In this document: piece by piece, positions 1 to 64,000 of the stretch
Numbering within the stretch: the first letter of the stretch is position 1
Layout of the letters: every line of letters begins with the position of its first letter
DNA from: a bacterium
Lineage (GTDB): Bacteria > Bacillota > Sulfobacillia > UBA995
Direction: 5' to 3'
DNA: 64,000 nucleotides
Assembly (NCBI GenBank): GCA_031082145.1
Contig: JAVHLP010000005.1
Span: forward strand, 98,676 to 162,675
Notes under the pieces: generated by a model
Databases searched by the model: none
What the model was told of the DNA's origin: nothing
Seen by the model: only the letters and a program-made list of their open reading frames with translations
Made by a program: the position numbers and the translations under genes

Positions 1-912
1 TCCCCACAGAGCACCCACCGGCATGGCGTTGAAGACGGCGGTCAGGGCCACGAAGATGAGGCCGGGGCCGACTTCGGGTTCGATGTTGAAGGCAAAGAGG
101 GCGGGTATGACCACCAGCCCTGCCAGCAGGGCCACCAGGAGGTCGGCCAGGCTAATGTAGACGGCACTGGACGGGATGCTGTGCCGGGACCGCAGGTAGC
201 TCCCGTAGGTTATGGTGGCCCCCATACCCAGGCTGAAACTGAAGAAGACCTGCCCCACCGCTTGCAGCGCCACAGCCGGAGTGATCACTTCCAGCCGCGG
301 CCGCAGGAACCAGGCGAAGCCGGCCGGGGCCCCGGGGAGGATCAGGATCCGGCCCAGCAGGATCAGCAGGATCAGCACGATGCCGGGCATCAGCACCCGG
401 CTCCAGCGCTCGATTCCGTCCCGCACCCCCAGGGCCACCACGGCGCCGGTGACGGCCAGGAAGCTGGCCTGGCCGGCCAGGGGGAGGACCGGGTGGCCGG
501 AGATGGCCGCGAAGACGCCGGCGAGCTGCTCCGGCCCCAACCCGGAGAACCGCCCGAGAACGCTGGCCACCAGGTAGATTCCGACCCAACCGGCGATAAC
601 GGAGTAGTAGGACAGGATGACCACCACGGCCACCAGGCTGAGAACTCCGGTCAGCCACCAGGGTGTTCGCGGGGACAGCCGGAGGAAGGCCCCGACCACA
701 TCGCGCTGGGTGCGCCGGCCCAGGGCCAGCTCGGCCATCATCAGCGGCAGGCCCAGCAACACGATGGCAAGCAGGTACAGCAACACAAAGGCGCCACCCC
801 CGGAGGTCGCCACCGCCGTGGGGAAGCGCCACACATTGCCTAACCCCACCGCCGACCCCACCGCGGCCAGGATGAACCCGGCCGAGGTCCGCCAGTGCTC
901 CCGCTCGCCCGT
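1..912 (-). CDS. Sodium-dependent transporter, NSS/SNF family (C-terminal part outside window)
   Basis: Integral membrane symporter of the neurotransmitter:sodium symporter (LeuT) family, coupling Na+ to uptake of amino acids or amines. Reading the minus strand gives the family signature of helix 1 (GFILAAVGSAVGLGNVWRFP), then alternating hydrophobic helices, QAVGQVFFSFSLGMGATITY, and FNIEPEVGPGLIFVALTAVF just before the window edge. The frame is open to base 1, so the gene continues leftward. The start is odd: the upstream in-frame stop (TAG, 933-931) is only seven codons before ACG at 912, and no ATG, GTG or TTG lies between them. A GGGAGG ribosome site sits at the right distance for GTC/ACG. 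The start chosen is therefore tentative. Substrate unknown. Confidence 0.85.
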
Positions 913-1044
913 GACCGCCGCCTCCCGTGCCTAGTCCTATGCCGGGCCGCGGCAACTCATCCGGCCGGTTATCCCCGGGTGGCCCCCCGCCCCGGCAGGA
1001 ACACCCTGCCGGGCGCCGGAATACATAGCCGGGAGGGGTCGGCG

Positions 1045-2049
1045 GTGAGCATCCGCCTCCAGATCGAGAAGCGAGAGGCGGCCGTTCTGGCGCCCGCAGC
1101 CACCCTGTCGGCCCGCAGTTGCGGCCGCGTCTGGTCCGAGCCGGAGTGTGAGATCCGCACCGCTTTCCAGCGTGATCGGGACCGCATCATCCACTCCAAG
1201 GCTTTCCGCCGGCTAAAGGACAAGACCCAGGTCTTCCTGGTGGCTCACGGCGACCACTACCGTACGCGGCTCACCCATTCCCTGGAGGTGGCCCAGATCG
1301 CCCGCACCATCGCCAAGGCCCTCCGGCTCAACGAGGATCTGACCGAAGCCATTGCCCTGGGGCACGATCTGGGGCACACGCCGTTCGGCCACTCCGGCGA
1401 GGACGCCCTTGACCACGAGGTTCCGGGCGGATTCCGCCACGCGGAACAGGGTCTCCGGGTGGTGGACCTACTGGAACAGGGCGATCCGAGGCGGCCCGGC
1501 CTCAACCTGACCCACGAGGTGCGGGATGGGATAGCGGCCCACGGCGGTGGAGGGAGTCCCCTGACCCCGGAGGGGCGACTGGTGCAGTTATGCGATCGGG
1601 TGGCCTATATCAACCATGATATCGACGATGCCCTGCGGGGAGGCATAATCCGGCCGGACGAACTTCCCCCGGCTCCGCTCAAGGCTCTGGGCCACCGGCA
1701 CTCGGAGCGGATCCACACCATGGTCAAGGACATCATCCACTCCACCCAGGACGGGAAGGTGAGAATGAGTGATCCCGTAGCCCGGGCCTGCCGGGAACTC
1801 AGGGAGTTCCTGTTCGAGCGGGTGTACGCGAATTCCGAGGCCAAGGAGGAGGAAGTGAAGGCGAAGGCGGTTGTAGTGTCCCTCTATCGCCTCTACCGAG
1901 ACAAGCCGTCGCTCTTGGAGGCGGAGATGGCCGGTCGGCCAGGTGACTCGCCCGCCAGGGCGGCCTGTGATCACGTGGCGGGAATGACCGACCGCTATGC
2001 CATAGCCACCTACACCCGCCACTTTCTACCTCTTCCCTGGCGGCGGTAG
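1045..2049 (+). CDS. dgt: Deoxyguanosinetriphosphate triphosphohydrolase-like HD-domain protein
   Basis: Predicted cytoplasmic dNTP triphosphohydrolase that splits dGTP (or other dNTPs) to nucleoside and tripolyphosphate. The 334-residue product carries the HD-domain metal ligands in RTRLTHSLEV and LGHDLGHTPFGH, preceded by IHSKAFRRLKDKTQVF, typical of the dGTPase-like family. The frame is open further upstream to 895, but GTG 1045 is preferred because GGGAGGGG lies six bases before it and homology begins here. It precedes dnaG by 18 bp and sigA follows, a gene order common in clostridial Bacillota, so the three probably share transcription. Confidence 0.9.
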   Translation: MSIRLQIEKREAAVLAPAATLSARSCGRVWSEPECEIRTAFQRDRDRIIHSKAFRRLKDKTQVFLVAHGDHYRTRLTHSLEVAQIARTIAKALRLNEDLTEAIALGHDLGHTPFGHSGEDALDHEVPGGFRHAEQGLRVVDLLEQGDPRRPGLNLTHEVRDGIAAHGGGGSPLTPEGRLVQLCDRVAYINHDIDDALRGGIIRPDELPPAPLKALGHRHSERIHTMVKDIIHSTQDGKVRMSDPVARACRELREFLFERVYANSEAKEEEVKAKAVVVSLYRLYRDKPSLLEAEMAGRPGDSPARAACDHVAGMTDRYAIATYTRHFLPLPWRR

Positions 2050-2067
2050 TCCCCAGGAGGTGAGGAC

Positions 2068-3840
2068 GTGTCGAGGGTTCCACGCGAGGTCATAGAAGAA
2101 GTCCGGTCCCGCACCGACATTGTCCAGGTCATCTCCCCCTACGTGAACCTCCGCCGGACGGGGAAGAACTACCTCGGCCTGTGCCCGTTTCACACCGAGA
2201 AGACTCCCTCTTTCACGGTGAACCCGGAGAAAGGCATCTTCTACTGCTTCGGCTGCCAGGCCGGCGGCAGCGTCTTCAACTTCCTCATGCTCCGGGAGAA
2301 CCTGAGCTTCCCCGAGGCCCTCCGCCTCCTGGCGGAACGGGCCGGGATCACCATTCCCGAGAAGCCGCGGACCCCCGAGGAGGAGCGCCGAGCCCAGGAG
2401 CGGGAACGGGTCCACGAAGCGCTCGAACTGGCGGCCACCTTCTACCACCACTCGCTACTGAAGACGAAGGAAGGGGGCGTGGCCCGGGGCTACCTGGACC
2501 GGCGGGGTGTCGGTGCCGGCTCCACCGCGCTCTTCCGGCTTGGCTACGCGCCCGCAGGCTGGTCCAGCCTGCTCGACGTCCTGCGGCGCCGGGGCTTCAA
2601 CCTGGACGACCTGGAGAAGGCCGGCCTGGTCGTGGCCCGGGATGCCCGGCACTACGACCGGTTCCGGGACCGGCTGGTATTTCCCATCACCAGCCCCTGG
2701 GGCCGGGTTGTGGGTTTCGGGGCCCGGGCCCTGGGGGACGAGGAGCCAAAGTACCTGAACTCGCCGGAGACGCCCGTCTTCAGCAAAGGGAGGCTGCTCT
2801 ACGGGCTGCACCTGGCCCGCGAGGAGATCCGCTCCCGCGGCCAGGCCGTGCTGGTAGAGGGCTACATGGACGTGATCGCCTGCCGTCAAGCCGGCCTGGG
2901 CCACGCCGTGGCTTCCCTCGGCACCGCTTTCACCCGTGAGCAGGCCCGCCTGCTCCTCCAGCTCTGTAGCGACGCGGTACTGGCCTATGACGCCGACGCC
3001 GCCGGGACCACCGCCACCCTGCGCGGCCTGGGCCTGCTCCGGGAAGTCGGCTGCACTGTCCGGGTAGCCTTGCTTCCCGAAGGCAGGGATCCCGACGACT
3101 GCCTCCGCGAGATGGGCGGCAAGGCCTTCGAGGCACTGCTGGCCCAGGCCCTGCCCCTGCCCGACTACCACTTCCGGCTGGCTTGCCAGGGAGCCGACCT
3201 CGGCACGGTGGAAGGGAAGCTAGCCGTCTCCCGGGCCCTGGTTCCCGTACTGGCGCAGATCGAGGACGAAGTGGAGCGGGCCGCCTATTTGGAGAAGTTC
3301 TCCCTGGCCCTCGGGGTCAGCGCCAACGCCCTCCCGGACGAATTACGGCGCTACCGGCGACGATCGGTCAAGGAGCGGGATAGCAGGGCTGCCCAGGGGG
3401 ATAATGCTGGAAGGGCCGGGCAGGTGGACGTCGCCCGCCGGGCGGCGGACGAACTGCTCCGGGCGATGGCAGCCGATCCCGCCCTGGCGCGCAAGGTGGC
3501 CGAACGCGCCGGGCTCGATGTTTTCGAGGACCCGGCGCACCGGGAAATCGCCGCCGGGCTGATGAGGGCCGGCGAGGGTGGCGAGCTCACACCGGCGGAG
3601 TTGCTCGAGTCCCTGGACGACCCGACAGCGCGGTCGGTGGTTGCCGGCGCCCAATTGCAGGAATACTCGCCTGAGGTTCTGGCCCGGGTGGTGGAAGACT
3701 GCCTGGGCAAACTCAGAAGGCACCGGCGAGACCAGAGAAAGCACGAGATCGTACGGGAAATCGGTCGACGGGAAGCGAGCGGGGAAGGAATACCCAAGTC
3801 CCTGCTGGAAGAACTACAAGACCTTCTCACGGAAGGGTGA
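2068..3840 (+). CDS. dnaG: DNA primase
   Basis: Synthesises RNA primers at the replication fork together with DnaB helicase. The 590-residue length is normal. The N-terminal CHC2 zinc-binding domain is complete (C39, H42, C60, C63 in LCPFH and YCFGC), followed by the catalytic core domain and a Toprim domain with VEGYMD near residue 262 and the acidic AYDADAAG segment. The C-terminal third is helical and would bind the helicase. GTG 2068 follows AGGAGG at a suitable distance. Located between dgt and sigA in the classical macromolecular synthesis arrangement. Confidence 0.97.
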   Translation: MSRVPREVIEEVRSRTDIVQVISPYVNLRRTGKNYLGLCPFHTEKTPSFTVNPEKGIFYCFGCQAGGSVFNFLMLRENLSFPEALRLLAERAGITIPEKPRTPEEERRAQERERVHEALELAATFYHHSLLKTKEGGVARGYLDRRGVGAGSTALFRLGYAPAGWSSLLDVLRRRGFNLDDLEKAGLVVARDARHYDRFRDRLVFPITSPWGRVVGFGARALGDEEPKYLNSPETPVFSKGRLLYGLHLAREEIRSRGQAVLVEGYMDVIACRQAGLGHAVASLGTAFTREQARLLLQLCSDAVLAYDADAAGTTATLRGLGLLREVGCTVRVALLPEGRDPDDCLREMGGKAFEALLAQALPLPDYHFRLACQGADLGTVEGKLAVSRALVPVLAQIEDEVERAAYLEKFSLALGVSANALPDELRRYRRRSVKERDSRAAQGDNAGRAGQVDVARRAADELLRAMAADPALARKVAERAGLDVFEDPAHREIAAGLMRAGEGGELTPAELLESLDDPTARSVVAGAQLQEYSPEVLARVVEDCLGKLRRHRRDQRKHEIVREIGRREASGEGIPKSLLEELQDLLTEG

Positions 3841-3993
3841 GGGGCAGGCGGCCTCGCGGCAAGCCAGCGGTTTCGCCGCGGCCGGATGACTGCTCCCTTT
3901 TAGGTTTGGAAGGTCGGCGGTCCCCCGCCCGGGAATAAGATCTCCACGGGGCCACGCGGTGTGCAGGAAGCGGGACCAGACAGGTTAGGAGCC

Positions 3994-5097
3994 ATGGCCA
4001 GGGTGACGAATAGCCGGGAGTTCAAGAGTGATTCGGTCAAGGAGCTCATCCAGCGGGGCAGGAAGCAGGGCCTGCTTACGTACGGTGAGATCATGGATAC
4101 GCTCCAGGGCGAGGAACTCACGGCCGACCAGATAGACGATCTTTACGAGACCCTGGCCGAGGAAGGCATCGACATCGTGAGCGATGCCACCGAGGTGCAG
4201 GCGCCCGCCGCCCACCCCCGGCCCGATGGCGAGGTAGAAGACGCCGAACTGGCCGTTCCCGAAGGGGTGGCCATCGACGACCCGGTCCGGATGTACCTGA
4301 AGGAGATCGGCCGGGTACCCCTGCTCACAGCCCAGAACGAGGTCGACCTGGCCAAGCGGATCGAGGCCGGCGACGAAGACGCCAAGCGGCAGCTGGCCGA
4401 GGCCAACCTCCGGCTGGTGGTGTCCATAGCCAAGCGCTACGTCGGTCGCGGCATGCTCTTCCTGGATCTCATCCAGGAGGGCAACCTCGGGCTGATCAAG
4501 GCGGTGGAGAAGTTCGACTACCGCAAGGGCTATAAATTCAGCACTTACGCCACCTGGTGGATTCGCCAGGCGATCACCCGGGCCATTGCCGACCAGGCCC
4601 GCACCATCCGCATTCCCGTACACATGGTTGAGACCATCAACAAGCTGATCCGGGTGTCCCGCCAACTCCTGCAGGAACTCGGCCGCGAGCCCACCCCGGA
4701 GGAGATCGCGCAGGAGATGGGCACACCCGTGGACCGGGTGCGCGAGATCCAGAAGATAGCCCAGGAGCCGGTCTCCCTGGAGACGCCCATCGGCGAGGAA
4801 GAAGACAGCCATCTGGGTGACTTCATCCCCGACGACGAGGCGCCCGCCCCCGCCGAGGCCGCCTCCTTCATGCTGCTCAAGGAACAGCTGGAAGAAGTCC
4901 TGGAGACCCTCACCCCCCGCGAGGAGAAGGTCCTCCGCCTGCGCTTCGGCCTTGATGACGGCCGGGCCCGCACCCTGGAAGAGGTGGGCTGCGTCTTCGG
5001 CGTCACCCGGGAGCGCATCCGGCAGATCGAGGCCAAGGCGCTTCGCAAGCTGCGGCATCCCAGCCGGTCCAAGAAACTCAAGGATTACCTGGACTAG
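3994..5097 (+). CDS. sigA: RNA polymerase primary sigma factor (RpoD/SigA)
   Basis: Housekeeping sigma factor that directs RNA polymerase to -35/-10 promoters. The product (367 residues from ATG 3994) has the N-terminal sigma 1.1-like region, region 1.2 ([16 protein letters not shown]), region 2 with [20 protein letters not shown] and [20 protein letters not shown], region 3, and region 4 with the -35 recognition helix [20 protein letters not shown]. An in-frame GTG at 3961 would add 11 residues. ATG 3994 is preferred because a TAGGAG box lies just before it. It is the last protein gene before the tRNA cluster. Confidence 0.97.
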
Positions 5098-5114
5098 GGC
5101 ATTTCCCGCATGCG

Positions 5115-5143
5115 TTGACCGTGGTCCGGTCATGGCTTATAAT
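5115..5143 (+). promoter_or_regulatory. Promoter for tRNA-Asn
   Basis: TTGACC (5115-5120) and TATAAT (5138-5143) separated by 17 bp, ending 11 bases before the first base of tRNA-Asn. This is the spacing expected of a vegetative sigma-A promoter. Confidence 0.8.
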
Positions 5144-5154
5144 GTTGATGTCGC

Positions 5155-5231
5155 TGCGGAGTAGCTCAACGGTAGAGCAGCCGGCTGTTAACCGGAAGGC
5201 TTTGAGGGTTCGAGTCCCTCCTCCGCAGCCA
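5155..5231 (+). tRNA. tRNA-Asn (anticodon GTT)
   Basis: Complete cloverleaf. Acceptor TGCGGAG pairs with CTCCGCA, the D-arm contains AGCTCAACGGTAGAGC, the anticodon loop is CTGTTAA with GTT, the T-arm is GAGGG-TTCGAGT-CCCTC, the discriminator is G, and CCA is encoded at 5229-5231. Confidence 0.95.
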
Positions 5232-5239
5232 GAAAACCC

Positions 5240-5257
5240 AGGCCTCGCGGCCTTTTC
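5240..5257 (+). terminator. Rho-independent terminator after tRNA-Asn
   Basis: Short hairpin AGGCC-TCGC-GGCCT followed by TTTCTGTTCT, placed between tRNA-Asn and the promoter of the next tRNA unit. Confidence 0.6.
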
Positions 5258-5264
5258 TGTTCTC

Positions 5265-5292
5265 TTGCCACTCCGGCATGGTGTGGTATAAT
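5265..5292 (+). promoter_or_regulatory. Promoter for tRNA-Met/Glu/Val unit
   Basis: TTGCCA (5265-5270) and TATAAT (5287-5292) with a 16-bp spacer. The three following tRNA genes are close together and probably co-transcribed from it. Confidence 0.7.
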
Positions 5293-5315
5293 TCTAGGTG
5301 CCTGAGGTAGCGAGT

Positions 5316-5390
5316 GCGTCCGTAGCTCAGCGGTAGAGCAGCCGGCTCATAACCGGTCGGTCGCAGGTTCGAACCCTGCCGGGCGCACCA
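5316..5390 (+). tRNA. tRNA-Met (anticodon CAT)
   Basis: Acceptor GCGTCCG pairs with CGGGCGC. The anticodon loop is CTCATAA (CAT), the T-arm is GCAGG-TTCGAAC-CCTGC, the discriminator is A, and CCA is encoded. The acceptor closes with a normal G-C pair, so an elongator Met is more likely than an initiator. A tRNA-Ile2 with a lysidine-modified CAT cannot be excluded by eye. Confidence 0.9.
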
Positions 5391-5409
5391 GGTTCTGAGC
5401 GGTCAAGTC

Positions 5410-5484
5410 GGGGCTATGGTCTAGTGGTGAGGACACCACCCTTTCAAGGTGGTATCACGGGTTCGAGTCCCGTTAGCCCCACCA
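5410..5484 (+). tRNA. tRNA-Glu (anticodon TTC)
   Basis: Acceptor GGGGCTA pairs with TAGCCCC. The anticodon arm is CCACC-CTTTCAA-GGTGG with TTC, the T-loop is TTCGAGT, and CCA is encoded at 5482-5484. Confidence 0.95.
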
Positions 5485-5492
5485 GATTGCGT

Positions 5493-5567
5493 GGGCGGTT
5501 GGCTCAGGGGCAGAGCGCCTGACTCACATTCAGGAGGTCACTGGTTCAAATCCAGTACCGCCCACCA
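5493..5567 (+). tRNA. tRNA-Val (anticodon CAC), prophage integration target
   Basis: Acceptor GGGCGGT pairs with ACCGCCC. The anticodon arm is CCTGA-CTCACAT-TCAGG with CAC, the T-arm is CTGG-TTCAAAT-CCAG, and CCA is encoded at 5565-5567. From 5521 onward the gene is identical to 55448-55495, which marks it as the prophage attachment site. The gene remains intact because the element restores its 3' end. Confidence 0.95.
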
Positions 5568-5568
5568 T
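5521..5568. repeat. attL core (48-bp direct repeat, copy 1)
   Basis: Identical over 48 bases to 55448-55495. It spans the anticodon loop to the CCA end of tRNA-Val plus one base. The integrase gene begins 46 bases further and reads toward it. Confidence 0.95.
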
Positions 5569-5601
5569 GAATCAGAGCTTATAGCAGGGATAGGAAGATG
5601 T

Positions 5602-5629
5602 GAGGCGGCCGAGTCAGTCCGGCCGCCTC
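5602..5629. terminator. Hairpin between tRNA-Val and integrase 3' end
   Basis: Perfect 9-bp stem GAGGCGGCC / GGCCGCCTC with a 10-base loop. It overlaps the last codons of the integrase and has no long T-tract on either side. It may act as a two-way terminator separating the tRNA unit from the leftward integrase transcript. Confidence 0.45.
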
Positions 5630-6798
5630 CGGCTTTCGGTGCCCAATCGGTGCCCGATGGTCGCGTCGATGGCGTCCGCCGCCTCCCGCTGGAGCGTGGG
5701 CACGACATGGGAGTAGATGTCCAGGGTGGTGCTAACCGCCTCGTGACCCAGCCGCTCCTGGACGACCTTGGGATGGACTCCTTGAGCGAGTAGCCAGGTG
5801 GCGTGAGCGTGCCGGAGGTCGTGGAAGCGGAAGCCACCGAGGCCAGCCTGCAGGGAGATCGCCCGGAACCGGTGGCTGACCGCATCCGGGTAGATCCGGG
5901 AGCCGTCTGCGTTGCAGAACACGAGGTCTTGGTCCTGATAGGTCGGTCCGGCCCGCAGGCGGTCCTCAAGCTGGCGCCGGCGAAGGTCCCGCAGGAGCTG
6001 CACGGCGGCCACAGGCAATGCCACCTGCCGCCGGCTGCGCTTTGTCTTGGGGGCCTCTGCCGGTGCAGATCCCCCAGGCACCCGGGCCAGGGCCCGGTAC
6101 ACCTGGACGACGCGCCGCTCAAGGTCGACGGCCTCCCAGGTCAGGGCCAGGAGCTCCCCCCGACGCATCCCCGTCATGAGCGCGAACTGGACGAGAGTCT
6201 CGTCCCGGTGCCCCCTGGCCGCCTCGAGCAGCCTGGTCAGGGCGTCGGGCCTTAGCATCGGCGGTTGTCGGCGTCGAGGCCTCGGCACGTCTACTGCGTC
6301 GGCCGGGTTGCGCACGATGAGGAGCCAGCGGACTGCCTGACGCAGGGCTGAGTGGAGCACCACATGGACGAGCTGGACGCTCCGGGGGCTGAGTGAGCCA
6401 GTCCCGTCAAGCCGGCCATCCTCGAGCAGGCGGCTGTAGAGCTCCTGGATCTGCAGCGGCTGCAACGCCGACAGCCGGACGTGGCCCAGCGCGGGGACGA
6501 TGTGGCGCTCCGCCACCCGCGCGTAGTCCTCCAGCGTACGTGGCCGGACACGCTGCCCGGGGCCATCAGCCAGCCACCTGCGGAGGTACTCGCCCAGAGT
6601 GAGCTTCGTGGGCTCCACGTAGGTCCCCGCCTCGACCTCGGCGAGTAGGCGCCGGAGTTCCGCTTCCGCCTGACGCTTCGTTGCCCCCTTGACGGTGCGC
6701 CTTATCCGCTGACGCTGGCCGGTGGCGGAGTCCCTGCCGAGGTCGATGACGATGCTCCAGGCGTTCTTCGAGCGCTTCTCGACGTGGCCGGTCGGCAC
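5614..6798 (-). CDS. int: Prophage tyrosine recombinase (integrase)
   Basis: Site-specific recombinase for integration at tRNA-Val. The 394-residue product has an N-terminal AP2-like arm-binding segment, a SAM-like core-binding domain (about 65-165) and the catalytic domain. The catalytic residues visible are R212 in TGMRRGELL, H326 and R329 in FHDLRHAHAT, H352, and the nucleophile Y362 in TLDIYSHVV. GTG 6798 follows GGGAGGAGGTGA. The 3' end encodes one of the two candidate arm-site clusters (5637-5655). Confidence 0.95.
   Translation of the reverse strand: MPTGHVEKRSKNAWSIVIDLGRDSATGQRQRIRRTVKGATKRQAEAELRRLLAEVEAGTYVEPTKLTLGEYLRRWLADGPGQRVRPRTLEDYARVAERHIVPALGHVRLSALQPLQIQELYSRLLEDGRLDGTGSLSPRSVQLVHVVLHSALRQAVRWLLIVRNPADAVDVPRPRRRQPPMLRPDALTRLLEAARGHRDETLVQFALMTGMRRGELLALTWEAVDLERRVVQVYRALARVPGGSAPAEAPKTKRSRRQVALPVAAVQLLRDLRRRQLEDRLRAGPTYQDQDLVFCNADGSRIYPDAVSHRFRAISLQAGLGGFRFHDLRHAHATWLLAQGVHPKVVQERLGHEAVSTTLDIYSHVVPTLQREAADAIDATIGHRLGTESRRRPD
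5637..5655. repeat. Candidate integrase arm-type sites, left end
   Basis: Direct repeat CGGTGCCCAATCGGTGCCC. The same pair with one extra A occurs at the right end (55323-55342). Short tandem sites close to both attachment cores are typical of arm-binding sites. Confidence 0.55.
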
Positions 6799-6850
6799 GG
6801 TAGCTCACCTCCTCCCGCGAGGTCCTACAGGCCCAGTAGCTGCTTCTTGA

Positions 6851-8548
6851 CTAGAACGGCAACCTGATCTGTCGTTCCCAGTCCAGAGTCTGGACCCGAG
6901 ACGGGGTGCTAAACGCCTGCTTGCCCAGCAGGTCCCCTATGGTCCTGATCTGCAGTCGGGGATAGGCTATACCGAGATAGTCGCACATGCCGGCGCTGCC
7001 GGCTGCCTCCCTCATGCCCCGCGTGGGCTCGTTCAGGCACACCAGCCCGCCGAGCATCGCCCCCTGCTGGCCGCCAATGGTTCCAGCCAGTTCACGCACA
7101 ATGGCAGGGCTTAGCTTGCCGCCCTTGACGGATAGGACCATGTGCTTGAGACCGCTCGAGGTCTCAAAGTAGATGCGCCCGTCTACTCCCCTGTCTCCAG
7201 ACAGCCGGGTGCTGCAGAAGCCGCCTGCTAGCTCGACTGCCCAATGCTGGAACTGCAGGGGCTCGTGCCGGAACAGCTCGCGGGCTGCCTCCACGCTTCG
7301 CGGCACGCCCGTCATCTCATAATCCCTTCCCTCTTCCAAGCCATACCTCTTGCGCAATACATCGCGCACCAACTGCACCGAGAGGATGGCGATGTCACAC
7401 CCGATCCATCTACGCCCAAGCTCCTGCGCCGCATAGATCGCGCTGCCGCATCCGCAGAACGGGTCGAAGACGTAATCGCCCTCGTTGCTGGAGGCCTGGA
7501 TAATCCGCTTGAGGAGAGCAATCGGCTTCTGGGTCGGAAACCCAAGCCGTTCTTTGGCTTGGGAGTTGATCGGGGGTACGTCCAAGATGACATCCTGGGC
7601 GGACTGTCCCTCCGGCAGGTGCAGCTTGAACCGAGGGATCCCGGTGCCTCCACGCTTTCTGGGGAAGACTATAAAGCCGTGCTCGTACAATAAATCCAGC
7701 TGGGCATGCAGTTCATCAGGAACATCGATGCCATCTGCCCTGAGCTCTGCAAGGCCAGCTCGCGGCACGACCCAGTGACGACCGGCTGTTGTTGGGTCAT
7801 AGCCGCGCCAAGGCTGCCCTGACGGCCCGTTCGTGGTCCCCGGCCCGGTCAGCACGACGAGTTGATAGCGCCCCCGAGCATCCGATTGCCGGTACTTCTC
7901 GGCTACATAGCCAGGGGCATGGGCCTGAAGGACCCTGTTCCAGGTGTATCTGTCCGACTTCGTGTAGAAGAGCAGAACGTCATGAACATCTCCCCAGCGG
8001 CGTGCCGAGCCATGTGAGAACGTTCTCTTCCAGATCACCTCGTTGCGGAAGTTGGCGTGGCCAAACAGGCCGTCCAGGATGACTTTCATATAGTGGCTGG
8101 CGGTGGGATCACAATGCAGATAGAGCGAGCCGGTCGGCTTGAGCAGGCTACGCATCTCGAGCAGGCGAAAAGTCATGTAGACGAGGTAGGCCAGCATGCG
8201 CGGCTGGGTGTTCCGCAAGGCGCTGATCCACGCATCCCAGAACCGTACGAGGTCATGGTCGACACCGTGCCTGCGAAGCACTATAGGCATGCTGCGGACC
8301 ATCTCTTGCTTTTCCTCGTCGAGTTCCCAGGCGTCGCAGAATGCCTCTTCCTGTTCCGGAACAGGCGCACCCGTCGCCTTCCGGTAGATGAGGTTGTAGG
8401 TCCGCTGGCTGTTAAATGGGGGATCCAGATACAGCAGGTCAACGCAGGCACTAGGCAACTTCCGCATTATCGTGAGATTGTCGCCGTAGAACAGCTGGTT
8501 TGGTCGGGTTGGCCCTGACTCTGGGAGGCCCTCAAGCAAGTCACGCAT
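6851..8548 (-). CDS. DNA methyltransferase fused to a PD-(D/E)XK nuclease-like domain
   Basis: 565 residues. The N-terminal two thirds is a beta-class amino-methyltransferase: the catalytic motif LDPPF (42-46) comes first, and the AdoMet-binding motif FDPFCGCGSAIYAAQELG follows near residue 358. In between lies LLKPTGSLYLHCDPTASHY. The C-terminal domain (about 430-510) has QFQHWAVELAGG, then DRGVDGRIYF and VLSVKGGK, the D...(x)K pattern of Mrr-like endonucleases. A single protein with both activities would act like a type IIG/IIL restriction-modification enzyme; solitary methylation is also possible. ATG 8548 is near the prophage left end, leftward, downstream of the repressor block. No separate restriction gene is adjacent. 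Confidence 0.85.
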   Translation of the reverse strand: MRDLLEGLPESGPTRPNQLFYGDNLTIMRKLPSACVDLLYLDPPFNSQRTYNLIYRKATGAPVPEQEEAFCDAWELDEEKQEMVRSMPIVLRRHGVDHDLVRFWDAWISALRNTQPRMLAYLVYMTFRLLEMRSLLKPTGSLYLHCDPTASHYMKVILDGLFGHANFRNEVIWKRTFSHGSARRWGDVHDVLLFYTKSDRYTWNRVLQAHAPGYVAEKYRQSDARGRYQLVVLTGPGTTNGPSGQPWRGYDPTTAGRHWVVPRAGLAELRADGIDVPDELHAQLDLLYEHGFIVFPRKRGGTGIPRFKLHLPEGQSAQDVILDVPPINSQAKERLGFPTQKPIALLKRIIQASSNEGDYVFDPFCGCGSAIYAAQELGRRWIGCDIAILSVQLVRDVLRKRYGLEEGRDYEMTGVPRSVEAARELFRHEPLQFQHWAVELAGGFCSTRLSGDRGVDGRIYFETSSGLKHMVLSVKGGKLSPAIVRELAGTIGGQQGAMLGGLVCLNEPTRGMREAAGSAGMCDYLGIAYPRLQIRTIGDLLGKQAFSTPSRVQTLDWERQIRLPF

Positions 8549-8745
8549 GTCGCCGTCACCCCACTCTACGGGGGCCTGCCATGTGCCTCATCCGCTAGGC
8601 GCTGCGGCTGAAGGCCCCATGCCTCGGCCATCGCTTCAGTCGGAGCTTTCCACAATTGTCCTCGCGAACCTCCTTGAGGGTGCCCCTTTCTCGGACCCAT
8701 GTCCTCCTCCGCCAGAGACACGTTGCTGCGCAGTTACGCGCCAGC

Positions 8746-8818
8746 TTGAGTTCCCCCAGCCTCAGCCGCATCGCCTCTCTCAATACACCGACCATCCTGG
8801 AGAGCGCCGGCACTCCTG
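8746..8818 (-). pseudogene. Relic of an ImmA/IrrE protease C-terminus
   Basis: The minus strand reads VPALSRMVGVLREAMRLRLG, nearly the same as VPALARMFGVSREALRLRLG in the intact ImmA-like gene at 11009-11587. The DNA is about 80 percent alike to 11141-11208. No HExxH part precedes it. The 8549-9047 stretch holds this relic plus the doubtful ORF 8780-9070 and nothing else that could be recognised. Confidence 0.6.
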
Positions 8819-9070
8819 GAGCTTGGCCCACCCGGTGGCGATGACGGCGTAGACCTCGCCGGCCCGGATCCGGTCCTCGAGCGTCGGGTGCGGCACAGCC
8901 CCCTTGGTCCGGATATGCCACCAGTCCGCGCGAATACCATGGTCCCGGCAGAACGGGACTAACAGGCCCCGTTGCCTGACCAGTACCGCGGTGGCATACG
9001 GCCGGTTGACCCGGGCCTGCATGTGGCAGACGACTAGGCCTCCTCGGTTATCGTGGGGTCGCAACCGCAA
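8780..9070 (-). CDS. Hypothetical protein, probably truncated
   Basis: A 96-residue frame with codon use like real genes over residues 20-85 (VNRPYATAVLVRQRGLL, DWWHIRTKGAVPHPTLEDRI, AGEVYAVIATGWAKLQE). It then runs into the ImmA relic in another frame, so its C-terminus looks like a recombination junction near 8818. It overlaps the end of the next gene by 23 bp. No family recognised; it may be a remnant. Confidence 0.35.
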   Translation of the reverse strand: MRLRPHDNRGGLVVCHMQARVNRPYATAVLVRQRGLLVPFCRDHGIRADWWHIRTKGAVPHPTLEDRIRAGEVYAVIATGWAKLQECRRSPGWSVY

Positions 9071-9401
9071 CCACTCCGTATGCAGCAGTAGTCTCGCCTG
9101 AGACTACCACCTTGCCGCCACTGAGGACCTCGACGCGCAACAAGCCGTTCTCGACCTGCTTTTGGAACGAAACAGAGACGATCACGCCCCTAGCTCGGTA
9201 CTCGGCGGGCAAGCGGCCCTGGACGCTGGTCGAAACGCTCTGCCCCTGGGCATTTACAACCATGTAGCCGCCGTGCCACTCAAGCCCAGGGGTACCACTG
9301 AGCCTGATCACGAATTCGGTCTCAAGGGCGGCAGTACTGCAGGAGACGGCCAGGAGAAACAGGGCCAGCATCAGCGGCGCGAGCAACTTGGCGCTTCTCA
9401 C
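9048..9401 (-). CDS. Small secreted or lipoprotein-like protein
   Basis: 117 residues from GTG 9401, which follows a GGAGGTGATC-type ribosome site. The open frame continues upstream but without such a site. The N-terminus is a signal peptide (RSAKLLAPLMLALFLLAVSC), where the cysteine could be a lipidation site although the preceding AVS is only a fair lipobox. The rest is beta-rich (VIRLSGTPGLEWHGGYMVV, VIVSVSFQKQVENG) with no known catalytic motif. It lies in the leftward cargo group between integrase and repressor, so it is probably expressed in the lysogen. Confidence 0.65.
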   Translation of the reverse strand: MRSAKLLAPLMLALFLLAVSCSTAALETEFVIRLSGTPGLEWHGGYMVVNAQGQSVSTSVQGRLPAEYRARGVIVSVSFQKQVENGLLRVEVLSGGKVVVSGETTAAYGVVAVATPR

Positions 9402-9482
9402 CTGTAGATCACCTCCTCCCCCGTGCTTACTCCGGCCGCATCTAGCGTGCTCGAATTCAAGCTGTAATCGTCCCACTGATAC

Positions 9483-9947
9483 CTACAGACCGAGCAACTG
9501 CTTCTTCTTGGCTTCAAACTCCTCCCTGGTCAAGAACCCCTGTTCCACTAGTTGTGCAAGCTTGGTGATCTCGTCTGCTACTGAGACTTGAGGGGCCGAA
9601 GTGGCCCTCCGGGACCTCTCGATGCCCGCCTCGATCATCTCCTTGGCTTTGAGAAAGGCGGGCTGCTGGCTGATGTTGAACATGACGGTATTCTCATCAC
9701 TGACGGCGTCGAAGAGACCTCCCTTTGTCTCTGCACCGCCAAGGAAGGAGAACTGAATGTATCCATTGGTGAGCATCCCGGCCCTCTTCAGCTGAATCGA
9801 GCTGATCTGATCGATCCGTATCTCCTTGTCACCCTTCAGTCCCTGTGTTGCGAAGGCCAGGATTCCTCTCCGGCTGATGACCACCAACTGCGGCTTCACA
9901 GTCAGCTGCCCATTGATCCCCTTGGCCGAGAACTCCTCTTCAGCCAC
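9483..9947 (-). CDS. PH-like (DUF4429-type) protein with SHOCT tail
   Basis: 154 residues. The N-terminal half matches the pattern of bacterial PH-like/DUF4429 domains (GINGQLTVKPQLVVISRRGI, DKEIRIDQISSIQLKRAG, GYIQFSFLGG). The last 32 residues are a SHOCT domain (ADEITKLAQLVEQGFLTREE, then FEAKKKQLLGL), a short helical oligomerisation module found at the ends of many membrane-linked or phage proteins. No signal peptide. ATG 9947 is preceded by a GGAGGG box. It lies in the cargo block with two other envelope-like genes. Biochemical role unknown. Confidence 0.75.
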   Translation of the reverse strand: MAEEEFSAKGINGQLTVKPQLVVISRRGILAFATQGLKGDKEIRIDQISSIQLKRAGMLTNGYIQFSFLGGAETKGGLFDAVSDENTVMFNISQQPAFLKAKEMIEAGIERSRRATSAPQVSVADEITKLAQLVEQGFLTREEFEAKKKQLLGL

Positions 9948-10056
9948 CGGCGTTCCCTCCCAATCAGTCGTGGCTGTCGCATCCCTACTACCGGCAGGCC
10001 CGGAGCCCTGCAGGTCTCCTTGTCAGACGGTAGACCATTGACAGGAGCACGCCAGG

Positions 10057-11106
10057 TCAATCGATCACAACGACCTTCTCGGCTTTGGTGTCAAGGCTCT
10101 CGTATACGAGGCGGTATTGGGCTGCCTTCGGCATCTCGAACAGCAGCCACCCTGTTGCGTGGGTCTGGGGCTGAAGATCTTTGGCCGAGAAGCTGTTGGA
10201 GATGCCCCAGCTATGCATGCTAACCTCGTTCAGGTATCCATTCGGGGCGATCAGGCTGAAGAACAGCGGGTTGACGTGGGAGGTGCTCCGCCCGACATTG
10301 CCTACACCCACTCCTACCCAAACGAACCACGAGGTCTTGTTCTCGAAGTTGTAGGTCGTGAACCCATCGGAGAAGGTCTCGGTGACACGCACGCCGATCA
10401 CCGCTATCCGGCAGCTGCCGGACCCCTCGAGGACAGCCATCTGTGCCTTGGCAGCTGCCAGCGCCTCGGCCTGCAGCCGCTTCTTCTCCGCCGCTTCTGC
10501 CTGGTCGATCTCCTTCCCGAGCTGAGCGGCTGCATCGGCGGCTACCACGCCGAGATCCTGCGCTTGTGTCAGCAGATTCCTTGCTGCCTGGAACTCCGCC
10601 GTTCCGCAGAACGCCTCTACCGCCTTGACCGCAGCCTGGCTAAGCAGTACTCGTGCGTCGGCGTGGTTGGGATCCTCGGGCAAGACCCCCTGCAACGCCT
10701 TGAATGCCTCGGCGTAGTGGCCGGAGCTGAGTGCGCCCTGCCCAGTCTCGAAAGCCCAAGCGGACTTGGCGAGTGCCTCGGCAGCGACGATCTCTCGCAG
10801 GATGGCCTCTGCTTCCGCAAGAATATCAGGCTTGCTTCTGGCTCCGGAGCGAGCCTTCTCGGCTGCCGCGCGAGCGCCCACCAGGTCCCCCGTGGCCAAG
10901 GCCACTTGAGCATCTTCCAGGTACTGCTGCACCGTGCTCTCTGATGGTAAGCCTGTCCCGGCGGAACTCAGGAGGAGCAGGCCGACCAAGGTAACGACGG
11001 CTGCCGCCTTACGGTTGCGGATCTTCAGTCTCTTGACGCTGCCCTTGAACAGCCCGACTAGACCCACCACAAATCCGATCAGACCGAGGAATGCGAGAAA
11101 CCCCAT
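10057..11106 (-). CDS. Membrane-anchored TPR/DUF4352-like protein
   Basis: 349 residues. Two hydrophobic stretches lie at the N-terminus (MGFLAFLGLIGFVVGLVGLF and AAAVVTLVGLLLLSSAG), then an alanine-rich helical region with TPR-like periodicity (about 55-215), a charged helix (AEAAEKKRLQAEALAAAKAQ) and a C-terminal beta domain resembling the DUF4352/telokin-like fold (VNPLFFSLIAPNGY, ATGWLLFEMPKAAQYRLVYE). It is predicted to sit in the cell envelope with the beta domain outside. ATG 11106 has a GGAGGGAGG site. It overlaps the upstream protease gene by 98 bp, so they are translationally linked. Probable lysogenic-conversion gene. Confidence 0.7.
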   Translation of the reverse strand: MGFLAFLGLIGFVVGLVGLFKGSVKRLKIRNRKAAAVVTLVGLLLLSSAGTGLPSESTVQQYLEDAQVALATGDLVGARAAAEKARSGARSKPDILAEAEAILREIVAAEALAKSAWAFETGQGALSSGHYAEAFKALQGVLPEDPNHADARVLLSQAAVKAVEAFCGTAEFQAARNLLTQAQDLGVVAADAAAQLGKEIDQAEAAEKKRLQAEALAAAKAQMAVLEGSGSCRIAVIGVRVTETFSDGFTTYNFENKTSWFVWVGVGVGNVGRSTSHVNPLFFSLIAPNGYLNEVSMHSWGISNSFSAKDLQPQTHATGWLLFEMPKAAQYRLVYESLDTKAEKVVVID

Positions 11107-11587
11107 GCGAGGAGCCTCCCTCCAGATCCGAACGAGACCTCAGTTCCCCCAGCCTCAGCCTCAAAGCCTCTCTCGAGACCCCGAACATCCTGGCGAGCGC
11201 CGGCACCTCAAACCCCTTCCGGGCCACCGCCACCCGGATCGCCTCCTCCGGCATGAGGATCTCGGTAGCCGCGATATTCGCCTCCCGCTCCAGCCGGCCC
11301 GGCCCGAGAGTTGAGGCGTAGACGCCAACCGGGTGGAGGATGTAGTGCCCCAGTTCGTGGGCGAGGTGCCAGTTCTGCCGCGTCAGCTGGTGGCGGCAGT
11401 TGAGGTAGATGACAGCCCCGTGGATGGTGGGCCGTACAAGCAGGCTGCTGATCCGGTCAGGGAAGTGCCAATCGACCACCTGGACTCCCAGGCGCCGGGC
11501 CGCAGTGCGCGGGTTCCGCGGGGCGAAAGGCATTTCACACCCCCGCAGGACGCCTTGAACCAGCGAGACGATGTCCCGGTGCCGCAC
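11009..11587 (-). CDS. ImmA/IrrE-family metallopeptidase
   Basis: 192 residues. The zinc site HELGH is at 77-81 (AHELGHYILHP), followed by the conserved EANIAATEILMP with E102 as likely third ligand, and an HTH-like C-terminal part (VPALARMFGVSREALRLRLG). ImmA-type proteases cleave phage or element repressors of the XRE family; the repressor gene lies just upstream (11611-12111) in the same leftward unit, which fits a repressor/antirepressor pair. The last 33 residues run over the next gene and may be poorly conserved. Confidence 0.85.
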   Translation of the reverse strand: MRHRDIVSLVQGVLRGCEMPFAPRNPRTAARRLGVQVVDWHFPDRISSLLVRPTIHGAVIYLNCRHQLTRQNWHLAHELGHYILHPVGVYASTLGPGRLEREANIAATEILMPEEAIRVAVARKGFEVPALARMFGVSREALRLRLGELRSRSDLEGGSSHGVSRIPRSDRICGGSSRAVQGQRQETEDPQP

Positions 11588-11610
11588 GTGCTGTCAGTCA
11601 CCCCGCTGAG

Positions 11611-12111
11611 TCAGGTTGAGTCCGGGCGCTCCCGGTCCCGAGCCGCCAGGCGCTGTTTGGCGTCCTTGACGGCCTCGGCGATCGAGATCAGGCTTTCAGC
11701 GTCCATCTCCTCGAGCGAGGCTGCAGCACGCAAGTATATCTGGACTTCAGATGATGCGAGCAGATCTCGCACAGCGGGGTGTTTGACTGCCTCGAGGAAG
11801 GCCGGGTTGTTCAGGATGGGTCGGAGGGTGGGGTCCAGGGAGTCGGCTTCGGGCAGACCCAACAGGTAATCCGTGCTCACCCTGAGGAAAGCACCCAACT
11901 TCTTGAGCACGTCCGACGGAGGGACGCGGTCACCGGTCTCATACTTGGAGACTGCCCAATACGACAGCCCCAGCTCCCGGGCCAGCTCTTCACGCGTTAG
12001 CCCAGCGTCTTCTCGCAGGCGCTTTATGCGCTGCCCGATGTCCAATGGCTGCACTCCCAACGGCGGATTTAGCACAGGCAGTCCAATTCCCTGCCTGATC
12101 CAGTTGGACAT
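11611..12111 (-). CDS. XRE-family prophage repressor
   Basis: 166 residues. The helix-turn-helix (IGQRIKRLREDAGLTREELA, then RELGLSYWAVSKYETGDRVP) is at about 25-75, and a helical C-terminal part (about 80-160) probably serves dimerisation. Transcribed leftward, away from the Cro-like gene, with two TGGAC-N5-GTCCA operators in between. This is the position and polarity of a CI-type lysogeny repressor. It lacks a LexA-like peptidase domain, so induction would depend on the neighbouring ImmA-like protease. ATG 12111 itself lies in a TTGGACAT half-operator sequence, hinting at autoregulation. Confidence 0.85.
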   Translation of the reverse strand: MSNWIRQGIGLPVLNPPLGVQPLDIGQRIKRLREDAGLTREELARELGLSYWAVSKYETGDRVPPSDVLKKLGAFLRVSTDYLLGLPEADSLDPTLRPILNNPAFLEAVKHPAVRDLLASSEVQIYLRAAASLEEMDAESLISIAEAVKDAKQRLAARDRERPDST

Positions 12112-12127
12112 CTTGCCAAACGCCCTC

Positions 12128-12157
12128 TTGACATCTGGACTGCCCGTCCACTAGAAT
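12128..12157 (+). promoter_or_regulatory. Rightward early promoter
   Basis: TTGACA (12128-12133) and TAGAAT (12152-12157) with an 18-bp spacer, 40 bases upstream of the Cro-like start. Operator 1 lies wholly inside the spacer and operator 2 just after the -10, so repressor binding would block polymerase. Confidence 0.7.
12136..12150. promoter_or_regulatory. Repressor operator O1 (inverted repeat)
   Basis: TGGAC-TGCCC-GTCCA, a perfect 5-bp inverted repeat with a 5-bp gap, lying between the -35 and -10 of the early promoter. Confidence 0.6.
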
Positions 12158-12162
12158 GAGAT

Positions 12163-12177
12163 TGGACAGACGGTCCA
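12163..12177. promoter_or_regulatory. Repressor operator O2 (inverted repeat)
   Basis: TGGAC-AGACG-GTCCA, with the same arms and gap as O1, centred 27 bp from it, between the early -10 and the first gene. A related half-site, TTGGAC, lies at 12104-12109 at the repressor start. Confidence 0.6.
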
Positions 12178-12196
12178 GGGAAGGTGATCCTAGCCT

Positions 12197-12454
12197 ATGC
12201 GCCAGTCCCTCAGAGCACGCAGGGTCAGAGCAAGGCTCACCGTTGCCGAAGTGGCCTTACGGCTGGGCATATCGCGCTCTCACTACTACAAGATCGAGCA
12301 GGGCAAGCGGAATCCGAGCATGGAACTCGGCAAGGAGATCGCGGATGTCCTGGGCACGACTGTGGACGTGCTCTTTTTTGGCTCCGAGCTGGACGCGCCG
12401 TCCAGCCCCTCCGCTCGGCACCCGGTCGATGCGGGAGGTGCCCGCAGTGCCTGA
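12197..12454 (+). CDS. Cro-like XRE regulator
   Basis: 85 residues. The HTH is LTVAEVALRLGISRSHYYKI followed by EQGKRNPSMELGKEIADVLG, the DUF-free XRE type common as the first rightward gene of temperate phages. ATG 12197 follows a GGAAGGTGA site. It overlaps the next gene. Expected to counteract the leftward repressor at the shared operators. Confidence 0.85.
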   Translation: MRQSLRARRVRARLTVAEVALRLGISRSHYYKIEQGKRNPSMELGKEIADVLGTTVDVLFFGSELDAPSSPSARHPVDAGGARSA

Positions 12455-12749
12455 GACTGCCATCAGTGCTCCCCCTGTCAACTGGGACGCGCTCCCGCTC
12501 ATGCTGACTGTCCAGGAGATGGCCGCCGCTGTCCTGCGCGTTGATGCCCACACGGCCTACGAACTGGTGCGTACCCACCGGGTCCCACATGTCCACCTCG
12601 GGCGGTTGATCCGGATCCCGCGCGATCAGCTGCGGGAGCACCTTGAGCGCCCTCATGCAGTCCAGGAGCCCGGGTACGTCCCACCCACGCTCCACCGTAA
12701 CGGCAGGCCCGGCATCAGGACAGCGGCTTTCAATCGTGGCGCCGGGTAG
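12447..12749 (+). CDS. Excisionase-type helix-turn-helix protein
   Basis: 100 residues from GTG 12447 (GGGAGG upstream). The central MerR/excisionase-like winged HTH reads LTVQEMAAAVLRVDAHTAYE, then LVRTHRVPHVHLGRLIRIPR. This is the HTH_17 pattern of phage Xis and plasmid copy regulators. Overlaps the Cro-like gene by 8 bp. May bend DNA for excision or act as an early regulator. Confidence 0.75.
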   Translation: MPETAISAPPVNWDALPLMLTVQEMAAAVLRVDAHTAYELVRTHRVPHVHLGRLIRIPRDQLREHLERPHAVQEPGYVPPTLHRNGRPGIRTAAFNRGAG

Positions 12750-12780
12750 ATGGCCCGGGGCTCGATTCCAGATCCACATG

Positions 12781-13374
12781 ATGGGAAGGGAGGTGAAGCG
12801 TCTGAACACCGCAACGCTGCTGAGGTCTGAGCGTGAGCGGGCCAGTCTGAGCCAGGATCGCCTTGCTCGCCGGCTCGCCATCAGCCAGTCGACGCTCAGC
12901 CGGTACGAGAGCGGGGAGGCAGTACTCCCGGCCGAGGTGGTCCACCGGGCCGCCCAGGTTCTCCGGTCACCGCGCTTGGAGGTGCAGTTGTGCTTCGAGT
13001 GCCCGGCCGGCATCCTGCAGGTTCCGTGGCTGGACCGGGTTGACACCCATCCCCAGGCCGTGTTGCACAAGATGGTCGAGGAGCTCGAGGAGGCCCGGGA
13101 TGCGGTCAACGTAGCCCGCCGGCACCTTGTCAACAAGGCTTCCCGCGAGCAGCTGACCGCCGAGGACCTCAGGGCTCTGGAGGGTCTCGAGCACGAGATC
13201 GCGGACCTCTGTCCGGCACTCTACCACACGCTGGCCGTGCTGGCCGAGAGCTACGCCGTCGACCTCAGCCAGATCAGTTCTTGGCTCTACTCCAAGTGTC
13301 GGAGCCGGGGTTACCTCAGCTACTCCCCTCGGGTGAGGGGCCATGTCAGGCGAGAGAAAGGGGTGGCAGCATGA
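12781..13374 (+). CDS. XRE-family regulator with helical C-terminal domain
   Basis: 197 residues. The HTH lies near residues 10-60 (RASLSQDRLARRLAISQSTL, then SRYESGEAVLPAEVVHRAAQ) and is followed by an all-helical region with YHTLAVLAESYAVDLSQISS near the end. The start is uncertain among ATG 12778/12781 and GTG 12793; the frame is open upstream to 12643. The third DNA-binding regulator in the immunity region. Its stop overlaps the next ATG (ATGA), so it is co-translated with the zinc-finger gene. No specific role can be assigned. Confidence 0.75.
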   Translation: MGREVKRLNTATLLRSERERASLSQDRLARRLAISQSTLSRYESGEAVLPAEVVHRAAQVLRSPRLEVQLCFECPAGILQVPWLDRVDTHPQAVLHKMVEELEEARDAVNVARRHLVNKASREQLTAEDLRALEGLEHEIADLCPALYHTLAVLAESYAVDLSQISSWLYSKCRSRGYLSYSPRVRGHVRREKGVAA

Positions 13375-13727
13375 CCGAACGCGAGTACCGGTGCGAGTGT
13401 TGCGGCCGGCGCCTGCGGGCCGACGAGGGCAAGGGGTGTCGGTTCTGCGTCGGGCGCATCCGGGAGGAGAGCGAGCGGTTGAAGGCGGGCGAAGGCCCTG
13501 GCAGTCCCCTGGCGACCCAGGGGCAGCCGGTTGTGGCCCTGGCCTTTGCGGGCTCGGCGGTGGACTGGGACCGCTACGGGTCCCGAGTCATCCGCAAGGC
13601 GGCCATGCGGGGCGACAGCCTGCGTAACCCAGCCCACCGGGCCAGGCTGCAGGCAGAGCTACATCGGGCCCGTCGCCGGGACCACGCCATGCGGGTGCTC
13701 GGTGGCCGCGGGGGTGGAGTGGCGTGA
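13371..13727 (+). CDS. Small zinc-ribbon phage protein
   Basis: 118 residues. The N-terminus has CECCGRRL and GCRFCVGR, two Cx2C knuckles of a zinc ribbon, then a basic arginine-rich C-terminus. ATG 13371 overlaps the preceding stop and the end overlaps the next GTG. Likely nucleic-acid-binding early protein; no known family recognised. Confidence 0.7.
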   Translation: MTEREYRCECCGRRLRADEGKGCRFCVGRIREESERLKAGEGPGSPLATQGQPVVALAFAGSAVDWDRYGSRVIRKAAMRGDSLRNPAHRARLQAELHRARRRDHAMRVLGGRGGGVA

Positions 13728-14020
13728 GCCTGACACCCGACCTCGACCCCCTGCGGGAACTCCAGCAGCTCATGGCAGACCGCCAGGCAGCGCTGAGTGC
13801 GTTCAACGCTACCACGGGCGACGAGAACGACGTGGCCGGCTGCGTGTTGACCGTCACCGAGAAGCGGGCCAGTGAGTTCGTGCGCTCGGTCCGGAACGAG
13901 GCTCCCCCGGGCCCGGATGCCCCGGTCACCTGGGCGGGGCGGCTACAGGAGCTTCTGAACTGCAGAAAGGCTGCGACAAATGGTGAGACCGCCTGTGCAG
14001 AGGCGGCCTCGGCGGGATGA
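13724..14020 (+). CDS. Hypothetical early phage protein
   Basis: 98 residues, helical N-terminus (LDPLRELQQLMADRQAALSA), single cysteines, no motif recognised. Begins with a GTGA overlap and ends at a small hairpin region. The last ten codons (NGETACAEAASAG) fall in a CCGCC/GGCGG inverted repeat, so the C-terminus is low complexity. Confidence 0.6.
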   Translation: MSLTPDLDPLRELQQLMADRQAALSAFNATTGDENDVAGCVLTVTEKRASEFVRSVRNEAPPGPDAPVTWAGRLQELLNCRKAATNGETACAEAASAG

Positions 14021-14028
14021 ATCTGACT

Positions 14029-14090
14029 GGGGCCGTCCGGCCCACCTACAGGATACCATGGGCGAAGCGTAGGTGCAACCGGGCGGCCCC
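14029..14090. other. Long intergenic hairpin
   Basis: The 21-base arm 14029-14049 can pair with 14069-14090 with only a G.T pair and one small bulge, leaving a 19-base loop. There is no T-tract, so it is not a standard terminator. It fills the only sizeable gap among otherwise overlapping early genes. Confidence 0.7.
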
Positions 14091-14110
14091 GACTCAAAGG
14101 AGGCAGTGAG

Positions 14111-14464
14111 TTGGACAAGCAGTTGATTATCACGCGCCTGGCTGCCTTGCCGGGCGAGATCGAGGAGGCCGAGTGGGCCGTGCTGGACTCCCACGCCCGG
14201 CTCAGTGACGCAAAGGAGCGACTCACAGACCGGGAGGCCCAGCTGCTCCTCGGCGGGGGAATCGACGGCAAGAACGCCGAGTTCCGTTCGGCCCAACTCC
14301 GTGGGCTCACGGTCGCGGAGCGCCAGGCCGTAACGGAGGCTGAGACCCTCCTGGCCAAGCGCCGAGCGACTCTCGGTAAGCTCATCAACGAGTTCCGGGC
14401 CCTGGACGCAGTGGTCCGGCTTCTGACAAGCATCAGATGCGGTGCTACACAGGAGGTGGCATAG
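14111..14464 (+). CDS. Coiled-coil phage protein
   Basis: 117 residues from TTG 14111, with AAAGGAGG seven bases upstream. Mostly helical and heptad-like (EIEEAEWAVLDSHARLSDAK, ERLTDREAQ, ETLLAKRRATLGKLINEFRA). It directly abuts the next gene, suggesting a partner of the putative recombination protein. Family unknown. Confidence 0.65.
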   Translation: MDKQLIITRLAALPGEIEEAEWAVLDSHARLSDAKERLTDREAQLLLGGGIDGKNAEFRSAQLRGLTVAERQAVTEAETLLAKRRATLGKLINEFRALDAVVRLLTSIRCGATQEVA

Positions 14465-15586
14465 ATGACCGAGCAGACGACCGCGCTTGATCTCTCCCGT
14501 TACCCGCGGGACCGGTACAACGTGCTGGTGCCGACCACCACCATGCAGCAGATCAGCCCGTGGCACCGGCAGCGGGTGGAGGAAGTTCGCATCAACCCCG
14601 ACCCGGTCGCCGGCGAGGTGTTCAAGGTCGGGAGCCAGCAAGTGGCCGGCCAGTGGCGCGACGTGCTCAGCCTGAGTAAGGTCGGCATCATGCGCCTGGC
14701 CGCGGCGGCCGGGATCATCTGGAACTGGAACGAAACGCGGGTCCTGTCAGCCAGCAGGGACTATGTCCTCTACCAGGCTGTCGGTGCCATGCGCAAGCCG
14801 TCGGGTGAGTGGATCCCGCTCAAGGCGACCAAGGAGATCGACCTCCCCACGATCGAGGTCGAGCTGCGCCAGCAGACCCAGGAGAAGGCCGAGAAGCAGG
14901 GCAAGGGGCCGGACTGGGTCGAGAAGCAGGTTGCCGCAGCCATGATCCAGTGGCGGAAGAACAAGTTGATGCGCGCGGAGACCGGGGCCATGCTCCGGGT
15001 GGTCCGGGCCTTGCTGGCCATCAAGCACCAGTACTCGCCTGCTGAGCTTCAGAAACCCTTTGTGGTCCCGCGGGTGGACTTCGCGCCCGATCCCAACGAC
15101 CCCGAGGTCCGGCGGATGATGCTCGCCCAGGGGGCGCAGGCGATGAACCAGCTCTTCGGGGGGCACACACTGCCGCCTCAGCTCATGGGCGGACAGGAAC
15201 ATGGAGCAACTGCGCCTCCCAGCCTCCCGCCAGCGATCGATGTCTCTCCGGAACCGGAGAACGAGCCGATTGACGCGGACTGGACACCGGCGGACGAGGG
15301 TGGGGGGCCAGAAGGGGATGGCGGGTCGGTCGACCAGGAGCCCGGCGCGGAGGGACTGTTCCCTCCGTCGGCGCCCCCGGAGGCCGAACCCGCTAACGCG
15401 ACCCGTCGGCCCTCCCGGGGCAAGGGATCCACCAGCAACCAGGCCAACGTGGTGGCCCACTGCAGCCAGTGCGGTGCGGGCATCACCAGCTCCAAGGTGG
15501 TGGAGTACTCCATGCGGCGCTTTGGCCGGGAGCTCTGCTACAAGTGCCAGGAGGCCCTCAAGGAGGAAGGGGGTCGGACGGCATGA
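14465..15586 (+). CDS. Phage recombination/annealing-type protein with C-terminal zinc finger (tentative)
   Basis: 373 residues. The core (about 20-220) has WNETRVLSASRDYVLYQAVG, AETGAMLRVVRALLAIKHQY and ELQKPFVVPRVDF, a pattern reminiscent of phage single-strand annealing proteins, though this is only an inference. A proline- and acid-rich linker (240-320) leads to a zinc finger, CSQCGAGITSSKVVEYSMRR ... LCYKCQE, which is often attached to phage recombination proteins. It is followed by an SbcD/SbcC-like pair, which supports a recombination role. Alternatives are a DNA-binding or replication accessory protein. Confidence 0.55.
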   Translation: MTEQTTALDLSRYPRDRYNVLVPTTTMQQISPWHRQRVEEVRINPDPVAGEVFKVGSQQVAGQWRDVLSLSKVGIMRLAAAAGIIWNWNETRVLSASRDYVLYQAVGAMRKPSGEWIPLKATKEIDLPTIEVELRQQTQEKAEKQGKGPDWVEKQVAAAMIQWRKNKLMRAETGAMLRVVRALLAIKHQYSPAELQKPFVVPRVDFAPDPNDPEVRRMMLAQGAQAMNQLFGGHTLPPQLMGGQEHGATAPPSLPPAIDVSPEPENEPIDADWTPADEGGGPEGDGGSVDQEPGAEGLFPPSAPPEAEPANATRRPSRGKGSTSNQANVVAHCSQCGAGITSSKVVEYSMRRFGRELCYKCQEALKEEGGRTA

Positions 15587-16074
15587 GCGAGCGCTCAGGC
15601 AGCTGCACCCGATGCGGACGAGCCCTCAAGGATTCCACCAGCGTGCGTCGGGGGATGGGTCCTGTCTGCTGGGTGGCTTCGGGCGGCAACGTGTTCGAGT
15701 CGGACCTTACAGCGGACGACCAGGAGTGGGCTCGGCGCGAGGCGGTACTCCTGCAGGGCGGCGAGATCGACCTCGGTGCCAACTGGCGGTACATCGACCA
15801 CGACCCCAAAGTGGCCCTGCAGATCCCACGGTGGATGCGGATCTCGGTGCGCTACCGCGGCGGCCAGTTCGAGGCCTACGGCTTCACGGTGTTCGTTGGC
15901 GAGCGCGACGTGAAGGAGATCATCTTCGCCCGCTCGCCCAATGTACGGGTCGCCTACGCGGCCGCCGTCACGGCCGGTCCCCAGTCCGATGCCCGGGCCC
16001 ACAGGCTCATGCGGGTTCAGGCGCGGCGTGCCAAGGGCCGGCATCCTCGCACCGGACGGGGGGCTGCGGCATGA
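15583..16074 (+). CDS. DUF6011-type zinc-finger phage protein
   Basis: 163 residues. The N-terminus CTRCGRALKDSTSVRRGMGP then VCW is the single zinc finger of the DUF6011 type. The rest is beta-rich (WMRISVRYRGGQFEAYGFTV) with a basic tail. ATGA overlap with the gene before and the gene after, so it is within a tightly translated cluster. Function unknown. Confidence 0.7.
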   Translation: MSERSGSCTRCGRALKDSTSVRRGMGPVCWVASGGNVFESDLTADDQEWARREAVLLQGGEIDLGANWRYIDHDPKVALQIPRWMRISVRYRGGQFEAYGFTVFVGERDVKEIIFARSPNVRVAYAAAVTAGPQSDARAHRLMRVQARRAKGRHPRTGRGAAA

Positions 16075-16427
16075 ACAAGCCGGAGACTCCCCAGGCCGCC
16101 GGGGGCAAGTGGTACCGGGGCCAGAGACTCCAGAACGGCGACGTGCGGGTCCAAGTCGCCATGCCCAGTGGCCACGTCCGGCCGCTCAGGCATCATGTCC
16201 GGCACAGTCCCAGCGGCTTGGAATGGGGCTACGGCGGTTCCGGACCGTCTGACCTTGCCCGCTCGATCCTGATCAACTGCGTCGGCCGCAAACTGGCCGA
16301 CCGACACTACATGCAGTTCAAGTTCGACTTTGTAGCGAGGTGGAGCGACAGCTGGGAGATCTCCGAGGTCAAGATCCGGGAGTGGCTCGCCGCCCAGGAA
16401 GCCCGTATCGGAGGTGGCGTGGCATGA
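16071..16427 (+). CDS. DUF6166-like phage protein
   Basis: 118 residues, with GLEWGYGGSGPSDLARSILI, a later FKFDFVARW and IREWL, the order of conserved segments in the DUF6166 family of small phage and bacterial proteins. Overlaps its neighbours by ATGA. No enzymatic motif. Confidence 0.7.
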   Translation: MNKPETPQAAGGKWYRGQRLQNGDVRVQVAMPSGHVRPLRHHVRHSPSGLEWGYGGSGPSDLARSILINCVGRKLADRHYMQFKFDFVARWSDSWEISEVKIREWLAAQEARIGGGVA

Positions 16428-16603
16428 TCGTCTACGAGTACTCCTATCGCATCCTGACGCCCCGTGGCCGCGAGATCCGGCGCGGCGTTATCGAGACTGA
16501 TGTTGATCACGGGCGTGTGCTGGCGTACCTGCGCGACAGACACCCCCGGAAGCGGGTCGAGCTCGCTGAGCGCCGGGAACAGGCCGGGGGTGGCGCCACA
16601 TGA
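16424..16603 (+). CDS. Very small phage protein
   Basis: 59 residues (MIVYEYSYRILTPRGREIRR ... GRVLAYLRDRHPRKRVELAE). ATGA overlaps at both ends make it very likely translated. Basic, one alpha/beta segment, no family recognised. Confidence 0.6.
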   Translation: MIVYEYSYRILTPRGREIRRGVIETDVDHGRVLAYLRDRHPRKRVELAERREQAGGGAT

Positions 16604-17736
16604 AGGTCATGCTGCTACCCGACCTCGAGTGCTATCCCTCGACGCACAACCGCCAGGGCCCGGACGGGGTTCCGACCCGGCTGGCCGAGTGGCGGCAGTG
16701 TGCCGAGGCCATTGTACAGGGGGCCCTCGATCGTCGGGCCGACCTGGTGATCGCCCCGGGGGACTTCTTCGAGCTCCCGCGCCCCTGGGCAACGGAAGTT
16801 CTGGAGGTCGCAGGCCTGTTCCAGCGGCTTGCCAGGCCCAACCGGCCCGTTGTCGGCTGCGCGGGAAACCACGACCTGCGGGGCGCCGGACAGCGCGGGC
16901 CCTGCGAGCTGATCGCCGCTATGGGCCAATCCTCCTGGGGCATCACCATGCCCACCCTGCTCGACTGGGTCGACATCGACGTTGCGGTGCTCCCCGCCGC
17001 CAAGCCGAGCCTGCTGGCGGAGGAGGTGGCCGACCCGGCGGCGCTGGCCATGGCCGTGTCTGACCGCTTGGTCACAATCTCCCGAGGCCTCAGAGCCCAG
17101 TGCCGGGGGACTGTGCCGGCCATCCTCGTGGGCCACTGGACGATCGCTGGGGCCACCACCTCCAGCCACCAGATCCTCCCCTCCACGGAGCCCACCATCC
17201 CCCTGGCCGAACTCCAGGCCCAGCGGTGGGACGCCTGCCTGTTCGGGCACATCCACCGTCCCCAGGTGCTGTCGGAGAGGCCCTTCATCGCCTATGCCGG
17301 GGGCCTTCTCCGGCGCGACTTCGGCGAGGAGGACGACCCCAGGGGCTGCTGGATCTGGGACTCGGAGACGGGCGGGCATGAGTGGATTTCGCTGCCGGCC
17401 CGACAGTTCGTGACCCTCGAGTACCGCGATTGGCTGGCCAACGAACCCGTCGAGGACACCATTGTCCGAGTGGTCTACCAGGCGACCGAGCAGGAGGCCC
17501 GGGGCATTGACCACGACCACATGCTGCGTAGCCTCGAGCAGGCGGGAGCCCACCTGGTCGCCGGCATCTTCCCCGACATCATCCGTTCCGAGCGTACCCG
17601 CGAGGCCTCTGTCACCGAGACCACGTCGCCCCACGAGGCCCTCCGGACATACCTGGCCCGGCGGTCGGACCTGAGCGAGGAGATCCGAGTGCGGGTGGCC
17701 GAGCTCGCTGCCGCTGTCATCGAGGAGGTGGGCTGA
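16600..17736 (+). CDS. SbcD/Mre11-like metallophosphoesterase
   Basis: 378 residues. Calcineurin-type nuclease motifs are in order: LLPDLE (motif I, variant of DxH), APGDFFE, GNHDLRG, VGHWTIAG and FGHIHRPQV. Forms with the next gene an Mre11-Rad50-like complex that processes DNA ends, used by phages in replication and recombination. ATGA overlap with the gene before and one-base overlap with the SbcC-like gene after, so subunits are co-translated. Motif I has DLE where DxH is usual (LLPDLECYPSTHN), an oddity worth checking. Confidence 0.85.
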   Translation: MKVMLLPDLECYPSTHNRQGPDGVPTRLAEWRQCAEAIVQGALDRRADLVIAPGDFFELPRPWATEVLEVAGLFQRLARPNRPVVGCAGNHDLRGAGQRGPCELIAAMGQSSWGITMPTLLDWVDIDVAVLPAAKPSLLAEEVADPAALAMAVSDRLVTISRGLRAQCRGTVPAILVGHWTIAGATTSSHQILPSTEPTIPLAELQAQRWDACLFGHIHRPQVLSERPFIAYAGGLLRRDFGEEDDPRGCWIWDSETGGHEWISLPARQFVTLEYRDWLANEPVEDTIVRVVYQATEQEARGIDHDHMLRSLEQAGAHLVAGIFPDIIRSERTREASVTETTSPHEALRTYLARRSDLSEEIRVRVAELAAAVIEEVG

Positions 17737-19904
17737 TGGACCCCGTAACGCTCAGGCTCAGCAACTTTGCCTGCTACCGAGACGCAACGGTTGATTTCCG
17801 ACCGATCACCATGGCCGCCCTGGTAGGCAGCAATGGCGCTGGCAAGTCGAGTCTCGTCGACTGTCTACTTTGGGCCCTGTTTGGTGAATCGACCAAGGGT
17901 GGCGCCAAGGGCGGTCTCGATCAACACGTGACCCGGGGCGAGTCGGACTGCCGGGTGGAGCTCCAGTTCCGGCTCGGTGGCCAGACCTACCGGGTCATCC
18001 GGACCCGGTCGCTCGCCCGGAACAAGAGCATGCTCGAGTTCCACCAGCTGGTGGCGGGCGACTGGCACCCGCTGGGTGGCCGCACCCTGGCCGACACCCA
18101 GACCGCCATTGAGGGCGTCCTCCGGATGGACTACCGGACATTCACCGCGTCCTCGATCATCCTCCAGGAGCGCGCAGCCTCCTTCACCGCCGACATGACG
18201 GACGCCGAGCGCAAGGAGGTCCTCGCCCGGATCCTAGGCCTGGACCTCTGGGATCGGCTGCAGGAGCGGGCCCGAGAACGGCTCCGGGCCGTGCGCCAGG
18301 AGATCTCGACGCTCGAAGCCCGAGTCCGGGACCTCGAGCAGAAGGCCGGGGCCCGGGCGGCTACCGAAGCCGAGTTGATGGACTGCCGCCGGCAGCTGGC
18401 CCGGGCGGAAGCGGAGGCCTCGGCGGCCCAGGAAGAAGTCAGCCGACTGGAGGTTTCCGCCGCCCGCGAGCCCGACCTCCGCCGGCGAGTACGGGAAGCC
18501 GAGGACAAGGGCCGCACTGCATGGGCTGAAGGGCAGCGGGCCGAGAAGGCTATCGCATCGGCTAAGGCCGAGATGGAGGGCCTGCGGGCGCTCCTGGCCA
18601 GGCGACAAGAGATCGAAGAGGCGGTGGCCACCGAGGCCTCGGTCACACCGAAGATCGCGGAGCTCGACCGCCAGGCAGCAGAGGTTTACCGTCTCACCGA
18701 TGAGGTCGCCCGTCTGACGCGCCTGGTCGCCGGCCACGATGCCAAGGTCCAGAGTGAGCGCGCTGGGCTCGAGTCCCGCCGCGAGGCCCTCCTTGCCCAG
18801 GCCAAGCCTCTGGGCCGGGCCCCGTGTGCCGAGGTCCCCGACTACCGCGACAACTGCCCCCTGCTGGCCGGTGCCCGGAAGGCGGCGGACGAGGCGGGCC
18901 GGCTCGCGGATCGGCTATCGGCGCCGGAGCCCGATAACCCCCATCGGGCAGCCCTGGTCGAGGCCGAGGTCGCTCGCAACACCCTCGAGTACGACGGTGA
19001 CCGCCACGAGATGCTCCGGAGCGTGCTCCGCGACGCCCGTTCCACCGCCTCTTTGAAGCCTCGCCTCGAGGCCGCCGATGCCCGCACTGCGGACCTCAAG
19101 CGGCGCATCAACGAGGAGGACGAGCGTCAGAAGGCCGCCGTCGGGGACTACGCCATGGCCCACAACCGGGCCGACGCCGCGCGCAAGGAGCTGGCCAGCC
19201 TGACCGAGGCAGTCGGTCAACTCGAGGTGGCCCGGCAGCGCCTTCGGGTGGCCCGGGCCACGGAGGCCTCCACGCGCACGGACATCGGCCGCCTCGAGCA
19301 GCTGGTCGCCGACGCCCGCAAGGCGGCGGACGCCCTCGCGGCTGCCCTCCAGGCCCTAGACGCCGCCAGCCGGGACGAGCTAGTCTACCACGTCCTCGAT
19401 CAGGCCTGTAGCACCAAGGGTGGCGTGCCCGCCCTGATGATCGAAAACGCCGTGCCCCAGCTGGAGCGCCTGGCCAACGAGCTCCTCGACCGGATGGCCG
19501 GGGGCCGCTTCCACGTCCGGCTCGACACCCAGGCGGAGGGGAAGACCACCGGCACCATGCAGGAGGTCCTCCGGATCACCGTGTTGGACGCCGGCGAGGA
19601 GCGTCCGTACCAGACGTACAGCGGTGCCGAGCGGTTCCTCGTCAACCTGGCGCTCCGAATTGCTCTCAGCAAGTTCCTGGCCCACCGTGCCGGGGCCGAG
19701 ATCCGGCTTCTGGTGCTCGACGAGGGCATCGGGTGTTGCGATGCCAGTAACCGGGCGGCCGTGATGGACGCCATCCGGGCCGTGTCCGCCGAGTTCGGCA
19801 AGTGTCTGGTCGTGACCCACTTGGATGAGCTCAAGGACAGCCTCCCCCAGCGGGTGGAGGTAACGAGGCATCAGGACGGGTCGCACGTGAAGGTGGTGGC
19901 CTGA
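17736..19904 (+). CDS. SbcC/Rad50-like ATPase
   Basis: 722 residues, shorter than cellular SbcC (about 1000). Walker A GSNGAGKSS is at about 31-39 and a Q-loop-type segment SSIILQERAASF follows. Long coiled coils (about 180-350 and 390-550) flank a hinge with C364 and C374 in APCAEVPDYRDNCPLLAGA, wider than the usual CxxC zinc hook. The ABC signature region TYSGAERFLVNLALRIALSK and Walker B LLVLDEGIGCCD are near the C-terminus. Partner of the SbcD-like nuclease encoded just upstream. Confidence 0.88.
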   Translation: MDPVTLRLSNFACYRDATVDFRPITMAALVGSNGAGKSSLVDCLLWALFGESTKGGAKGGLDQHVTRGESDCRVELQFRLGGQTYRVIRTRSLARNKSMLEFHQLVAGDWHPLGGRTLADTQTAIEGVLRMDYRTFTASSIILQERAASFTADMTDAERKEVLARILGLDLWDRLQERARERLRAVRQEISTLEARVRDLEQKAGARAATEAELMDCRRQLARAEAEASAAQEEVSRLEVSAAREPDLRRRVREAEDKGRTAWAEGQRAEKAIASAKAEMEGLRALLARRQEIEEAVATEASVTPKIAELDRQAAEVYRLTDEVARLTRLVAGHDAKVQSERAGLESRREALLAQAKPLGRAPCAEVPDYRDNCPLLAGARKAADEAGRLADRLSAPEPDNPHRAALVEAEVARNTLEYDGDRHEMLRSVLRDARSTASLKPRLEAADARTADLKRRINEEDERQKAAVGDYAMAHNRADAARKELASLTEAVGQLEVARQRLRVARATEASTRTDIGRLEQLVADARKAADALAAALQALDAASRDELVYHVLDQACSTKGGVPALMIENAVPQLERLANELLDRMAGGRFHVRLDTQAEGKTTGTMQEVLRITVLDAGEERPYQTYSGAERFLVNLALRIALSKFLAHRAGAEIRLLVLDEGIGCCDASNRAAVMDAIRAVSAEFGKCLVVTHLDELKDSLPQRVEVTRHQDGSHVKVVA

Positions 19905-20150
19905 TGCCCTGGTACGAGTGCCCCAACTGCGGCTCCCGGTTCTACTCTGCCGCCTCGCCCGAGTACCTGCCGCCCCGGCGACTGGTGTGCCAGGAGTGCG
20001 CGGAGGACCATCTGGCCCCACGACCTCGAGGAGTTCACGGCCATCGTCAAGCGGCACGGGCTCTGGACGCACGATGCAGTCCAATTCGGCCGGGTGGCTG
20101 CCGCCGCACCTCAACTGGAGTTCGAGTTCGCCCGCAAGGCTGCGGGGTAG
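19904..20150 (+). pseudogene. Zinc-ribbon protein gene, apparently frameshifted
   Basis: From ATG 19904 the product starts MPWYECPNCGSRFYSAASPE and continues to VCQECAED, a two-knuckle zinc ribbon. Near 20010-20020 the good coding signal moves to another frame, which reads WPHDLEEFTAIVKRHGLWTH and then FGRVAAAAPQLEFEFARKAA before stopping at 20148. The original frame instead becomes arginine/proline-rich and runs 88 bp into the next gene. A one-base indel at GGCCCCA, either sequencing error or mutation, explains both facts. The ATG overlaps the SbcC-like stop. Confidence 0.6.
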
Positions 20151-20163
20151 GGGGGCGGGGCCT

Positions 20164-20970
20164 GTGCGTGACGAGCTGGACCGGCTCGCGATGCGGTTCC
20201 TACTGGCCGTCAGCCTCATTCTCTTGTGCTGCTTCGCTTATCAGACCATGAGGCACCAGGCGGCCGTAGTTGAGCTGGAGGTTTCGCTGGAGGCCCGGGC
20301 GGAGGCTACAGCCGAGGTGGCCGCCCTCGAGGCGGAGCTGGCCATCCTGGAGGCCCGGCTGGCAGTGCTCGAGGTCGAGGTTGCCCGTCTCGAGGTGCTG
20401 GAGGCCTCCATCCGGGCCAGGGTGCCCGGGTGGCTGCCCGGTCCCCAATCGGATGCACGGGGCCCCACCGCCCGGATCGCGTCCGTGGGGCAGCCAAGCG
20501 TAGTGCTGCCTGCGGCGGCCGGCGTCGGCCTCGAGGCGCGGTTGGAGGACCTCGTGGCGGTGGTCGACTTGCTGCCCACCAGTTGGCCTATCCCGGGCGG
20601 CCGAGTGACCTCCGGCTACGGGCTACGCCAGGATCCCATGGGAGGACCGGACGAGGTCTGGCATGGCGGCATCGACATCGCCGCTCGCCGGGGGACGCCG
20701 GTGCAGGCGGCCGGCCCGGGGCGGGTGGTATACGCCGGGTGGCTCAAGGCCTACGGCAACACGGTCATCATCGACCATGGGCGTGGGGTGCAGTCCCTCT
20801 ACGGGCACCTGGACAAGTGCCGGGTGCAGTCGGGCGCCTGGGTCACGCGAGGCCAGGGGATCGGTAGCGTGGGCTCGACGGGCCGGAGCACGGGGCCCCA
20901 TCTGCACTTTGAGATCCGCATCGGCCAGGAATCCGCCAACCCCTGGGACTGGCTCCAGGGGGTGCCGTGA
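20164..20970 (+). CDS. Membrane-anchored M23-family peptidase
   Basis: 268 residues from GTG 20164. One N-terminal membrane segment (MRFLLAVSLILLCCFAYQTM), a heptad coiled coil (about 35-85), a linker, then a LytM/M23 domain: GGRVTSGYGLRQDPMGG, WHGGIDIAARRGTPV, YGNTVIIDHGRGVQSLYGHL, GPHLHFEIR. Zinc ligands are present in HGGID and HLHFE. The likely target is peptidoglycan peptide cross-links. Its place among early replication genes rather than with tail or lysis genes is unusual. It could remodel the wall or be a conversion gene. Confidence 0.9.
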   Translation: MRDELDRLAMRFLLAVSLILLCCFAYQTMRHQAAVVELEVSLEARAEATAEVAALEAELAILEARLAVLEVEVARLEVLEASIRARVPGWLPGPQSDARGPTARIASVGQPSVVLPAAAGVGLEARLEDLVAVVDLLPTSWPIPGGRVTSGYGLRQDPMGGPDEVWHGGIDIAARRGTPVQAAGPGRVVYAGWLKAYGNTVIIDHGRGVQSLYGHLDKCRVQSGAWVTRGQGIGSVGSTGRSTGPHLHFEIRIGQESANPWDWLQGVP

Positions 20971-21185
20971 TGTCAAGCTTGCTGACAACCGGCCGCGTGG
21001 ACAGGGGTTCGGATCCCGATCTGCCGACAGCGAGACGGGAGCTCCGGTTGCTACGCCGGATCGTGGAGCTCCAGCATCGCCTCCTGGACCGGTGCGAGTC
21101 GGGTCGGCCGACAGGCCGCATGCTCCACAGGCTCCAGCGGTTGCGGCAGCAGCTGGCAGCACTCCGGGGCGGGAACTGGCCGTGA
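20967..21185 (+). CDS. Small helical phage protein
   Basis: 72 residues (RRELRLLRRIVELQHRLLDR, RLQRLRQQLAALRGG), leucine/arginine helical repeat, possible coiled coil. Starts at GTG 20967 or ATG 20970, overlapping the peptidase stop. Between its stop and 21348 there is only a proline/glycine-rich frame opening with GTGA at 21182, which was not considered convincing. Confidence 0.55.
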   Translation: MMSSLLTTGRVDRGSDPDLPTARRELRLLRRIVELQHRLLDRCESGRPTGRMLHRLQRLRQQLAALRGGNWP

Positions 21186-21347
21186 CAGGTTTGTCGGCTT
21201 CCCCCGCGTCCGGGAGCCCGGAGAGAGGCCGGGGGCCATCCCGGCGGGGGAGCACGGTCCGGGCGGGTCAGGAGGGGAGGGACGCGGCACCCCATCGAGC
21301 CCCGCCCGGGCCGGTAGGTAGGACAGGAATCTTGGAGGCGACCGCCC

Positions 21348-21623
21348 ATGCCCCAGGTGCGGGTTGACGTTGACTACTGCATCCCGTGTGGCGCCTACGT
21401 GACCGAGGGCAAGTGCCCGGTTTGTGGCGCCGGCGACTCGTTGCGCGACCGGGCCCGAACCGTGGTCGACGTGACGGTCCCGGCCGACATGGTCATCCGC
21501 AGCGGCCAGCTCCGGGACGCCTGGCACCGGATCCAGCTGCGGGGTGGGCTCGTGGCGGCGCGGGCATTGGAACTGGCCATGCGGCGGACTCAGGGAGGTG
21601 ATGCATGTGGCCAGGCCGACTGA
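21348..21623 (+). CDS. Small zinc-ribbon phage protein
   Basis: 91 residues, with CIPCGAYV and CPVCGAGD as a zinc ribbon, then a helical segment (LRDAWHRIQLRGGLVAARAL). TTGGAGG lies upstream of the ATG. Overlaps the next gene by 17 bp. No family recognised beyond the ribbon. Confidence 0.65.
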   Translation: MPQVRVDVDYCIPCGAYVTEGKCPVCGAGDSLRDRARTVVDVTVPADMVIRSGQLRDAWHRIQLRGGLVAARALELAMRRTQGGDACGQAD

Positions 21624-22164
21624 CGTGCAGCGGGTCACCCGGGCAACGGCGAGGCCTCGCAGGCCCCAGGGCGAGACCCCAGAACAGTTCGACCGACGCG
21701 TGAGGGGTGTTCGCATGCCGTCCGACTTCGACCCGGCGGTGGCAGCTGCGGGACCCGTGACGACCTACCGGCAGCGGGCGGTGCCGGTGGATGCGGTGAG
21801 CCTGCCTCGGTACGGCCGTCAGAGGGAGATCCGACCGCCCCGGGTGACGATCGGCACGACCCGCTACATAACTCTTACGCGGGCTGCCGGCGAGCACCTC
21901 GGAGCGCCCAGAGTGGATCTGCGCTATTCAGCCAGCACCCGCCAGCTATGGATCATAGCGGCGGGCGAGGACCCCGGGTGCCCCAAGGTGTCCTCGCAGA
22001 GCCGGAGCGATCGAGCCTCGCCGCGGATCACCCACTCGGTTCTACTCAGAGTCCTCCGGGATCGTGAGGGCATCGCCCCTGGCCGGTATCCGGCGGAACC
22101 GGTGCTGACGGCCGATGGACGCAAGGCGCTAGTGGTGCAGTTCCCGGAGCCGGAGAGGGGGTGA
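21607..22164 (+). CDS. Hypothetical phage protein
   Basis: 185 residues from GTG 21607 (GGAGG eight bases upstream); ATG 21601 is too close to the ribosome site. Basic N-terminus, then YITLTRAAGEHLGAPRVDLR and LWIIAAGEDPGCPKVSSQSR, which resembles a small beta-barrel DNA-binding or single-strand-binding type layout. Sits directly before ssb. Function unassigned. Confidence 0.55.
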   Translation: MARPTDVQRVTRATARPRRPQGETPEQFDRRVRGVRMPSDFDPAVAAAGPVTTYRQRAVPVDAVSLPRYGRQREIRPPRVTIGTTRYITLTRAAGEHLGAPRVDLRYSASTRQLWIIAAGEDPGCPKVSSQSRSDRASPRITHSVLLRVLRDREGIAPGRYPAEPVLTADGRKALVVQFPEPERG

Positions 22165-22171
22165 GCACGAC

Positions 22172-22576
22172 ATGCTCAACCGCGTAGTCCTCATCGGCCG
22201 CTTGACCCGGGATCCGGAGCTCCGCTACACACCCCAGGGGGTGCAGGTGTGCAGCTTCGATCTGGCCGTAGACCGGCCCCGGGTGGGGGACGAGGGGAAG
22301 AAGGAAGTCGACTTCATCCCGGTCATCACCTGGCGAAAGCTCGCCGAGGCCTGCAACGCCCACTTAGGCAAGGGCCGCCTGGTGGCCGTCGACGGCCGAC
22401 TCCAGATCCGGAGTTACGAGATCCGCGATGGCGGCAAGCGGCGGGTGGCGGAGGTCATCGCCCAGGACGTTCGGTTCCTGGGCAAACCGGCGCCCTCGCC
22501 AGCACAATCGCCCGAGCAGGGGCCGGGGAGCTTCGGCCAGGAGGTTGAGGGGTCGGACGACGACCTGCCGTTCTAA
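22172..22576 (+). CDS. ssb: Single-stranded DNA-binding protein
   Basis: 134 residues. OB-fold typical of bacterial SSB (MLNRVVLIGRLTRDPELRYT, FDLAVDRP, RLVAVDGRLQIRSYE, RFLGKP), then a Gln/Pro linker and the acidic tip DDDLPF that recruits partner proteins. Shorter than host SSB (about 160), as is usual for phage versions. Lies between recombination and replication genes. Confidence 0.95.
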   Translation: MLNRVVLIGRLTRDPELRYTPQGVQVCSFDLAVDRPRVGDEGKKEVDFIPVITWRKLAEACNAHLGKGRLVAVDGRLQIRSYEIRDGGKRRVAEVIAQDVRFLGKPAPSPAQSPEQGPGSFGQEVEGSDDDLPF

Positions 22577-22600
22577 GTTCGGCATCGGAGGAGGAGTAGC

Positions 22601-23626
22601 GTGCCGCGCAAGGTCTACATCTCCAGCGATATGTCAGAGGACGAGGGCTTGGTGGAGGTGGCTGAGGAGAATCCCCTGGCCGCTCTGCTGTGGCCCTGGC
22701 TCTTGACTGCCTTCGACGACTGGGGGCGGGCATCCGTGTCGCCGAAGCGGCTGAAGGCTCAGGTGTGGCCAGCCGTCGATGTAGTCACCGCCGAGCTCAT
22801 CCAGGAAGCCGTCACGCTCTTCAACCGACACGGGCTCCTGGCCCTCTACGAGGTGGACGGCAAGCCCTACGCCTTCATCGAGCCGGGGAAGTGGTTTAAG
22901 TACCAGACGCACATTCACCAGTCGAAGCGGCAGCGTGAAGGGTCGCGGCATCCGGCTCCACCCTGCGAGGTCGCGCGGGAGTCCGCGGCACCCCGCGAGG
23001 ATGCGCGGGATCTCACACCTTCCACCCTTCCACCCTTCCACCTTTCACCTTCAGGATCAAGAGCATCATGTCCGGACTCTCCGAGCCCGGACGCGCCGCC
23101 CACTGACCCCGACGGGCAGCCCCCCGCCTCCACCCAGTTCGGCGAGGCGGCCCCGGCGTACGAAGCCGCCATCTATCTGAGGACGAAGGTGTTGCAGCAC
23201 AATCCACGGACTCCGGTACCGCGGCCCGATCCACGTGACCGCCAGATGCAGCGATGGGCGGCCGAGATGGACCGTCTGAATCGGCTGGGGGCTCCTGGAG
23301 GTGACAAGGCACCCTATTCGTGGGACGAGATTAAGCGGATCGTCGACTGGGTGTTTGACACGTCGGACTTCTGGGCCCCGAACATCCGGAGTCCTGCGAA
23401 GTTGCGAGCTCAGATCACGACGCTGGAGGGTCAGATGCGGCGACCTGCAAACGCTCGGCCAGGTCGCCAGCGTGCCGCAAACTTCAACGTCCACTACGAG
23501 GGCAAGGACGAAGCGTGGTACGAGCAGTTCCAGGAAAGCGCCGAGAAGTTCAACCAGCGCCGCCAGGAGGAGGAGGCCCGGCGACGAGAGGCCGCCCAGG
23601 GCGACGCAAGTAGGGGTCCGCCGTGA
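22601..23626 (+). CDS. Phage replication initiation / replisome organiser-like protein
   Basis: 341 residues. The N-terminal winged-helix region reads PLAALLWPWLLTAFDDWGRA, FNRHGLLALYEVDGKPYAFI and EPGKWFKYQTHIHQSKRQRE, a pattern common to phage replisome organisers. A disordered proline-rich linker (110-175) leads to a C-terminal domain with YSWDEIKRIVDWVFDTSDFW and NIRSPAKLRAQI, found in phage replication proteins that load helicase. The origin, often inside such genes, could lie in the AT-poor linker with CTTCCACC repeats near 23020-23045. No helicase or loader gene is present, so host DnaC/DnaB would be used. Confidence 0.75.
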   Translation: MPRKVYISSDMSEDEGLVEVAEENPLAALLWPWLLTAFDDWGRASVSPKRLKAQVWPAVDVVTAELIQEAVTLFNRHGLLALYEVDGKPYAFIEPGKWFKYQTHIHQSKRQREGSRHPAPPCEVARESAAPREDARDLTPSTLPPFHLSPSGSRASCPDSPSPDAPPTDPDGQPPASTQFGEAAPAYEAAIYLRTKVLQHNPRTPVPRPDPRDRQMQRWAAEMDRLNRLGAPGGDKAPYSWDEIKRIVDWVFDTSDFWAPNIRSPAKLRAQITTLEGQMRRPANARPGRQRAANFNVHYEGKDEAWYEQFQESAEKFNQRRQEEEARRREAAQGDASRGPP

Positions 23627-23675
23627 GGCTACGTGACGGCCGGGGACCGAGCTGTTCCAGTAGGGAGGCGAGGCA

Positions 23676-24503
23676 TTGGGTACGAGCAGGCCTGTTCGCG
23701 CGGATGAGATACTGGGAGCCCTCCAGCGGGAGACGCCTGACGACCACGTGTTCTTCGCGGCGGTCAAGACCGGGCCCACTCAGCTTGGGGGGACCCAGCT
23801 CCGCGTCCTGGACGCAGTCTGGCTGAGACGTTCTTGGACCCGGCCCTGGATCACCGGGTTTGAGGTCAAGGTCAGCCGGGGTGACTACACGCGGGACGAG
23901 AAGTGGGTGGAGTACCTCGAGGTGTGCCACCGGTTCTACTTCGTGGCGCCACCCGACGTTATCAGCCGCGACGAGTTGCCTCCCGCGGTCGGCCTGAGGA
24001 TCTACGATCCGGCCACCAGTCGGCTCAGCACGCGTCGAGCTGCACCTGTTCGGCCTGTCGACCTGCCGGCAAGCTTGCTCTGGTACCTCATCATCAGCCG
24101 GCTGGAGCCCGACCGTCACCCGTTCTACCGGACTCGTCGGGAGCTTGCGGAGGCCTACCTCCGGGGCGGTAGGGAAGCTCAGCGTCAGATCGGCGAGAGG
24201 CTAGGGACCCGGCTCGCCCAGGACGTGGAGTTGCTGGCGGCGCGGGTCCAGGACCTGGAGCGGGACCTGAGCAGAGCCGAGCAGGCAAAAGCACGGCTCG
24301 AAGAGGTCCAGACGGTGGCCCGGACACACGGGATCCCCACCTGGCCGGAGGACCGGTTTGCAGAGACCCTGAACGAGAGGCTTGCGGGCGTGAATGATGG
24401 CCGGCAGATGGTCCAGCGGTTCGCTCGGGCTATGGCGCGAGATCTCCGGCATGTGCTGGAGCGAGCCGAACGAGCGCAGGGGGAGGAGAGGGAGTGCAGT
24501 TGA
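23676..24503 (+). CDS. MmcB-like nuclease-fold protein
   Basis: 275 residues from TTG 23676 (GGGAGGCGAGG upstream). The core is WITGFEVKVSRGDYTRDEKW, then VEYLEVCHRFYFVAPPDVIS and GLRIYD, matching the MmcB/VSR-like PD-(D/E)XK fold with ExK (FEVKVS). The C-terminal half is coiled coil. MmcB relatives take part in DNA damage repair. May process phage DNA or recombination intermediates. The end overlaps the next gene by 10 bp. Confidence 0.75.
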   Translation: MGTSRPVRADEILGALQRETPDDHVFFAAVKTGPTQLGGTQLRVLDAVWLRRSWTRPWITGFEVKVSRGDYTRDEKWVEYLEVCHRFYFVAPPDVISRDELPPAVGLRIYDPATSRLSTRRAAPVRPVDLPASLLWYLIISRLEPDRHPFYRTRRELAEAYLRGGREAQRQIGERLGTRLAQDVELLAARVQDLERDLSRAEQAKARLEEVQTVARTHGIPTWPEDRFAETLNERLAGVNDGRQMVQRFARAMARDLRHVLERAERAQGEERECS

Positions 24504-24757
24504 ACACCCGAGTCCACTGCCTCAAGACGTGGCCAGAGTTCTTTAAGGCCATGAAGCGGGGGCGTAAGCGGTTCGACATCCGCCGAGATGACCGGGGCTT
24601 CAAGGTCGGCGATCGGCTGGTGCTTGAGGAATGGGATCCCAGCACGCAATCGTACACAGGCGAGGGGCTCATCTTCCGTGTCACCTACTGTCTCCGGAAG
24701 CAGCCGTGGGTGCCCAAAGGGTATGTCGCCATGTCGGTGGAGGAGGCGGCGGGATGA
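24494..24757 (+). CDS. DUF3850 (ASCH/PUA-like) protein
   Basis: 87 residues from GTG 24494. HCLKTWPEFFKAMKRGRKRF, DIRRDDRGFKVGDRLVLEEW and YTGEGLIFRVTY follow the DUF3850 pattern, a PUA-like fold thought to bind RNA or modified bases. Overlaps both neighbours, ending in ATGA with the DUF5131 gene; the pair is probably functional together. Confidence 0.85.
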   Translation: MQLNTRVHCLKTWPEFFKAMKRGRKRFDIRRDDRGFKVGDRLVLEEWDPSTQSYTGEGLIFRVTYCLRKQPWVPKGYVAMSVEEAAG

Positions 24758-25689
24758 ACCGAACCAAGATCGACTACGTGACCCACACTTGGAATCCGAT
24801 CACGGGATGCCTGCACGGCTGCCCATACTGCTACGCGCGTCGGCAGGCAGAGCGCGGGCTGGGGGCATACGGGCGGCTCCCCAAGGGCGAGCGGTTCAAG
24901 CCCCGGTTCTGGCCGGGGCGGCTGGCAGAGCCACTGAATGCGGTGAAGCCTCGTCGGGTGCTGGTCTGCTCGATGGGCGATCTCTTCGGCCTGGGCGTCT
25001 CTGACAACTGGCGCGACGAGGTGCTCGGTGTCATGGGCGCGTGTGCTGGGCGCGGCTTCGGCCACACGTTTCTAGTGCTGACCAAGCGGCCCGAAGAGGC
25101 GCGGCGGTACATGACGCAGGACGACACCGGCTCTAACGTGCGGGTGAAGATGCAGGAGAACGGTTGGGAGTCCCGGGAGGACCTACTGAACATCGCTCCG
25201 CCCGGATCTGTGCTACCGGATGACCCGGTCTGGCCCCTCCCCAACGTCTGGCTCGGCACGAGCTGCGAGGACCAGGCCGCAGCTGGGGAGCGCATCCCCC
25301 TGCTCCTGGAGACCCCCGCCGCCATACGCTGGGTCAGCCTGGAGCCGCTGCTGGGACCGGTGGACCTGGGCGAATGGCTCTACCCCTGGCATACGGAAAG
25401 CGCGCATGCAGAGGACTGTGACGGGACCTGCCGGAACTGCCCCGTCCCCGTCCAAGTGCAGGACGACCTCATGCTGAACTGGGTCGTGGTGGGCGCGCAG
25501 ACCGGACCCGGAGCTGTCACGCCGGAGGAAGTGTGGGTCCGGGACATCATCCGGCAGTGCCGGGAAGCCGGGGTGCCGGTGTTCTGCAAGGCGAACCTCG
25601 GGTTCCCGGATCTGCCGCGTCAGTACCCGCAGGGGGTGGAACTGCAAACCGACTTGAACCCGTACGAGGGGCATGCCCGGGAGGGGTAG
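24754..25689 (+). CDS. DUF5131 (phage Gp37/Gp68-like) radical-SAM-type protein
   Basis: 311 residues. It opens with THTWNPITGCLHGCPYCYAR, whose Cx3CxxC arrangement fits a 4Fe-4S/AdoMet site. Then LVCSMGDLFGLGV, FLVLTKRPEEARRY, NVWLGTSCEDQAAAGERIPL, WVSLEPLLGPVDL and GVPVFCKANLG follow, as in the Gp37/Gp68 family found in many phages. The reaction is unknown; an RNA or nucleotide modification is plausible. Overlaps the DUF3850 gene by ATGA. Confidence 0.85.
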   Translation: MNRTKIDYVTHTWNPITGCLHGCPYCYARRQAERGLGAYGRLPKGERFKPRFWPGRLAEPLNAVKPRRVLVCSMGDLFGLGVSDNWRDEVLGVMGACAGRGFGHTFLVLTKRPEEARRYMTQDDTGSNVRVKMQENGWESREDLLNIAPPGSVLPDDPVWPLPNVWLGTSCEDQAAAGERIPLLLETPAAIRWVSLEPLLGPVDLGEWLYPWHTESAHAEDCDGTCRNCPVPVQVQDDLMLNWVVVGAQTGPGAVTPEEVWVRDIIRQCREAGVPVFCKANLGFPDLPRQYPQGVELQTDLNPYEGHAREG

Positions 25690-25691
25690 GG

Positions 25692-26570
25692 ATGTCCGCT
25701 GAGGACGCCGGCAGGAAGTATGTGTTCACCATCCCTGGCCGGCCGGTGCCCGCGGGGGACGTAACGCGGGCAGATAGCGGCAGCGATTTGGAGCGCGCAT
25801 GGGCCATAAAGAATGCGCTTATGAGAGACTCGGACTGGTTTCGGTTCTTGGTGCTGGAGGGCGAGCCACAGTCGAAAGCAAGGCCGCGTTTCGGGCGCGG
25901 GCGGGCATATGCATCCAGCAAGCAGCGAGCCGCAGAACAAGAACTGGGCTACCGACTGAAACGCGTCTTCAACGAGCCATTCTTGAAGAACCTCGCTGTT
26001 GGCTGTGTGTTCTTTCGGTCAAACCGCCAGCGCATTGATACGGACAATCTCATGAAGCACGTGTTGGACAGCGCCAGAGGGGTGATATACGAGGATGACA
26101 GCCAGGTAACAGCGCACATGGGCATCTTGGAACACGACCCCGAGCGGCCCAGGACCCTGCTTGTTGTCGGCGAGCATAAGACGACGATGGACCGCAATCT
26201 CTCGACAGCGGCCTTGTGCGAGATGTGTGGTCAAGCCTTCAAGGTCAAGGCCCCTTTTTGGCGGACAAGGATGCGATTCTGCTCTCAGAACTGTCTCACG
26301 AAATGGCGCGGCCATGTAAGGCAGGGCGAGGGCAATTGCCTGGCTTGCGGGAAAAGCTTCAGGCGTCAGCGAGCTGGGCATAAGTACTGCTCCAATGAGT
26401 GTCGGCATGAAGGCACACGGAGGGTGAACAATCGCGCGCCGACTGTCTGCCGTGAATGCGGATCTCCCGTGAGCCGCCCGGAGTACCGGCGCTGTCGGTC
26501 TTGTTGGAGGAAGTCACTGCGCAGGCAACGTGACGGCCAGACTAAGCAGGAGGTAGCCGAGGGTGCGTGA
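25692..26570 (+). CDS. RusA-family Holliday junction resolvase with extra zinc knuckles
   Basis: 292 residues. The RusA domain (about 50-165) shows EGEPQSKARPRFGRGRAYAS, then RQRIDTDNLMKHVLDSARGV and IYEDDSQVTA, including the acidic D-x-D-N metal site. The C-terminal 115 residues hold several Cx2C/CxxxC knuckles (CEMCGQAFKV, FCSQNC, CLACGKSF, YCSNEC, CRECGSPV), an unusual extension to RusA. Resolves branched DNA before packaging. Lower GC than its neighbours suggests recent acquisition. Confidence 0.85.
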   Translation: MSAEDAGRKYVFTIPGRPVPAGDVTRADSGSDLERAWAIKNALMRDSDWFRFLVLEGEPQSKARPRFGRGRAYASSKQRAAEQELGYRLKRVFNEPFLKNLAVGCVFFRSNRQRIDTDNLMKHVLDSARGVIYEDDSQVTAHMGILEHDPERPRTLLVVGEHKTTMDRNLSTAALCEMCGQAFKVKAPFWRTRMRFCSQNCLTKWRGHVRQGEGNCLACGKSFRRQRAGHKYCSNECRHEGTRRVNNRAPTVCRECGSPVSRPEYRRCRSCWRKSLRRQRDGQTKQEVAEGA

Positions 26571-26763
26571 CCCGCGGTCAAGCAGGGAGTCCCTGGAAGG
26601 CCGTCGAACTGGCCAGCAGGGGGCCGAACTGAGCAAAGAAGCCGCCCTCCGAAAGGTCGCAAGGGCCCTGGACGAGGTCCAGTACGGTGAGATCATCATC
26701 AAGATGCAGGCCGGTAAGCCCGTGTGGGTGGACAAGTACGAGCGGGAGCGTGTTGGTAGCTAG
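26563..26763 (+). CDS. DUF2292 (YezD-like) small protein
   Basis: 66 residues from GTG 26563, overlapping the resolvase end. The second half, LRKVARALDEVQYGEIIIKM then QAGKPVWVDKYERERVG, follows the DUF2292 pattern. These small proteins are found in many Bacillota; role unknown. Confidence 0.65.
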   Translation: MRDPRSSRESLEGRRTGQQGAELSKEAALRKVARALDEVQYGEIIIKMQAGKPVWVDKYERERVGS

Positions 26764-26793
26764 GGATTAGGCGGGCAAGGGCCGACGTAAAGA

Positions 26794-26832
26794 GACGAGG
26801 CCGACTCCGCAGGGGGTCGGCTTTCGCGTTGC
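26794..26832 (+). terminator. Hairpin with conserved TTTCGCGTTGC tail (copy 1)
   Basis: GACGAG precedes a 9-bp stem (26800-26808 with 26813-26821) and TTTCGCGTTGC follows. The same layout recurs at 27609-27651. Terminator-like, but the tail is conserved rather than a plain T-run and runs directly into the next ATG. Confidence 0.5.
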
Positions 26833-27042
26833 ATGGAGGTGGCCGAGGTGGCCGGGGGAGCGACCGAGATAGGAACCGTCTTCGAGCGTCTGGCATGGAC
26901 GCAACCGGAGGCCCTTCTGCGCTTGGCGGCGAGGGGGCTCCTGGTCGTCGAGGACCACCTGCCGGCGGGGGTGGCCACGCTCATGCGCCATGCAGCCTGG
27001 CGACGGGTCAGGCGGCGGCTCAGGCAGGTGCGTGTCGCATGA
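26833..27042 (+). CDS. Small hypothetical phage protein
   Basis: 69 residues (VAEVAGGATEIGTVFERLAW, LLRLAARGLLVVEDHLPAGV). Starts immediately after the first conserved hairpin and overlaps the activator gene by four bases. No clear ribosome site upstream. No family. Confidence 0.45.
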   Translation: MEVAEVAGGATEIGTVFERLAWTQPEALLRLAARGLLVVEDHLPAGVATLMRHAAWRRVRRRLRQVRVA

Positions 27043-27473
27043 TGCTAGACCCGACGCTCGTCGCCGGCATCGAGTACGACCTCCGGCACTACCGCCGGTG
27101 GCAGGCCCGCCTGGCCGAGCTCGCGGCGGAACTGGCTGACGTGTCGGAGCGTCGTGGCGATGTCGTCATCCTCGGCGTCCGCGTCCAGCAAGGACACAGC
27201 GACCCAACCTGTGCCACCGCACAGGCCCGGGAGAGGCTTTGGCGGGAGCGTCGCCGGCTCCAGCGGCGGGTTCGGCGTATCGACCACTTCCTGAAGGCGG
27301 TCTCTTCCCATCACCGGCGCCTGGTGGAGCTCTGGTACTTCGATGGTCGGCCGAGCCATGTGGTTGCCAGGCGGCTGCACGTAGCCCGGAGCACTGCCTA
27401 CCGGATGAGGCAGGAGGCGCTCGCAACATATGCGCAGGTAGCGGGGCTGGTGCCTCAGCGCAATGCGGGGTGA
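27039..27473 (+). CDS. Late gene activator-like protein (ArpU/RinA type)
   Basis: 144 residues from ATG 27039. Helical, with a C-terminal sigma-region-4-like HTH: HFLKAVSSHHRRLVELWYFD, then GRPSHVVARRLHVARSTAYR and MRQEAL. Phages of Bacillota place such regulators just before the terminase genes to switch on late transcription. Here a promoter-like region with tandem repeats follows 70 bp downstream. DNA binding is inferred from the HTH only. Confidence 0.75.
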   Translation: MMLDPTLVAGIEYDLRHYRRWQARLAELAAELADVSERRGDVVILGVRVQQGHSDPTCATAQARERLWRERRRLQRRVRRIDHFLKAVSSHHRRLVELWYFDGRPSHVVARRLHVARSTAYRMRQEALATYAQVAGLVPQRNAG

Positions 27474-27541
27474 TTTTGAGGGGGTCGCAGACAATTCGAA
27501 AGGGGGTGGTAGCTGGGCGAGAGACACGCAAGTTGGGACGA

Positions 27542-27588
27542 TTTTCGGACACTTTTCGGACACCTGGGCAGGATTGCCGTGGTAGCAT
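27542..27588 (+). promoter_or_regulatory. Candidate activator-dependent late promoter
   Basis: Two perfect tandem copies of TTTTCGGACAC (27542-27552, 27553-27563) end 19 bases before TAGCAT (27583-27588), a -10-like box with no good -35. The second repeat occupies the -35 position, as expected where an activator replaces it. Confidence 0.5.
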
Positions 27589-27608
27589 GGTAGGGGGCAG
27601 GGTCTGCC

Positions 27609-27651
27609 GACGAAGAGCCGCCGGTGAGAGAGGCCGGCGGTTTCGTGTTGC
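27609..27651 (+). terminator. Hairpin with conserved TTTCGTGTTGC tail (copy 2)
   Basis: GACGAAGA, then a 7-bp stem (27618-27624 with 27634-27640), then TTTCGTGTTGC, 10 of 11 bases as in the first copy. It lies in the leader of the late transcript between the candidate promoter and the first late gene. Confidence 0.5.
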
Positions 27652-27698
27652 TTGCCGGTGCTACTGCTCTCGAGTCTACGGAGAGGGAGGCGGACGAC

Positions 27699-28010
27699 AT
27701 GTTGATCAGGGCATCCGAGGCCACGGAAGTCAGCATCGCTGGCCTGCCTCACCGTGTGGAACGGGTACCGGACCTGGTTCGGGATCGGGATGCGCTCGGC
27801 GAGTTCTGCTTGGTCAAGGGACTCATCCGGCTGGACGAAGGGCTGACGGTGGACTTGGGGGAGGCGGCCTTCGTCCACGAGGTCACGGAGGCCTTGAACG
27901 TCTACCTGGGCTTGGGGCTGAACCACCGGCAGATCGTGGCCCTCAGCAAGGGGTGGCACCAGGTGCTCAGGGATAACGGGCTGATCTTCGGGGCTGGTAG
28001 GGGTGGGTAA
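27699..28010 (+). CDS. Phage protein related to small zinc metallopeptidases, metal site degenerate
   Basis: 103 residues from ATG 27699 (GGGAGGCGG upstream). The pattern GEAAFVHEVTEALNVYLGLG, then LNHRQIVALSKGWHQVLRDN is that of small phage peptidase-like proteins encoded next to terminase genes, which usually have HExxH. Here it reads HEVTE, so the second histidine is missing. Probably non-catalytic or with altered metal binding. Overlaps the terminase small subunit gene by 8 bp. Confidence 0.6.
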   Translation: MLIRASEATEVSIAGLPHRVERVPDLVRDRDALGEFCLVKGLIRLDEGLTVDLGEAAFVHEVTEALNVYLGLGLNHRQIVALSKGWHQVLRDNGLIFGAGRGG

Positions 28011-28602
28011 GGGCAAGAACGAGCGACTCACCCCCAAGCAGCAGGCATTCGTGCAGGAGTACCTGGTTGACCTGAACGCGACGCAGGCCTGCATCCGAGC
28101 GGGATACAGTCAGAGGAATGCCGACAAGATCGGCTCGCAGTTGCTAGGTAATCCTAGGGTCGCCGCAGGTATTCAGCAGGCCCTCAAGCGGCGTGAACGC
28201 CGGACTGAGGTCACCGCCGACCGCGTGCTCAAGGAGCTCGCCCGCCTGGCCATGTCGGACATGCGGCAGCTCATGTCCTGGGGCCCGGAAGGCGTGAGTC
28301 TCCGGGAGTCCAGCGAGCTGAGCGATGACGCCGCGGCGGCCGTGGCCGAGGTTGCCGAGGTCAAGACCCTGCACGGCGGCAGCCTCAAGCTCAAGCTGCA
28401 CTCCAAGGAGAGGGCTCTGGAGCTCCTGGCTCGCCACCTGGGCCTGATAGTCGACCGTCGCGAGCTTACTGGCCCCGGCGGCGGCCCCATCCTCGTCAAG
28501 ACCTGGGCCGACCTGGCGGTGATGGCAGATGACGATGCTGCAGCCGGCCCTGAGCCCCACGCCGGAACAGGCGAAGGCGATCCTGGAACGGGCCCGGCGT
28601 GA
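28003..28602 (+). CDS. terS: Terminase small subunit
   Basis: 199 residues. The N-terminal HTH LTPKQQAFVQEYLVDLNATQ then ACIRAGYSQRNADKIGSQLL is diagnostic of the terminase_2 small-subunit family, which recognises the packaging site. A helical oligomerisation part follows (KERALELLARHLGLI). GTG 28003. Overlaps the large subunit by 74 bp. Confidence 0.93.
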   Translation: MGKGKNERLTPKQQAFVQEYLVDLNATQACIRAGYSQRNADKIGSQLLGNPRVAAGIQQALKRRERRTEVTADRVLKELARLAMSDMRQLMSWGPEGVSLRESSELSDDAAAAVAEVAEVKTLHGGSLKLKLHSKERALELLARHLGLIVDRRELTGPGGGPILVKTWADLAVMADDDAAAGPEPHAGTGEGDPGTGPA

Positions 28603-29968
28603 TCCCGCTTGGTGGGTGCGAGAGGTCCTCGGCGTTCGCCTCTGGTCGAGACAGGTGGAGATCCTCGAGGCCGTCCGGGACCACGACGAGGCGGCGGTCG
28701 CGAGCTGCCACGGCGCTGGCAAGAGCTTCGTGGCGGCCGATGTAGTTCTGTGGTTTCTGTGCGCCCACCGGCCAGCCATCGTCATCACCACCGCGCCGAC
28801 CGACCGCCAGGTCAAGGGCATCTTGTGGAAGGAGATCCGACTTGCGCATCAGCGGGCGACCTACCCACTGGGCGGGAGACCGCTGACCCAGGAACTCCGG
28901 TTCGCGGATGACTGGTGGGCCTGGGGGTTCACGGCTCCCGACTACGACCCCAACCGGTTCCAGGGCTACCACGAGGCGCACGTCCTGGTGGTGGTGGACG
29001 AGGCCGCCGGCGTCTCGGAAGAGATCTACGAGGCGATCGACGGCATCCTGTCCGGCGAGCACTGCCGGCTCCTCATGATCGGCAACGCGACCGACCCGAC
29101 GGGCCGGTTCGGCCGGAGCTGGCGGACGCCGGGCGTCAAGACGATCCGGATCAGCGCCTACGACACCCCGAACTTCACGACCTACGGAATCACCGAGGCG
29201 GACATCGCGGCAGGGACCTGGGAGCAGAAGATCACCGGTCCCCTCCCGTACCCGAAGCTCGTCACCCCGGCCTGGGTGGCCAAGCGCTACCGGCGGTGGG
29301 GCCCGACCTCGCCGATGTACCTGGCGCGGGTCCTGGGCCAGTTCCCCGAGGCCGGCGCGAACACGCTCATCCCGCTCTCGTGGGTGGAGGCCGCTCAGCG
29401 CCGCCAGCTGGAGCCCGGCAACCCCAACGTCTTGGGGGTGGACGTGGCGCGGTACGGCGATGCCGAGACGGTGATCTGCCATCGCCGGGGCCCGGTGTTC
29501 CGGATCTACCTGGTGGCCACGCGCGAGAACACGGTTCAGACCTCCGGGCGGGTGGCGGTGGCGCTGCGGGAGACCGGAGCGGCTCAGGCTCAGGTTGACG
29601 AGGTAGGGGTCGGGGCCGGAGTGGTTGATAATCTTGAGGCTGCCCGAAAGCCCGTGATGGGGCTCAATGCCGGTGCTGCACCGCGAGACCGAGAGAGATT
29701 CGCGAATGCCCGGGCGGAATGGTACTGGGGCCTCCGCGAACGGTTCGAGACTGGCGATATCGACCTCGACCCGGCGGACGAGGAGCTGGCCGCCCAGCTG
29801 TCCAGCCTCCGCTACCGATACACCGCCCGCGGACAGATCGAGATCGAGAGCAAAGACGAGATGAAGAAGCGCGGCCTGGCGAGCCCCGACCGGGCCGACG
29901 CCGTGATGTTAGCCTCAGCTGAACAGCCGGTCAGGAAAGGCGCCGTCCCCAAACACCCCGCTTGGTAA
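28529..29968 (+). CDS. terL: Terminase large subunit
   Basis: 479 residues. The packaging ATPase has Walker A SCHGAGKS and Walker B VLVVVDEAAG. The C-terminal RNase H-like nuclease has NVLGVDVARYGDAETVICHR, DEVGVGAGVVDNL and RADAVMLA. Cuts concatemers and pumps DNA into the prohead through the portal encoded next. The start at ATG 28529 gives overlap with terS; ATG 28535 is an alternative. Confidence 0.95.
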   Translation: MTMLQPALSPTPEQAKAILERARRDPAWWVREVLGVRLWSRQVEILEAVRDHDEAAVASCHGAGKSFVAADVVLWFLCAHRPAIVITTAPTDRQVKGILWKEIRLAHQRATYPLGGRPLTQELRFADDWWAWGFTAPDYDPNRFQGYHEAHVLVVVDEAAGVSEEIYEAIDGILSGEHCRLLMIGNATDPTGRFGRSWRTPGVKTIRISAYDTPNFTTYGITEADIAAGTWEQKITGPLPYPKLVTPAWVAKRYRRWGPTSPMYLARVLGQFPEAGANTLIPLSWVEAAQRRQLEPGNPNVLGVDVARYGDAETVICHRRGPVFRIYLVATRENTVQTSGRVAVALRETGAAQAQVDEVGVGAGVVDNLEAARKPVMGLNAGAAPRDRERFANARAEWYWGLRERFETGDIDLDPADEELAAQLSSLRYRYTARGQIEIESKDEMKKRGLASPDRADAVMLASAEQPVRKGAVPKHPAW

Positions 29969-29980
29969 GGAGGTGCGTCC

Positions 29981-31486
29981 GTGCCCGAGCCTGAGACCTA
30001 CCCGATGCCGCCCTGGCTGGCCCCCGGTCAGCCCTGGCCGCCCAAGGACCACGCGGAGCGCCTCCGGGAGATTCGCGACTGGAGGGACCTGTTCAGCGGC
30101 GAACACAGCCGCGTCTACCAGGAGCACTACAAGCGGCTCCAGGATGTCCGGGAGAGCGAGACGCGCGAGCCGGTGACCTTGCTGGACTTCCTCGCCCGGC
30201 TGGCCGCGGCCAGGGGGACCTACGAGCAGGAGATCAACCTGCCGCAGGCCCTGAGTCTGCTCTGGGCCGACCTGCTGGCCGGCCAGCCTCCGAAGTTCCG
30301 GGCGGGAGCTACGGTGGACGGGCCCGACCCGGGCGACGAGGAGAGCAATGCCATCGAGCGCCTGACGCGAGACCTCGTCGGCGAGATCCACGAGGCGGTC
30401 ATCGAGCAGAGCCTGGCCGGCGACGGCGTGCTGGTGGTCACCTGGCGAGACGGCCGGGGGGCCCGGGTGGTCGCGTACCCGGCCGACCAGTGGATTCCGT
30501 GGTCGGCGACCGGTGATCCCAACGAACCCACGGCGCACGTCCTGTTCCGGGAGACCTCGGCCGGCGGCCGGACTATGATCGCCGTCGAGGTGCACTTCCG
30601 GGGCCTGGTGCGGTACCGTCGCTTCGAGGTCGGCGGTGGCCAGCTGGTCCGGGAGCTTGAGCCCGAGTTGCCGGCCGGCGTTCAGCCGGATCAGCAGTTG
30701 CAGGGCCTCACCGAGTTCCTGGTCCAGCCGTTCCCGAACATCGCCAGCGCCAAGGGGTCCACCGGTCTCAGCGACTACCGTGCCATCGACACCCTGGTCT
30801 CCGAAATGGACGTGCGGGCCTCGCAGTGGGGGCGGCTGTTTGATCGGTACACCGCGCCCACGATGTACGGGCCGGACTCCGTCCTCGAGCGTGACCCTGC
30901 GACTGGTCAGTGGGTGTACAAGACCGCGCCTGATGGTCGCTACATCCCGGTCGGGCCAGACGACAAGGCACCGGGGTACCTGACATGGGACGCCCAGTTG
31001 GAGTCTCAGCTCCAAGTCTGGGACCGGCTGCTCGACATCTGGTACACCGTGACGGGCACCACGCCGGCGGCGTTCTCGCTCTTCAGGGAGGGCGGGGCCC
31101 CGTCGGGCACGGCGCTCCGGCTACGCCTGGCCCGGCCGCTGCAGGTGGCCGGCCGCAAGCGTGAGAGGCTGGAGCCGGCTCTCCGCCGGGCGCTGCTGGC
31201 CGCGCAGCAACTCGACGTGACCCTGGGTAGCCAGAAGTACCGCCCGACATGGCCGGTCGTCGACTGGCCGGACGGGCTGCCGCATGACCCGCAGCAGGCG
31301 GCTCAGACGGAGGCGACCCGGAAGCAGGCCGGCCTGACCACCACGCAGCGCGCGCTGATGAGGCTCGATGGGTTGAGCGAGGCCGAGGCTGAGCAGGAGG
31401 CTAAGGCGATCGCGGCAGAGGGTGCGGGATCCACTGCGCCGCCTACGGAGCGCCCGTCGGTGACCCTGCCGGCGGCTGAGATCTGA
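29981..31486 (+). CDS. Portal protein (SPP1 gp6-like)
   Basis: 501 residues from GTG 29981. Dodecameric head vertex channel. Order of segments typical of SPP1-type portals: RDLFSGEHSRVYQEHYKRLQ, EIHEAVIEQSLAGDGVLVVT, GLSDYRAIDTLVSEMDVRAS, GTTPAAFSLFREGGAPSGTA, then a helical crown. Shares one base with the following minor head gene. Confidence 0.92.
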   Translation: MPEPETYPMPPWLAPGQPWPPKDHAERLREIRDWRDLFSGEHSRVYQEHYKRLQDVRESETREPVTLLDFLARLAAARGTYEQEINLPQALSLLWADLLAGQPPKFRAGATVDGPDPGDEESNAIERLTRDLVGEIHEAVIEQSLAGDGVLVVTWRDGRGARVVAYPADQWIPWSATGDPNEPTAHVLFRETSAGGRTMIAVEVHFRGLVRYRRFEVGGGQLVRELEPELPAGVQPDQQLQGLTEFLVQPFPNIASAKGSTGLSDYRAIDTLVSEMDVRASQWGRLFDRYTAPTMYGPDSVLERDPATGQWVYKTAPDGRYIPVGPDDKAPGYLTWDAQLESQLQVWDRLLDIWYTVTGTTPAAFSLFREGGAPSGTALRLRLARPLQVAGRKRERLEPALRRALLAAQQLDVTLGSQKYRPTWPVVDWPDGLPHDPQQAAQTEATRKQAGLTTTQRALMRLDGLSEAEAEQEAKAIAAEGAGSTAPPTERPSVTLPAAEI

Positions 31487-33021
31487 TGGCCACGCGGCCA
31501 GAGGACCTGGTACGACTGAGCGAGGCGGAGGCCAAGCGACTCACTCAGCTCTACATGGAGGCCGAGCTTGAAATCCTGCGGCAGGTGGACCGGGCGATGG
31601 GCCGCGGCAACGACCTCCGCTACCTGCGCGGGATGCTCGACAACGTCCAGGCTATCCTCGAAGACCTCATAGATGGTAACCGTCAGTGGTGCGAGCAGGC
31701 GATACCGCGGGTGTACGTCGCCGGCGCCGAGTTCGCCGACGGCCTGTCAGGCAAGGCGAGCGCAGGATTCGGGGCCATCCATCAGCAGGCCGTCAAAGTC
31801 CTGGCCGACAACGCCTTCGACCGACTGGACAACGTGCGCCAGGTGATCGGCCGGCGAGTGGAGGACGTGTACCGCCAGTACGCACTGGAGGCCACCAGGC
31901 AGTCGATCATCGGCTACAAGTCATGGCAGCAGGTCAGCCGTGAGTTCCGCGACAACCTGCGGGCGGAGGGCATCACCGGGTTCCGGGACGCCGCCGGCCG
32001 CGAGTGGAACATGAAGACCTATGCTGACATGGTGGCCAGGACCACGACCATGGAGGCGCACCTGACTGGCACCGCCAACCGGCTGCTGGAACACGGCCAT
32101 GACCTCGTTAGGATCAGTCAGCACGCCGGCGCGTGCGAGAAGTGCCGGCCATGGGAGGGGCGGATCCTCAGCCTGACGGGGAAGACGCCGGGGTACCCGA
32201 CGCTGGAGACGGCGCGCGACGCCGGGCTCTTTCACCCGCGCTGCAGGCACGCCTATGGGCTATACCTCGACCTGGACACCGAGATCGAGCAGTTGGAGCA
32301 GGAGCTGGGCGAGGATCAAGCCGGCAAGGCGAGTCAAGAGGTTCTCAGGACCAAGGTAGAGCCCCTCAACGTCGACCACATTGATACCAGGGCCGGTCCA
32401 ATATGGCTTGACCCGGCACCGCCAGCCCATCATAAGTCGCAAGCACTGGTCGGAGAGGCTCTCGCGCGAGCAGAGCAGCACGCTAGCTTTGAAGGAGTCA
32501 GAATCCTAAACATCCCACGCATAGACCGTAGGAACCCAGGGGTCAATGCCTTCGTATTGCCCGATGAAAAGGCGAACAGCATCTACCTTCTCGCCTCCAA
32601 CGTCAAGCGGTTCGCACAGATGGAGGCGGCAAGCATAGAGTTCGTTCACAGAACTCTGGGGCTTCAGCGGTCGGCTGACGCTACTCGTCGAGCAACGGAT
32701 GTGGTAGAATACACGAAAAGGGTCTTGCTCCATGAACTGGGTCACATCGTCCACAAGCGAGTTGGCCAGGACATACTCCGGACGATCGACCTTTCGTTCA
32801 AGGATTACACGCTGGAGATAATCAAAGTGGGCGTAGCCTACGGAGGGCCACCTGACTGGGTTGATGTTAGGCGCTTGGCTGAATGCATCGCTGAGGACTT
32901 CAGGCTACTGGTCGATCCTAACAGCGTGTACCCGCATGCTCATACGGCAGAATACGATCTGCTGTACCCGGTCGAGGCTCACGCTCGGAGGCAGATGCTG
33001 AAGGTGGCGATGAAGTGGTGA
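31486..33021 (+). CDS. MuF-type minor head protein with C-terminal metallopeptidase domain
   Basis: 511 residues. The first 280 form a phage minor capsid/MuF domain: MKTYADMVARTTTMEAHLTG, then HAGACEKCRPWEG and GLFHPRCRHAY. From about 285 the sequence changes to a lower-GC segment ending in a zincin-like domain: VLLHELGHIVHKRV with H416, E417, H420, and a downstream AECIAEDFRLLVDP where E466 or E470 could be the third ligand, similar in layout to anthrax lethal-factor-like peptidases. MuF proteins with variable C-terminal toxin domains are known from temperate phages; delivery with the virion is inferred. A 59-residue gene overlaps its stop. Confidence 0.85.
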   Translation: MATRPEDLVRLSEAEAKRLTQLYMEAELEILRQVDRAMGRGNDLRYLRGMLDNVQAILEDLIDGNRQWCEQAIPRVYVAGAEFADGLSGKASAGFGAIHQQAVKVLADNAFDRLDNVRQVIGRRVEDVYRQYALEATRQSIIGYKSWQQVSREFRDNLRAEGITGFRDAAGREWNMKTYADMVARTTTMEAHLTGTANRLLEHGHDLVRISQHAGACEKCRPWEGRILSLTGKTPGYPTLETARDAGLFHPRCRHAYGLYLDLDTEIEQLEQELGEDQAGKASQEVLRTKVEPLNVDHIDTRAGPIWLDPAPPAHHKSQALVGEALARAEQHASFEGVRILNIPRIDRRNPGVNAFVLPDEKANSIYLLASNVKRFAQMEAASIEFVHRTLGLQRSADATRRATDVVEYTKRVLLHELGHIVHKRVGQDILRTIDLSFKDYTLEIIKVGVAYGGPPDWVDVRRLAECIAEDFRLLVDPNSVYPHAHTAEYDLLYPVEAHARRQMLKVAMKW

Positions 33022-33197
33022 AAGACAGGTTCCGTGATTACCAGAGCCACAAGCCCAAAGGTATGGCCGTGAGCGAGTGGAAAGCGCTGATGGATAAGCG
33101 CAAGGCTGAGTTTGAGACACGCATCCCGGTCATCTCAGACGAGGAGTTCTCAAAGCTCGTCCGAGCGTCGGACGAGGATGATGGTGTGTTGCGCTAG
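33018..33197 (+). CDS. Tiny protein overlapping MuF-peptidase gene, candidate immunity or accessory
   Basis: 59 residues (KDRFRDYQSHKPKGMAVSEW, KALMDKRKAEFETRIPVISD), highly charged and soluble-looking. GTG 33018 overlaps the MuF stop (GTGA), so translation is coupled. Shares the lower GC of the peptidase segment, which suggests that both arrived together. An immunity role is inference from position only. Confidence 0.6.
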   Translation: MKDRFRDYQSHKPKGMAVSEWKALMDKRKAEFETRIPVISDEEFSKLVRASDEDDGVLR

Positions 33198-33508
33198 TCC
33201 TCGGCAGCTCCTTTGACTGCGATGGGTTCCCCCTCCACCGCGATCCCGTAGATCGCCCGATCGTTGAACCGCATGGGCACCGGGATGCGGCCCTTGTAGC
33301 ACCAGCAGCCGCGGACCTCATCCCAGGTGATGCGGCCAAATCGGGTGAGAGTTCCGGCCCGGGGAACATACGAAAAGCCGCACTCCCGCCAGAACAGGCG
33401 GGTGTGTTCTTTACCGAGGCGGATCAGCGTGGGAACCAAGTCGCGTTGGCGGATGAGCCACAGGCGCTGGTTGATGCCCACGTGAACGGATAGCTTGTCC
33501 TGAGGCAT
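33194..33508 (-). CDS. Antisense moron, hypothetical protein
   Basis: 104 residues on the minus strand inside the rightward late operon. ATG 33508 has TTGGAG seven bases upstream. Sequence such as GINQRLWLIRQRDLVPTLIR, RLFWRECGFSYVPRAG and FGRITWDEVRGCWCYKGRIP looks like a real folded protein. The opposite strand has no long alternative here. It ends convergently, overlapping the 59-residue gene by four bases. A separate, lysogen-expressed gene is likely. Function unknown; no promoter box recognised. Confidence 0.65.
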   Translation of the reverse strand: MPQDKLSVHVGINQRLWLIRQRDLVPTLIRLGKEHTRLFWRECGFSYVPRAGTLTRFGRITWDEVRGCWCYKGRIPVPMRFNDRAIYGIAVEGEPIAVKGAAED

Positions 33509-33577
33509 GTACCACTCCAAGACGTCACCCCTGGAAGCGTTCTCCGGGGGTGATGCTGTTTCCTGTGACGATTCATG

Positions 33578-33598
33578 GCCCGCCAGGCGCGGGCTTTT
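33578..33598 (+). terminator. Rho-independent terminator before scaffold gene
   Basis: GCCCGC-CAGGC-GCGGGC followed by TTTTC on plus. It lies between the accessory insert (33018-33508) and the scaffold gene and would limit read-through, unless antitermination operates in late transcription. Confidence 0.6.
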
Positions 33599-33640
33599 CA
33601 CTTCCAGGGGCCAGGAGCCCCAGAGAGGAGCCAGGTGCTC

Positions 33641-34339
33641 ATGATGACCGAGGGGACCACTAACCCGACGCCGGCACCCGGTGCACAACCGGCACCCAGC
33701 ACGCAACCGGCGCCGCAGCCGGCACCCGCGCCGAACCCGCAACCGTCTCCATCGCCCCAGTCGACTCCTGGAGGCCAGGTCTTCACGGAGGACTACGTCC
33801 AGACTCTTCGCGGCGAGGCCGCCGGCTATCGTACCCGACTGCGCACCTTCGAGCAAGCCGTCCGGCAGGCCCTGGGACTCGCGGAGGGCGCCACTCTGCC
33901 CGACGATGTGGCCAAGGCCCTGGCCGGGCTGAAGACCGCCGGCCAGCAGGGCCTTGAGCAGACGACCGGCCGGGCGAAGACAGCGCTCTTGAAGGGCGCG
34001 TTCGCAGCCGCCGCGGCCGGCAAAGCGGTTGACGTGGACGACGCCTTCGCGCTGGCGGGCCAGGAGCTCGCCGATGTGGAGGTCGACCTGGAGACGGCCA
34101 CCATCAAGGTCAAGCCGGCCCAGGATGGCAAGCAGCGCAGCATGGCCGACCTGGTGGACGCCGTGCTCGCGCGAAAGCCCCATCTCAGGGCCCAGGGGGC
34201 CCCGGGGGGAGTGGGGGGTACCGCACCTGCCGGGGGTGGGGGCGGTCAGGAGAAGGATGAGGATGTCGCCAAGCGACTCGCGGAGGCCCGCAAGGGCCCT
34301 GCCGAGCGCAAGAGCTTCTGGGACCGCGGGCGGCAGTAG
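33641..34339 (+). CDS. Scaffold protein
   Basis: 232 residues from ATG 33641 (GAGAGGAG upstream). Pro/Ala/Gln-rich disordered N-terminus, then a helical part (FTEDYVQTLRGEAAGYRTRL, RTFEQAVRQALGLAEGATLP), and a charged C-terminus EDVAKRLAEARKGPAERKSF typical of phage scaffolds. Position between portal and capsid genes supports the call. No protease gene is nearby. Confidence 0.8.
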   Translation: MMTEGTTNPTPAPGAQPAPSTQPAPQPAPAPNPQPSPSPQSTPGGQVFTEDYVQTLRGEAAGYRTRLRTFEQAVRQALGLAEGATLPDDVAKALAGLKTAGQQGLEQTTGRAKTALLKGAFAAAAAGKAVDVDDAFALAGQELADVEVDLETATIKVKPAQDGKQRSMADLVDAVLARKPHLRAQGAPGGVGGTAPAGGGGGQEKDEDVAKRLAEARKGPAERKSFWDRGRQ

Positions 34340-34369
34340 CCCCCCGGCCCACGAGGAGGGACGTGACCC

Positions 34370-35047
34370 ATGCAGCTTCAGCCCAGAACCATTGCGACGC
34401 CGGCCACCGATGTAGAGTTCCTCGCCTCGCGGCACATAACCACCAAGGCGGTCACGCTTGACGCCGACACGGTCGAAGCCGACGAGAACGGGGACAAGAT
34501 CCTGCGGGCCGGTACCGTGCTTGGCAAGATCACGGCCTCGGGCCTGCACGGGCCGTATGGGGGCCGCAGCAACGAGGTACAGCAGTTCGACCTCGGGCAG
34601 GCCAGCGCCGGCACATTCACCATCTCGTTCGACGGCGAGACCACGGCGGCCATCGCCTACAACGCCACGGCCGCCGCAGTCAGGGCCGCCCTGGAGGCGC
34701 TCAGCAACATCGACCCCGGCGACGTGACCGTCACGGGAGGGCCTCTGCCCGGCACCGCGGTCGTCATCGCCTTCGGCGGCCGGCATGCCGGCAAGGACGT
34801 GCCGGAGATCACCATCAACGCCGCAGGTCTCACGGATCCCACCGTCACGATCGCGACCACGACAGCAGGCGGCTCTGCCGCGAGCGACGGCCGGGAGACC
34901 GCCGACTGCATCCTGCTCAACACCATCAACATCCGCTATGGCAACGCTGCGGCCGCCGCGGTTACCCATGGCGTGGTGTACGAAGTCCGCCTGACCGGTC
35001 TCGATGCGGCTGCGAAGACCCAACTCGCCCGCATCGAGTTCCGGTAG
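34370..35047 (+). CDS. Head decoration-like protein with beta-sandwich insertion
   Basis: 225 residues. The split N- and C-terminal ends (ASRHITTKAVTLDADTVEAD, DKILRAGTVLGKIT ... ADCILLNTINIRYGNAAAAA) resemble head decoration proteins. A 100-residue insertion (GTFTISFDGETTAAIAYNAT, AAAVRAALEALSNIDPGDVT, FGGRHAGKDVPEITINAAGL) looks like a repeat domain common in phage structural proteins. Lies just before the capsid gene. Confidence 0.75.
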   Translation: MQLQPRTIATPATDVEFLASRHITTKAVTLDADTVEADENGDKILRAGTVLGKITASGLHGPYGGRSNEVQQFDLGQASAGTFTISFDGETTAAIAYNATAAAVRAALEALSNIDPGDVTVTGGPLPGTAVVIAFGGRHAGKDVPEITINAAGLTDPTVTIATTTAGGSAASDGRETADCILLNTINIRYGNAAAAAVTHGVVYEVRLTGLDAAAKTQLARIEFR

Positions 35048-35065
35048 GCGAGGGAGGTGTGAGAG

Positions 35066-36151
35066 ATGCCCAACGAAGTACAGCTGCGGGAGCTCAGCCC
35101 CCGCACCATCCTGTTCTACGCCCGGGACCTCGGGACCGTCAACGACGGGCCCTTGGCCGTGGCGTGGCAGCTCGTCCAGGAGCTGTTCCCGGCTCGGAAC
35201 GTCCTGGACCTGACGTATGAGTACTGGATCGGGCAGGTCAACCGTCCCATCATGGCCACGCTAACTCCCTACGACGTGGAGGCGCCTCTGGCTAGCCGGC
35301 CGCCGATCGGCGACCGGAAGGTGGGCGACATGCCCAAGATCCAGCGGAAGCTCCGCCTGAGCGAACAAGAGCGCCTCTTGCTCCTGCGGATCGCCAACAA
35401 CGCCACTCTGCCGGCAGAGGTTCGGGCCTACGTCCAGCGGCGGTACGACGACATCACCCAGATGCGGGATGCCGTCCTGGCGCGGATCACCTACCTCTGC
35501 CTGCAGGCCGTCACGACTATGGGTCCCATCAGCTTCGACGAGGGCGGCATCCGGCTGACCGTGGATTTCGGCATCCCCGAGACCCAGCGCGAGGTGCTCG
35601 AGACTCCGTGGAGCAACGCGGAGGCCAATCCCTACGAGGACATCACCCGCTGGGTGCAGGCTGTCGAAGACGCCCAGGGGTTCACCCCGACCCGGGCCAT
35701 CACCAGCACCTCAGTGGTTCGGGCGCTGCTGGCTCACCAGGCCATCCGTGAGCTCATCATGGGCCGGAACTTCGCAGACCAGCTCCGCCGGGCCCCGACC
35801 CTCTCGGAGTACAACATGTGGGCCAGCGGGTTCGGGTTCCCGCAGCTCGCCGTCCTCGACAGCCAGGTGTGGGTCGAGGACGCAGTGGGGGCGCGCAGCC
35901 TGATCCGGCTCTTCCCGGCGGACAAGTTCGTGATGCTGCCGCCTGAGCCGCTCGGGCACCTCCTGATGGGGACCACCGCTGAGGCCATCGGCATGGTCGA
36001 GGCCGGCACGATCTCCACAGAGGAGGCTCCGGGCCTCTGGGCCGGGATCTACCGGGAGACCGACCCGCCCGTGCAGTGGACGAAGGCCGCGGCGATCGCG
36101 TTCCCGACGTTCCCCGGCGCCGACCGCCTCTTCCTGGCGGAGGTGCTGTAG
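35066..36151 (+). CDS. Major capsid protein (phage capsid E-like)
   Basis: 361 residues, HK97-fold expected. Segments LAVAWQLVQELFPARNVLDL, YEYWIGQVNRPIMATLTPYD, GDMPKIQRKLRLSEQERLLL and TRAITSTSVVRALLAHQAIR follow the phage capsid E family. GAGGGAGG lies upstream of ATG 35066. Most abundant virion protein expected. Confidence 0.9.
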   Translation: MPNEVQLRELSPRTILFYARDLGTVNDGPLAVAWQLVQELFPARNVLDLTYEYWIGQVNRPIMATLTPYDVEAPLASRPPIGDRKVGDMPKIQRKLRLSEQERLLLLRIANNATLPAEVRAYVQRRYDDITQMRDAVLARITYLCLQAVTTMGPISFDEGGIRLTVDFGIPETQREVLETPWSNAEANPYEDITRWVQAVEDAQGFTPTRAITSTSVVRALLAHQAIRELIMGRNFADQLRRAPTLSEYNMWASGFGFPQLAVLDSQVWVEDAVGARSLIRLFPADKFVMLPPEPLGHLLMGTTAEAIGMVEAGTISTEEAPGLWAGIYRETDPPVQWTKAAAIAFPTFPGADRLFLAEVL

Positions 36152-36152
36152 C

Positions 36153-36437
36153 ATGGCGGCGTGGGACCGGCTCATCGCGGTACAACCGATCCGGGTCCGG
36201 GGGCGGACCGTGATGCCCGGCCAGCCGCTGGAGGTTGCGGTCGACCGGGCCGCGTGGCTACTGGGGCGCGGATACGCTCGGAGGGCCGCCGAGCCGGCCC
36301 CCGCTCACGATCCGGATCCGCCTGCTGCGGGTGGGGGACCGCCCGAAGCTCCGGCCAAGCCGGCTGCCTCCCGGGCCCAGACCAGACCGCGCAAGCGGTC
36401 GTCCCGCAGCTCACGCAGTCGCCGGGGGGAGGGGTAG
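36153..36437 (+). CDS. Small head-associated hypothetical protein
   Basis: 94 residues. The N-terminus IAVQPIRVRGRTVMPGQPLE, then VDRAAWLLGRGYARRA is a small beta/alpha domain found after capsid genes. The C-terminus is a disordered Pro/Ala/Ser/Arg tail. One base after the capsid stop. Confidence 0.6.
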   Translation: MAAWDRLIAVQPIRVRGRTVMPGQPLEVAVDRAAWLLGRGYARRAAEPAPAHDPDPPAAGGGPPEAPAKPAASRAQTRPRKRSSRSSRSRRGEG

Positions 36438-36440
36438 TCC

Positions 36441-36845
36441 ATGCCCCTCCCCAGCTCCATCCTGACCCCGGAGACGGCAGGGCCGCTCGTAAACCAGGCG
36501 GCCCTTACCGTCGGGGTGCCTCGAGCCGGCTGGGACACCGCGAACAGCTCGATCCGACAGGCGGCGCTCGATGCCGCCTGGCAGGCGGTGGCGGCCGCAC
36601 CGGGTCACAACCTGGCCGGCCGGACGGGCGACCTCGCACTGCGTCTGGCGGTGGTGGTGGAGGCCCTGGTGCGGCTGGACCTGGCGGGTGACACGAGCGC
36701 CGCTGTACGCTCCCGGTTGGCGGCCCAGGGCGTCGCTAGCGCCTCCGCGGGCTCCATATCCGAGAGCTATGGCCGCCGGCCAGCGCTGCACCCGGCCACC
36801 CGCGCCTTGCTGCAGCCGTACAGCGGGGTGGTGAGGCTGGCGTGA
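36441..36845 (+). CDS. Head-tail connector (adaptor) protein
   Basis: 134 residues, helical, GRTGDLALRLAVVVEALVRL and HPATRALLQPYSGVVRLA. Position after capsid and length match head-tail adaptors. Overlaps the head-closure gene by four bases. Family assignment from context. Confidence 0.55.
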   Translation: MPLPSSILTPETAGPLVNQAALTVGVPRAGWDTANSSIRQAALDAAWQAVAAAPGHNLAGRTGDLALRLAVVVEALVRLDLAGDTSAAVRSRLAAQGVASASAGSISESYGRRPALHPATRALLQPYSGVVRLA

Positions 36846-37144
36846 GCCTCGCGGCCTCATATCTCAACCAGACCGCCGTCTGGAAGCGGATGATCTCACC
36901 GGACGGCTACCCGCCGCAACCCGAGGCACCCGGCACATCGATCAAGGTGCGATGGGAGGCCAGGCGGCGCCTCGTGCGCAACGCCCAGGGCCAGGAGGTC
37001 GTGTCCGAGGCCCGTGTGTTCTGCTTGGAGGCGGTACAGCCCGGCGACGTGCTCAGCTACGGCGGCCGGGACTGGCCGATCATCGCCGTGAGCGAGGTGA
37101 CGGACCTCGGTGGGGCGGTGGCACACCGGGAGATAGCAGTATGA
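36842..37144 (+). CDS. Head closure-like protein
   Basis: 100 residues, beta-rich (NQTAVWKRMISPDGYPPQ, IKVRWEARRRLVRNAQGQEV, YGGRDWPIIAVSEVTDLGGA), the layout of phage head-closure or stopper proteins. GTGA overlap with the connector, ATGA overlap with the next gene. Confidence 0.65.
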   Translation: MSLAASYLNQTAVWKRMISPDGYPPQPEAPGTSIKVRWEARRRLVRNAQGQEVVSEARVFCLEAVQPGDVLSYGGRDWPIIAVSEVTDLGGAVAHREIAV

Positions 37145-37518
37145 GCAAGCGCAGCCACTTCGATGGCCGGGCGGCTAGAGCGTTGGCCCGGACGGTGGGG
37201 CTGAGGGCGCTGGCCGATGGCGGTGAGTTCGTGCTGACCGAGAGCCAGACGGAGATTCCACATGCGTCCGGTACCATGCAGCGGACGGGGACAGTGGTCG
37301 TGGCCGAGCGCGAGGGCGCGGTCTACGTGTCCTACAGTACGCCGTACGCGATCCGGCAACACGAGGACCTAACGCTGCGACACCCGGACCCCCGCAACCC
37401 TCTGTCGACCCCGGGCCGCAAGGCCAAGTTCCTCGAAGATCCGTTCAACCGGTTGAAGGACCGGATCCTGAAGCTTGCCCGGTTGCGCGTACAGAAGGCG
37501 CTCCGCGACGCCAAGTGA
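37141..37518 (+). CDS. HK97 gp10-like minor capsid/tail completion protein
   Basis: 125 residues, with ESQTEIPHASGTMQRTGTVV, YVSYSTPYAIRQHEDLTLRH and FLEDPFNRLKDRILKLARLR, a clear minor capsid/gp10-like pattern. Start overlaps the previous stop (ATGA). Confidence 0.8.
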   Translation: MSKRSHFDGRAARALARTVGLRALADGGEFVLTESQTEIPHASGTMQRTGTVVVAEREGAVYVSYSTPYAIRQHEDLTLRHPDPRNPLSTPGRKAKFLEDPFNRLKDRILKLARLRVQKALRDAK

Positions 37519-37528
37519 GGTGGTCGGT

Positions 37529-37915
37529 GTGCTGCTCGACGACATCGCGGCTTACCTCCAGGCTCAGGGGATCGGGACCGTGGGTACCGACATCCACAAG
37601 GGCTTCCTGCCCGACCAACCCGACAACGTGGTGGCGCTGTTCGAGTACGCGGGCTCGGCGATGGGACTCACCATGTGCGACAGCCCGACGATAGAGCGGC
37701 CGGGGCTACAGGTACGCGTGCGGAATCGGACCTATCCGGCAGCCAGAGCCAAGATCGAGGCAGTTGTGGACGTTCTCCACGGCTGTGCCGAGCTCGTCCT
37801 CGGAGGTACACGGTACCTCCTGATCCGGGCCAATCAGAGCCCGGCGTCTATGGGTCTCGACGCGAGCAATCGCAGCGAGCTGGTGGTCAACTTCACAGTT
37901 CTCAAGGAGAGGTGA
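37529..37915 (+). CDS. Tail terminator-like protein
   Basis: 128 residues from GTG 37529 (GAGG eight bases upstream). LLDDIAAYLQAQGIGTVGTD, GLQVRVRNRTYPAARAKIEA and VVDVLHG match phage minor-capsid/tail terminator proteins that cap the tail tube. Directly precedes the tail tube genes. Confidence 0.75.
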   Translation: MLLDDIAAYLQAQGIGTVGTDIHKGFLPDQPDNVVALFEYAGSAMGLTMCDSPTIERPGLQVRVRNRTYPAARAKIEAVVDVLHGCAELVLGGTRYLLIRANQSPASMGLDASNRSELVVNFTVLKER

Positions 37916-37922
37916 TACGACC

Positions 37923-38309
37923 GTGGCCCTCAGCGGCAAGAGCGGCACTGTCTACATCGGCGCCAACAGGGTGGCCGAAATCGCGAAGTGGTCCCTGGAC
38001 TGCAAGGCGGACAACATCGACGTGACCAGCTTTGACAGCGAAGGCTGGAAGGAGTTCCTGGCCGGGCTCAAGGAGTGGAGCGGGTCGTTCGAAGGCAACT
38101 TCAAGCCCACAGACACCAATGGTCAGGCGGCGATCATCAACGCGTGGCTCAACGGCACTCCGGTGTCCCTGGAGTGTCGGATCGACGCCACCAAGAAGTT
38201 CGCCGGCAGCGCGCTGGTGAGCTTCGGCATCGAAATGCCCGTGGACGCGGAGGGCAGCTTCAGCTGCGACTACCAGGGCACCGCTGCGCTGACTCCGACC
38301 CTCACGTAA
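37923..38309 (+). CDS. Major tail (tube) protein
   Basis: 128 residues, all-beta: MALSGKSGTVYIGANRVAEI, AKWSLDCKADNIDVTSFDSE, GWKEFLAGLKEWSGSFEGNF. Typical compact tail tube subunit. The next gene is a paralog. Confidence 0.85.
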   Translation: MALSGKSGTVYIGANRVAEIAKWSLDCKADNIDVTSFDSEGWKEFLAGLKEWSGSFEGNFKPTDTNGQAAIINAWLNGTPVSLECRIDATKKFAGSALVSFGIEMPVDAEGSFSCDYQGTAALTPTLT

Positions 38310-38321
38310 GGAGGGACCTGC

Positions 38322-38936
38322 ATGGCTCTTAGCGGCAAGGTGGGGGCGGTCTACGTGTCAGACGTGGATGCCGCCCCCGTCCCCTTCATCGACGAACCAA
38401 CGACTCCGGACGCCGAGCGCCGACGCTATCAGGTGACCGATCCGGACTACCGGTACTGGTCGCTGGATGCAGCGATCACCGTCCGGGTGGACGACATCGC
38501 GATCACGTCCGGCTTCACGCTGGAGCGCGCCGGCGGCGTCGTGGTGTTCGACGTGGCTCTGGATCCCCTTGACGTCGTGACCGTCAGCGGCACGGCGCTC
38601 ACGATGGTCCAAGGCGGCGGGTTCTTCAAGTGGTCATTCGACGCCAAGGGCGAGGACAGCAACGCCACCACGTTTGAGTCCGGCGGGTGGAAGGAGTTCC
38701 TGCGGGCGATCAACGGGTGGTCGGGGAGCGCCGAGGCCTACTGGGGTGACCGCCAGTTCTTTGACTCCCTCGGGCAGATCATCGTGGTCAAGCTATTCGC
38801 GGATGCCGGTGCCTCGCAGCGATGCTTCGAAGGGTTTGCGTTGATCACGTCCGAGGGCATTGAGACCTCCGTTGACGCACTGGTGCAGGACAGCATCGAC
38901 TTTGAGGGGGTCGGCCCTCTCTATCCGCGGTTGTAG
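38322..38936 (+). CDS. Second tail tube paralog with inserted domain
   Basis: 204 residues. The start MALSGKVGAVYV and the part GGFFKWSFDAKGEDSNATTF, then ESGGWKEFLRAINGWSGSAE repeat the tail tube sequence, but about 75 residues are inserted after position 12 (TTPDAERRRYQVTDPDYRYW, LDAAITVRVDDIAITSGFTL). Tandem duplication with an added, possibly outward-facing domain. May be a minor tail tube or decoration subunit. Confidence 0.8.
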   Translation: MALSGKVGAVYVSDVDAAPVPFIDEPTTPDAERRRYQVTDPDYRYWSLDAAITVRVDDIAITSGFTLERAGGVVVFDVALDPLDVVTVSGTALTMVQGGGFFKWSFDAKGEDSNATTFESGGWKEFLRAINGWSGSAEAYWGDRQFFDSLGQIIVVKLFADAGASQRCFEGFALITSEGIETSVDALVQDSIDFEGVGPLYPRL

Positions 38937-38946
38937 GAGGGGAAGC

Positions 38947-39288
38947 ATGCGCACCAAGACGGTCACCGTCAACGGCAAGGATGTCGCCGTCCAGGAGCGG
39001 CGGATCGGCGAGCTCGAGCAGCTCGTCGCCGAACTGTTCCCCGGCTCCGGCGGCAGCCTCGCCAAGCTCAACCTGGCCAAGCTCGCTGACAAGCTCGACT
39101 GGAGCCTGTTCTACGAGAAGATCCCGCTGTTGTGTCCCCAGCTTACGGAAGAGGATGTCAGGCAGGCGTACCCGAGCGAGCTGGAGGCGCTGGTTGAGGC
39201 GTGGGTTGACGTGCATTTTTTCGGGCTGAGGCGGTTGATCGGGCCGCTGATGGGCTTGGCTCAGACTGGCTCGACACGGAAGCGGTAG
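38947..39288 (+). CDS. Tail assembly chaperone (gpG-like)
   Basis: 113 residues (TVTVNGKDVAVQERRIGELE, KLNLAKLADKLDWSLFYEKI, ELEALVEAWVDVHFFGLRRL). Coats and guides the tape measure during tail assembly. Its stop is at 39288, but the sequence T-TTT-TTC in its own frame at 39216-39222 is a canonical slippery site leading into the next frame. Confidence 0.85.
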   Translation: MRTKTVTVNGKDVAVQERRIGELEQLVAELFPGSGGSLAKLNLAKLADKLDWSLFYEKIPLLCPQLTEEDVRQAYPSELEALVEAWVDVHFFGLRRLIGPLMGLAQTGSTRKR

Positions 39289-39629
39289 TCCTGCTGGCCA
39301 GGGAGTTCGGGTGGACGCTTGATCAGACCAGATCACACCGTCCCAGCGAACTGCTAGCGATCATGCGGGAGCTGCGCAGGCAGAAGACGGCCCAGGAGTA
39401 CCACGAGCACCGGAATCGGTGGGCGTTCCTGGCGGCCGCAGTGACCAACGGGGCCCTCATTGTCGCCAGCATGTTCTCACGCAGGAAGCCCAAGCTCACA
39501 TCGCCCGACGACTTCATCGACAAGCGCTTCCGCCGCCTGGCCGAGAGGGCAACAGGGGAGTCCCGGCCGACTGACTGGGACTCCCTCATCGCGGATGCAA
39601 AGGCGAAGGGGCTTAGGGGACCGTGGTAG
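38947..39629 (+). CDS. Tail assembly chaperone frameshift product (gpGT-like)
   Basis: Fusion made by -1 ribosomal slippage at TTTTTTC (39216-39222). After the shift the frame is open without a stop to 39629 and reads GSDWLDTEAVVLLAREFGWT, then RELRRQKTAQEYHEHRNRWA and ASMFSRRKPKLTSPDDFIDK. Slippage between the two chaperone genes before the tape measure is conserved in long-tailed phages. No independent start with a ribosome site is seen for the second frame (ATG 39363 is the first). Confidence 0.8.
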
Positions 39630-39957
39630 CAGGCGGTTGCGGTTTGGGCTTGCGTGAGGCGGCAAACTCCATCGCCGCAATAGCTAGGCAGACCACGGCC
39701 CATACCTTCATGTCGCCAAAATCGTTGGTGGCTTCAATGGCGGCGAGTCCGGCGCAGATCAGAGATATCACCATCGCGGCCTTCGGCAGCTTGAAAGCGA
39801 AGCCTCCGCCCACCATCAATAAGAGTCCGACGAGCATCCCGATTAGGCCAGCCTTGGACTCCGGATCCGCGATGGCTCCCAGTCCGGTGACTACACATGA
39901 CTGAAAGGTGATCGCGCATCCGAGAACCAGAGAAATGACTGCCGATGCAACTTTCAA
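39613..39957 (-). CDS. Antisense moron: four-helix membrane protein
   Basis: 114 residues from TTG 39957 (AAGGAGG eight bases upstream; GTG 39966 is too close). Four hydrophobic helices (VASAVISLVLGCAITF, GLIGMLVGLLLMVGGGFAF, AAMVISLICAGLAAIEA, VWAVVCLAIAAMEFAAS) and a short basic/proline tail. On the minus strand inside the late operon, between chaperone and tape measure genes, so expressed independently. Small membrane proteins in prophages often block superinfection; here this is inference. Confidence 0.7.
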   Translation of the reverse strand: MKVASAVISLVLGCAITFQSCVVTGLGAIADPESKAGLIGMLVGLLLMVGGGFAFKLPKAAMVISLICAGLAAIEATNDFGDMKVWAVVCLAIAAMEFAASRKPKPQPPATTVP

Positions 39958-40042
39958 TGACGACACCTCCTTGACGCACGGTTCGACGCACCGCTAGCAA
40001 ACCCTGCCATATCCTACGCCCCTGGCAGCGAGGTGAAACACG

Positions 40043-42784
40043 ATGAACGTAGGCGAACTCTTCGTCCGCCTGGCGATGGACTACAGCCAGTACGACCGGG
40101 ACGAGCGCACGGCCAGAAGCCGGGTCACCAGCCTTGGGGGAACCCTGTCCGGCATCATGAAGAACGCCTTCAGCTTCTCTTTGGGGCTCGGCCTGGTCCA
40201 GGGTTTTCGCTCCCTGTCCGGAGCGGTGACGGACTTTGTAAACACGGCAGCACGCACCGACGTCCTCAACATCGCGATGCAATCAGTGGCCCGTTCATCT
40301 GGCTATGCGGTAGATGCCCTGAGTGAGCATAAACAGGCCGTCATGGAGAAGGGCATTGCCGAGCAAGAGGCTACTCAGATCCTTACCCGGTTCATGCAGG
40401 CACAGCTAGATACAGTCGATGCCGCCAGGCTAGCCCGCGTGGCCCAGGATGCCGCCGTGATAGCGGGCTTCAATTCCTCCCAGGCGGCGGAGCAGATGAC
40501 GGAGGCCATCGCTAAGCAGCGCCCGGAACTGCTGTCCGCCTTCGGCATGACCCGGAACATGAACGATATCTATGCGGACTATGGGCGAACTGTGGGCAGG
40601 ACGGCCGCGCAGCTGACCGAGGCGCAGAAGAAGCAGGCGATGCTCTCGTACATTCTGTCGGAGGGCGAGAAGATTGCCGGGACCTACGAGGCCAGCATGG
40701 GGGCGGTCGGAAAGCAGATTAGCTCTCTGCCCAGGTTCTGGGACACGCTGAAGAATGCCATCGCCAGACCGTTAGCACTGCCCGCGGTGAGCGTGGTTGT
40801 CGAAGGCATCACCAACGCGCTTAGGAATGGCATTGCCTGGGCAGAAGCCAACCAAGCGATGCTGCAACGATGGGGTCAGTCCATCGCTAACGCCGTAACA
40901 ATGGCCTGGCGCTGGATTCTGGGGTTTGCGCGCTCGGTAGCCGCACACTGGAGCGTTGTACGGCCTCTGACTATTGGCGTGGTCTGGGCGTTCATGACCT
41001 TCAGGGCCGTGTCGATTGCCCTGCGCGGAGTTGAGGCAGCTACAAGGACGCTTCTGTTGACGACGCGGCTCCTCAAGGGGCAGATGGACGCCACCAGCAT
41101 CTCGTCCATCTTCTTGAGGCGAGTGGTAACAGCCTACAACGCATCAGCCGCCGCGGGAGCCATCACTAGCTTCACATTCGCGGGAGCATTGAGCGTGCTC
41201 AAGGCCGCGATCCGCGCGGTCTGGACCGCCCTCGGCCCGATCGGGTGGACCATCTTAGCCATAAGCGCCGTGCTCGGCATTGGTGTCGGTGCGTGGAACA
41301 AGTACTCCACCTCCGTCCAGCAAGCCGCTCAGAAGGCGCAGATCGAGAAGATGGCCGCGCAGCAAAAGGCTTACATAGAGAGCGTCAACAAGGCAGCCGC
41401 GGGCACCAACGCGCAGGCGGACGCCCTCGGCGACCTCGGCAAGGCCTCCAAGAGCAACCTCCAGTCCTTTGATGAGGTCCACTCTCTGATGGACGAGATG
41501 GCCGACGCAGCGGCACCTTCTCTCGACATGACCGCTCTCGGCGTACCGGAGTTGCCCGGGCTGTCGATGGATACGTCCGACCTGTTCGCAGATCTCACTG
41601 GCCAGACGGAAGGCGCAAAGGCCACCTTGAGCGGCTTCTTCGGTTGGCTCAGGGACCGAGTCACCGGCAACCTGGCTGAGCAGAGGGATATCTGGTCGGG
41701 GATCCTGGGCGACGTGCTGGCCACATGGAGCTCATGGTGGGAAACGGTCAAGACCAAAGCCGGAGACGGGGTCGCCGCGATCAGCAGCAAGTGGGCTCAG
41801 ATGAGGGACGGCGTGGCCACGTGGTGGGCGGGGATCACCGGTGACCTGAGCGCATGGTGGGAACGGGTTTGGACGAACGCCGGAGAGACATGGGAAGGCG
41901 TCCGGTCTACCATCGCCGACAAGTGGAACGCGTTGAAGACCGACGCGCCGGTTGTCTGGGAAAGCATCAAGTCCACCATCGCTACCCGGTGGCAGCGCCT
42001 GAAGACAGATGCCCCGGTCTTGTGGGAGGACATCAAGCAGAGCATCTCAACCCGCTTCGAGCAGGCCAAGTCGAGCGTGATCACCGCCGCTCAGAGCATG
42101 CGGGACAAGGCTCCCGAGGCCTGGGCCACGCTGCTGGCCCGGATCCGGGAGAAGAAGGATGACCTCTTCAGTGCGCTCACCGGGCCGTGGGATGACGCGA
42201 AGGCCACAATCCTCGGCCTGATCGACTCGGCCAAGAACTGGGGCAGGAACCTGGTCGACAACATCTCGGACGGGATCAGGGAGAAGATGGCCTCGGTCAG
42301 GGACGCCGTGAACGGCGTCGCCGATATCATCAAGGGCTGGCTGGGCTTCGGGTCACCGACAGAAGAGGGCCCGGGCCGCCACGCCGACCGGTGGGCTCCC
42401 AACCTCATGCGGATGTACACCGACGGCATCCTGGCCAACCTCGGCAGGGTCCAGGCCGCGGCCCGTGATGTAGCCGAGAGCCTGGTGCCAACGACCCCAA
42501 TGCCCAGTCCGGCACTCCTCCACCTGCCGGAGCCGGTCCGCCCGCTGCGCGACGGCGGCGCGGAAGTCGGCGGGGGCGCTGAAGTCGCCGCCGACGCTAT
42601 GGGCCAGGCGGTCTATGCCGCCCTCCGGGATGCGTTCCTGGTCGAGCGGGCCCGGGGCGGCTCCGAAGACCGCGAGCTGGTGCTGCAGGTCGACGGGCAG
42701 CGGCTCGCTCGGCTCCTGATCCCCGCGATTCGGCGGGAGGAACAGAGAACGGGTGTCCGGACGCTGCGCTTGCAGGAGGTGTAG
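40043..42784 (+). CDS. Tail tape measure protein
   Basis: 913 residues. The start LFVRLAMDYSQYDRDERTAR is usual for tape measures. A hydrophobic middle (TFAGALSVLKAAIRAVWTAL, GPIGWTILAISAVLGIGVGA) and Trp-rich helical repeats follow (SSKWAQMRDGVATWWAGITG, STIADKWNALKTDAPVVWES). At the usual rise of about 0.15 nm per residue the tail would be near 135 nm. GTGATGAA at the start is weak; GAGGTGA lies upstream. Confidence 0.92.
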   Translation: MNVGELFVRLAMDYSQYDRDERTARSRVTSLGGTLSGIMKNAFSFSLGLGLVQGFRSLSGAVTDFVNTAARTDVLNIAMQSVARSSGYAVDALSEHKQAVMEKGIAEQEATQILTRFMQAQLDTVDAARLARVAQDAAVIAGFNSSQAAEQMTEAIAKQRPELLSAFGMTRNMNDIYADYGRTVGRTAAQLTEAQKKQAMLSYILSEGEKIAGTYEASMGAVGKQISSLPRFWDTLKNAIARPLALPAVSVVVEGITNALRNGIAWAEANQAMLQRWGQSIANAVTMAWRWILGFARSVAAHWSVVRPLTIGVVWAFMTFRAVSIALRGVEAATRTLLLTTRLLKGQMDATSISSIFLRRVVTAYNASAAAGAITSFTFAGALSVLKAAIRAVWTALGPIGWTILAISAVLGIGVGAWNKYSTSVQQAAQKAQIEKMAAQQKAYIESVNKAAAGTNAQADALGDLGKASKSNLQSFDEVHSLMDEMADAAAPSLDMTALGVPELPGLSMDTSDLFADLTGQTEGAKATLSGFFGWLRDRVTGNLAEQRDIWSGILGDVLATWSSWWETVKTKAGDGVAAISSKWAQMRDGVATWWAGITGDLSAWWERVWTNAGETWEGVRSTIADKWNALKTDAPVVWESIKSTIATRWQRLKTDAPVLWEDIKQSISTRFEQAKSSVITAAQSMRDKAPEAWATLLARIREKKDDLFSALTGPWDDAKATILGLIDSAKNWGRNLVDNISDGIREKMASVRDAVNGVADIIKGWLGFGSPTEEGPGRHADRWAPNLMRMYTDGILANLGRVQAAARDVAESLVPTTPMPSPALLHLPEPVRPLRDGGAEVGGGAEVAADAMGQAVYAALRDAFLVERARGGSEDRELVLQVDGQRLARLLIPAIRREEQRTGVRTLRLQEV

Positions 42785-42787
42785 CCC

Positions 42788-43144
42788 GTGGCGCCGGTGA
42801 CCATCAACGGACAGCCCATCGCCAATGCGTCAGAGATAGAGCGAGGCCAGTTCCGGATAACCAAGGCCGAGCGCACTGCGGACGGCACCATGGTCATGGA
42901 CCTGATTGCCATCAAGCACAGGCTGGACCTGCGCTGGAACCGGATAGCCGAGGCCAGCTACAAGGAGATCCTGAACTTGCTCGCGGGTGACGTGTTCTAC
43001 CAGGTGGCCTACCCCGACCCGCAGGCTCCAGACGGTCAACGCACCATCACGGCTTACGTCGGCGACATCACCGACGGGGTCTGGCAGCGGGTGGGTGGCG
43101 TGAGGTACTTCCGGGACGTGCGGATAGGCCTGATCGAACGGTGA
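42788..43144 (+). CDS. Small tail protein
   Basis: 118 residues from GTG 42788, beta-rich (VTINGQPIANASEIERGQFR, GDVFYQVAYPDPQAPDGQRT, TAYVGDITDGVWQRVGGVRY). Position right after the tape measure and size suggest a distal tail or baseplate accessory. Confidence 0.6.
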   Translation: MAPVTINGQPIANASEIERGQFRITKAERTADGTMVMDLIAIKHRLDLRWNRIAEASYKEILNLLAGDVFYQVAYPDPQAPDGQRTITAYVGDITDGVWQRVGGVRYFRDVRIGLIER

Positions 43145-43168
43145 CCGAGCGGGAAGGGGGACGGTGAG

Positions 43169-43375
43169 ATGCAGGGAGACGGCATGCGCCTGAGCGTGAC
43201 GGTCAAGACCCGGCTGAGCAAGTACGGCGAGGGCCAAGCGCCCGACGGAGCCGAGCCGTTCGAGACCATCGAGCGGGAGTACGTGCTCGAGGGCGACGAG
43301 GCACTCGAGGTGCTGCGGCAGGCCGGAATTGACCCGAGCAGCATCGGCAAAGGAGGGAACGAGCTGTGCCGCTGA
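43169..43375 (+). CDS. Hypothetical tail-region protein
   Basis: 68 residues, GGAAGGGGGACGGTGAG upstream of ATG 43169. Sequence MRLSVTVKTRLSKYGEGQAP and EREYVLEGDEALEVLRQAGI, no family. Overlaps the next gene by 10 bp. Confidence 0.55.
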   Translation: MQGDGMRLSVTVKTRLSKYGEGQAPDGAEPFETIEREYVLEGDEALEVLRQAGIDPSSIGKGGNELCR

Positions 43376-43746
43376 CCAATGCAGGATGCAACTTCATGGC
43401 CGGGGCGCTGACCGGTCACGAGACCACCCTGTTCAACAACGCGAACGCGCGGATCGGCGTGGGGGACGGGACCACGGCCTTTTCCGCGACCCAGACCGAC
43501 CTCATGGGGACCAACAAGTTCCGCAAGGGCATGGATGCTACGTTTCCGACGAGGTCCACCAACGTGCTCACGTTCAAATCGACCTTTGCTTCGGGGGAGG
43601 CGAACTTCGCCTGGCAGGAGTGGGGCGTGTTCAACGCCGCCTCAGCCGGCCCCATGCTCAACCGGCTGGTCGAGAACAACGGCACTAAACTCAGCGGGCA
43701 GACCTGGGTCTTCGAGGTGCAGTTGACGGTCAACATCGGCAGCTAG
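43366..43746 (+). CDS. Small tail fibre-like structural protein
   Basis: 126 residues from GTG 43366 (AAAGGAGG upstream). NANARIGVGDGTTAFSATQT, DLMGTNKFRKGMDATFPTRS, FAWQEWGVFNAASAGPMLNR resemble the small beta-rich phage proteins that accompany tail fibres and baseplates. Confidence 0.6.
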   Translation: MPLTNAGCNFMAGALTGHETTLFNNANARIGVGDGTTAFSATQTDLMGTNKFRKGMDATFPTRSTNVLTFKSTFASGEANFAWQEWGVFNAASAGPMLNRLVENNGTKLSGQTWVFEVQLTVNIGS

Positions 43747-43756
43747 GGCCGGGCCG

Positions 43757-46700
43757 ATGAGTGAGCAGGGGAGATACACGAGCGTCGATCAGGTCCAGGA
43801 CAGCATCCTCGACCCCGCCCGCAAGTGGCTCTCGCTTCATCGCAACAGCCTGGACGGCTCGTGGCATCCCCTCGACTCCTCGATGCAGGCACAGGTTGGC
43901 TGGTGGGGGACGAGGCTGTCCGGGGCCGACGGCATCCTGGACCCCGTGTCGGTCCTGGATTTCACCCACGAGTCCAGGTCGGTTCATGTCCTCCGCGTGG
44001 TCGGCGACAGTCTGCTGGGCGAGTATCCGGTCGACTTCGCAGTGCGGCTGTATGACGTCGGCGGCGCCCTGCTTCACACGGAGACCGTCACCGGCAACAG
44101 CGAGGTCGTGTGGCGCAAGGCCATCCCGACCATCGACGGCGTGACCCGGGTGACGGTCACCGTCAGCCGCATCAGCCGGGCCGGCAGCGTGGCCAAGATC
44201 CTCGAGGCCCTGAACCCGTTCGAGGTGATCCGGGAGGACACTCTCCGGCCTACCGCTGCCGAAGCCACAGGCTACATCGGAATCGGTCTCACCTCGGCGG
44301 ACACTGTCCTGGTCAAGCTGGCCGAGGCTCGGAGCCTCACAGCGTCCATCGCACGCGTCGACACCTTGCAGCTGGCCCAGAGCCTTGAATCGGCCAAGAG
44401 CGTGACCGTGCAGGCGGCCGGGGCCGACGTACTGCTGACGGTCATGAGCGAGAGTCGGCAGCTGACCGCCCATCTGCCCGTCCGCACTGATGGACTCGTT
44501 GCTCGGATGGGCGACACTGGCGTCCTCACCGCCGTTGTAGCTCGTGCCGATGCGCTTGCGATTGCCTTGGCAGAGCAGTCCCATCCCATTACGGCCTCGC
44601 TCATCGGACTGGATGCACTGCTACCGGCATTCGCCGAAGCCCGTGCCGTCGTGGTGCTGCTCCCCACGCGCGCGGATGCGCTGCACCCGGTACTCGCTGA
44701 CCAAGGCGCACTGACAGCCTTGGTGAGTGCCCTGGATGAGGCGAAGGCTAGCCTCGCCGAGACAGCGCACGCAACAGCCCAACTCACTGGCATCGACCAG
44801 CTGCTCCTGGTGGCCCTGGAGCACTGCACCCGACATCTGACGGCTGCCGACGCACTCGCCCCGAGTGTCCAGGAGCAGGCTGCGGCTACAGTGGCCCTGG
44901 CCGTCCGCATGGATGTCGCGACAGTCCATGGGGCCGAGTCTCGATCGCTCACTGCGGCGATCGGCCGGAATGACGCGCTGACCGCCAGCGCTGCAGAAGC
45001 GGCGCAGCTCACGGCCGAGTTGCCCACACGGACGGACAACCTGGCACCTCGGGTGAGCGATGCCGGGCAGGTTACGGCGGAACTGGAAACCCGTGTAGAC
45101 AGCCTCACCGTGCAGACGGGCGAAACATGGGGCATCACGGCTCTGCTCGGCGCGCTGGACGCCTTGGCGGCAGCGGTTGCAGAGATTCGACAGGTGACCG
45201 CCTACGTCCCCGCCAGTGATCTCCTCTCGGTACAGCTTGCTGATGGACTGGTCCGGATACGGGTCATGGCTACAGCCTCGGACCGCCATAGCCAGGTCGA
45301 CCAGGTCAAAGACGGCATCCTCGAACCGACCCGCAAGTGGCTGAGCCTACAGCACAACCGGCTCGACGGGTCGTTCCATCCTATGGATGCCACCCGTCAG
45401 GAGCAGGTTGGCTGGTGGAGCATCGTCCGGTCCGGGCCTGACGGGTCACTGGTCCCGCCTGTCGTCCTTGAGTTCGAGCTACCGTTCGCCGGGGTAACGT
45501 ACTGGGCCCCCTGGCAGTGGGACTTCACCGGGTGCGAGGGGTACCTGCCTGGCGACCCCGGCAAGTCCAACGGCCAGAACGTGCTCAACATCGGCGGCAA
45601 CTGGCACTTTGCCATGCACTACAGCGCCGAGAGCGCCTACTGCGAGGTGCGGCATGAGGGCGGGCTATACGGTCGCAGCTACATCCGTATCATGGATGAC
45701 CCCGAGCACACCTGGAAGGCCTGCTTCAGGCGCACTGAGTATCAGCTGCAGGCTGGCAAGTGGTACCGGGCGAGTGTTGCTGCACGGTGCGAGGAAGAAG
45801 TCCGGGGCTCGTCGGTATACCTGGCCTACAGCTCGCTGGAGGCGCGGCTGCGCATCACGGCGTCCTGGGGTTCAAACGGCCTCGGCCCGGGCAAGGGCTG
45901 GGTCCGCAGAGAAGCGCGGTTCCGGGTGCCGGACGATGCGGCCAGCCTCTGGGTAGGTCCATACCTCTATGGACATACGAACCACAACGGCACGGTAACG
46001 GCCATCGAGTACGATGGTTACATCCTGGAGGGTCCGTTTGACACTGATCCGGGGCCACTGCCGACACGTCCCGTCCACACCCTCCAGGTCGTCGGCGATA
46101 GCCTGCTGGGCGAGCACCCTGTAGATTTCGCGGTCCGGCTCTACGACCTGGCCAACACGCTCCTGCATACCGAGACGGTCACGGGTAACACGCAGATCCA
46201 CTGGATGCGAGCGCTTGCCCAGACCGTTGAGGCCACGAAGGTCCGGGTTGAGATCGGCCGGTGGAGCCACGCCGGGCGCGGGCCGAAGATCGTAGAAGCT
46301 CTGAATCCATTCGAGATCGTCCGCGGCGACACGGTCCGGCCAACGGTGGCCGAGGTCGCCAACTACATTGGGCTGGGGCTTGCGTCGGCGGATACCCTCC
46401 TGGGCGCGCTGGCCGAGGCACGGGGCGTAACCGCATCCCTGGTCCGGTCTGATGCGCTCCAGCTCCTGTTGGCCGACCTGGTCGCAGCTCTGACAGTCGA
46501 GACCTCCCGGACGGACTTGTTGCTGCTGGCCGTGAGTGAGAGCCGGCAGGTAACCGCCGGCCTGGCCAAGGCGGACAGCCTGCTTGTGCGGGGCGACGAG
46601 GCAGCCGGCTACATCACAACGCTGCTCGCGGCGCTCGACTCGCTGGCGGTAGCCCTGGCCGAAGGGCGAGCGGTCACCGCCCAGATTCTGAGGCCAGACG

Positions 46701-49279
46701 CCATTGAAATCAGGACTGATGAGACGGCCCGAGCGGTAACGGCCAATCTGGGTGGCGCCGATACGCTGGCCTCTCTGCTGGCCGAGAGCGCGGGGCTCAT
46801 CGCGCAGGTTGCCCGCTCGGACTCACTCGTGGCCGTGACAGTCGATGGGCCGTCCACGATGACCGTCCTGGTGATGCCCGGTCTCGATTCGCTCAAGATC
46901 TATGGCGCAGAGGGCCCTGGGTGGGTCATGGTTCTCGCGGGGACTGCTGACGCCCTCGGGCTTCACCTGGCCGACAGCTCAATCCCAGTGATCGCGGTGC
47001 TGCCCGTCCGAGCCGACACCATGGCGCCTCTCCTCACCGAGCTCGGGCAGGTGGAGGCTCAGCTGCCGGTACGCACGGACGGGCTGCTGGTCCAGGTGGG
47101 CGAGGGCAAGGCCCTGACTGCCATGCTCGCCAGGGCCGATGCACTGCTCCCCTGGCTGGCTGATTTGTCACAGCCGGTGAGCGCGCTCTTGACTGCGGCC
47201 GATGTCCTGTTGCCGACGACCGCCGACGGCCAGCTGTCGATGACCGTGCTCCTGCCGACGCGCGAGGACCTTCTCCGCGTGGCCCTGGGCGAGCAGGGCA
47301 TGATGTCGCGGCTGCTGGGTGCGCTGGACCAGCTCCGGGTCCAGATGGGCGAGGCGCGGGCGGTCACCGTGGAGTTGGCGGCCCTTGACGCGCTGTTGGC
47401 ACTGGCCATAGAGCGATCTGCCCGGCGCAGTGTCCACGAGGTGGTGAACTTGCCGTTGCGCCAGCTGTACGGGAAGGTCGAGATCACTTACACTGACCCC
47501 TTCCTCGATGAGACGATTGAGGCTGAGGCTACCGAGACGGGCCGCTACACCTACCCGGACCAGACGGCCGACAACGTCCTGGAGTCGCCGCACAAGTGGC
47601 TCAGCTTGCATCGCAACGTCCTGGACGGGACGTTTCACCCGCTGCCGGCGGATCGGCGCTTCAGCGTCGGGTGGTGGGGTGCCACTCTGGCCAACGCCTC
47701 CGGAGTACTCAGCCCAGCTCCGCAGTTGACGATCCGCTTCCTCCCCCGGCCGGTGTTCGAGCTGCAAGTCGTGGGCGACGGGCAGCTTTGCGAGTATCCG
47801 GTGGATTTCGACATCAACCTGCTGGACAACCAGGACAACCTCCTCCACCGCGAGGTCGTGACCGGTAACGCCGAGGTGATCTGGCATAAGACCCTGGCAG
47901 CACCGGTGACGGGCGTCGCCCGGATGGTGCTCACCGTCCGCCGGATCTCTCGGCCCCTGGCGGTGCCCAAAGTCGTTGAGCTGTACACCTCGGTCGTTGA
48001 GACTTACGAGGGGGCAGACCTCGTCGCGATCCGGCTCACGGAGGAGATGGAACCTGACAGCGCCACCACCCTGGCGATCGGCAACATCTCCGCTAACGAG
48101 CTGGTGGTGCGACTCAACAACACGAGTCGCCGCTTTGATGCCGGCAACCCCTACAGCCCGCTGCGGGGACTCCTCCGGCCGAACCGCCGGCTGCGAGCGT
48201 GGATCGGCGTCGAGGTCGTCGAGGGAGAGATCGAGTGGCATCCGCTCGGCCTCTTCTGGACGCAACACTGGCGGTCGCCTGAGACCGAGATCTACGCGGA
48301 GGCCACCGGCTGGGACCGGCTGGAGCTCCTGCGCGCATCGGAGTTCGACGGAGGGGTTTACCAGGATCACTCGCTCTACGAGCTGGCCGAGCTCGTGCTC
48401 GCCGACGCCGGCCTGGAGCCGGAGGAGTACGTACTGGACTCGCAGCTGGAGTCCATCGTCGTGCCCTGGGCGTGGTTCGAGGCAACGAACCACCGGGGGG
48501 CCCTGCAGCGGATAGCGGCGGCCGCGCCGGGGCGGGTCTACTGCGATCGCGACGGCCGCATAGTGGTCCAGGTCTACGAGCCGCCTCCCGACCCGCAGTT
48601 CACGTTCGACCGGTCCAACGTGTTCCGGAAGGACCACCCTGTCCCGTGGTGGCAGGTGGTCAACTACGTGGAGGTCCGCACGTCGCCACGGATGCTCTCG
48701 GAGCCTCTCCAGGTGCACTCGAGCACCGAAGCGTTCGTCGTCCCGGCCGGCGGCGAGGTCGAGCGGGTACATGCCTTCGACTCCCAGCCTGTAACCGAAG
48801 CTCAGGTTCCCGAGATCGAGGCTGGCCCGGACGTGACGGTGGCTGACTGGCACGCCTACGCCGACCGGATGGTCGTCCGTTACGCCAACGCCGGGGCCCA
48901 AGACCAGCAGGTCACCCAGGTCACCATCTCCGGCCGGAGGCTCGAGCGCACGAGCGGGACCCTGGCCGTGGCACGGGACGATGAGTCCATCCGGCAACTG
49001 GGCCGCCAGGCTCTGCCGGAGCCCGTCGAGCACGAGTGGATCCAGGGCACTGCGCGCGCCCAGGCCATCGCTGACGGTCTGTTGGCCGCGTACAGCATCC
49101 CGCGTCGCGATCTGTCCATAGAGGCACGGGGCAATCCGGCCCTGAGGCTGGGCGACCGCGTGCGGGCCGCCGAGTACCTCGACCTGGTCTATGCCGACTA
49201 CTACATCTGCCGCCAGGTCGTGGAGTGGGACGGCGGACTTAAGGTCTGGCTTGACGCGCAAAGGATTCCTGACAGCTAG
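43757..49279 (+). CDS. Giant modular tail/baseplate protein with repeat arrays
   Basis: 1840 residues. A module of about 150 residues (RKWLSLHRNSLDGSWHPL ... VVGDSLLGEYPVDFAVRLYD) occurs three times: 1-155, about 510-865 and 1253-1415. The second copy is split by a lectin-like insertion (about 573-768; WDFTGCEGYLPGDPGK, AGKWYRASVAARC, GGNWHFAMHYSAESAYCEVR). Between the copies are 16 and 17 repeats of about 21 residues (consensus DxLxVxLAExRxLTAxLxRx). The last 420 residues (IGNISANELVVRLNNTSRRF, GWDRLELLRASEFDG, LRLGDRVRAAEYLD) resemble the tail hub/baseplate proteins of siphoviruses. Probably a tail-tip spike or host-binding protein. Confidence 0.85.
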   Translation: MSEQGRYTSVDQVQDSILDPARKWLSLHRNSLDGSWHPLDSSMQAQVGWWGTRLSGADGILDPVSVLDFTHESRSVHVLRVVGDSLLGEYPVDFAVRLYDVGGALLHTETVTGNSEVVWRKAIPTIDGVTRVTVTVSRISRAGSVAKILEALNPFEVIREDTLRPTAAEATGYIGIGLTSADTVLVKLAEARSLTASIARVDTLQLAQSLESAKSVTVQAAGADVLLTVMSESRQLTAHLPVRTDGLVARMGDTGVLTAVVARADALAIALAEQSHPITASLIGLDALLPAFAEARAVVVLLPTRADALHPVLADQGALTALVSALDEAKASLAETAHATAQLTGIDQLLLVALEHCTRHLTAADALAPSVQEQAAATVALAVRMDVATVHGAESRSLTAAIGRNDALTASAAEAAQLTAELPTRTDNLAPRVSDAGQVTAELETRVDSLTVQTGETWGITALLGALDALAAAVAEIRQVTAYVPASDLLSVQLADGLVRIRVMATASDRHSQVDQVKDGILEPTRKWLSLQHNRLDGSFHPMDATRQEQVGWWSIVRSGPDGSLVPPVVLEFELPFAGVTYWAPWQWDFTGCEGYLPGDPGKSNGQNVLNIGGNWHFAMHYSAESAYCEVRHEGGLYGRSYIRIMDDPEHTWKACFRRTEYQLQAGKWYRASVAARCEEEVRGSSVYLAYSSLEARLRITASWGSNGLGPGKGWVRREARFRVPDDAASLWVGPYLYGHTNHNGTVTAIEYDGYILEGPFDTDPGPLPTRPVHTLQVVGDSLLGEHPVDFAVRLYDLANTLLHTETVTGNTQIHWMRALAQTVEATKVRVEIGRWSHAGRGPKIVEALNPFEIVRGDTVRPTVAEVANYIGLGLASADTLLGALAEARGVTASLVRSDALQLLLADLVAALTVETSRTDLLLLAVSESRQVTAGLAKADSLLVRGDEAAGYITTLLAALDSLAVALAEGRAVTAQILRPDAIEIRTDETARAVTANLGGADTLASLLAESAGLIAQVARSDSLVAVTVDGPSTMTVLVMPGLDSLKIYGAEGPGWVMVLAGTADALGLHLADSSIPVIAVLPVRADTMAPLLTELGQVEAQLPVRTDGLLVQVGEGKALTAMLARADALLPWLADLSQPVSALLTAADVLLPTTADGQLSMTVLLPTREDLLRVALGEQGMMSRLLGALDQLRVQMGEARAVTVELAALDALLALAIERSARRSVHEVVNLPLRQLYGKVEITYTDPFLDETIEAEATETGRYTYPDQTADNVLESPHKWLSLHRNVLDGTFHPLPADRRFSVGWWGATLANASGVLSPAPQLTIRFLPRPVFELQVVGDGQLCEYPVDFDINLLDNQDNLLHREVVTGNAEVIWHKTLAAPVTGVARMVLTVRRISRPLAVPKVVELYTSVVETYEGADLVAIRLTEEMEPDSATTLAIGNISANELVVRLNNTSRRFDAGNPYSPLRGLLRPNRRLRAWIGVEVVEGEIEWHPLGLFWTQHWRSPETEIYAEATGWDRLELLRASEFDGGVYQDHSLYELAELVLADAGLEPEEYVLDSQLESIVVPWAWFEATNHRGALQRIAAAAPGRVYCDRDGRIVVQVYEPPPDPQFTFDRSNVFRKDHPVPWWQVVNYVEVRTSPRMLSEPLQVHSSTEAFVVPAGGEVERVHAFDSQPVTEAQVPEIEAGPDVTVADWHAYADRMVVRYANAGAQDQQVTQVTISGRRLERTSGTLAVARDDESIRQLGRQALPEPVEHEWIQGTARAQAIADGLLAAYSIPRRDLSIEARGNPALRLGDRVRAAEYLDLVYADYYICRQVVEWDGGLKVWLDAQRIPDS
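44300..45250 (+). repeat. Protein-coding repeat array 1 (about 63 bp, 16 units)
   Basis: Translated units of 20-22 residues each begin with D and share the pattern DxLxVxLAExRxLTAxLxRx, e.g. DTVLVKLAEARSLTASIARV and DGLVARMGDTGVLTAVVARA. DNA copies are degenerate. Confidence 0.8.
46391..47425 (+). repeat. Protein-coding repeat array 2 (about 63 bp, 17 units)
   Basis: Same unit as array 1, e.g. DSLAVALAEGRAVTAQILRP and DQLRVQMGEARAVTVELAAL, in the second half of the giant tail protein, between the second and third duplicated modules. Confidence 0.8.
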
Positions 49280-49291
49280 GAGGCGATGCCG

Positions 49292-50113
49292 ATGAGTTCA
49301 CAGCCGCAGGGTTGGCAGACACCGAAGACCGACTGGACGCCGGCTGACGGCGTAGCCGACGCGGACATCAACCGCATAGAGGGCAATGCCCAGGCGACGG
49401 AGTTGGGGGACCGCACGGTGGACCCCGATCTGTCACCGTCCAGCAACGTGGGCACCCTCCGCCAGCTCCTGAGCTGGTTCGCCAACCGGATCAAGGCCAT
49501 CACCGGCACTACCAACTGGTGGGACGCGCCGGCGGCCACCCTCGGGACGATCTGGGGCAAGTTCCATGCTTCCACCGGTCACGGTCACACCGGTGGGACC
49601 GCCGACGGCCCCAAGGTGGGGACCACCGGTCTGGCCGATGGTGCGGTCACCGAGGCCAAGCTTGGCTCGGGCGCCGTGACCTCAGGCAAGCTGGGCGCAC
49701 TTGCGGTCATAGCCGGCAAGATCGCCGACGGGGCGGTTGACACCCTGGCGCGAATCGCGTCCGGCATCCGGACTTCCGCCGGCGGCACCGAGGCCAACCG
49801 GCTGGCGGTAACCAACTCGTCGGGGCGGGTGGGGGATTCGGAACGGTTAGGAGGACAACTACCCAGTGCTTATGCGCCGCCGCACGTAGAGGCGAAGATC
49901 TCGGCGGGAGAGGCCTCCAATGAAAGCGTTACGTGGACGACGGCCTTCGCTTCTACTCCGATAGTAGTCGTGAGCCCCTTCGTGGACCATGACACGTCCC
50001 GCATGGCGTGGGTTCGCTCTCGCAGCACCACGGGGGCAACAGCTCAGGTCCGGTATCACGACAACGCGACGGCTACAGACCCCAAGCTCTTTATTGCCGT
50101 AAGGGCAACGTGA
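49292..50113 (+). CDS. Tail fibre / receptor-binding-like protein
   Basis: 273 residues from ATG 49292 (AGGAGG eight bases upstream). The N-terminus SSQPQGWQTPKTDWTPADGV is an attachment segment, the middle has fibre-like repeats (GHGHTGGTADGPKVGTTGLA, GAVTEAKLGSGAVTSGKLGA), and the C-terminal domain is FASTPIVVVSPFVDHDTSRM, which resembles the H-type or gp-like tip of phage fibres. Likely contacts the host surface. Confidence 0.75.
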   Translation: MSSQPQGWQTPKTDWTPADGVADADINRIEGNAQATELGDRTVDPDLSPSSNVGTLRQLLSWFANRIKAITGTTNWWDAPAATLGTIWGKFHASTGHGHTGGTADGPKVGTTGLADGAVTEAKLGSGAVTSGKLGALAVIAGKIADGAVDTLARIASGIRTSAGGTEANRLAVTNSSGRVGDSERLGGQLPSAYAPPHVEAKISAGEASNESVTWTTAFASTPIVVVSPFVDHDTSRMAWVRSRSTTGATAQVRYHDNATATDPKLFIAVRAT

Positions 50114-50130
50114 GAAGGGAGGTCTTCCCC

Positions 50131-50487
50131 TTGCAGGAAGTCACGATCCGGTCCGATCCGTCAGAAGATAGCCCTCGGCCTTGGTTCGAGTTCGAGTTCA
50201 ACGAGAAGAGCCTGGCTGTTACGGTGTCCCGCATTCGAGGGCTCTCCCGAGCACTCGGGCGTAGCGATAGGGCGCTGGAGGACTCCCTGGAGGGAAAAAC
50301 GGTCGCCCTTCAGCTGAACCCCGACCGGGCGACCGAGATTCACGTCCTCGCCGTGACCCTCGACGGCGAGCTCGAGTTCGTGGCGGAGTCGCAGCAGAGG
50401 CCCATCTACTATGCTCACCTGGCCTGGTACGACCCGGTCAAGCGGGAGGCAAAGGTGCTCAAGTTCGTCGAGGAGTCGCAGAGATGA
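50131..50487 (+). CDS. Small phage protein after the fibre gene
   Basis: 118 residues from TTG 50131, with GGGAGG eight bases upstream. WFEFEFNEKSLAVTVSRIRG, ALQLNPDRATEIHVLAVTLD, YYAHLAWYDPVKREAKVLKF. Beta-rich, no family recognised; perhaps a fibre chaperone. Overlaps the peptidase gene (ATGA). Confidence 0.6.
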   Translation: MQEVTIRSDPSEDSPRPWFEFEFNEKSLAVTVSRIRGLSRALGRSDRALEDSLEGKTVALQLNPDRATEIHVLAVTLDGELEFVAESQQRPIYYAHLAWYDPVKREAKVLKFVEESQR

Positions 50488-51263
50488 CCGTGCAAGTGAC
50501 CTCCCAACTCGCCGGGTCGTTCGTGGTCGACGGCACCCCCATACGGTCAACGGGTTCCGCCTGGCCCGGGACGGAAGGCGAGGTCAGGGACATCCTCGGG
50601 GCCCTGGCTCTGCCCGTGCGGTTCTTGGAGCCATTCCGGGTGGTCCTGGTGCAGGGGGTGCTCGACGGGGCCCCGGCCTGCCTTACCTCTGCAGGCACGG
50701 TAGTCATTGGCGCTGCATTCGAGTCACCCCGGACCCGCCTGGAGGACCTGGCCTGGCAGCTCTGTCACGAGCTCGGGCACTTGTTCGATCTGCGCTATCT
50801 CGGCAACTCCGCCTGGGGCCTGGCCTACCGGAGCATCCGGAGACGGCTGGACCCACCAGAGCGTTATGGTGGCCACTGGCCCGAGTGGCCGGCGGAGGAC
50901 TTCCGGCTCCTGTTCGGCCCGCCGGAGGCCCGGGTGGCACCGCATAAGATGCTCGACGCCCAGCGGGGCATCACCCCCGAGGCCGTGGCTGCAGACCTAC
51001 CCGAGATCCGGGGACTCATGCAGGCCGCTGTCCTCGCCCGGGCCCGGCCGCCGGCCAATCGCCGGGTGGTGCTCACCATCGGCTCCAGGCACGCCCGGGT
51101 TTCTGAAGGACCCGGCACCGCCCGGATCCTCGAGATGGACGTGGCTCCGCACATCTCTGCCGGCCGGACCTGGCTGCCTGTGCGGTGGGTAGCCGAAGCC
51201 CTGGGATGTCGCGTCGACTGGTACCCGCCTGAGACGGTTGTGTTGGAGGAGCAGGACCGGTAG
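50484..51263 (+). CDS. Zincin-like peptidase with C-terminal copper-amine-oxidase-N-like domain
   Basis: 259 residues, no signal peptide. HELGH is at 95-99 (WQLCHELGHLFDLRY), with WPAEDFRLLFGPPEA near 137, the same HExxH plus AEDFRLL layout as in the MuF C-terminus. The last 65 residues (VVLTIGSRHARVSE, AGRTWLPVRWVAEALGCRVD, WYPPETVVLEE) match the stalk-like copper amine oxidase N-terminal domain that Bacillota use to attach proteins to the cell surface. Lies between fibre and lysis genes. Possibly virion-associated or released at lysis. Confidence 0.75.
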   Translation: MTVQVTSQLAGSFVVDGTPIRSTGSAWPGTEGEVRDILGALALPVRFLEPFRVVLVQGVLDGAPACLTSAGTVVIGAAFESPRTRLEDLAWQLCHELGHLFDLRYLGNSAWGLAYRSIRRRLDPPERYGGHWPEWPAEDFRLLFGPPEARVAPHKMLDAQRGITPEAVAADLPEIRGLMQAAVLARARPPANRRVVLTIGSRHARVSEGPGTARILEMDVAPHISAGRTWLPVRWVAEALGCRVDWYPPETVVLEEQDR

Positions 51264-51287
51264 CCCGAAGGGGGGGAGGGGTCCGGA

Positions 51288-51557
51288 GTGAGCGAAATTC
51301 AGGTCAACGGCGCGCTCCTGTTGCAGGTGGCCCAGCGAGTAGCCGCCATAGACGAACGCACCGTGGCAATGAAGCAGGACATCGACGAGCTCAAGCGCGA
51401 CCTTGGCGCCGTCACTCCCCTCGCACGCGAGGCCCACGGCGTGGCCCAGCGGGCCGAGAGAGACATCGAGATCCTGCGCGGGCGAGCCTGGAGCGGGATC
51501 TTCGCCCTACTCGGCCTGGCCGCCAAGGTGATATGGGATCTCGTGGAGAGGAGGTAG
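51288..51557 (+). CDS. XhlA-like holin-associated protein
   Basis: 89 residues from GTG 51288. A coiled coil (VAAIDERTVAMKQDIDELKR, REAHGVAQRAERDIEILRGR) then one C-terminal membrane helix (WSGIFALLGLAAKVIWDLVE). Matches haemolysin XhlA-like proteins of the phage lysis cassette. Confidence 0.75.
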   Translation: MSEIQVNGALLLQVAQRVAAIDERTVAMKQDIDELKRDLGAVTPLAREAHGVAQRAERDIEILRGRAWSGIFALLGLAAKVIWDLVERR

Positions 51558-51565
51558 TGCGGGCC

Positions 51566-52105
51566 ATGCTGTACGTCGTCGGCCTTGACCGGGGCCACGG
51601 GGGGCCGGACCCGGGCGCCATCGGACCCACGGGGCTGCGCGAGGCGGATGTCAACGAGGGAGTGGTCCAGCGGGCGGAGCAGTATCTAACCCGCATGCGG
51701 GTCCGCGTCGTCCGTAGCTGTGCCCGTGATCAGAATCCCCTGCAGCGCGAGCGCCGCGAGGTCATGCTGGCCGGTGGAGCGGAGCTCGTCGTGTCGATCC
51801 ACCACAATGGCCACACGAGCCCGGACGCCCACGGCATGGAGGCGATTGTCTACCCGGGCGAGCGGTACGACTCCGGGGCCCTCGCGTATCACCTCCTGCG
51901 CCGGTTGGCCGTTAACTGCAACCGATGCGATCGCGGGATCAAGGTCAAGCAGTTTACCGTCTGCAATGCGCCAATCCCCGCGGTGATGATCGAGCCGGCC
52001 TTCGTCACCAACCCCGAGGAGGAGCGGCTACTGCGGCAGGACTGGTACCTGGAGAAGGCAGCGCTGGCCATCGTCGAGGGGATCTGGAGGTTCATGACCG
52101 CCTAG
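51566..52105 (+). CDS. N-acetylmuramoyl-L-alanine amidase (endolysin)
   Basis: 179 residues. Amidase_3 motifs: VGLDRGHGGPDPGAIG (zinc His), VNEGVVQRAEQYL with the conserved Glu, VSIHHNGH (second zinc His region) and PAVMIEPAFVTNPEEERLL (catalytic Glu). ATG 51566 follows GAGGAGG; GTG 51557 is an alternative. Cell-wall lysis at the end of the lytic cycle. No separate binding domain. Confidence 0.92.
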   Translation: MLYVVGLDRGHGGPDPGAIGPTGLREADVNEGVVQRAEQYLTRMRVRVVRSCARDQNPLQRERREVMLAGGAELVVSIHHNGHTSPDAHGMEAIVYPGERYDSGALAYHLLRRLAVNCNRCDRGIKVKQFTVCNAPIPAVMIEPAFVTNPEEERLLRQDWYLEKAALAIVEGIWRFMTA

Positions 52106-52527
52106 TTCGTCGGCGTTCCCTTGATCCACGTTAGCAATACACATTGGCCATGTCGCCGGGTGGGTGCGCGCATTTTGATCTCGAAAGGAGTGGCGTCGCC
52201 AGGACGCAGGCGATCGGTAACCAGAACATACTCTGACGTGGCGACGACTCTTTCATCAAGCGTCTCCAGCCTCATTTGCAGCGCTACGTATGTGTATTCT
52301 CGTCCGCTTCGGTTCTCCAGTCGTCCGCAGATGTAGATGTGTCCGTCGGCCGTGTCGGCAGTAAGCCCGGTTAACTTGACGTTGCCGAATGTGCCACTGA
52401 ACTCGTGTTCCTCATCGAGGCCGAGGATCTCAACCGATTGACCGGCGCAACCGAGAAGCAGGACAGCCGCCATCAAAGCCAGCAACGCCATTCCTGTCAT
52501 CCTGCGGATCGAGGATCCGGGGTTCAT
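52102..52527 (-). CDS. Antisense moron: lipoprotein
   Basis: 141 residues. The signal peptide MALLALMAAVLLLGC ends in a good lipobox LLGC; the mature domain is beta-rich (GNVKLTGLTADTADGHIYIC, GRLENRSGREYTYVALQMRL, DRLRPGDATPFEIKMRA), the FxLYD-type fold. On the minus strand between amidase and holin with its own extended -10 promoter, so expressed in the lysogen. Surface lipoproteins of prophages can mask receptors or block DNA entry; not proven here. Confidence 0.75.
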   Translation of the reverse strand: MNPGSSIRRMTGMALLALMAAVLLLGCAGQSVEILGLDEEHEFSGTFGNVKLTGLTADTADGHIYICGRLENRSGREYTYVALQMRLETLDERVVATSEYVLVTDRLRPGDATPFEIKMRAPTRRHGQCVLLTWIKGTPTN

Positions 52528-52557
52528 TGTTCGTCACTCCCTGACATGCTTATGCCC

Positions 52558-52566
52558 ATTATAGCA
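52558..52566 (-). promoter_or_regulatory. Extended -10 promoter for lipoprotein moron
   Basis: On the minus strand TGCTATAAT with no good -35. It lies 31 bases before the lipoprotein ATG, which has GGGAGTGA as ribosome site. Confidence 0.55.
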
Positions 52567-52605
52567 CAGGGGTGTTAGAGATTGGGAGAAAGGAGGTAAC
52601 CCCTC

Positions 52606-52911
52606 ATGCTGGAGCTGAGTCTGAGTACCGAAGTTCTCTTCACGCTGCTGGCCGTCCTCGTCCTGATCCTCGTCAATGCCGCCCTGGCCATCCTCCGGGC
52701 GGTCATCGACGGGGAGTTCTCGGTCAGCCACGTGGCCGATTTCCTGCGCCGGCACATCTTGCCCGACGGTGGGACGCTGCTCATCCTGGCCCTGGCGGCC
52801 ACGGTCCATCCCGAGCTCAAGGCTGTGTTCTTCGTCGCGGCAGCCGCGGCCACGGCAAAGTACATCGGCAAGGTTGTCGAGCGATTACGCGCGGAAGGGT
52901 TGTATGGTTAG
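52606..52911 (+). CDS. Phage holin
   Basis: 101 residues. Two hydrophobic segments (VLFTLLAVLVLILVNAALAI and AVFFVAAAAATAKYIGKV) and a charged C-terminus; GAAAGGAGGT upstream of the ATG. Permeabilises the membrane for the amidase. The reversed order (amidase, inserted moron, holin) is due to the antisense insertion. Confidence 0.75.
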   Translation: MLELSLSTEVLFTLLAVLVLILVNAALAILRAVIDGEFSVSHVADFLRRHILPDGGTLLILALAATVHPELKAVFFVAAAAATAKYIGKVVERLRAEGLYG

Positions 52912-52940
52912 GTAGGGGCGGAAGAGAAGAATGGTATGCC

Positions 52941-52976
52941 GAAGGGGAGCGGTCCCGCGAGGGGCTGCTCCCCTTC
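52941..52976. terminator. Bidirectional terminator at end of late operon
   Basis: Perfect 10-bp stem GAAGGGGAGC / GCTCCCCTTC with a 16-base loop, between the rightward holin gene and the leftward right-end cassette, with pyrimidine-rich flanks. Confidence 0.65.
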
Positions 52977-52997
52977 TTGGTGTCTATGCCGAGGGAT

Positions 52998-53897
52998 TCA
53001 TCCCGACACATCAATCCTCAGCGGTCTCGGTGCCACCCACCTCCGCGCCTCGTACCCATCGACGTAGATCCACTTGACCTCGGCCCTGGCCGGGCCGTAC
53101 CGCTGCCGCTTGACGTGGCCACGCACCGGCACGGTCTGAGGCAGCCGCCCGGAGAGGTCTGCCGCAGCCCCAGCCTCCTCGCCAGCCCGCTGCCGAGAGG
53201 GTGTGATCCGGCCAAGGTGGATGCGCCGGACCAGCCATCCCTCAGCGGAGTCGCCAGCCGGCTGCCGCGGGGCCCGGGCTCCACGGCGCCTGGGCGCCAG
53301 CTGCTCCTCGTCCGCCAGGAGCGGGCTGCCCTCCGCCACAAGGAGGAGGCCAAGCACGACCGCGAACCGTGCCGCATCCCGGGCCCAGGCGTGGTGGGCG
53401 TCTACGTCCGCGATCAGAGGCGAGTCGTCCCGCTGAATGCCGGCCTCCAGGTCCTCCTCCCGCCAGTGGGGCACCCAGCGGGCCACGTAGACCCCGTCGG
53501 GGTGGTCGAGGCCCACGAGGTAGATGACCCCATCCAGCTCGTACCCACCCAGGCTCGCGGTCTGCCCGAACAACGGCTCTTCCGGCCGGCGGGCCTCGAG
53601 GAGCCAGGGCCCCCGCAGGAGGTGCGGCGGCTCCCCGGGGAGGGAGTGCAGGTCTGTCTCGGCCACCACTCGGGTCGCGCCGGCGGAGAGGCGATGCACC
53701 ACGAGCCGGGGCATGCTGAGAGCCAAGGCGGCGCAGTTGACGATCGCCGGCATGCCGAACACCATCTCCGGGCCGTGGGTGACGGTCGCCAGGAGCCCTG
53801 CCGCCTGGCGGAGCTCGCAGGCCGGCGGCACGGGCGCACCACCGGCCACGCGGCGCAGCTGCTCTACGGTCTCGGAGAGGGAAACCCAGCGAGTCAT
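52998..53897 (-). CDS. Right-end cassette protein C, conserved phage type
   Basis: 299 residues, no membrane segment. The C-terminal part RRIHLGRITPSRQR ... VPVRGHVKRQRYGPARAEVK then WIYVDGYEARRWV is a pattern seen in phage proteins of many Gram-positive hosts. The N-terminal 200 residues look like an independent alpha/beta domain (PLFGQTASLGGYELDGVIYL, VGLDHPDGVYVARWVPHW). Third gene of the leftward cassette, overlapping the second by four bases. Function unknown. Confidence 0.65.
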   Translation of the reverse strand: MTRWVSLSETVEQLRRVAGGAPVPPACELRQAAGLLATVTHGPEMVFGMPAIVNCAALALSMPRLVVHRLSAGATRVVAETDLHSLPGEPPHLLRGPWLLEARRPEEPLFGQTASLGGYELDGVIYLVGLDHPDGVYVARWVPHWREEDLEAGIQRDDSPLIADVDAHHAWARDAARFAVVLGLLLVAEGSPLLADEEQLAPRRRGARAPRQPAGDSAEGWLVRRIHLGRITPSRQRAGEEAGAAADLSGRLPQTVPVRGHVKRQRYGPARAEVKWIYVDGYEARRWVAPRPLRIDVSG

Positions 53898-54700
53898 GCC
53901 GGATCCCCCTTCTCTGTCGGCCGCACCGCTGTCTGGTCTAGGTAGTCATCCAGCGCCTCCTGCGGGATGCGCCACTGCACGCCGATCTTGTGTGCCCGCA
54001 GGTGTCCGCGCTTGATCTCCCGTAGCACCGTCTGCCGATCCACAGACAGGCGGCTGGCCACGGTGGCCACGTCGAGCATGGGGGGCGGCTCGGGCCGCTC
54101 CATGTCGGCCTTGTACCCGAGCTCATCCCTGAGTGCGCGCAGGTACTCCGCCACACTGCCCTCCAGGATGACACCCTCGCGCCGGGCCTCCTCCTCAATC
54201 TCGCGGTCCCACTGGGTGATCTCCTCGTCGGTGGAGGTAGCAGTCACGGGGGGAGGGCTGCCGCGCAGCCACTCTCCGGCGTCATAGACGGCCACCCGGT
54301 CGGTCGGGTCGTCGATGTAGCTGTCTACCCACTCAATGGCGTCCTGGAGGGCCTGCTGGGCGTCCTCGCTGAGTCGCCCGACCCTGTTGTTGCCGTCCCA
54401 CTCGATGGAGTGGCCGGCGCAGATCCGGCCGATGAGGGTCTGTAGCTCGGGGTCCTCCAGCATGTCGGCGACCACCCGGCCGCGCAGATACGGGTCCACC
54501 GGGATCCGGCGGTACAGACCGTGCCATACGGCCATCGGCACCGCCCCGCCGATCTCACCGTCGTGGGTGGCGGTGACGGTCCAAGTCGACGGGTCGATCT
54601 CGATGTAGGCCGGCTGGGGTTTGGTCTGGCCGGGATACCGGCGGTAAAGCGGGGCCAACTCGTCGCGCATCACGGCTGCATTGGTGGTGAACTCGGCCAT
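53894..54700 (-). CDS. Right-end cassette protein B with excisionase-type HTH
   Basis: 268 residues from ATG 54700 (GAGGAGGTG upstream). The N-terminal acidic domain (YIEIDPSTWTVTATHDGEIG, GAVPMAVWHGLYRRIPVDPY) is unknown; the C-terminal HTH_17 reads MLDVATVASRLSVDRQTVLR, then EIKRGHLRAHKIGVQWRIPQ and EALDDYL. DNA-binding regulator, perhaps of the cassette or of excision. Second gene of the leftward operon. Confidence 0.7.
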   Translation of the reverse strand: MAEFTTNAAVMRDELAPLYRRYPGQTKPQPAYIEIDPSTWTVTATHDGEIGGAVPMAVWHGLYRRIPVDPYLRGRVVADMLEDPELQTLIGRICAGHSIEWDGNNRVGRLSEDAQQALQDAIEWVDSYIDDPTDRVAVYDAGEWLRGSPPPVTATSTDEEITQWDREIEEEARREGVILEGSVAEYLRALRDELGYKADMERPEPPPMLDVATVASRLSVDRQTVLREIKRGHLRAHKIGVQWRIPQEALDDYLDQTAVRPTEKGDPA

Positions 54701-54713
54701 TCGGGACACCTCC

Positions 54714-55133
54714 TCATCTCTCGAACGGGTTGTTGCCCGGCACTTCCGGGCCGATAGTCAGGGGCGCAGGCACCGTGCGGCCGAACTCGGTCCCGGGGCG
54801 GTCGTGATCGTAGTCGTAGAGAGTGATACCTGCCAGAGCCGCGATGAACTCGCGCCAGTTTGCACGGGTCAGGATGTCCTCGAACGCTACGATCAGGGTC
54901 GTCCAGGGATCGCGCTCCAGTCGGGCCTCCATCCGAGCACCCAACCCCTCGGCGAACCGGATTTCCTTGGCGAGGGCGACGAGGTCGCTGCGGTCAACGA
55001 CAGCCACCCATGCCTTATCCAGCCCGTCGAACTTGAACCCCCGTGCCCTCAGGGCGTCCTTGATGTCGTAGCCGTTGCGCACCAGCACCCGTACCCTGTT
55101 GCCCCCGGCTGCCCTCACCGCTATGGTTGCCAC
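54714..55133 (-). CDS. Right-end cassette protein A, hypothetical
   Basis: 139 residues. IKDALRARGFKFDGLDKAWV resembles small phage and plasmid domains that recognise nucleic acid, but no family is certain. The C-terminus is disordered. First gene after a near-consensus promoter; expressed in the lysogen by inference. Confidence 0.65.
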   Translation of the reverse strand: MATIAVRAAGGNRVRVLVRNGYDIKDALRARGFKFDGLDKAWVAVVDRSDLVALAKEIRFAEGLGARMEARLERDPWTTLIVAFEDILTRANWREFIAALAGITLYDYDHDRPGTEFGRTVPAPLTIGPEVPGNNPFER

Positions 55134-55162
55134 CCTCTCCGCCTCCCCTCTCTTCTGTCTTC

Positions 55163-55192
55163 ATTATATCAGTACGCATCACCGTATGTCAA
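55163..55192 (-). promoter_or_regulatory. Near-consensus promoter of the right-end cassette
   Basis: On the minus strand TTGACA (55192-55187) and TATAAT (55168-55163) with an 18-bp spacer, 30 bases before the start of the cassette. The strongest vegetative promoter seen in the window. Confidence 0.85.
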
Positions 55193-55322
55193 TAGGGCCA
55201 ACACAGATAATCCGTGACATGGGGAAGATCTGCGAGCCCGCTAGCTGCGGGTGAGCTGAGCGCGAAAAGAATTTCGCGGTCCGGGGTGAGCGACCGGTAG
55301 CGTGGGCGAATCGGACGGAAAC

Positions 55323-55342
55323 CGGTGCCCAAATCGGTGCCC
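55323..55342. repeat. Candidate integrase arm-type sites, right end
   Basis: CGGTGCCCAAATCGGTGCCC, the same tandem pair as at 5637-5655 with one extra base, 106 bp inside the right attachment core. Confidence 0.55.
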
Positions 55343-55447
55343 AAACTGTCACCACGGGGTGGCATCTGTATGCATGAGGCCGCACGGTAGCCCAGCTAAA
55401 CGGCGGGTGCTGCCGGGGAGGTGCCGCTCAAGAAGCCCGGGGCGTCC

Positions 55448-55495
55448 GACTCACATTCAGGAGGTCACTGGTTCAAATCCAGTACCGCCCACCAT
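55448..55495. repeat. attR core (48-bp direct repeat, copy 2)
   Basis: 48 bases identical to 5521-5568, the tRNA-Val 3' half including CCA. The 5' part of the tRNA is absent here, so this is the displaced copy marking the right prophage junction. Confidence 0.95.
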
Positions 55496-55651
55496 AGAAA
55501 AGCGCAGGCCCGCGGGGTATCGCGGGTCTATGCACATTCCCGGACTGGGCAGGGAGACGCGCTGTTCCAAACGTCTTCCAAACAGCGTAACGGGTCACAT
55601 CAGTCCGCTGCTGACAGAATCGGATTGTCCGTCTTGGGGAGGGGCAGTGGT

Positions 55652-56572
55652 ATGGATCATCACCTTCTCAGGCGACTGGCCTTCATCAAGTACCTACATA
55701 GCATGGGCGTATCGCAGTCCCGTGCCCCAGCACCGCTAAGGTGCGCCTCCGTTCTAACCTTTCACGATGCTGTGGAACTCTTTCTGCAGCTAGCGTCCGA
55801 GTATCACAATGTAGGTGCCTCCCATCCGAACTTCATGGAGTATTGGGTGATACTCAACGAGAAGCTCCCGTCCGAATTGGCCGGCAAGGAAACCATGAGA
55901 AGGCTGAACAAGGTCAGGGTTCTCCTCAAGCACCACGGTACACTCCCGTCGGACCTAGATATTGAGGCCTTTCGGGCCAGCACAGCGAGCTTCTTCCTGG
56001 ACAACACTCCCCTTGTCTTTGAGCTCGATTACGAGAGCGTGTCCATGATCGAGTACGTCAACCCGGACACATCTCGAACCCTGTTGAGGGAGGCTCAAGA
56101 CGCGACAGCGGCCGATGACATCCCCGCTGCGCTCGGGAAGATCGGCCTGGCGTACGCGCAGGTGTTTGATCACTACGCTGGCCGCACGGCAGATCGATTC
56201 TCCCGGGCACCGTCCTTTTTCAGTAATAGGCCACGAGCGTTTGCGGACGAGTTTTCCTGGGTCTCTGATCCCGTTGATCCTCTCCGCCCGTTGGCGCGCT
56301 TCGTGAACGCGACTGCCAAGTCCATCGATGAAATGCGGGAGACCCTGAAGGTGGTGGTTGTGGGTGTGGATTACGGAAGATACCTGCGCTTCAAGAACCT
56401 CGTTCCTTATGCGGTGCGGCTGACTGACGGGCGATGGCACGTCTATCCTCGGCGATATGACCCCTCGGCCGCACCTTCCGAAGCCGATGCAGCATTCGCT
56501 GTTGATTTCGTTGTTGAGTGTGCCCTGGCTCTAGCACAATTCGAAGGCTCGTTCTGCCGTGACGCTTCATAA
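55652..56572 (+). CDS. Hypothetical protein beside the prophage junction
   Basis: 306 residues from ATG 55652 (GGGGAGGGG upstream; the frame is open further back through the att repeat, but that part is not coding-like). Helical N-terminal domain (FHDAVELFLQLASEYHNVGA, MRRLNKVRVLLKHHGTLPSD, FRASTASFFLDNTPLVFELD), middle GKIGLAYAQVFDHYAGRT, then a mixed domain KVVVVGVDYGRYLRFKNLVP. Not recognised. Lower GC than the chromosome and neighbour to an integrase suggests mobile cargo. Confidence 0.7.
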   Translation: MDHHLLRRLAFIKYLHSMGVSQSRAPAPLRCASVLTFHDAVELFLQLASEYHNVGASHPNFMEYWVILNEKLPSELAGKETMRRLNKVRVLLKHHGTLPSDLDIEAFRASTASFFLDNTPLVFELDYESVSMIEYVNPDTSRTLLREAQDATAADDIPAALGKIGLAYAQVFDHYAGRTADRFSRAPSFFSNRPRAFADEFSWVSDPVDPLRPLARFVNATAKSIDEMRETLKVVVVGVDYGRYLRFKNLVPYAVRLTDGRWHVYPRRYDPSAAPSEADAAFAVDFVVECALALAQFEGSFCRDAS

Positions 56573-56647
56573 GTTCATACGACCCTAGCGGACTGAGGGC
56601 TTGCGGAGTACGCCAGGGAAAGGATGCTGGGGGAGGGAGCCGTTGCC

Positions 56648-57829
56648 CTACCCCTGTTGCTTCTTCGTGGCCTCGTCACCGCCAAACACCAGAGCGTCAA
56701 ATCGGTCTGCAGCCTCCTGCTCAAGCGAGGGCGTAACATGGGCGTAGGTGTCCATCGTAAACCCTGTACTGAAATGCCCCAGGCGGTCGGAGATCACCTT
56801 GGCCGGTGTGCCAGCCTGCAGGAGCGCTGTGGCATGCGAATGGCGAAGGTCATGGAACCGTAAAGTGGGCGGTAACGCTGCCGCCTTCAGCAAGCGTGGG
56901 AAGTAACGCTTGCTCAGCAGGTCAGGCCGCAGAGGCTTGCCGTCTCTTTGAGTGAAGACGTTGCCGCTGTCCACGTACCCCTCGCCGTGGACCAAACGCT
57001 CCTTCTTCTGTTCGATGCGCCACTGCCTTAGGGCCTCAACCGAGGAATCCGGTAGCTTCACGCGCCGCCGGCTGCGCGCCGTCTTGGGTTCCTGGGGAGT
57101 GGGCCGTCCGGCTACCATCACAAGAGTGCGGCGCACCATCACCGTCCCCAAGTCGAGGTCAACGTCTTCCCAGCGAAGCCCGCAAATCTCACCCCGCCGC
57201 ATTCCGGTGCTCACTGCCAACATCCACAACGGGTACAGCCGATCCTGATGAGCTGCCTCCAGAAGGGCGCGGATGCCTTCAGCCCCGAGGGCCTGCATTT
57301 CCTTCCTCGGCACCTTCGGAGGGTCTGCCTGTGCTGCGGGGTTATAGGCTGCAATGCGCCATTTGACCGCCAGAGCTAAAGTCCGGTGAAGTACGGCGTG
57401 GCAGTACCGGGTGACACGAGGGCTGACGCCCTTCTCCAGGAGCCCAGCATAGAACACGTTGATCTGGCCGGGGGTCAGCTTCTGGACTGGCACGTGGCCG
57501 AGAACGGGGAGGATGTGGAGCTTGATCGTGCGTTCATAGCTGTCCAGGGTAGTCGGGCGAAGGTTGCGACGGGCGAAACCCTCAAGGTAGTGGGTCAGCA
57601 GTAGCTCCTCAAGCCTCATGCGGCTGGGGGCGGTGATGCCCCCGGTCTCCAACTGGTTTAGCCAGTCCCTCAACAGCCGTTCAGCCTCCCGCTTGGTCTT
57701 GGCCGTCTTGGACCGGAGCCTTGGCGCTCCGGTGGTTGGGTTGCGCCCCACGTAAACGATAACCTCGTAGGAGTGGCGCTCCTCGCCCTTCTTGGTGGTC
57801 CACTCCTTCTTGCGGATGTGCCCCCTCAT
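56648..57829 (-). CDS. Second tyrosine integrase
   Basis: 393 residues from ATG 57829 (GGAGGGAGG upstream; the frame continues upstream but is not coding-like). Arm-binding N-terminus, core-binding domain (about 70-175), catalytic residues R211 (STGMRRGEICGL), H326 and R329 (FHDLRHSHAT), H352, Y362 (MDTYAHV). Same general type as the prophage integrase but clearly different in sequence. It reads toward the tRNA-Val repeat at 55448-55495, so it may belong to another element using the same site. Confidence 0.93.
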   Translation of the reverse strand: MRGHIRKKEWTTKKGEERHSYEVIVYVGRNPTTGAPRLRSKTAKTKREAERLLRDWLNQLETGGITAPSRMRLEELLLTHYLEGFARRNLRPTTLDSYERTIKLHILPVLGHVPVQKLTPGQINVFYAGLLEKGVSPRVTRYCHAVLHRTLALAVKWRIAAYNPAAQADPPKVPRKEMQALGAEGIRALLEAAHQDRLYPLWMLAVSTGMRRGEICGLRWEDVDLDLGTVMVRRTLVMVAGRPTPQEPKTARSRRRVKLPDSSVEALRQWRIEQKKERLVHGEGYVDSGNVFTQRDGKPLRPDLLSKRYFPRLLKAAALPPTLRFHDLRHSHATALLQAGTPAKVISDRLGHFSTGFTMDTYAHVTPSLEQEAADRFDALVFGGDEATKKQQG

Positions 57830-58542
57830 CTCGTTGCCTCCCTCCTGGAGCAGTCTTCCTACGGAATGATAACACACTCGGACTAGTTTGGAAAGTCTTT
57901 GGATATGCATGAAGGACGGCCTATGTACCTGCGCAAACCGACTGCCCTCCTGATACAACATCAGGTGCAGGGAGGGGCGGCCTTGGTTGGGGTTGCATGA
58001 TGAGTCAGACCATTGGCCTGGCGGGTGCCGGGGGTGGTTCCGAAGGCCCCGGCCTGTTAGGCCATTGACGTTGTCCCATACGCTTAGCCAACGCAAAAGG
58101 GTGCACGTGATCATGCACTAGGGGGCATTCCTGGAGTGTGTCCGAATGAGTGAAGCGGTAGGACCTGTCGTCATCAGACTATAGCTCTCCACTCCCCGTG
58201 GTGGGCGGGCTGGCGACGAATTGGGGGCGTTCTGGGACAGTGATCCATCGGCTGTAGTCTCGATCCATCGCCGTTCGGTAGCATCGTGCCTCGGTGGCCG
58301 CTATGATCCTGCGCTAGTCATCCCCGCCTGACAGAGTAACACGTAGCAGAAGCAACCCTAGAGCCACGCCAGCGGAAGCTGTTGGACCTGTCCACAAAAG
58401 CCCACACGATCAGAGTCAAACGCGGAAGGTCACGAGAGTCAACCCGTCAAACCGTACGGATGTGACACAAGCACCGCGTCGTTACGCTCCGACCACAACG
58501 CTGAGATGCGGGGCCGATCCTGCCGGAAGGAGAAGAAGGCGT
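57830..58542. other. Intergenic region between second integrase and restriction operon
   Basis: No convincing coding frame of any length. It contains one copy of a degenerate intergenic repeat (58147-58241) and, next to 58462, an open frame upstream of the true methylase start. No tRNA or other RNA gene recognised. Confidence 0.5.
58147..58241 (+). repeat. Degenerate intergenic repeat, copy A
   Basis: Shares the order TGAG-(x)-GTAGGACCTGTC ... CTCTCC-CTCCCCGTGGTGGGCGG, then GCTGGCGACGAATTGGGGGC with copies at 62331-62441 and 63325-63442. The central part can form a hairpin. Confidence 0.55.
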
Positions 58543-60771
58543 ATGCTTGAGATCAGGACTGACTGTAGAGGCAGCATTTGGTCGCATGTTCGCCAGAAAT
58601 GGCTTGTTGAGACCCCCGAAGAGCGCGTTCGCCAGTCCTACCTGGCTGTTCTGGTCAATGAATACGACTTCGCTCTTGAGCAGATCGCCGAGGAGGAATC
58701 CGTCACAGGCCGGGGCGCTGGTCAAGCCCGTGCCGACTTCCTTATCTGGCGCAGCGTTCAGGATAGATCCGACAATCGACCGGCCCTGATCGTGGTTGAG
58801 TGCAAATCGGATAACGTCACGATTCAGCCCGAAGACTACTTCCAAGGCGACAACTACGCTCGGCGCGAGGGTGCTAAGTTCTTCGTCACCCACAACACCC
58901 GCGAAACTCGCTACTGGCGCGTACGCACCGATCGCCGTCCGGGTTACCTGGAGGAAATCGAGGACATACCGCATGCGGACGCAACGGACAAGGACATCGA
59001 AGACCTAATCGCCAAGTTGAAGGTCTTCAAAGAAGACGAGTTCGCCGACCTGCTGCACCAGTGCCACAACATTATCCGCAACCGCGAACACCTGGACCCC
59101 GCCGCCGCCTTCGACGAAATCGCCAAGGTCCTCTTCGTTAAGACTCACGTTGAACGCGACCTCAAGGCGAAGCGCCAGCGTCAGAATCGCTTCACCGTTG
59201 ATTACCTGCGGAACCTGCCGGGCCACGATCCATTAAACCTGCTATTCACAGACACCAAAGAGGCATACAGGGCCGACGAGATCTTCGCTGCCACCGACCG
59301 AATCAACCTGAAACCCGCCACCGGAGAGGAAGTCGTGGCGAAACTCGAACGCTATAACCTATCCGATACCAGCGAAGACGTGAAGGGGATCGCCTTTGAA
59401 CGGTTCCTGGGCAGGACGTTTCGCGGTGAAATCGGCCAGTTCTTCACGCCCCGACCCATTGTCGAGTTCATGGTTCGCATGGTTGACCCTCAGGAAGGAG
59501 ATGTCGTGTGCGATCCGGCCAGCGGTTCTGGCGGTTTCCTGATTCGGTTCTTCGAACTGGTTCGCGAGCAAGTCCTTGCAGACGTAGACCGGCAGTATAG
59601 GGAGTACGTCGATAGCTTGAGCATCGAAGAGATGACTGAGAACCACGCGAGGCTGCTCCGAGCCAAGCATGACGAATTGCAGGCCACCATCGACCAATCC
59701 GAGTCCGACTCCCGTCTTTGGCGGCTCGCGAACCGCTGTATCTATGGCTGCGACGCCAACGACCGCATGGCTCGAACGTCCAAGATGAACATGATCATGC
59801 ACGGTGACGGACACGGTGGCGTTCATCACCACAACGGCTTCATCAACGTCAATGGCATCTTCGAGGGCCGCTTTGACATCATCCTGACCAATCCGCCCTT
59901 TGGAGCCACCGTCGAACCGTCCGACCGCATCACTTCCAGCGACGTTCGCATAAGCGATGAGGAGTACCGCCGCTATGTTGAGTGGTACGGCCAAGCCTAC
60001 AAAGACGCCCAGGCCAGCTTACAGCGTCACGCAGATGATAGGGTCCCGATAGCGTCCCTCTTTGAGCTCCCAAAGCGTGGCGACGGAAAGCGGAAGCTCG
60101 GCAGAGTCAAGACAGAGATCCTCTTCATCGAACGGTGCCTGGCGTTGCTCAACCCCGGCGGCCGCTTGGGCATTGTCCTGCCCGAAGGCATCTTCAACAA
60201 CCCGTCCCTGGCATACGTCCGCGAGTTCTGCGAAGATCGCGCTTTCATCCGGGCCGTCGTCAGCTTGCCCCAAGACACGTTCTACTCCGCCGGGGCGTCG
60301 GTTAAAGCGTCCCTGCTGTTCATGCAGAAGTTCACCAAGGAAGAAGCCGCCGATTACGCGGCTAAGCAGCAAGCTGCAATCGACGAAGTTGACGCGGAAC
60401 ACCAGCGCGAGGTAGAGTCGGAGACCGCCCGATTCCGGGAGGAGATTGATGCAGCGAAGAAGGCCAAAGACGCCGACCGACGCAAGGCTGCCCAGATAGA
60501 ACTGAGGCAGTACGAGAAGCGGATGGCTTCGATGAAGGCCGTGAAAGCCCGGCGGTTGCTCAAGGAGCGATTCGACTACCCTATCTTCCTGTATAACGCT
60601 GAACATGTCGGTATCACCGCCACCGGCGAGCAGGACACCTGCGAACTCTACCCAGACGACATGCTGGGCCTTCCGCCAGGAATGGATGCTGGGGAAACGG
60701 CGCTGGAGCAGTATAGGCGGTTTCGGTCGGATGCCCAAGCGTTCATCGTGGCCAGTGGGGGTGACGGATGA
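58543..60771 (+). CDS. BcgI-like restriction-modification subunit (nuclease plus N6-adenine methylase)
   Basis: 742 residues from ATG 58543 (GGAAGGAGAAGAAGG upstream). The N-terminal HSDR_N-like nuclease domain (D65, E86, K88 in ADFLIW and IVVECKSD) is fused to a HsdM-like methylase: GEIGQFFTPRPIVEFMVRMV, CDPASGSGGFLIRFF (D324) and TNPPFGA (450-453). A coiled coil (DAEHQREVESETARFREEID) lies near the end. This nuclease-methylase fusion plus a separate two-TRD specificity subunit is the architecture of BcgI-type (type IIB) enzymes that cut on both sides of the site. ATGA overlap with the specificity gene. Confidence 0.88.
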   Translation: MLEIRTDCRGSIWSHVRQKWLVETPEERVRQSYLAVLVNEYDFALEQIAEEESVTGRGAGQARADFLIWRSVQDRSDNRPALIVVECKSDNVTIQPEDYFQGDNYARREGAKFFVTHNTRETRYWRVRTDRRPGYLEEIEDIPHADATDKDIEDLIAKLKVFKEDEFADLLHQCHNIIRNREHLDPAAAFDEIAKVLFVKTHVERDLKAKRQRQNRFTVDYLRNLPGHDPLNLLFTDTKEAYRADEIFAATDRINLKPATGEEVVAKLERYNLSDTSEDVKGIAFERFLGRTFRGEIGQFFTPRPIVEFMVRMVDPQEGDVVCDPASGSGGFLIRFFELVREQVLADVDRQYREYVDSLSIEEMTENHARLLRAKHDELQATIDQSESDSRLWRLANRCIYGCDANDRMARTSKMNMIMHGDGHGGVHHHNGFINVNGIFEGRFDIILTNPPFGATVEPSDRITSSDVRISDEEYRRYVEWYGQAYKDAQASLQRHADDRVPIASLFELPKRGDGKRKLGRVKTEILFIERCLALLNPGGRLGIVLPEGIFNNPSLAYVREFCEDRAFIRAVVSLPQDTFYSAGASVKASLLFMQKFTKEEAADYAAKQQAAIDEVDAEHQREVESETARFREEIDAAKKAKDADRRKAAQIELRQYEKRMASMKAVKARRLLKERFDYPIFLYNAEHVGITATGEQDTCELYPDDMLGLPPGMDAGETALEQYRRFRSDAQAFIVASGGDG

Positions 60772-62165
60772 TCACCGCGACAACGGCAGCACCCGGTCCA
60801 AGGTCCAACGCCTTTGCCGTCTGGTTTCGGGACCTTGAGCGGTGGAGTGTGGGAAGCTTCATCGCCTTGGACTGGCGTTGGCCGCGCAACATGATACGCC
60901 CGCTGGCCGAAGCCCTAGTCCGCAAGTCGAGTGAAGTGGATCGCATGACGACTAGCACTGACAAGCTCAAGCTGATAACGCTGCGGTTTGATGGCGTGAT
61001 CGAGCCACGCCAGCAGCACGGCAACAAACCGATCAAGGGCCGGCTGTGGTGGGCCGACGCCGGCGATGTGGTCTACTCGAGGATAGATGTTCGAAATGGC
61101 GCCATCGGTATCGTGCCCGATGACCTAGGCCGGGTCTGCGTCACCAGCGAATATCCTGTTTACGAGGTGGACCCAAATGTGGCCGACGCCGGCTACATCA
61201 AACTGCTGTTCCGCACGGTGACGTTTCGCCGCAAGATCAACGCGATGATTAGTGGGGCCAGCGGCCGCAAGCGGGTTCAACCTCCCGACTTGGAGGCGGT
61301 TGAGGTGCCTCTTCCTCCGCTGCCGGTGCAGCTCAGGATTGTTGCGTCGTGGGAGAAGGCCCAGGCGGAAGTAGCTGACACACAGCAACGTATCGCAGAA
61401 ATGGAACACCGGATGGAGATTGAGTTCCTCGCCGATCTGGGGCTCACCAAGCCGCAGCGAGTCAAGCTGCCCAGAGCGTCCGCGGTACAGTGGCGTCATC
61501 TGGAGCGCTGGTCCGTGATGTTCAACCAATCGGGCAGAGTGAGTGTGGACTTGACGGCAGGTTGGTATGCGGCGGTTCCGCTCCAAGAATGCCTGGAAGG
61601 GACAACGAACGGCTATTGTATCCGCCCTGTCAACAAAGAAACGCCCCATCGAATGCTGAAGCTGAATGCCCTTCAAGCGTGGGGCTTGGACGTGGAGCAG
61701 TCCAAGTTCGTGAACGTGTCCGAGGAGATCGCCAAGCGGTTTCATCTTGCCAGAGGCGACTTGCTCATCTGTAGGAGCATTGGCAGCTTCGATCATATTG
61801 CGAAGTGCGCAGTTGTTGAAGACGACCGAACGGACATATTGTTCCCCGATATCATCATCAGGGCGCGTCTTAACAGCCGGATAGAACCGTCGTATGCAAG
61901 AGAAGTCATTCAATCATCGGTCGGCCGAGCGTGGTTCCAGCAGAACGCGCGGACCGCCGTCGGGATGTGGAAAATTGGCGGCAGCGACATTGCTGCTTTT
62001 CCGATGCCCCTTCCCCCTCTACCCATTCAGCGAGAACTAGTGTCGAAGGTGATGACGCAGCGGCAGAGGATCGCGGCGCTGAAGGCTGAAGTCGAGCATA
62101 GAGCCAAGCAAGCCAAGACCGAGGTCGAAGAGAGAATCCTTGGAGATGAACCAGTTGGGGCATAG
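60768..62165 (+). CDS. Restriction-modification specificity subunit (HsdS-like, two TRDs)
   Basis: 465 residues. Two target recognition domains, about 80-195 (end VQPPDLEAVEVPLPPLPVQL) and 275-430 (end GGSDIAAFPMPLPPLPIQRE), each followed by a helix (ASWEKAQAEVADTQQRIAEM; MTQRQRIAALKAEVEHRAKQ). PLPPLPxQ is the typical TRD-helix junction of HsdS. Defines the DNA sequence recognised by the preceding subunit. Confidence 0.88.
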   Translation: MITATTAAPGPRSNAFAVWFRDLERWSVGSFIALDWRWPRNMIRPLAEALVRKSSEVDRMTTSTDKLKLITLRFDGVIEPRQQHGNKPIKGRLWWADAGDVVYSRIDVRNGAIGIVPDDLGRVCVTSEYPVYEVDPNVADAGYIKLLFRTVTFRRKINAMISGASGRKRVQPPDLEAVEVPLPPLPVQLRIVASWEKAQAEVADTQQRIAEMEHRMEIEFLADLGLTKPQRVKLPRASAVQWRHLERWSVMFNQSGRVSVDLTAGWYAAVPLQECLEGTTNGYCIRPVNKETPHRMLKLNALQAWGLDVEQSKFVNVSEEIAKRFHLARGDLLICRSIGSFDHIAKCAVVEDDRTDILFPDIIIRARLNSRIEPSYAREVIQSSVGRAWFQQNARTAVGMWKIGGSDIAAFPMPLPPLPIQRELVSKVMTQRQRIAALKAEVEHRAKQAKTEVEERILGDEPVGA

Positions 62166-62330
62166 AGGGATGCTCAGGCGATGCCTTTGGTCTGGGAAGA
62201 AGGAACGCCGGAAGTCTCTTGCGGGCACTGGTTCGGGCATTGCCCCAGACCGCTTCGCTTGGACGCCTGCCGAATCGGGAGAAGGGGTAGGCGCTTCGGC
62301 TTCCGGATCACGTGCCGTGGGCGCGACCTA

Positions 62331-62441
62331 GGGGACTGTCCGTCCGGGTGAGGGGTATAGAACCTGTCTTGCCCGATCTGCCCTCTCCGCTCCCCCGTAA
62401 TGGGGGGCTTGCGGAGAACTGTGGGCATTCGGGTGTTCGGC
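62331..62441 (+). repeat. Degenerate intergenic repeat, copy B
   Basis: About three quarters identical to copy C. Includes TAGAACCTGTCT, then a nested hairpin CTCCGCTCCCCCGTAATGGG closing with GGGCTTGCGGAG, then TGTGGGCATTCGGGTGTTCG. Confidence 0.65.
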
Positions 62442-62682
62442 ATCCGCCTTGGGGGGGCATGCCTTACGGGCAACAGCCTAGAACGGAGAAGAAGGGGTCT
62501 CCGCAGTCTCTCTCTTGTCCCCCGTCAGAGGGGTGAAGGGAGGCGGAAAGACCAGGAGTGCCCTGCGGCCTCGGAAGGGCAGTGGGATTCTTGTCGGTAC
62601 GGGCTGTAGGCCTTGGCATCTACGGAGCCCCGACGGCATTGATGTGGCCACGGGACTCGGGGCTGAGAGGACCCTAGGCGCT

Positions 62683-62973
62683 TCATCTCTTCCACGGGCC
62701 TCTCGGCCCATGTGAGGGGTAGAACCAACGGTCTATCTGCCGCTTCCAGACGACAAGCTCCTTCCGGACCTCGCTCTCCCTCCTGAACAAGCGGTCTTTG
62801 ACATCCTTGTCCGTTGCGAGCATCACTTCTCTTCTCCTCCTCTCATGGCGAAAGAGGCCCGTAAACCCGCCCTCGCTCCACCTCGGTGGTCCCACAAACT
62901 CAACGCCGGTCTCTCGGGCCAGTCTCTCCCCGAAGGCTCGTACCACATCCTCATGGTCGCCCGGCCTGAACAA
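62683..62973 (-). pseudogene. Possible gene remnant
   Basis: A 96-residue frame with coding-like stretches (DHEDVVRAFGERLARETGVE, KDVKDRLFRRESEVRKELVV, WKRQIDRWFYPSHGPRG). No start site of quality and no family. It lies downstream (leftward) of the methylase relic and may be part of the same decayed locus. Confidence 0.35.
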
Positions 62974-63030
62974 GCGGCTTCACTCCCTCTCTTATCTTCG
63001 CGCCAACCAGAAGTGCGGACTGCCTCCCGT

Positions 63031-63102
63031 GATGCTCCCCGTTGGCTTCAGCACCCGGTGCATCTCCACCAGGCGGATCGCCATTCTGACGAGGCAAGCC
63101 GG
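63031..63102 (-). pseudogene. Relic of an amino-methyltransferase gene
   Basis: The minus strand reads RMAIRLVEMHRVLKPTGSI, matching MTFRLLEMRSLLKPTGSL in the intact prophage methyltransferase (6851-8548) and the same motif in its relatives. The match ends abruptly on both sides. Confidence 0.6.
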
Positions 63103-63324
63103 AAGGCTGGTCCCCCTCCTCGTCGGGCTTGGCAAAGCACGGCGCGAAGCTGTGACCCGCTGAATGCCACAATTCGCCAGGGCCTACCTAGACCCTTCGG
63201 CATCTCTGCTTGAGAAGCGCTGACCTCTCGGGGTTGGGTACGGGTCAGGGACGGTCCCGAAATCCGAGTGCCACAAAGATCTTGGGGATATGACCGAATC
63301 GCTGTCGGGATCGCACCCTTGGGG

Positions 63325-63442
63325 TGGCTCCGGGGGGCTGTTCGTCCCGGTGAGGGTAGAACCTGTCTCGCCCCAACCGCAACCCTCCGCTCCCTCGTAG
63401 TGGAGGGCTGGCGACGAATTGCGGGCACTCAGGAGTGCTCGG
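63325..63442 (+). repeat. Degenerate intergenic repeat, copy C
   Basis: Contains GTAGAACCTGTCTCG, the hairpin CCCTCC-(13)-GGAGGG, then GCTGGCGACGAATTGCGGGC. Best matched by copy B overall and by copy A in its second half. Confidence 0.65.
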
Positions 63443-63486
63443 TCGGGGCGACTCGACCTGATCCCCGATCCACATGTCCCGCACGT

Positions 63487-64000
63487 CTAGCCAAAGCCCT
63501 CGATCTCGCTCAGCACCTCGTCATAGCGTGTTAGTGGGCGGCGGCGCACCCCGAACTCCTTCTCCACCATCAAGGCCACTATTGCCTCACCGTTGAGTAA
63601 TACGATAGGCACCGCGCCTCTCTTCAGCGATACGTCCTGCGCACCCTTGGAGAAGTCGGAAGTGGTGAAGAAGATACCCTGCTGGAACTCCCCTTGAATC
63701 GCTCCCCGGAATCTGTCAATCTCGGGTCGGGGCACATGGCCCTGCCATCGCTTACACTGAAACGCGACGTCCATCAGTGACAAGCCAACCCTCAATCTTC
63801 CGTGCCCGTCAATTCCGCCATCGCTGTTGCTCCCGGTCACCACCACTTGGCTGAAGCCGTACGCCTCCATGAGTCTTCGGGCAAAGAACTCAAACGCAGT
63901 GGGGGACATCTCGGACAGCTTCGACAAGACGGCCTGTCGGAAGGTCCGCTCGTACTCTTCATACAGTGCAAGTAGGTCGGATGAATCAGAAACTGGGGTA
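63487..64000 (-). CDS. Mrr-family restriction endonuclease (N-terminus outside window)
   Basis: The frame is open from the stop at 63487 to the window edge, so the gene starts beyond 64000. Visible part: MSPTAFEFFARRLMEAYGFS, then TGSNSDGGIDGHGRLRVGL and VAFQCKRWQGHVPRPEIDRF, giving the D...QxK catalytic pattern of Mrr nucleases, which cleave methylated DNA. FQQGIFFTTSDFSKGAQDVS follows as in the family. Sits in a restriction-rich region with the BcgI-like operon. Confidence 0.88.
   Translation of the reverse strand, partial: TPVSDSSDLLALYEEYERTFRQAVLSKLSEMSPTAFEFFARRLMEAYGFSQVVVTGSNSDGGIDGHGRLRVGLSLMDVAFQCKRWQGHVPRPEIDRFRGAIQGEFQQGIFFTTSDFSKGAQDVSLKRGAVPIVLLNGEAIVALMVEKEFGVRRRPLTRYDEVLSEIEGFG

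Follow-up and report, generated by a model that had tools for sequence, protein, structure and literature searches.

The window (the whole stretch of DNA analysed, 64,000 nucleotides) contained a siphovirus-type prophage of about 50 kb (5521-55495) in tRNA-Val, bounded by two identical 48-bp copies of the tRNA-Val end (5521-5568 and 55448-55495), with an integrase gene (5614-6798, minus strand) adjoining the left copy. An open reading frame for a tail hub-like protein of 1840 aa and 199 kDa with an N-terminal extension (43757-49279, plus strand) lay between the tape measure and fibre genes of this element. Upstream of it were portal, head and major tail genes, the tape measure gene (40043-42784, plus strand; phrog_58, E 5.9e-28) and small tail genes (phrog_1194, a 68-aa ORF and phrog_23653; 42788-43746, plus strand). 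Downstream were a tail fibre gene (49286-50113, plus strand; phrog_892, E 4.3e-8) and an amidase gene. The order, small tail genes included, was the same in a relative on another contig, L124. Between the fibre and amidase genes, positions 50484-51263 encoded a 259-aa protein with a domain of the copper amine oxidase N-terminal type (PF07833, E 8.4e-11), which is unusual in a phage lysis region. A third copy of the tRNA-Val attachment sequence (at least 40 bp) was present on the same contig about 12 kb past the right end of the prophage (67441 in window numbering; L026:4117). The interval between contained a second integrase gene (56648-58114, minus strand) together with type I restriction-modification genes for methylase (58462-60771) and specificity (60768-62165), and a second element is probably stacked in the same tRNA-Val behind the prophage.

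From its N-terminus, the 1840-aa protein consisted of module 1, array 1, module 2 with an insert, array 2, and a canonical phrog_13879 part (47447-49276, plus strand; residues 1231-1840) with the hub N-strand, module 3, the hub body and a C-terminal RGNPALxLGD motif. The match to phrog_13879 had an E value of 3.6e-77, its best stretch aligning residues 1230-1800 with profile positions 12-510 of 571; weaker matches were to phrog_10359 (E 1.5e-8) and phrog_1887 (E 2.3e-7), both with a tail or minor tail protein annotation. Canonical members of the phage tail family phrog_13879, to which no function is assigned, have about 540-690 aa, with an N-strand of the form RRVLGRVxIDYTDPF, one module copy and the hub body. 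They agree with residues 1231-1840, approximately, in full-length domain order and in the RGNPALxLGD motif, but are without the 1,230 extra N-terminal residues, the two further modules and the two arrays of the window protein. The earlier note had called this a tail protein, which both the tail-family profile matches and the tail-gene neighbourhood confirm, and had overlooked that the C-terminal third is a complete member of a known tail family, one that looks like the tail hub. The protein looks like an N-terminally extended hub rather than a free-standing fibre.

Members of phrog_13879 were present in 14 of the 299 genomes searched in this phylum, the present one included, and relatives were further found at 79 viral loci and at 17 genome loci, the latter nearly all from Bacillota. 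The YQBQ-like family PF24032 matched it weakly (E 0.0068-0.058, below its cut-off), Phage-tail_3 matched one family member only (E 0.0019), and the family profile had no match among PDB sequences. The whole 1840-aa protein had no close relative in the viral contigs.

Three copies of one module were present, at residues 9-159 (43781-44233), 510-856 (45284-46324) and about 1262-1430 (47540-48046), all on the plus strand, and only copy 2 was split by an insert (residues 573-767, about 195 aa; 45473-46057, plus strand); both features had been described in the earlier note. Copy 1, placed by canonical alignment and an HMM match and assigned its fold by homology to copy 2, lacked the hub N-strand found in front of the module in canonical proteins. 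Copy 3, placed by alignment, lay within the canonical part. Copies 1 and 2 had 60% amino-acid identity (dN 0.32, dS 1.34), which indicates that they are old and constrained by purifying selection. Modelled by AlphaFold2 with 53 alignment rows, module 2 had a pLDDT of 85-98 over most of both halves. Its best PDB matches with Foldseek were the F5/8 C (discoidin) proteins factor V, neuropilin b1b2 and factor VIII (probability up to 1.00), and lower matches included sialidase modules and a fucose-binding module. The module is thus confidently predicted to be discoidin-like, a character missed in the earlier reading, and resembles the F5/8 C domains in fold but differs from them in having no sequence match in Pfam.

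The likeness of the insert to carbohydrate-binding modules was weaker. The insert-bearing query matched the xylan-binding CBM22 structures 1dyo and 1h6y at the level of fold (Foldseek probability 1.00, E 0.006-0.008, TM about 0.41 on the target), but the insert was modelled at low confidence (pLDDT about 24-74, in blocks) and, unlike CBM22 modules, had no sequence match to Pfam, the CBM22 profile included, or to PDB sequences. A search of the viral contigs with the insert found no relative. The insert may be CBM22-like in fold, and the stalk-like arrangement with a carbohydrate-binding-like insert that had been proposed earlier was upheld to that extent, the role of the stalk being putative.

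Array 1 (44234-45277, plus strand; residues 160-507) consisted of 17 units of about 20.6 residues and array 2 (46325-47446, plus strand; residues 857-1230) of 18 units, or 35 units in all with degenerate edge units included; the 16 and 17 units (33 repeats) counted in the earlier note hold without those edge units. Self-similarity peaked at offsets of 20, 21, 41 and 62 residues (z up to 8.7 in array 1 and 9.4 in array 2), and units ranged from 18 to 22 residues in length. The consensus proposed earlier was recovered over 34 scored units as xDxLxVxLAExRxLTAxLxR, with the Asp conserved in 34 of 34 units, a Leu two residues on in 28 of 34, and an acidic residue (Glu or Asp) at the eighth position after it in 33 of 34. 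A paired-unit HMM made 15 strong matches to the 1840-aa protein (565 bits in total), whose own units had trained it. An HMM made solely from array 1 gave array 2 a score of 116.2 bits, the highest score among about 1,960 composition-shuffled sequences being 19.3, and one made solely from array 2 gave array 1 a score of 140.6 bits (shuffle maximum, 9.0).

Tandem Repeats Finder reported no array at the DNA of either repeat array, and the arrays are therefore not recent DNA duplications. The arrays were colinear at their starts, where units 1.1 and 2.1 and units 1.2 and 2.2 were mutual best matches, and again mid-way, where units 1.5-1.7 paired with 2.13-2.15 at a displacement of eight units. This pattern suggests that module and array were duplicated as one and that units were gained or lost afterwards.

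The earlier note had described the repeat as of an unrecognised type and had proposed a profile search with it, and no library match emerged: whole-protein searches of Pfam, PHROGs and NCBIfam gave no match to the repeat of about 21 residues, and the best match of the repeat profile among PDB sequences had an E value of 0.78. Across the 348 genomes searched in this phylum, the joint repeat profile found only the window gene, and none in the 347 others besides two chance matches (G246 and G343; E 6e-4 and 0.005), which were rejected as they overlapped metabolic and glycosidase-like genes. Searches of phages and plasmids by tblastn with the arrays or the consensus returned nothing real, a result that is no proof of absence as the low-complexity filter probably masks these queries. 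One such match, to an Arthrobacter plasmid (E 8), had no phage genes nearby and was rejected as chance.

The same layout was observed in two relatives. L124 encoded a protein of 1132 aa with an N-terminal DUF2341 domain (E 3.2e-23), nine SGSDTLLLTLSDSVALTALL-type units and then the canonical part. In the protein of L070, a viral contig, an insert interrupted the module where it does in the window protein; about six degenerate units followed, and then the canonical part. In both, the array was N-terminal to the hub, between carbohydrate-binding-like domains and the hub. The joint repeat profile, to which both relatives contributed rows, scored 117.6 bits with L124 and 88.7 bits with L070, and a profile made from window units only detected L124 at an E value of 8e-5. 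The window protein, L070 and L124 belonged to one five-member clade (support 100/99) with L043 and L123 of Paenibacillus abyssi, which had no significant array; two N-terminal units of L043 that look repeat-like by eye scored 0.9 bits, were not significant and were not counted. The L124 array used as a query found no relative in the viral contigs. The contig of L124 was binned as a Euryarchaeota MAG, its tail genes were of Bacillota phage type, and it possibly represents phage DNA that was binned in error.

The beta pattern attributed to the repeat in the earlier note agreed with the hydropathy alternation, the proline position and the predicted strands. In strand 1 of the repeat, hydropathy alternated with a power of 56.6 at 180 degrees against 9.7 at 100 degrees, and Pro occupied one strand-1 position in 24% of units; together these fit a beta and not an alpha pattern. 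Low-confidence helices appeared in models of both arrays (for array 2 in its first units, in one of two AlphaFold2 models), and an alpha-helical array is unlikely given the hydropathy and the proline positions. AlphaFold2 modelled array 1 at a mean pLDDT of 44.8. Low-confidence predictions had been named beforehand as an argument against the proposed stalk fold, and low confidence was in part obtained, but with an alignment at most four rows deep it does not refute a fold of the array. Over the first 110 residues or so, where 3-4 rows were aligned, regular 8-residue strands parted by 2-residue turns were predicted at a pLDDT of about 60-73. A Foldseek search with the array 1 model returned nothing significant (best E 0.11, probability 0.20 or less), and the best of these non-significant matches were mostly left-handed beta-helix enzymes.

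These strands and turns, the single hydrophobic face of strand 1 and the kind of enzyme matched by Foldseek are what a monomeric two-sided beta-solenoid would give, with one unit per rung and rods of about 8-9 nm. This arrangement is plausible at somewhat less than even odds, given that the Foldseek matches and the mean pLDDT of the model speak against it and that the length of the units varies. A repeat made of two short alternating strands and tight turns would also suit a trimeric triple beta-spiral as in the adenovirus fibre shaft, the extension then forming one rigid three-stranded fibre from the hub trimer. The adenovirus shaft repeat has a Gly/Pro turn, unlike the present repeat, whose two turns have a conserved Asp and Asp/Glu, and the modules that separate the arrays would need to cope with chains joining and leaving a shared three-stranded shaft. 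The low confidence of a monomer model would be expected if three chains were needed, and Tal hubs are trimers (PMC3893620); a triple beta-spiral nevertheless appears rather doubtful. With either fold, the arrays would resemble viral fibre shafts in making stalks from short repeated strands, but they had neither a sequence match nor a significant fold match to them. Spacers that are flexible or in part disordered, have no defined fold and matter by their length alone would account for the low model confidence, the low-complexity Ala/Leu-rich composition and the freedom of unit sequences to diverge. They are quite unlikely, because the Asp present in every scored unit, the acidic residue eight positions on in nearly all of them, the alternating hydropathy and a pattern common to both arrays and kept between phages at about 40% identity or less indicate a folded structure.

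The repeat unit may have been amplified from the first strand of the hub behind the module (DLVAIRLTEE), along with the duplication of the module, an idea that can be put forward only tentatively. This strand was the best of 605 positions of the window hub for the strand-1 profile of the repeat, it lies just behind module 3 as the arrays start behind modules 1 and 2, and the homologous site had a median rank of 2 in 63 scored family ORFs. The likeness was noticed after the fact, and the ranks are not independent, as the members are related and partly redundant. The pattern by which the site was picked also has hydrophobic positions in common with the repeat. The signal was also weaker in the nearest relatives, the site ranking only 10th in L043, the closest relative scored, and for ten residues of beta strand a chance likeness is easy.

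The protein is probably a Tal-like tail-tip hub of the siphovirus prophage, extended at its N-terminus by two sets of discoidin-like module and beta-repeat array of about 21 residues per unit, which would form putatively glycan-binding arms. The matches to phrog_13879 and other tail PHROGs, the tape measure and fibre neighbours and the gene order in L124 support this reading; against it, the likeness to known hub folds (PF24032) appears weak at the sequence level. As a hub, the protein would be placed as a trimer at the tail tip, anchored by residues 1231-1840. The arrays would be beta-stranded stalks or spacers of variable length, holding putative glycan-binding domains off the tail, namely module 1 and module 2 with its CBM22-like insert, with module 3 in the hub. 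With such stalked arms, the phage could reach further and gain avidity for sugars of the cell wall or capsule.

In siphophages that infect Gram-positive bacteria, CBM-bearing adhesion proteins of the evolved Tal and evolved Dit types are known, and evolved Tals include two CBMs in the gp27-like N-terminal domain (PMC7291167). The window protein shares with them carbohydrate-binding-type modules on a tail-tip protein, one CBM-like (discoidin-like) domain lying between hub strands and two more in the N-terminal extension. It differs in that discoidin- and CBM22-like modules are here carried on long repeat stalks at the N-terminus; the Tal extensions described in PMC7291167 are C-terminal, and a long N-terminal extension of a tail hub is unusual. 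The decorated tail hub looks like a known device for host recognition and the uncatalogued stalk repeat like the new part. Tail-hub decorations decide cell binding in many siphophages, and long stalked N-terminal hub arms are little described. Should the repeat prove to fold in a defined way, it would fill a gap in protein-family libraries and be a candidate modular rod.

Elsewhere in the family, decorations occupied fixed sites. LamG-type lectin domains lay around profile position 270-280 in L089 and L102, and around position 400 there was a second module in L011 and L023 and RCC1-like repeats in G156; a third fixed insert site was inside the module. The discoidin loop, the two hub sites and the N-terminus are filled by different lectin-like domains. 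Repeats of 20-22 residues, unrelated in sequence to that of the window, were found in hub-linked ORFs of L133 (INGxSxVDINxIRxRLY, period 20, z 6.7; ORF 9602-12000), L087 (ITGESNLTSAAKRLRTNRSN, of ITGESNL... type, z 10.7; ORF 9587-10390) and L083 (FELxAxL, period 22, z 6.7; ORF 5404-6672). The recurrence of one repeat length in hub genes supports a putative role as stalk or spacer, and arrays on a scale of 2 to 35 units could be adjustable spacers. Speculatively, the window repeat would represent a new class of viral stalk repeat, with two 8-residue strands per unit of about 21 residues and possibly amplified from the first strand of the hub, by which tail hubs grow N-terminal arms that differ in length (about 6, 9, 17 and 18 units); the unrelated 20-22-residue repeats of distant relatives would then be convergent on the same geometry.

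The hub was distributed over more than one ORF in at least nine relatives (L022, at 5609-6844 and 7532-9379, L133, L087, L103, L106, L113, L118, L119 and L117). In these the first part stopped near profile position 380-440 and the second half was encoded further on by another ORF, often preceded by a decoration of RCC1-like repeats, Ig-like domains or 20-residue repeats; the split hubs may be split genes, introns or frameshifts. A second break or large insert near profile position 270-280 was present in L099, L105, L110, L112 and others, with the hub halves in separate ORFs in several members, up to 2.4 kb apart in L105.

Follow-up and report, generated by a model that had tools for sequence, protein, structure and literature searches.

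The genes most closely comparable with the locus described here lie between the integrase and lysis genes of Propionibacterium phages G4, PFR1 and PFR2, Corynebacterium phage phi16 and Bifidobacterium phage BigBern1. The published account of G4 places three leftward genes, 26-28, to the left of the integrase and assigns them no function (PMC5831693). Their order is integrase gp29, gp28, gp27 and gp26, with convergent holin and endolysin genes beyond; gp26 belongs to what will be called the C family. The interval is occupied by the same three genes in PFR1 and PFR2, PFR1_23 being the C-family member. For PFR1_23-25, a stretch of 88% identity has been reported from a P. freudenreichii plasmid that is putatively conjugative (PMC5644110). 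In phi16, integrase gp33 is followed by gp32, gp31, gp30, gp29 (C family), gp28 and further genes, then by convergent lysis genes. In BigBern1, an integrase-like gene is followed by genes 33-35, gene 36 (C family), a second recombinase and convergent lysis-like genes (its integrase-like, holin-like and lysin-like labels were read from translations in this analysis). In both phages a 13-nt overlap joins the C-family gene to the gene for a second tyrosine recombinase (phi16, L055 5780-6667; BigBern1, L144 5304-6161), and these two second recombinases are homologous (28%). A further parallel comes from mycobacteriophage Sbash, in whose lysogen published RNA-seq shows operons close to the ends of the prophage to be expressed, defence genes 30-31 among them (PMC6426596). 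As near-end lysogenic operons, these genes and the present cassette would be alike in position only, expression being predicted in the present case.

The window (the whole stretch of DNA that was analysed, 64,000 nucleotides) contains a prophage of ~49.9 kb, 5521-55495, flanked by a 48-bp direct repeat that copies the 3' end of a tRNA-Val gene. A leftward three-gene cassette, A-B-C, occupies its right end, as a first-pass annotation of this DNA had proposed:

5521-5568, plus strand: attL, a 48-bp repeat overlapping tRNA-Val (5493-5567)
5614-6798, minus strand: tyrosine integrase of the prophage (phrog_1, 7.5e-79), 46 bp inside attL
51566-52105, plus strand: endolysin (amidase) of the late module that converges on the cassette (Amidase_3, 2.4e-35, scanned as 51533-52105)
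52606-52911, plus strand: 101-aa ORF, the final rightward gene before the hairpin (coding score 36.0)
52941-52976, no strand assigned: GC-rich hairpin of 36 nt, predicted by folding, in the gap where cassette and late genes converge
52998-53897, minus strand: gene C, 299 aa, divergent phrog_15934-like family member, overlapping B at ATGA
53894-54700, minus strand: gene B, 268 aa, conserved unnamed N-terminal domain and C-terminal HTH_17 (Pfam)
54714-55133, minus strand: gene A, 139 aa, GTG start, GGAGG-type ribosome-binding site
55163-55192, minus strand: sigma-70-type promoter, TTGACA-N18-TATAAT with TG before the -10 element, 12/12 match
55319-55342, plus strand: tandem 12-nt direct repeat in the promoter-attR interval, which may be due to chance
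55448-55495, plus strand: attR, 48-bp repeat of the tRNA-Val 3' end

Circularised, the phage genome thus reads integrase, attP, A, B, C and then the convergent lysis module with its amidase gene. The 101-aa ORF, for which no curated family match was found, is a candidate holin by position only. The 12-nt tandem repeat is a possible arm-type or regulator site, chance also being conceivable.

The reading of A, B and C as genes holds up. A simple codon-usage gene caller retains all three (scores of 40.8, 83.8 and 53.0 for A, B and C), and their third-position G+C, 0.81-0.87, is like that of other genes; over 143 codons, C differs from its G076 relative at 43, 38 and 69 first, second and third positions, respectively. 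For B, the ATG at 54700, which is preceded by GGAGG, is the most likely start, and the listed GTG at 54709 is less likely. An ORF antisense to C (52572-53945, plus strand) was dropped as a gene because codon scoring picks C and because C has homologs. The partial coupling claimed in the first-pass annotation comes down to one junction: 13 nt separate A from B, so that only B and C, whose stop and start share ATGA, are coupled. The promoter is indeed the best in the window, as its only 12/12 consensus match. There are three 11/12 matches, two of them upstream of tRNAs and one facing rightward between repressor and cro, and in 40 runs of first-order Markov resampling of the window 11 or 12 matches never occurred (10 matches: 0.575 per run). 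Strong constitutive expression of the cassette would be expected from such a promoter. The late terminator that had been placed back to back with the cassette may correspond to a strong hairpin between the convergent units, but the hairpin has no T-run and was not listed by the terminator scan; it is a possible two-way terminator.

The helix-turn-helix assigned to B at first pass is confirmed by Pfam (HTH_17, 3.1e-12, residues 211-259). In the structural model of B (mean pLDDT 74.7) the HTH resembles those of BldC and Pukovnik Xis. Residues ~15-125 constitute a conserved unnamed domain of phages and plasmids: B relatives are found on 13 plasmid records, among them a Chromobacterium phage-like plasmid and Streptomyces plasmids (two of the 13 match in the HTH only), and the N-terminal domain occurs also in nine viral contigs. 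It has no specific match among the structure-model matches listed, and neither it nor A matched anything below E ~0.05 in a sequence search of solved structures. Across the whole class, B has matches in 17 of 154 genomes, one of them its own; the other matches are confined to the HTH region. A small ORF beside one gene for this domain (L036 3958-4263, plus strand), with no PHROG match, contains a WDGSNHIS motif that resembles the WDGNN motif of B. A itself has no family match; its sole relative is an ORF on a Magnetospira plasmid (47.8% over 46 aa, E 2e-3), and the genome search found it in 1 of 151 genomes, its own.

Gene C is more elusive. It has no Pfam match, scanning with each of the three proteins singly turned up no relatives, and tblastn found none for any of the three in phages, nor for C in plasmids. 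C was placed only through phrog_15934, which its C-terminal half matches at 6.1e-4, and through the gene that lies downstream of the B relative on a Streptomyces albidoflavus plasmid, which matches phrog_15934 over its full length at 2.9e-20. A nine-member family HMM run against 750 window frames (stop to stop, at least 50 codons) selects C alone, at E 1.2e-4, with the runner-up at E 1.5. The match amounts to 16-17 bits and is confined to the C-terminal half; hhalign gives a probability of 40%, with small alignments, and direct BLASTP of C against the S. albidoflavus plasmid protein (P0003) finds nothing. Since the HMM picks out C alone, yet hhalign stops at 40% and BLASTP is blank, C is taken to be a divergent member, distant but specific, of a phrog_15934-like family. 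C is found in 4 of 101 related genomes, its own and three more, two of these with short matches; its profile hits 1 of 398 genomes in the phylum sample, again its own. A sequence search of solved structures returned nothing for C, and its structural model is weak (pLDDT 63.4, pTM 0.47), with no usable match, a result that does not argue for a new fold.

A search of viral contigs gave 166 relatives of the family, 80 of them retained; one query finds it on 65 plasmid records and another on 43. Relatives on actinobacterial plasmids include some that lie directly after an HTH gene. At E 0.01, neither Pfam nor PADLOC matches any of 41 members, C among them. An HTH gene directly upstream is recurrent, not universal: it is present in M. 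luteus and Streptomyces NEAU-sy36 (each with a 4-nt overlap) and in M. avium pMA100, and absent at several loci, e.g., in Yara, Rothia and C. acnes. Of the proteins encoded upstream, 50 viral-contig ones of the 68 listed yielded four with an Aca2/YdiL-like HTH and two with HTH_17. The upstream ORF overlaps the C-family gene by 4 or 1 nt in 30 of 71 loci, a count that takes any upstream ORF of at least 50 aa and is inflated by chance ORFs. A gene for the B-type N-terminal domain is followed by a C-family gene on the S. albidoflavus plasmid, on the WAC08241 plasmid (the same as viral contig L042) and on viral contig L040; that is 4 of the 15 loci scanned, two of them the same plasmid, with the window in addition. 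Searched with the B-domain HMM, 18 neighbours of other, named C loci gave no match, and 68 viral-contig neighbours gave one clear match, L141, on the same contig as L040. Association with an integrase was considered as a rule for the C family and rejected: a recombinase match lies within the flanks in only 8 of 72 non-redundant viral-contig loci, drawn from the 80 retained, so the interval between integrase and lysis genes is not the family's sole setting.

Set beside the phages with which this account began, the window cassette has the same address. On the circular genome it sits between integrase/attP and lysis genes and is transcribed convergently with the latter, as in loci of the G4/PFR1 type, and its last gene is of the C family (at an hhalign probability of only 40%). 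Like G4 (genes 26-28) and PFR1/PFR2 (Orf23-25), it consists of three genes in this interval with the C-family gene last, but genes 27 and 28 of G4 are unrelated to A or B, the G4 integrase is oppositely oriented, and the host group of these phages presumably differs from that of the window. In phi16 (gp32-gp28), C-family gp29 likewise lies between integrase gp33 and lysis genes; in contrast to the window, the second recombinase gp28 and other genes follow it, no relatives of A or B accompany it, and gp30 has no Pfam HTH. BigBern1 (genes 33-37) also has its C-family gene between integrase-like and lysis-like genes, and its gene 34 matches HTH_17 weakly (0.023); it differs in having more genes, a second recombinase after C and a non-adjacent HTH gene. 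The Streptomyces plasmids and phage-plasmids share with the window the succession of a gene for the B N-terminal domain and a C-family gene; there, however, the HTH either has a gene to itself or belongs to another class, and the integrase-lysis setting was not seen. No relative of A or B turned up in the cassettes of the named phages, to which C is the only link. Because A and B match none of the other genes, this is the same kind of locus and not the same gene set. The conservation of A-B-C at prophage ends, suggested at first pass as a point to check, extends to the C-family gene and its address, shared with five phages, and not to A and B. As judged from sequence, address and C-family gene are common to these phages and the remaining genes have been exchanged: the window cassette is a variant of an actinobacterial-phage cassette already described but unexplained, and it probably sits in another phylum.

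Elsewhere in the window, a DNA methyltransferase gene (6851-8548, minus strand; phrog_67, 7.6e-51) directly adjoins the integrase; adjacent SbcD-like and SbcC-like genes lie in the early region of the prophage (16600-19904, plus strand). Genes for a TPR/DUF4352 protein (10057-11106, minus strand) and a DUF4429/SHOCT protein (9483-9947, minus strand) between integrase and repressor are candidates for additional lysogeny-side accessory functions. Within the lysis module, a leftward 141-aa ORF (52102-52527, minus strand) has a weak coding score (7.7), a signal peptide and, by eye, a lipobox-like LLGC; this putative lipoprotein could be a superinfection-exclusion candidate. To the right of attR, a gene at 55652-56572 (plus strand) matches phrog_37995, of unknown function, at 7.2e-53 (scanned from 55421). 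A third copy of the att repeat (at least 25 bp of its end) lies at contig position 166132, which corresponds to ~67457 in window numbering, outside the window. On the strength of this third 3'-end copy, a second element seems to follow in tandem at the same tRNA site, from 55496 to ~67457, with:

56648-57829, minus strand: integrase of the second element
58543-60771: N6 methylase/HSDR_N gene (restriction-modification) of the second element

What the cassette might do has to be weighed against its distribution. Because C relatives reside on ordinary plasmids, beside ParA and RepA genes on a Rothia plasmid and next to primase in Streptomyces phage Yara, a serious rival to defence is element maintenance or copy control: B (through its HTH) and C would bind DNA as a pair and help the element to persist in plasmid-like or prophage form, a need that plasmids and phage-plasmids would have; the B relative of S. 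albidoflavus adjoins dnaB. An integrated prophage needs no partition, however, the plasmid neighbours are mostly hypothetical, and a partition or replication domain was not found in A, B or C, so that maintenance is considered rather unlikely. The Xis-like, excise-type HTH of B and the 12-nt repeats in the promoter-attR interval could suggest instead that B is an excisionase or directionality factor acting at the adjoining attP. This is improbable, because a small HTH_17 gene (12447-12749, 100 aa) beside cro offers the prophage a better candidate and because the excisionase put to experimental use in the published work on phi16 is gp47, outside the phi16 cassette (PMC5506516); the length of B, with its large conserved N-terminal domain, and the presence of B-domain genes on plasmids also argue against it. 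An addiction pair of the toxin-antitoxin type, with B as DNA-binding antitoxin and ATGA-coupled C as toxin, would account for the upstream HTH gene, the start overlap, the strong promoter and the distribution over plasmids and prophages, but C is large and without a family match, and several C loci lack an HTH partner; this too is improbable.

The preferred reading, considered somewhat likely, takes A-B-C for a temperate-phage accessory ("moron") cassette that is expressed in lysogeny; the lysogenic accessory character is well supported by position. Since it adjoins attR and has its own promoter, the cassette could stay active when the lytic genes are repressed. B would bind DNA by its BldC/Xis-like HTH, either regulating the operon or docking on the DNA of the element, with its N-terminal domain sensing or recruiting; C, translationally coupled to B, is probably the effector, and A may be a small partner. 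The resident element probably benefits from the trait conferred. The likeliest benefit, plausible by position and yet tentative, would be exclusion of, or defence against, other phages; maintenance or copy control of the element comes next, slightly behind. The role in lysogenic defence or host control advanced in the first-pass annotation retains the self-contained cassette at the attR end, at the address of other phages' cassettes, but finds nothing specific to defence, as none of A, B and C matches PADLOC at E<=1. None of the three products is recognisable as a tail or lysis protein, and the excisionase is probably encoded elsewhere.

A broader proposal is more speculative and, on present evidence, fairly unlikely: C would represent an unnamed effector family with interchangeable DNA-binding adaptors (HTH_17, Aca2/YdiL-like and others) and exchangeable N-terminal domains, A-B-C being one version of a modular element-protection system in prophages, phage-plasmids and plasmids across phyla. 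What can be said is that an unexplained prophage cassette is now tied to an unnamed protein family that occupies one genome address in several temperate phages and occurs on many actinobacterial plasmids. In one published case a phage and a putatively conjugative plasmid share the three-gene stretch (PMC5644110). Function is therefore testable in tractable systems such as phages of Corynebacterium glutamicum and P. freudenreichii. Should C indeed protect the element or the host of the element, a candidate role would follow for the "hypothetical" genes of many plasmids and prophages.
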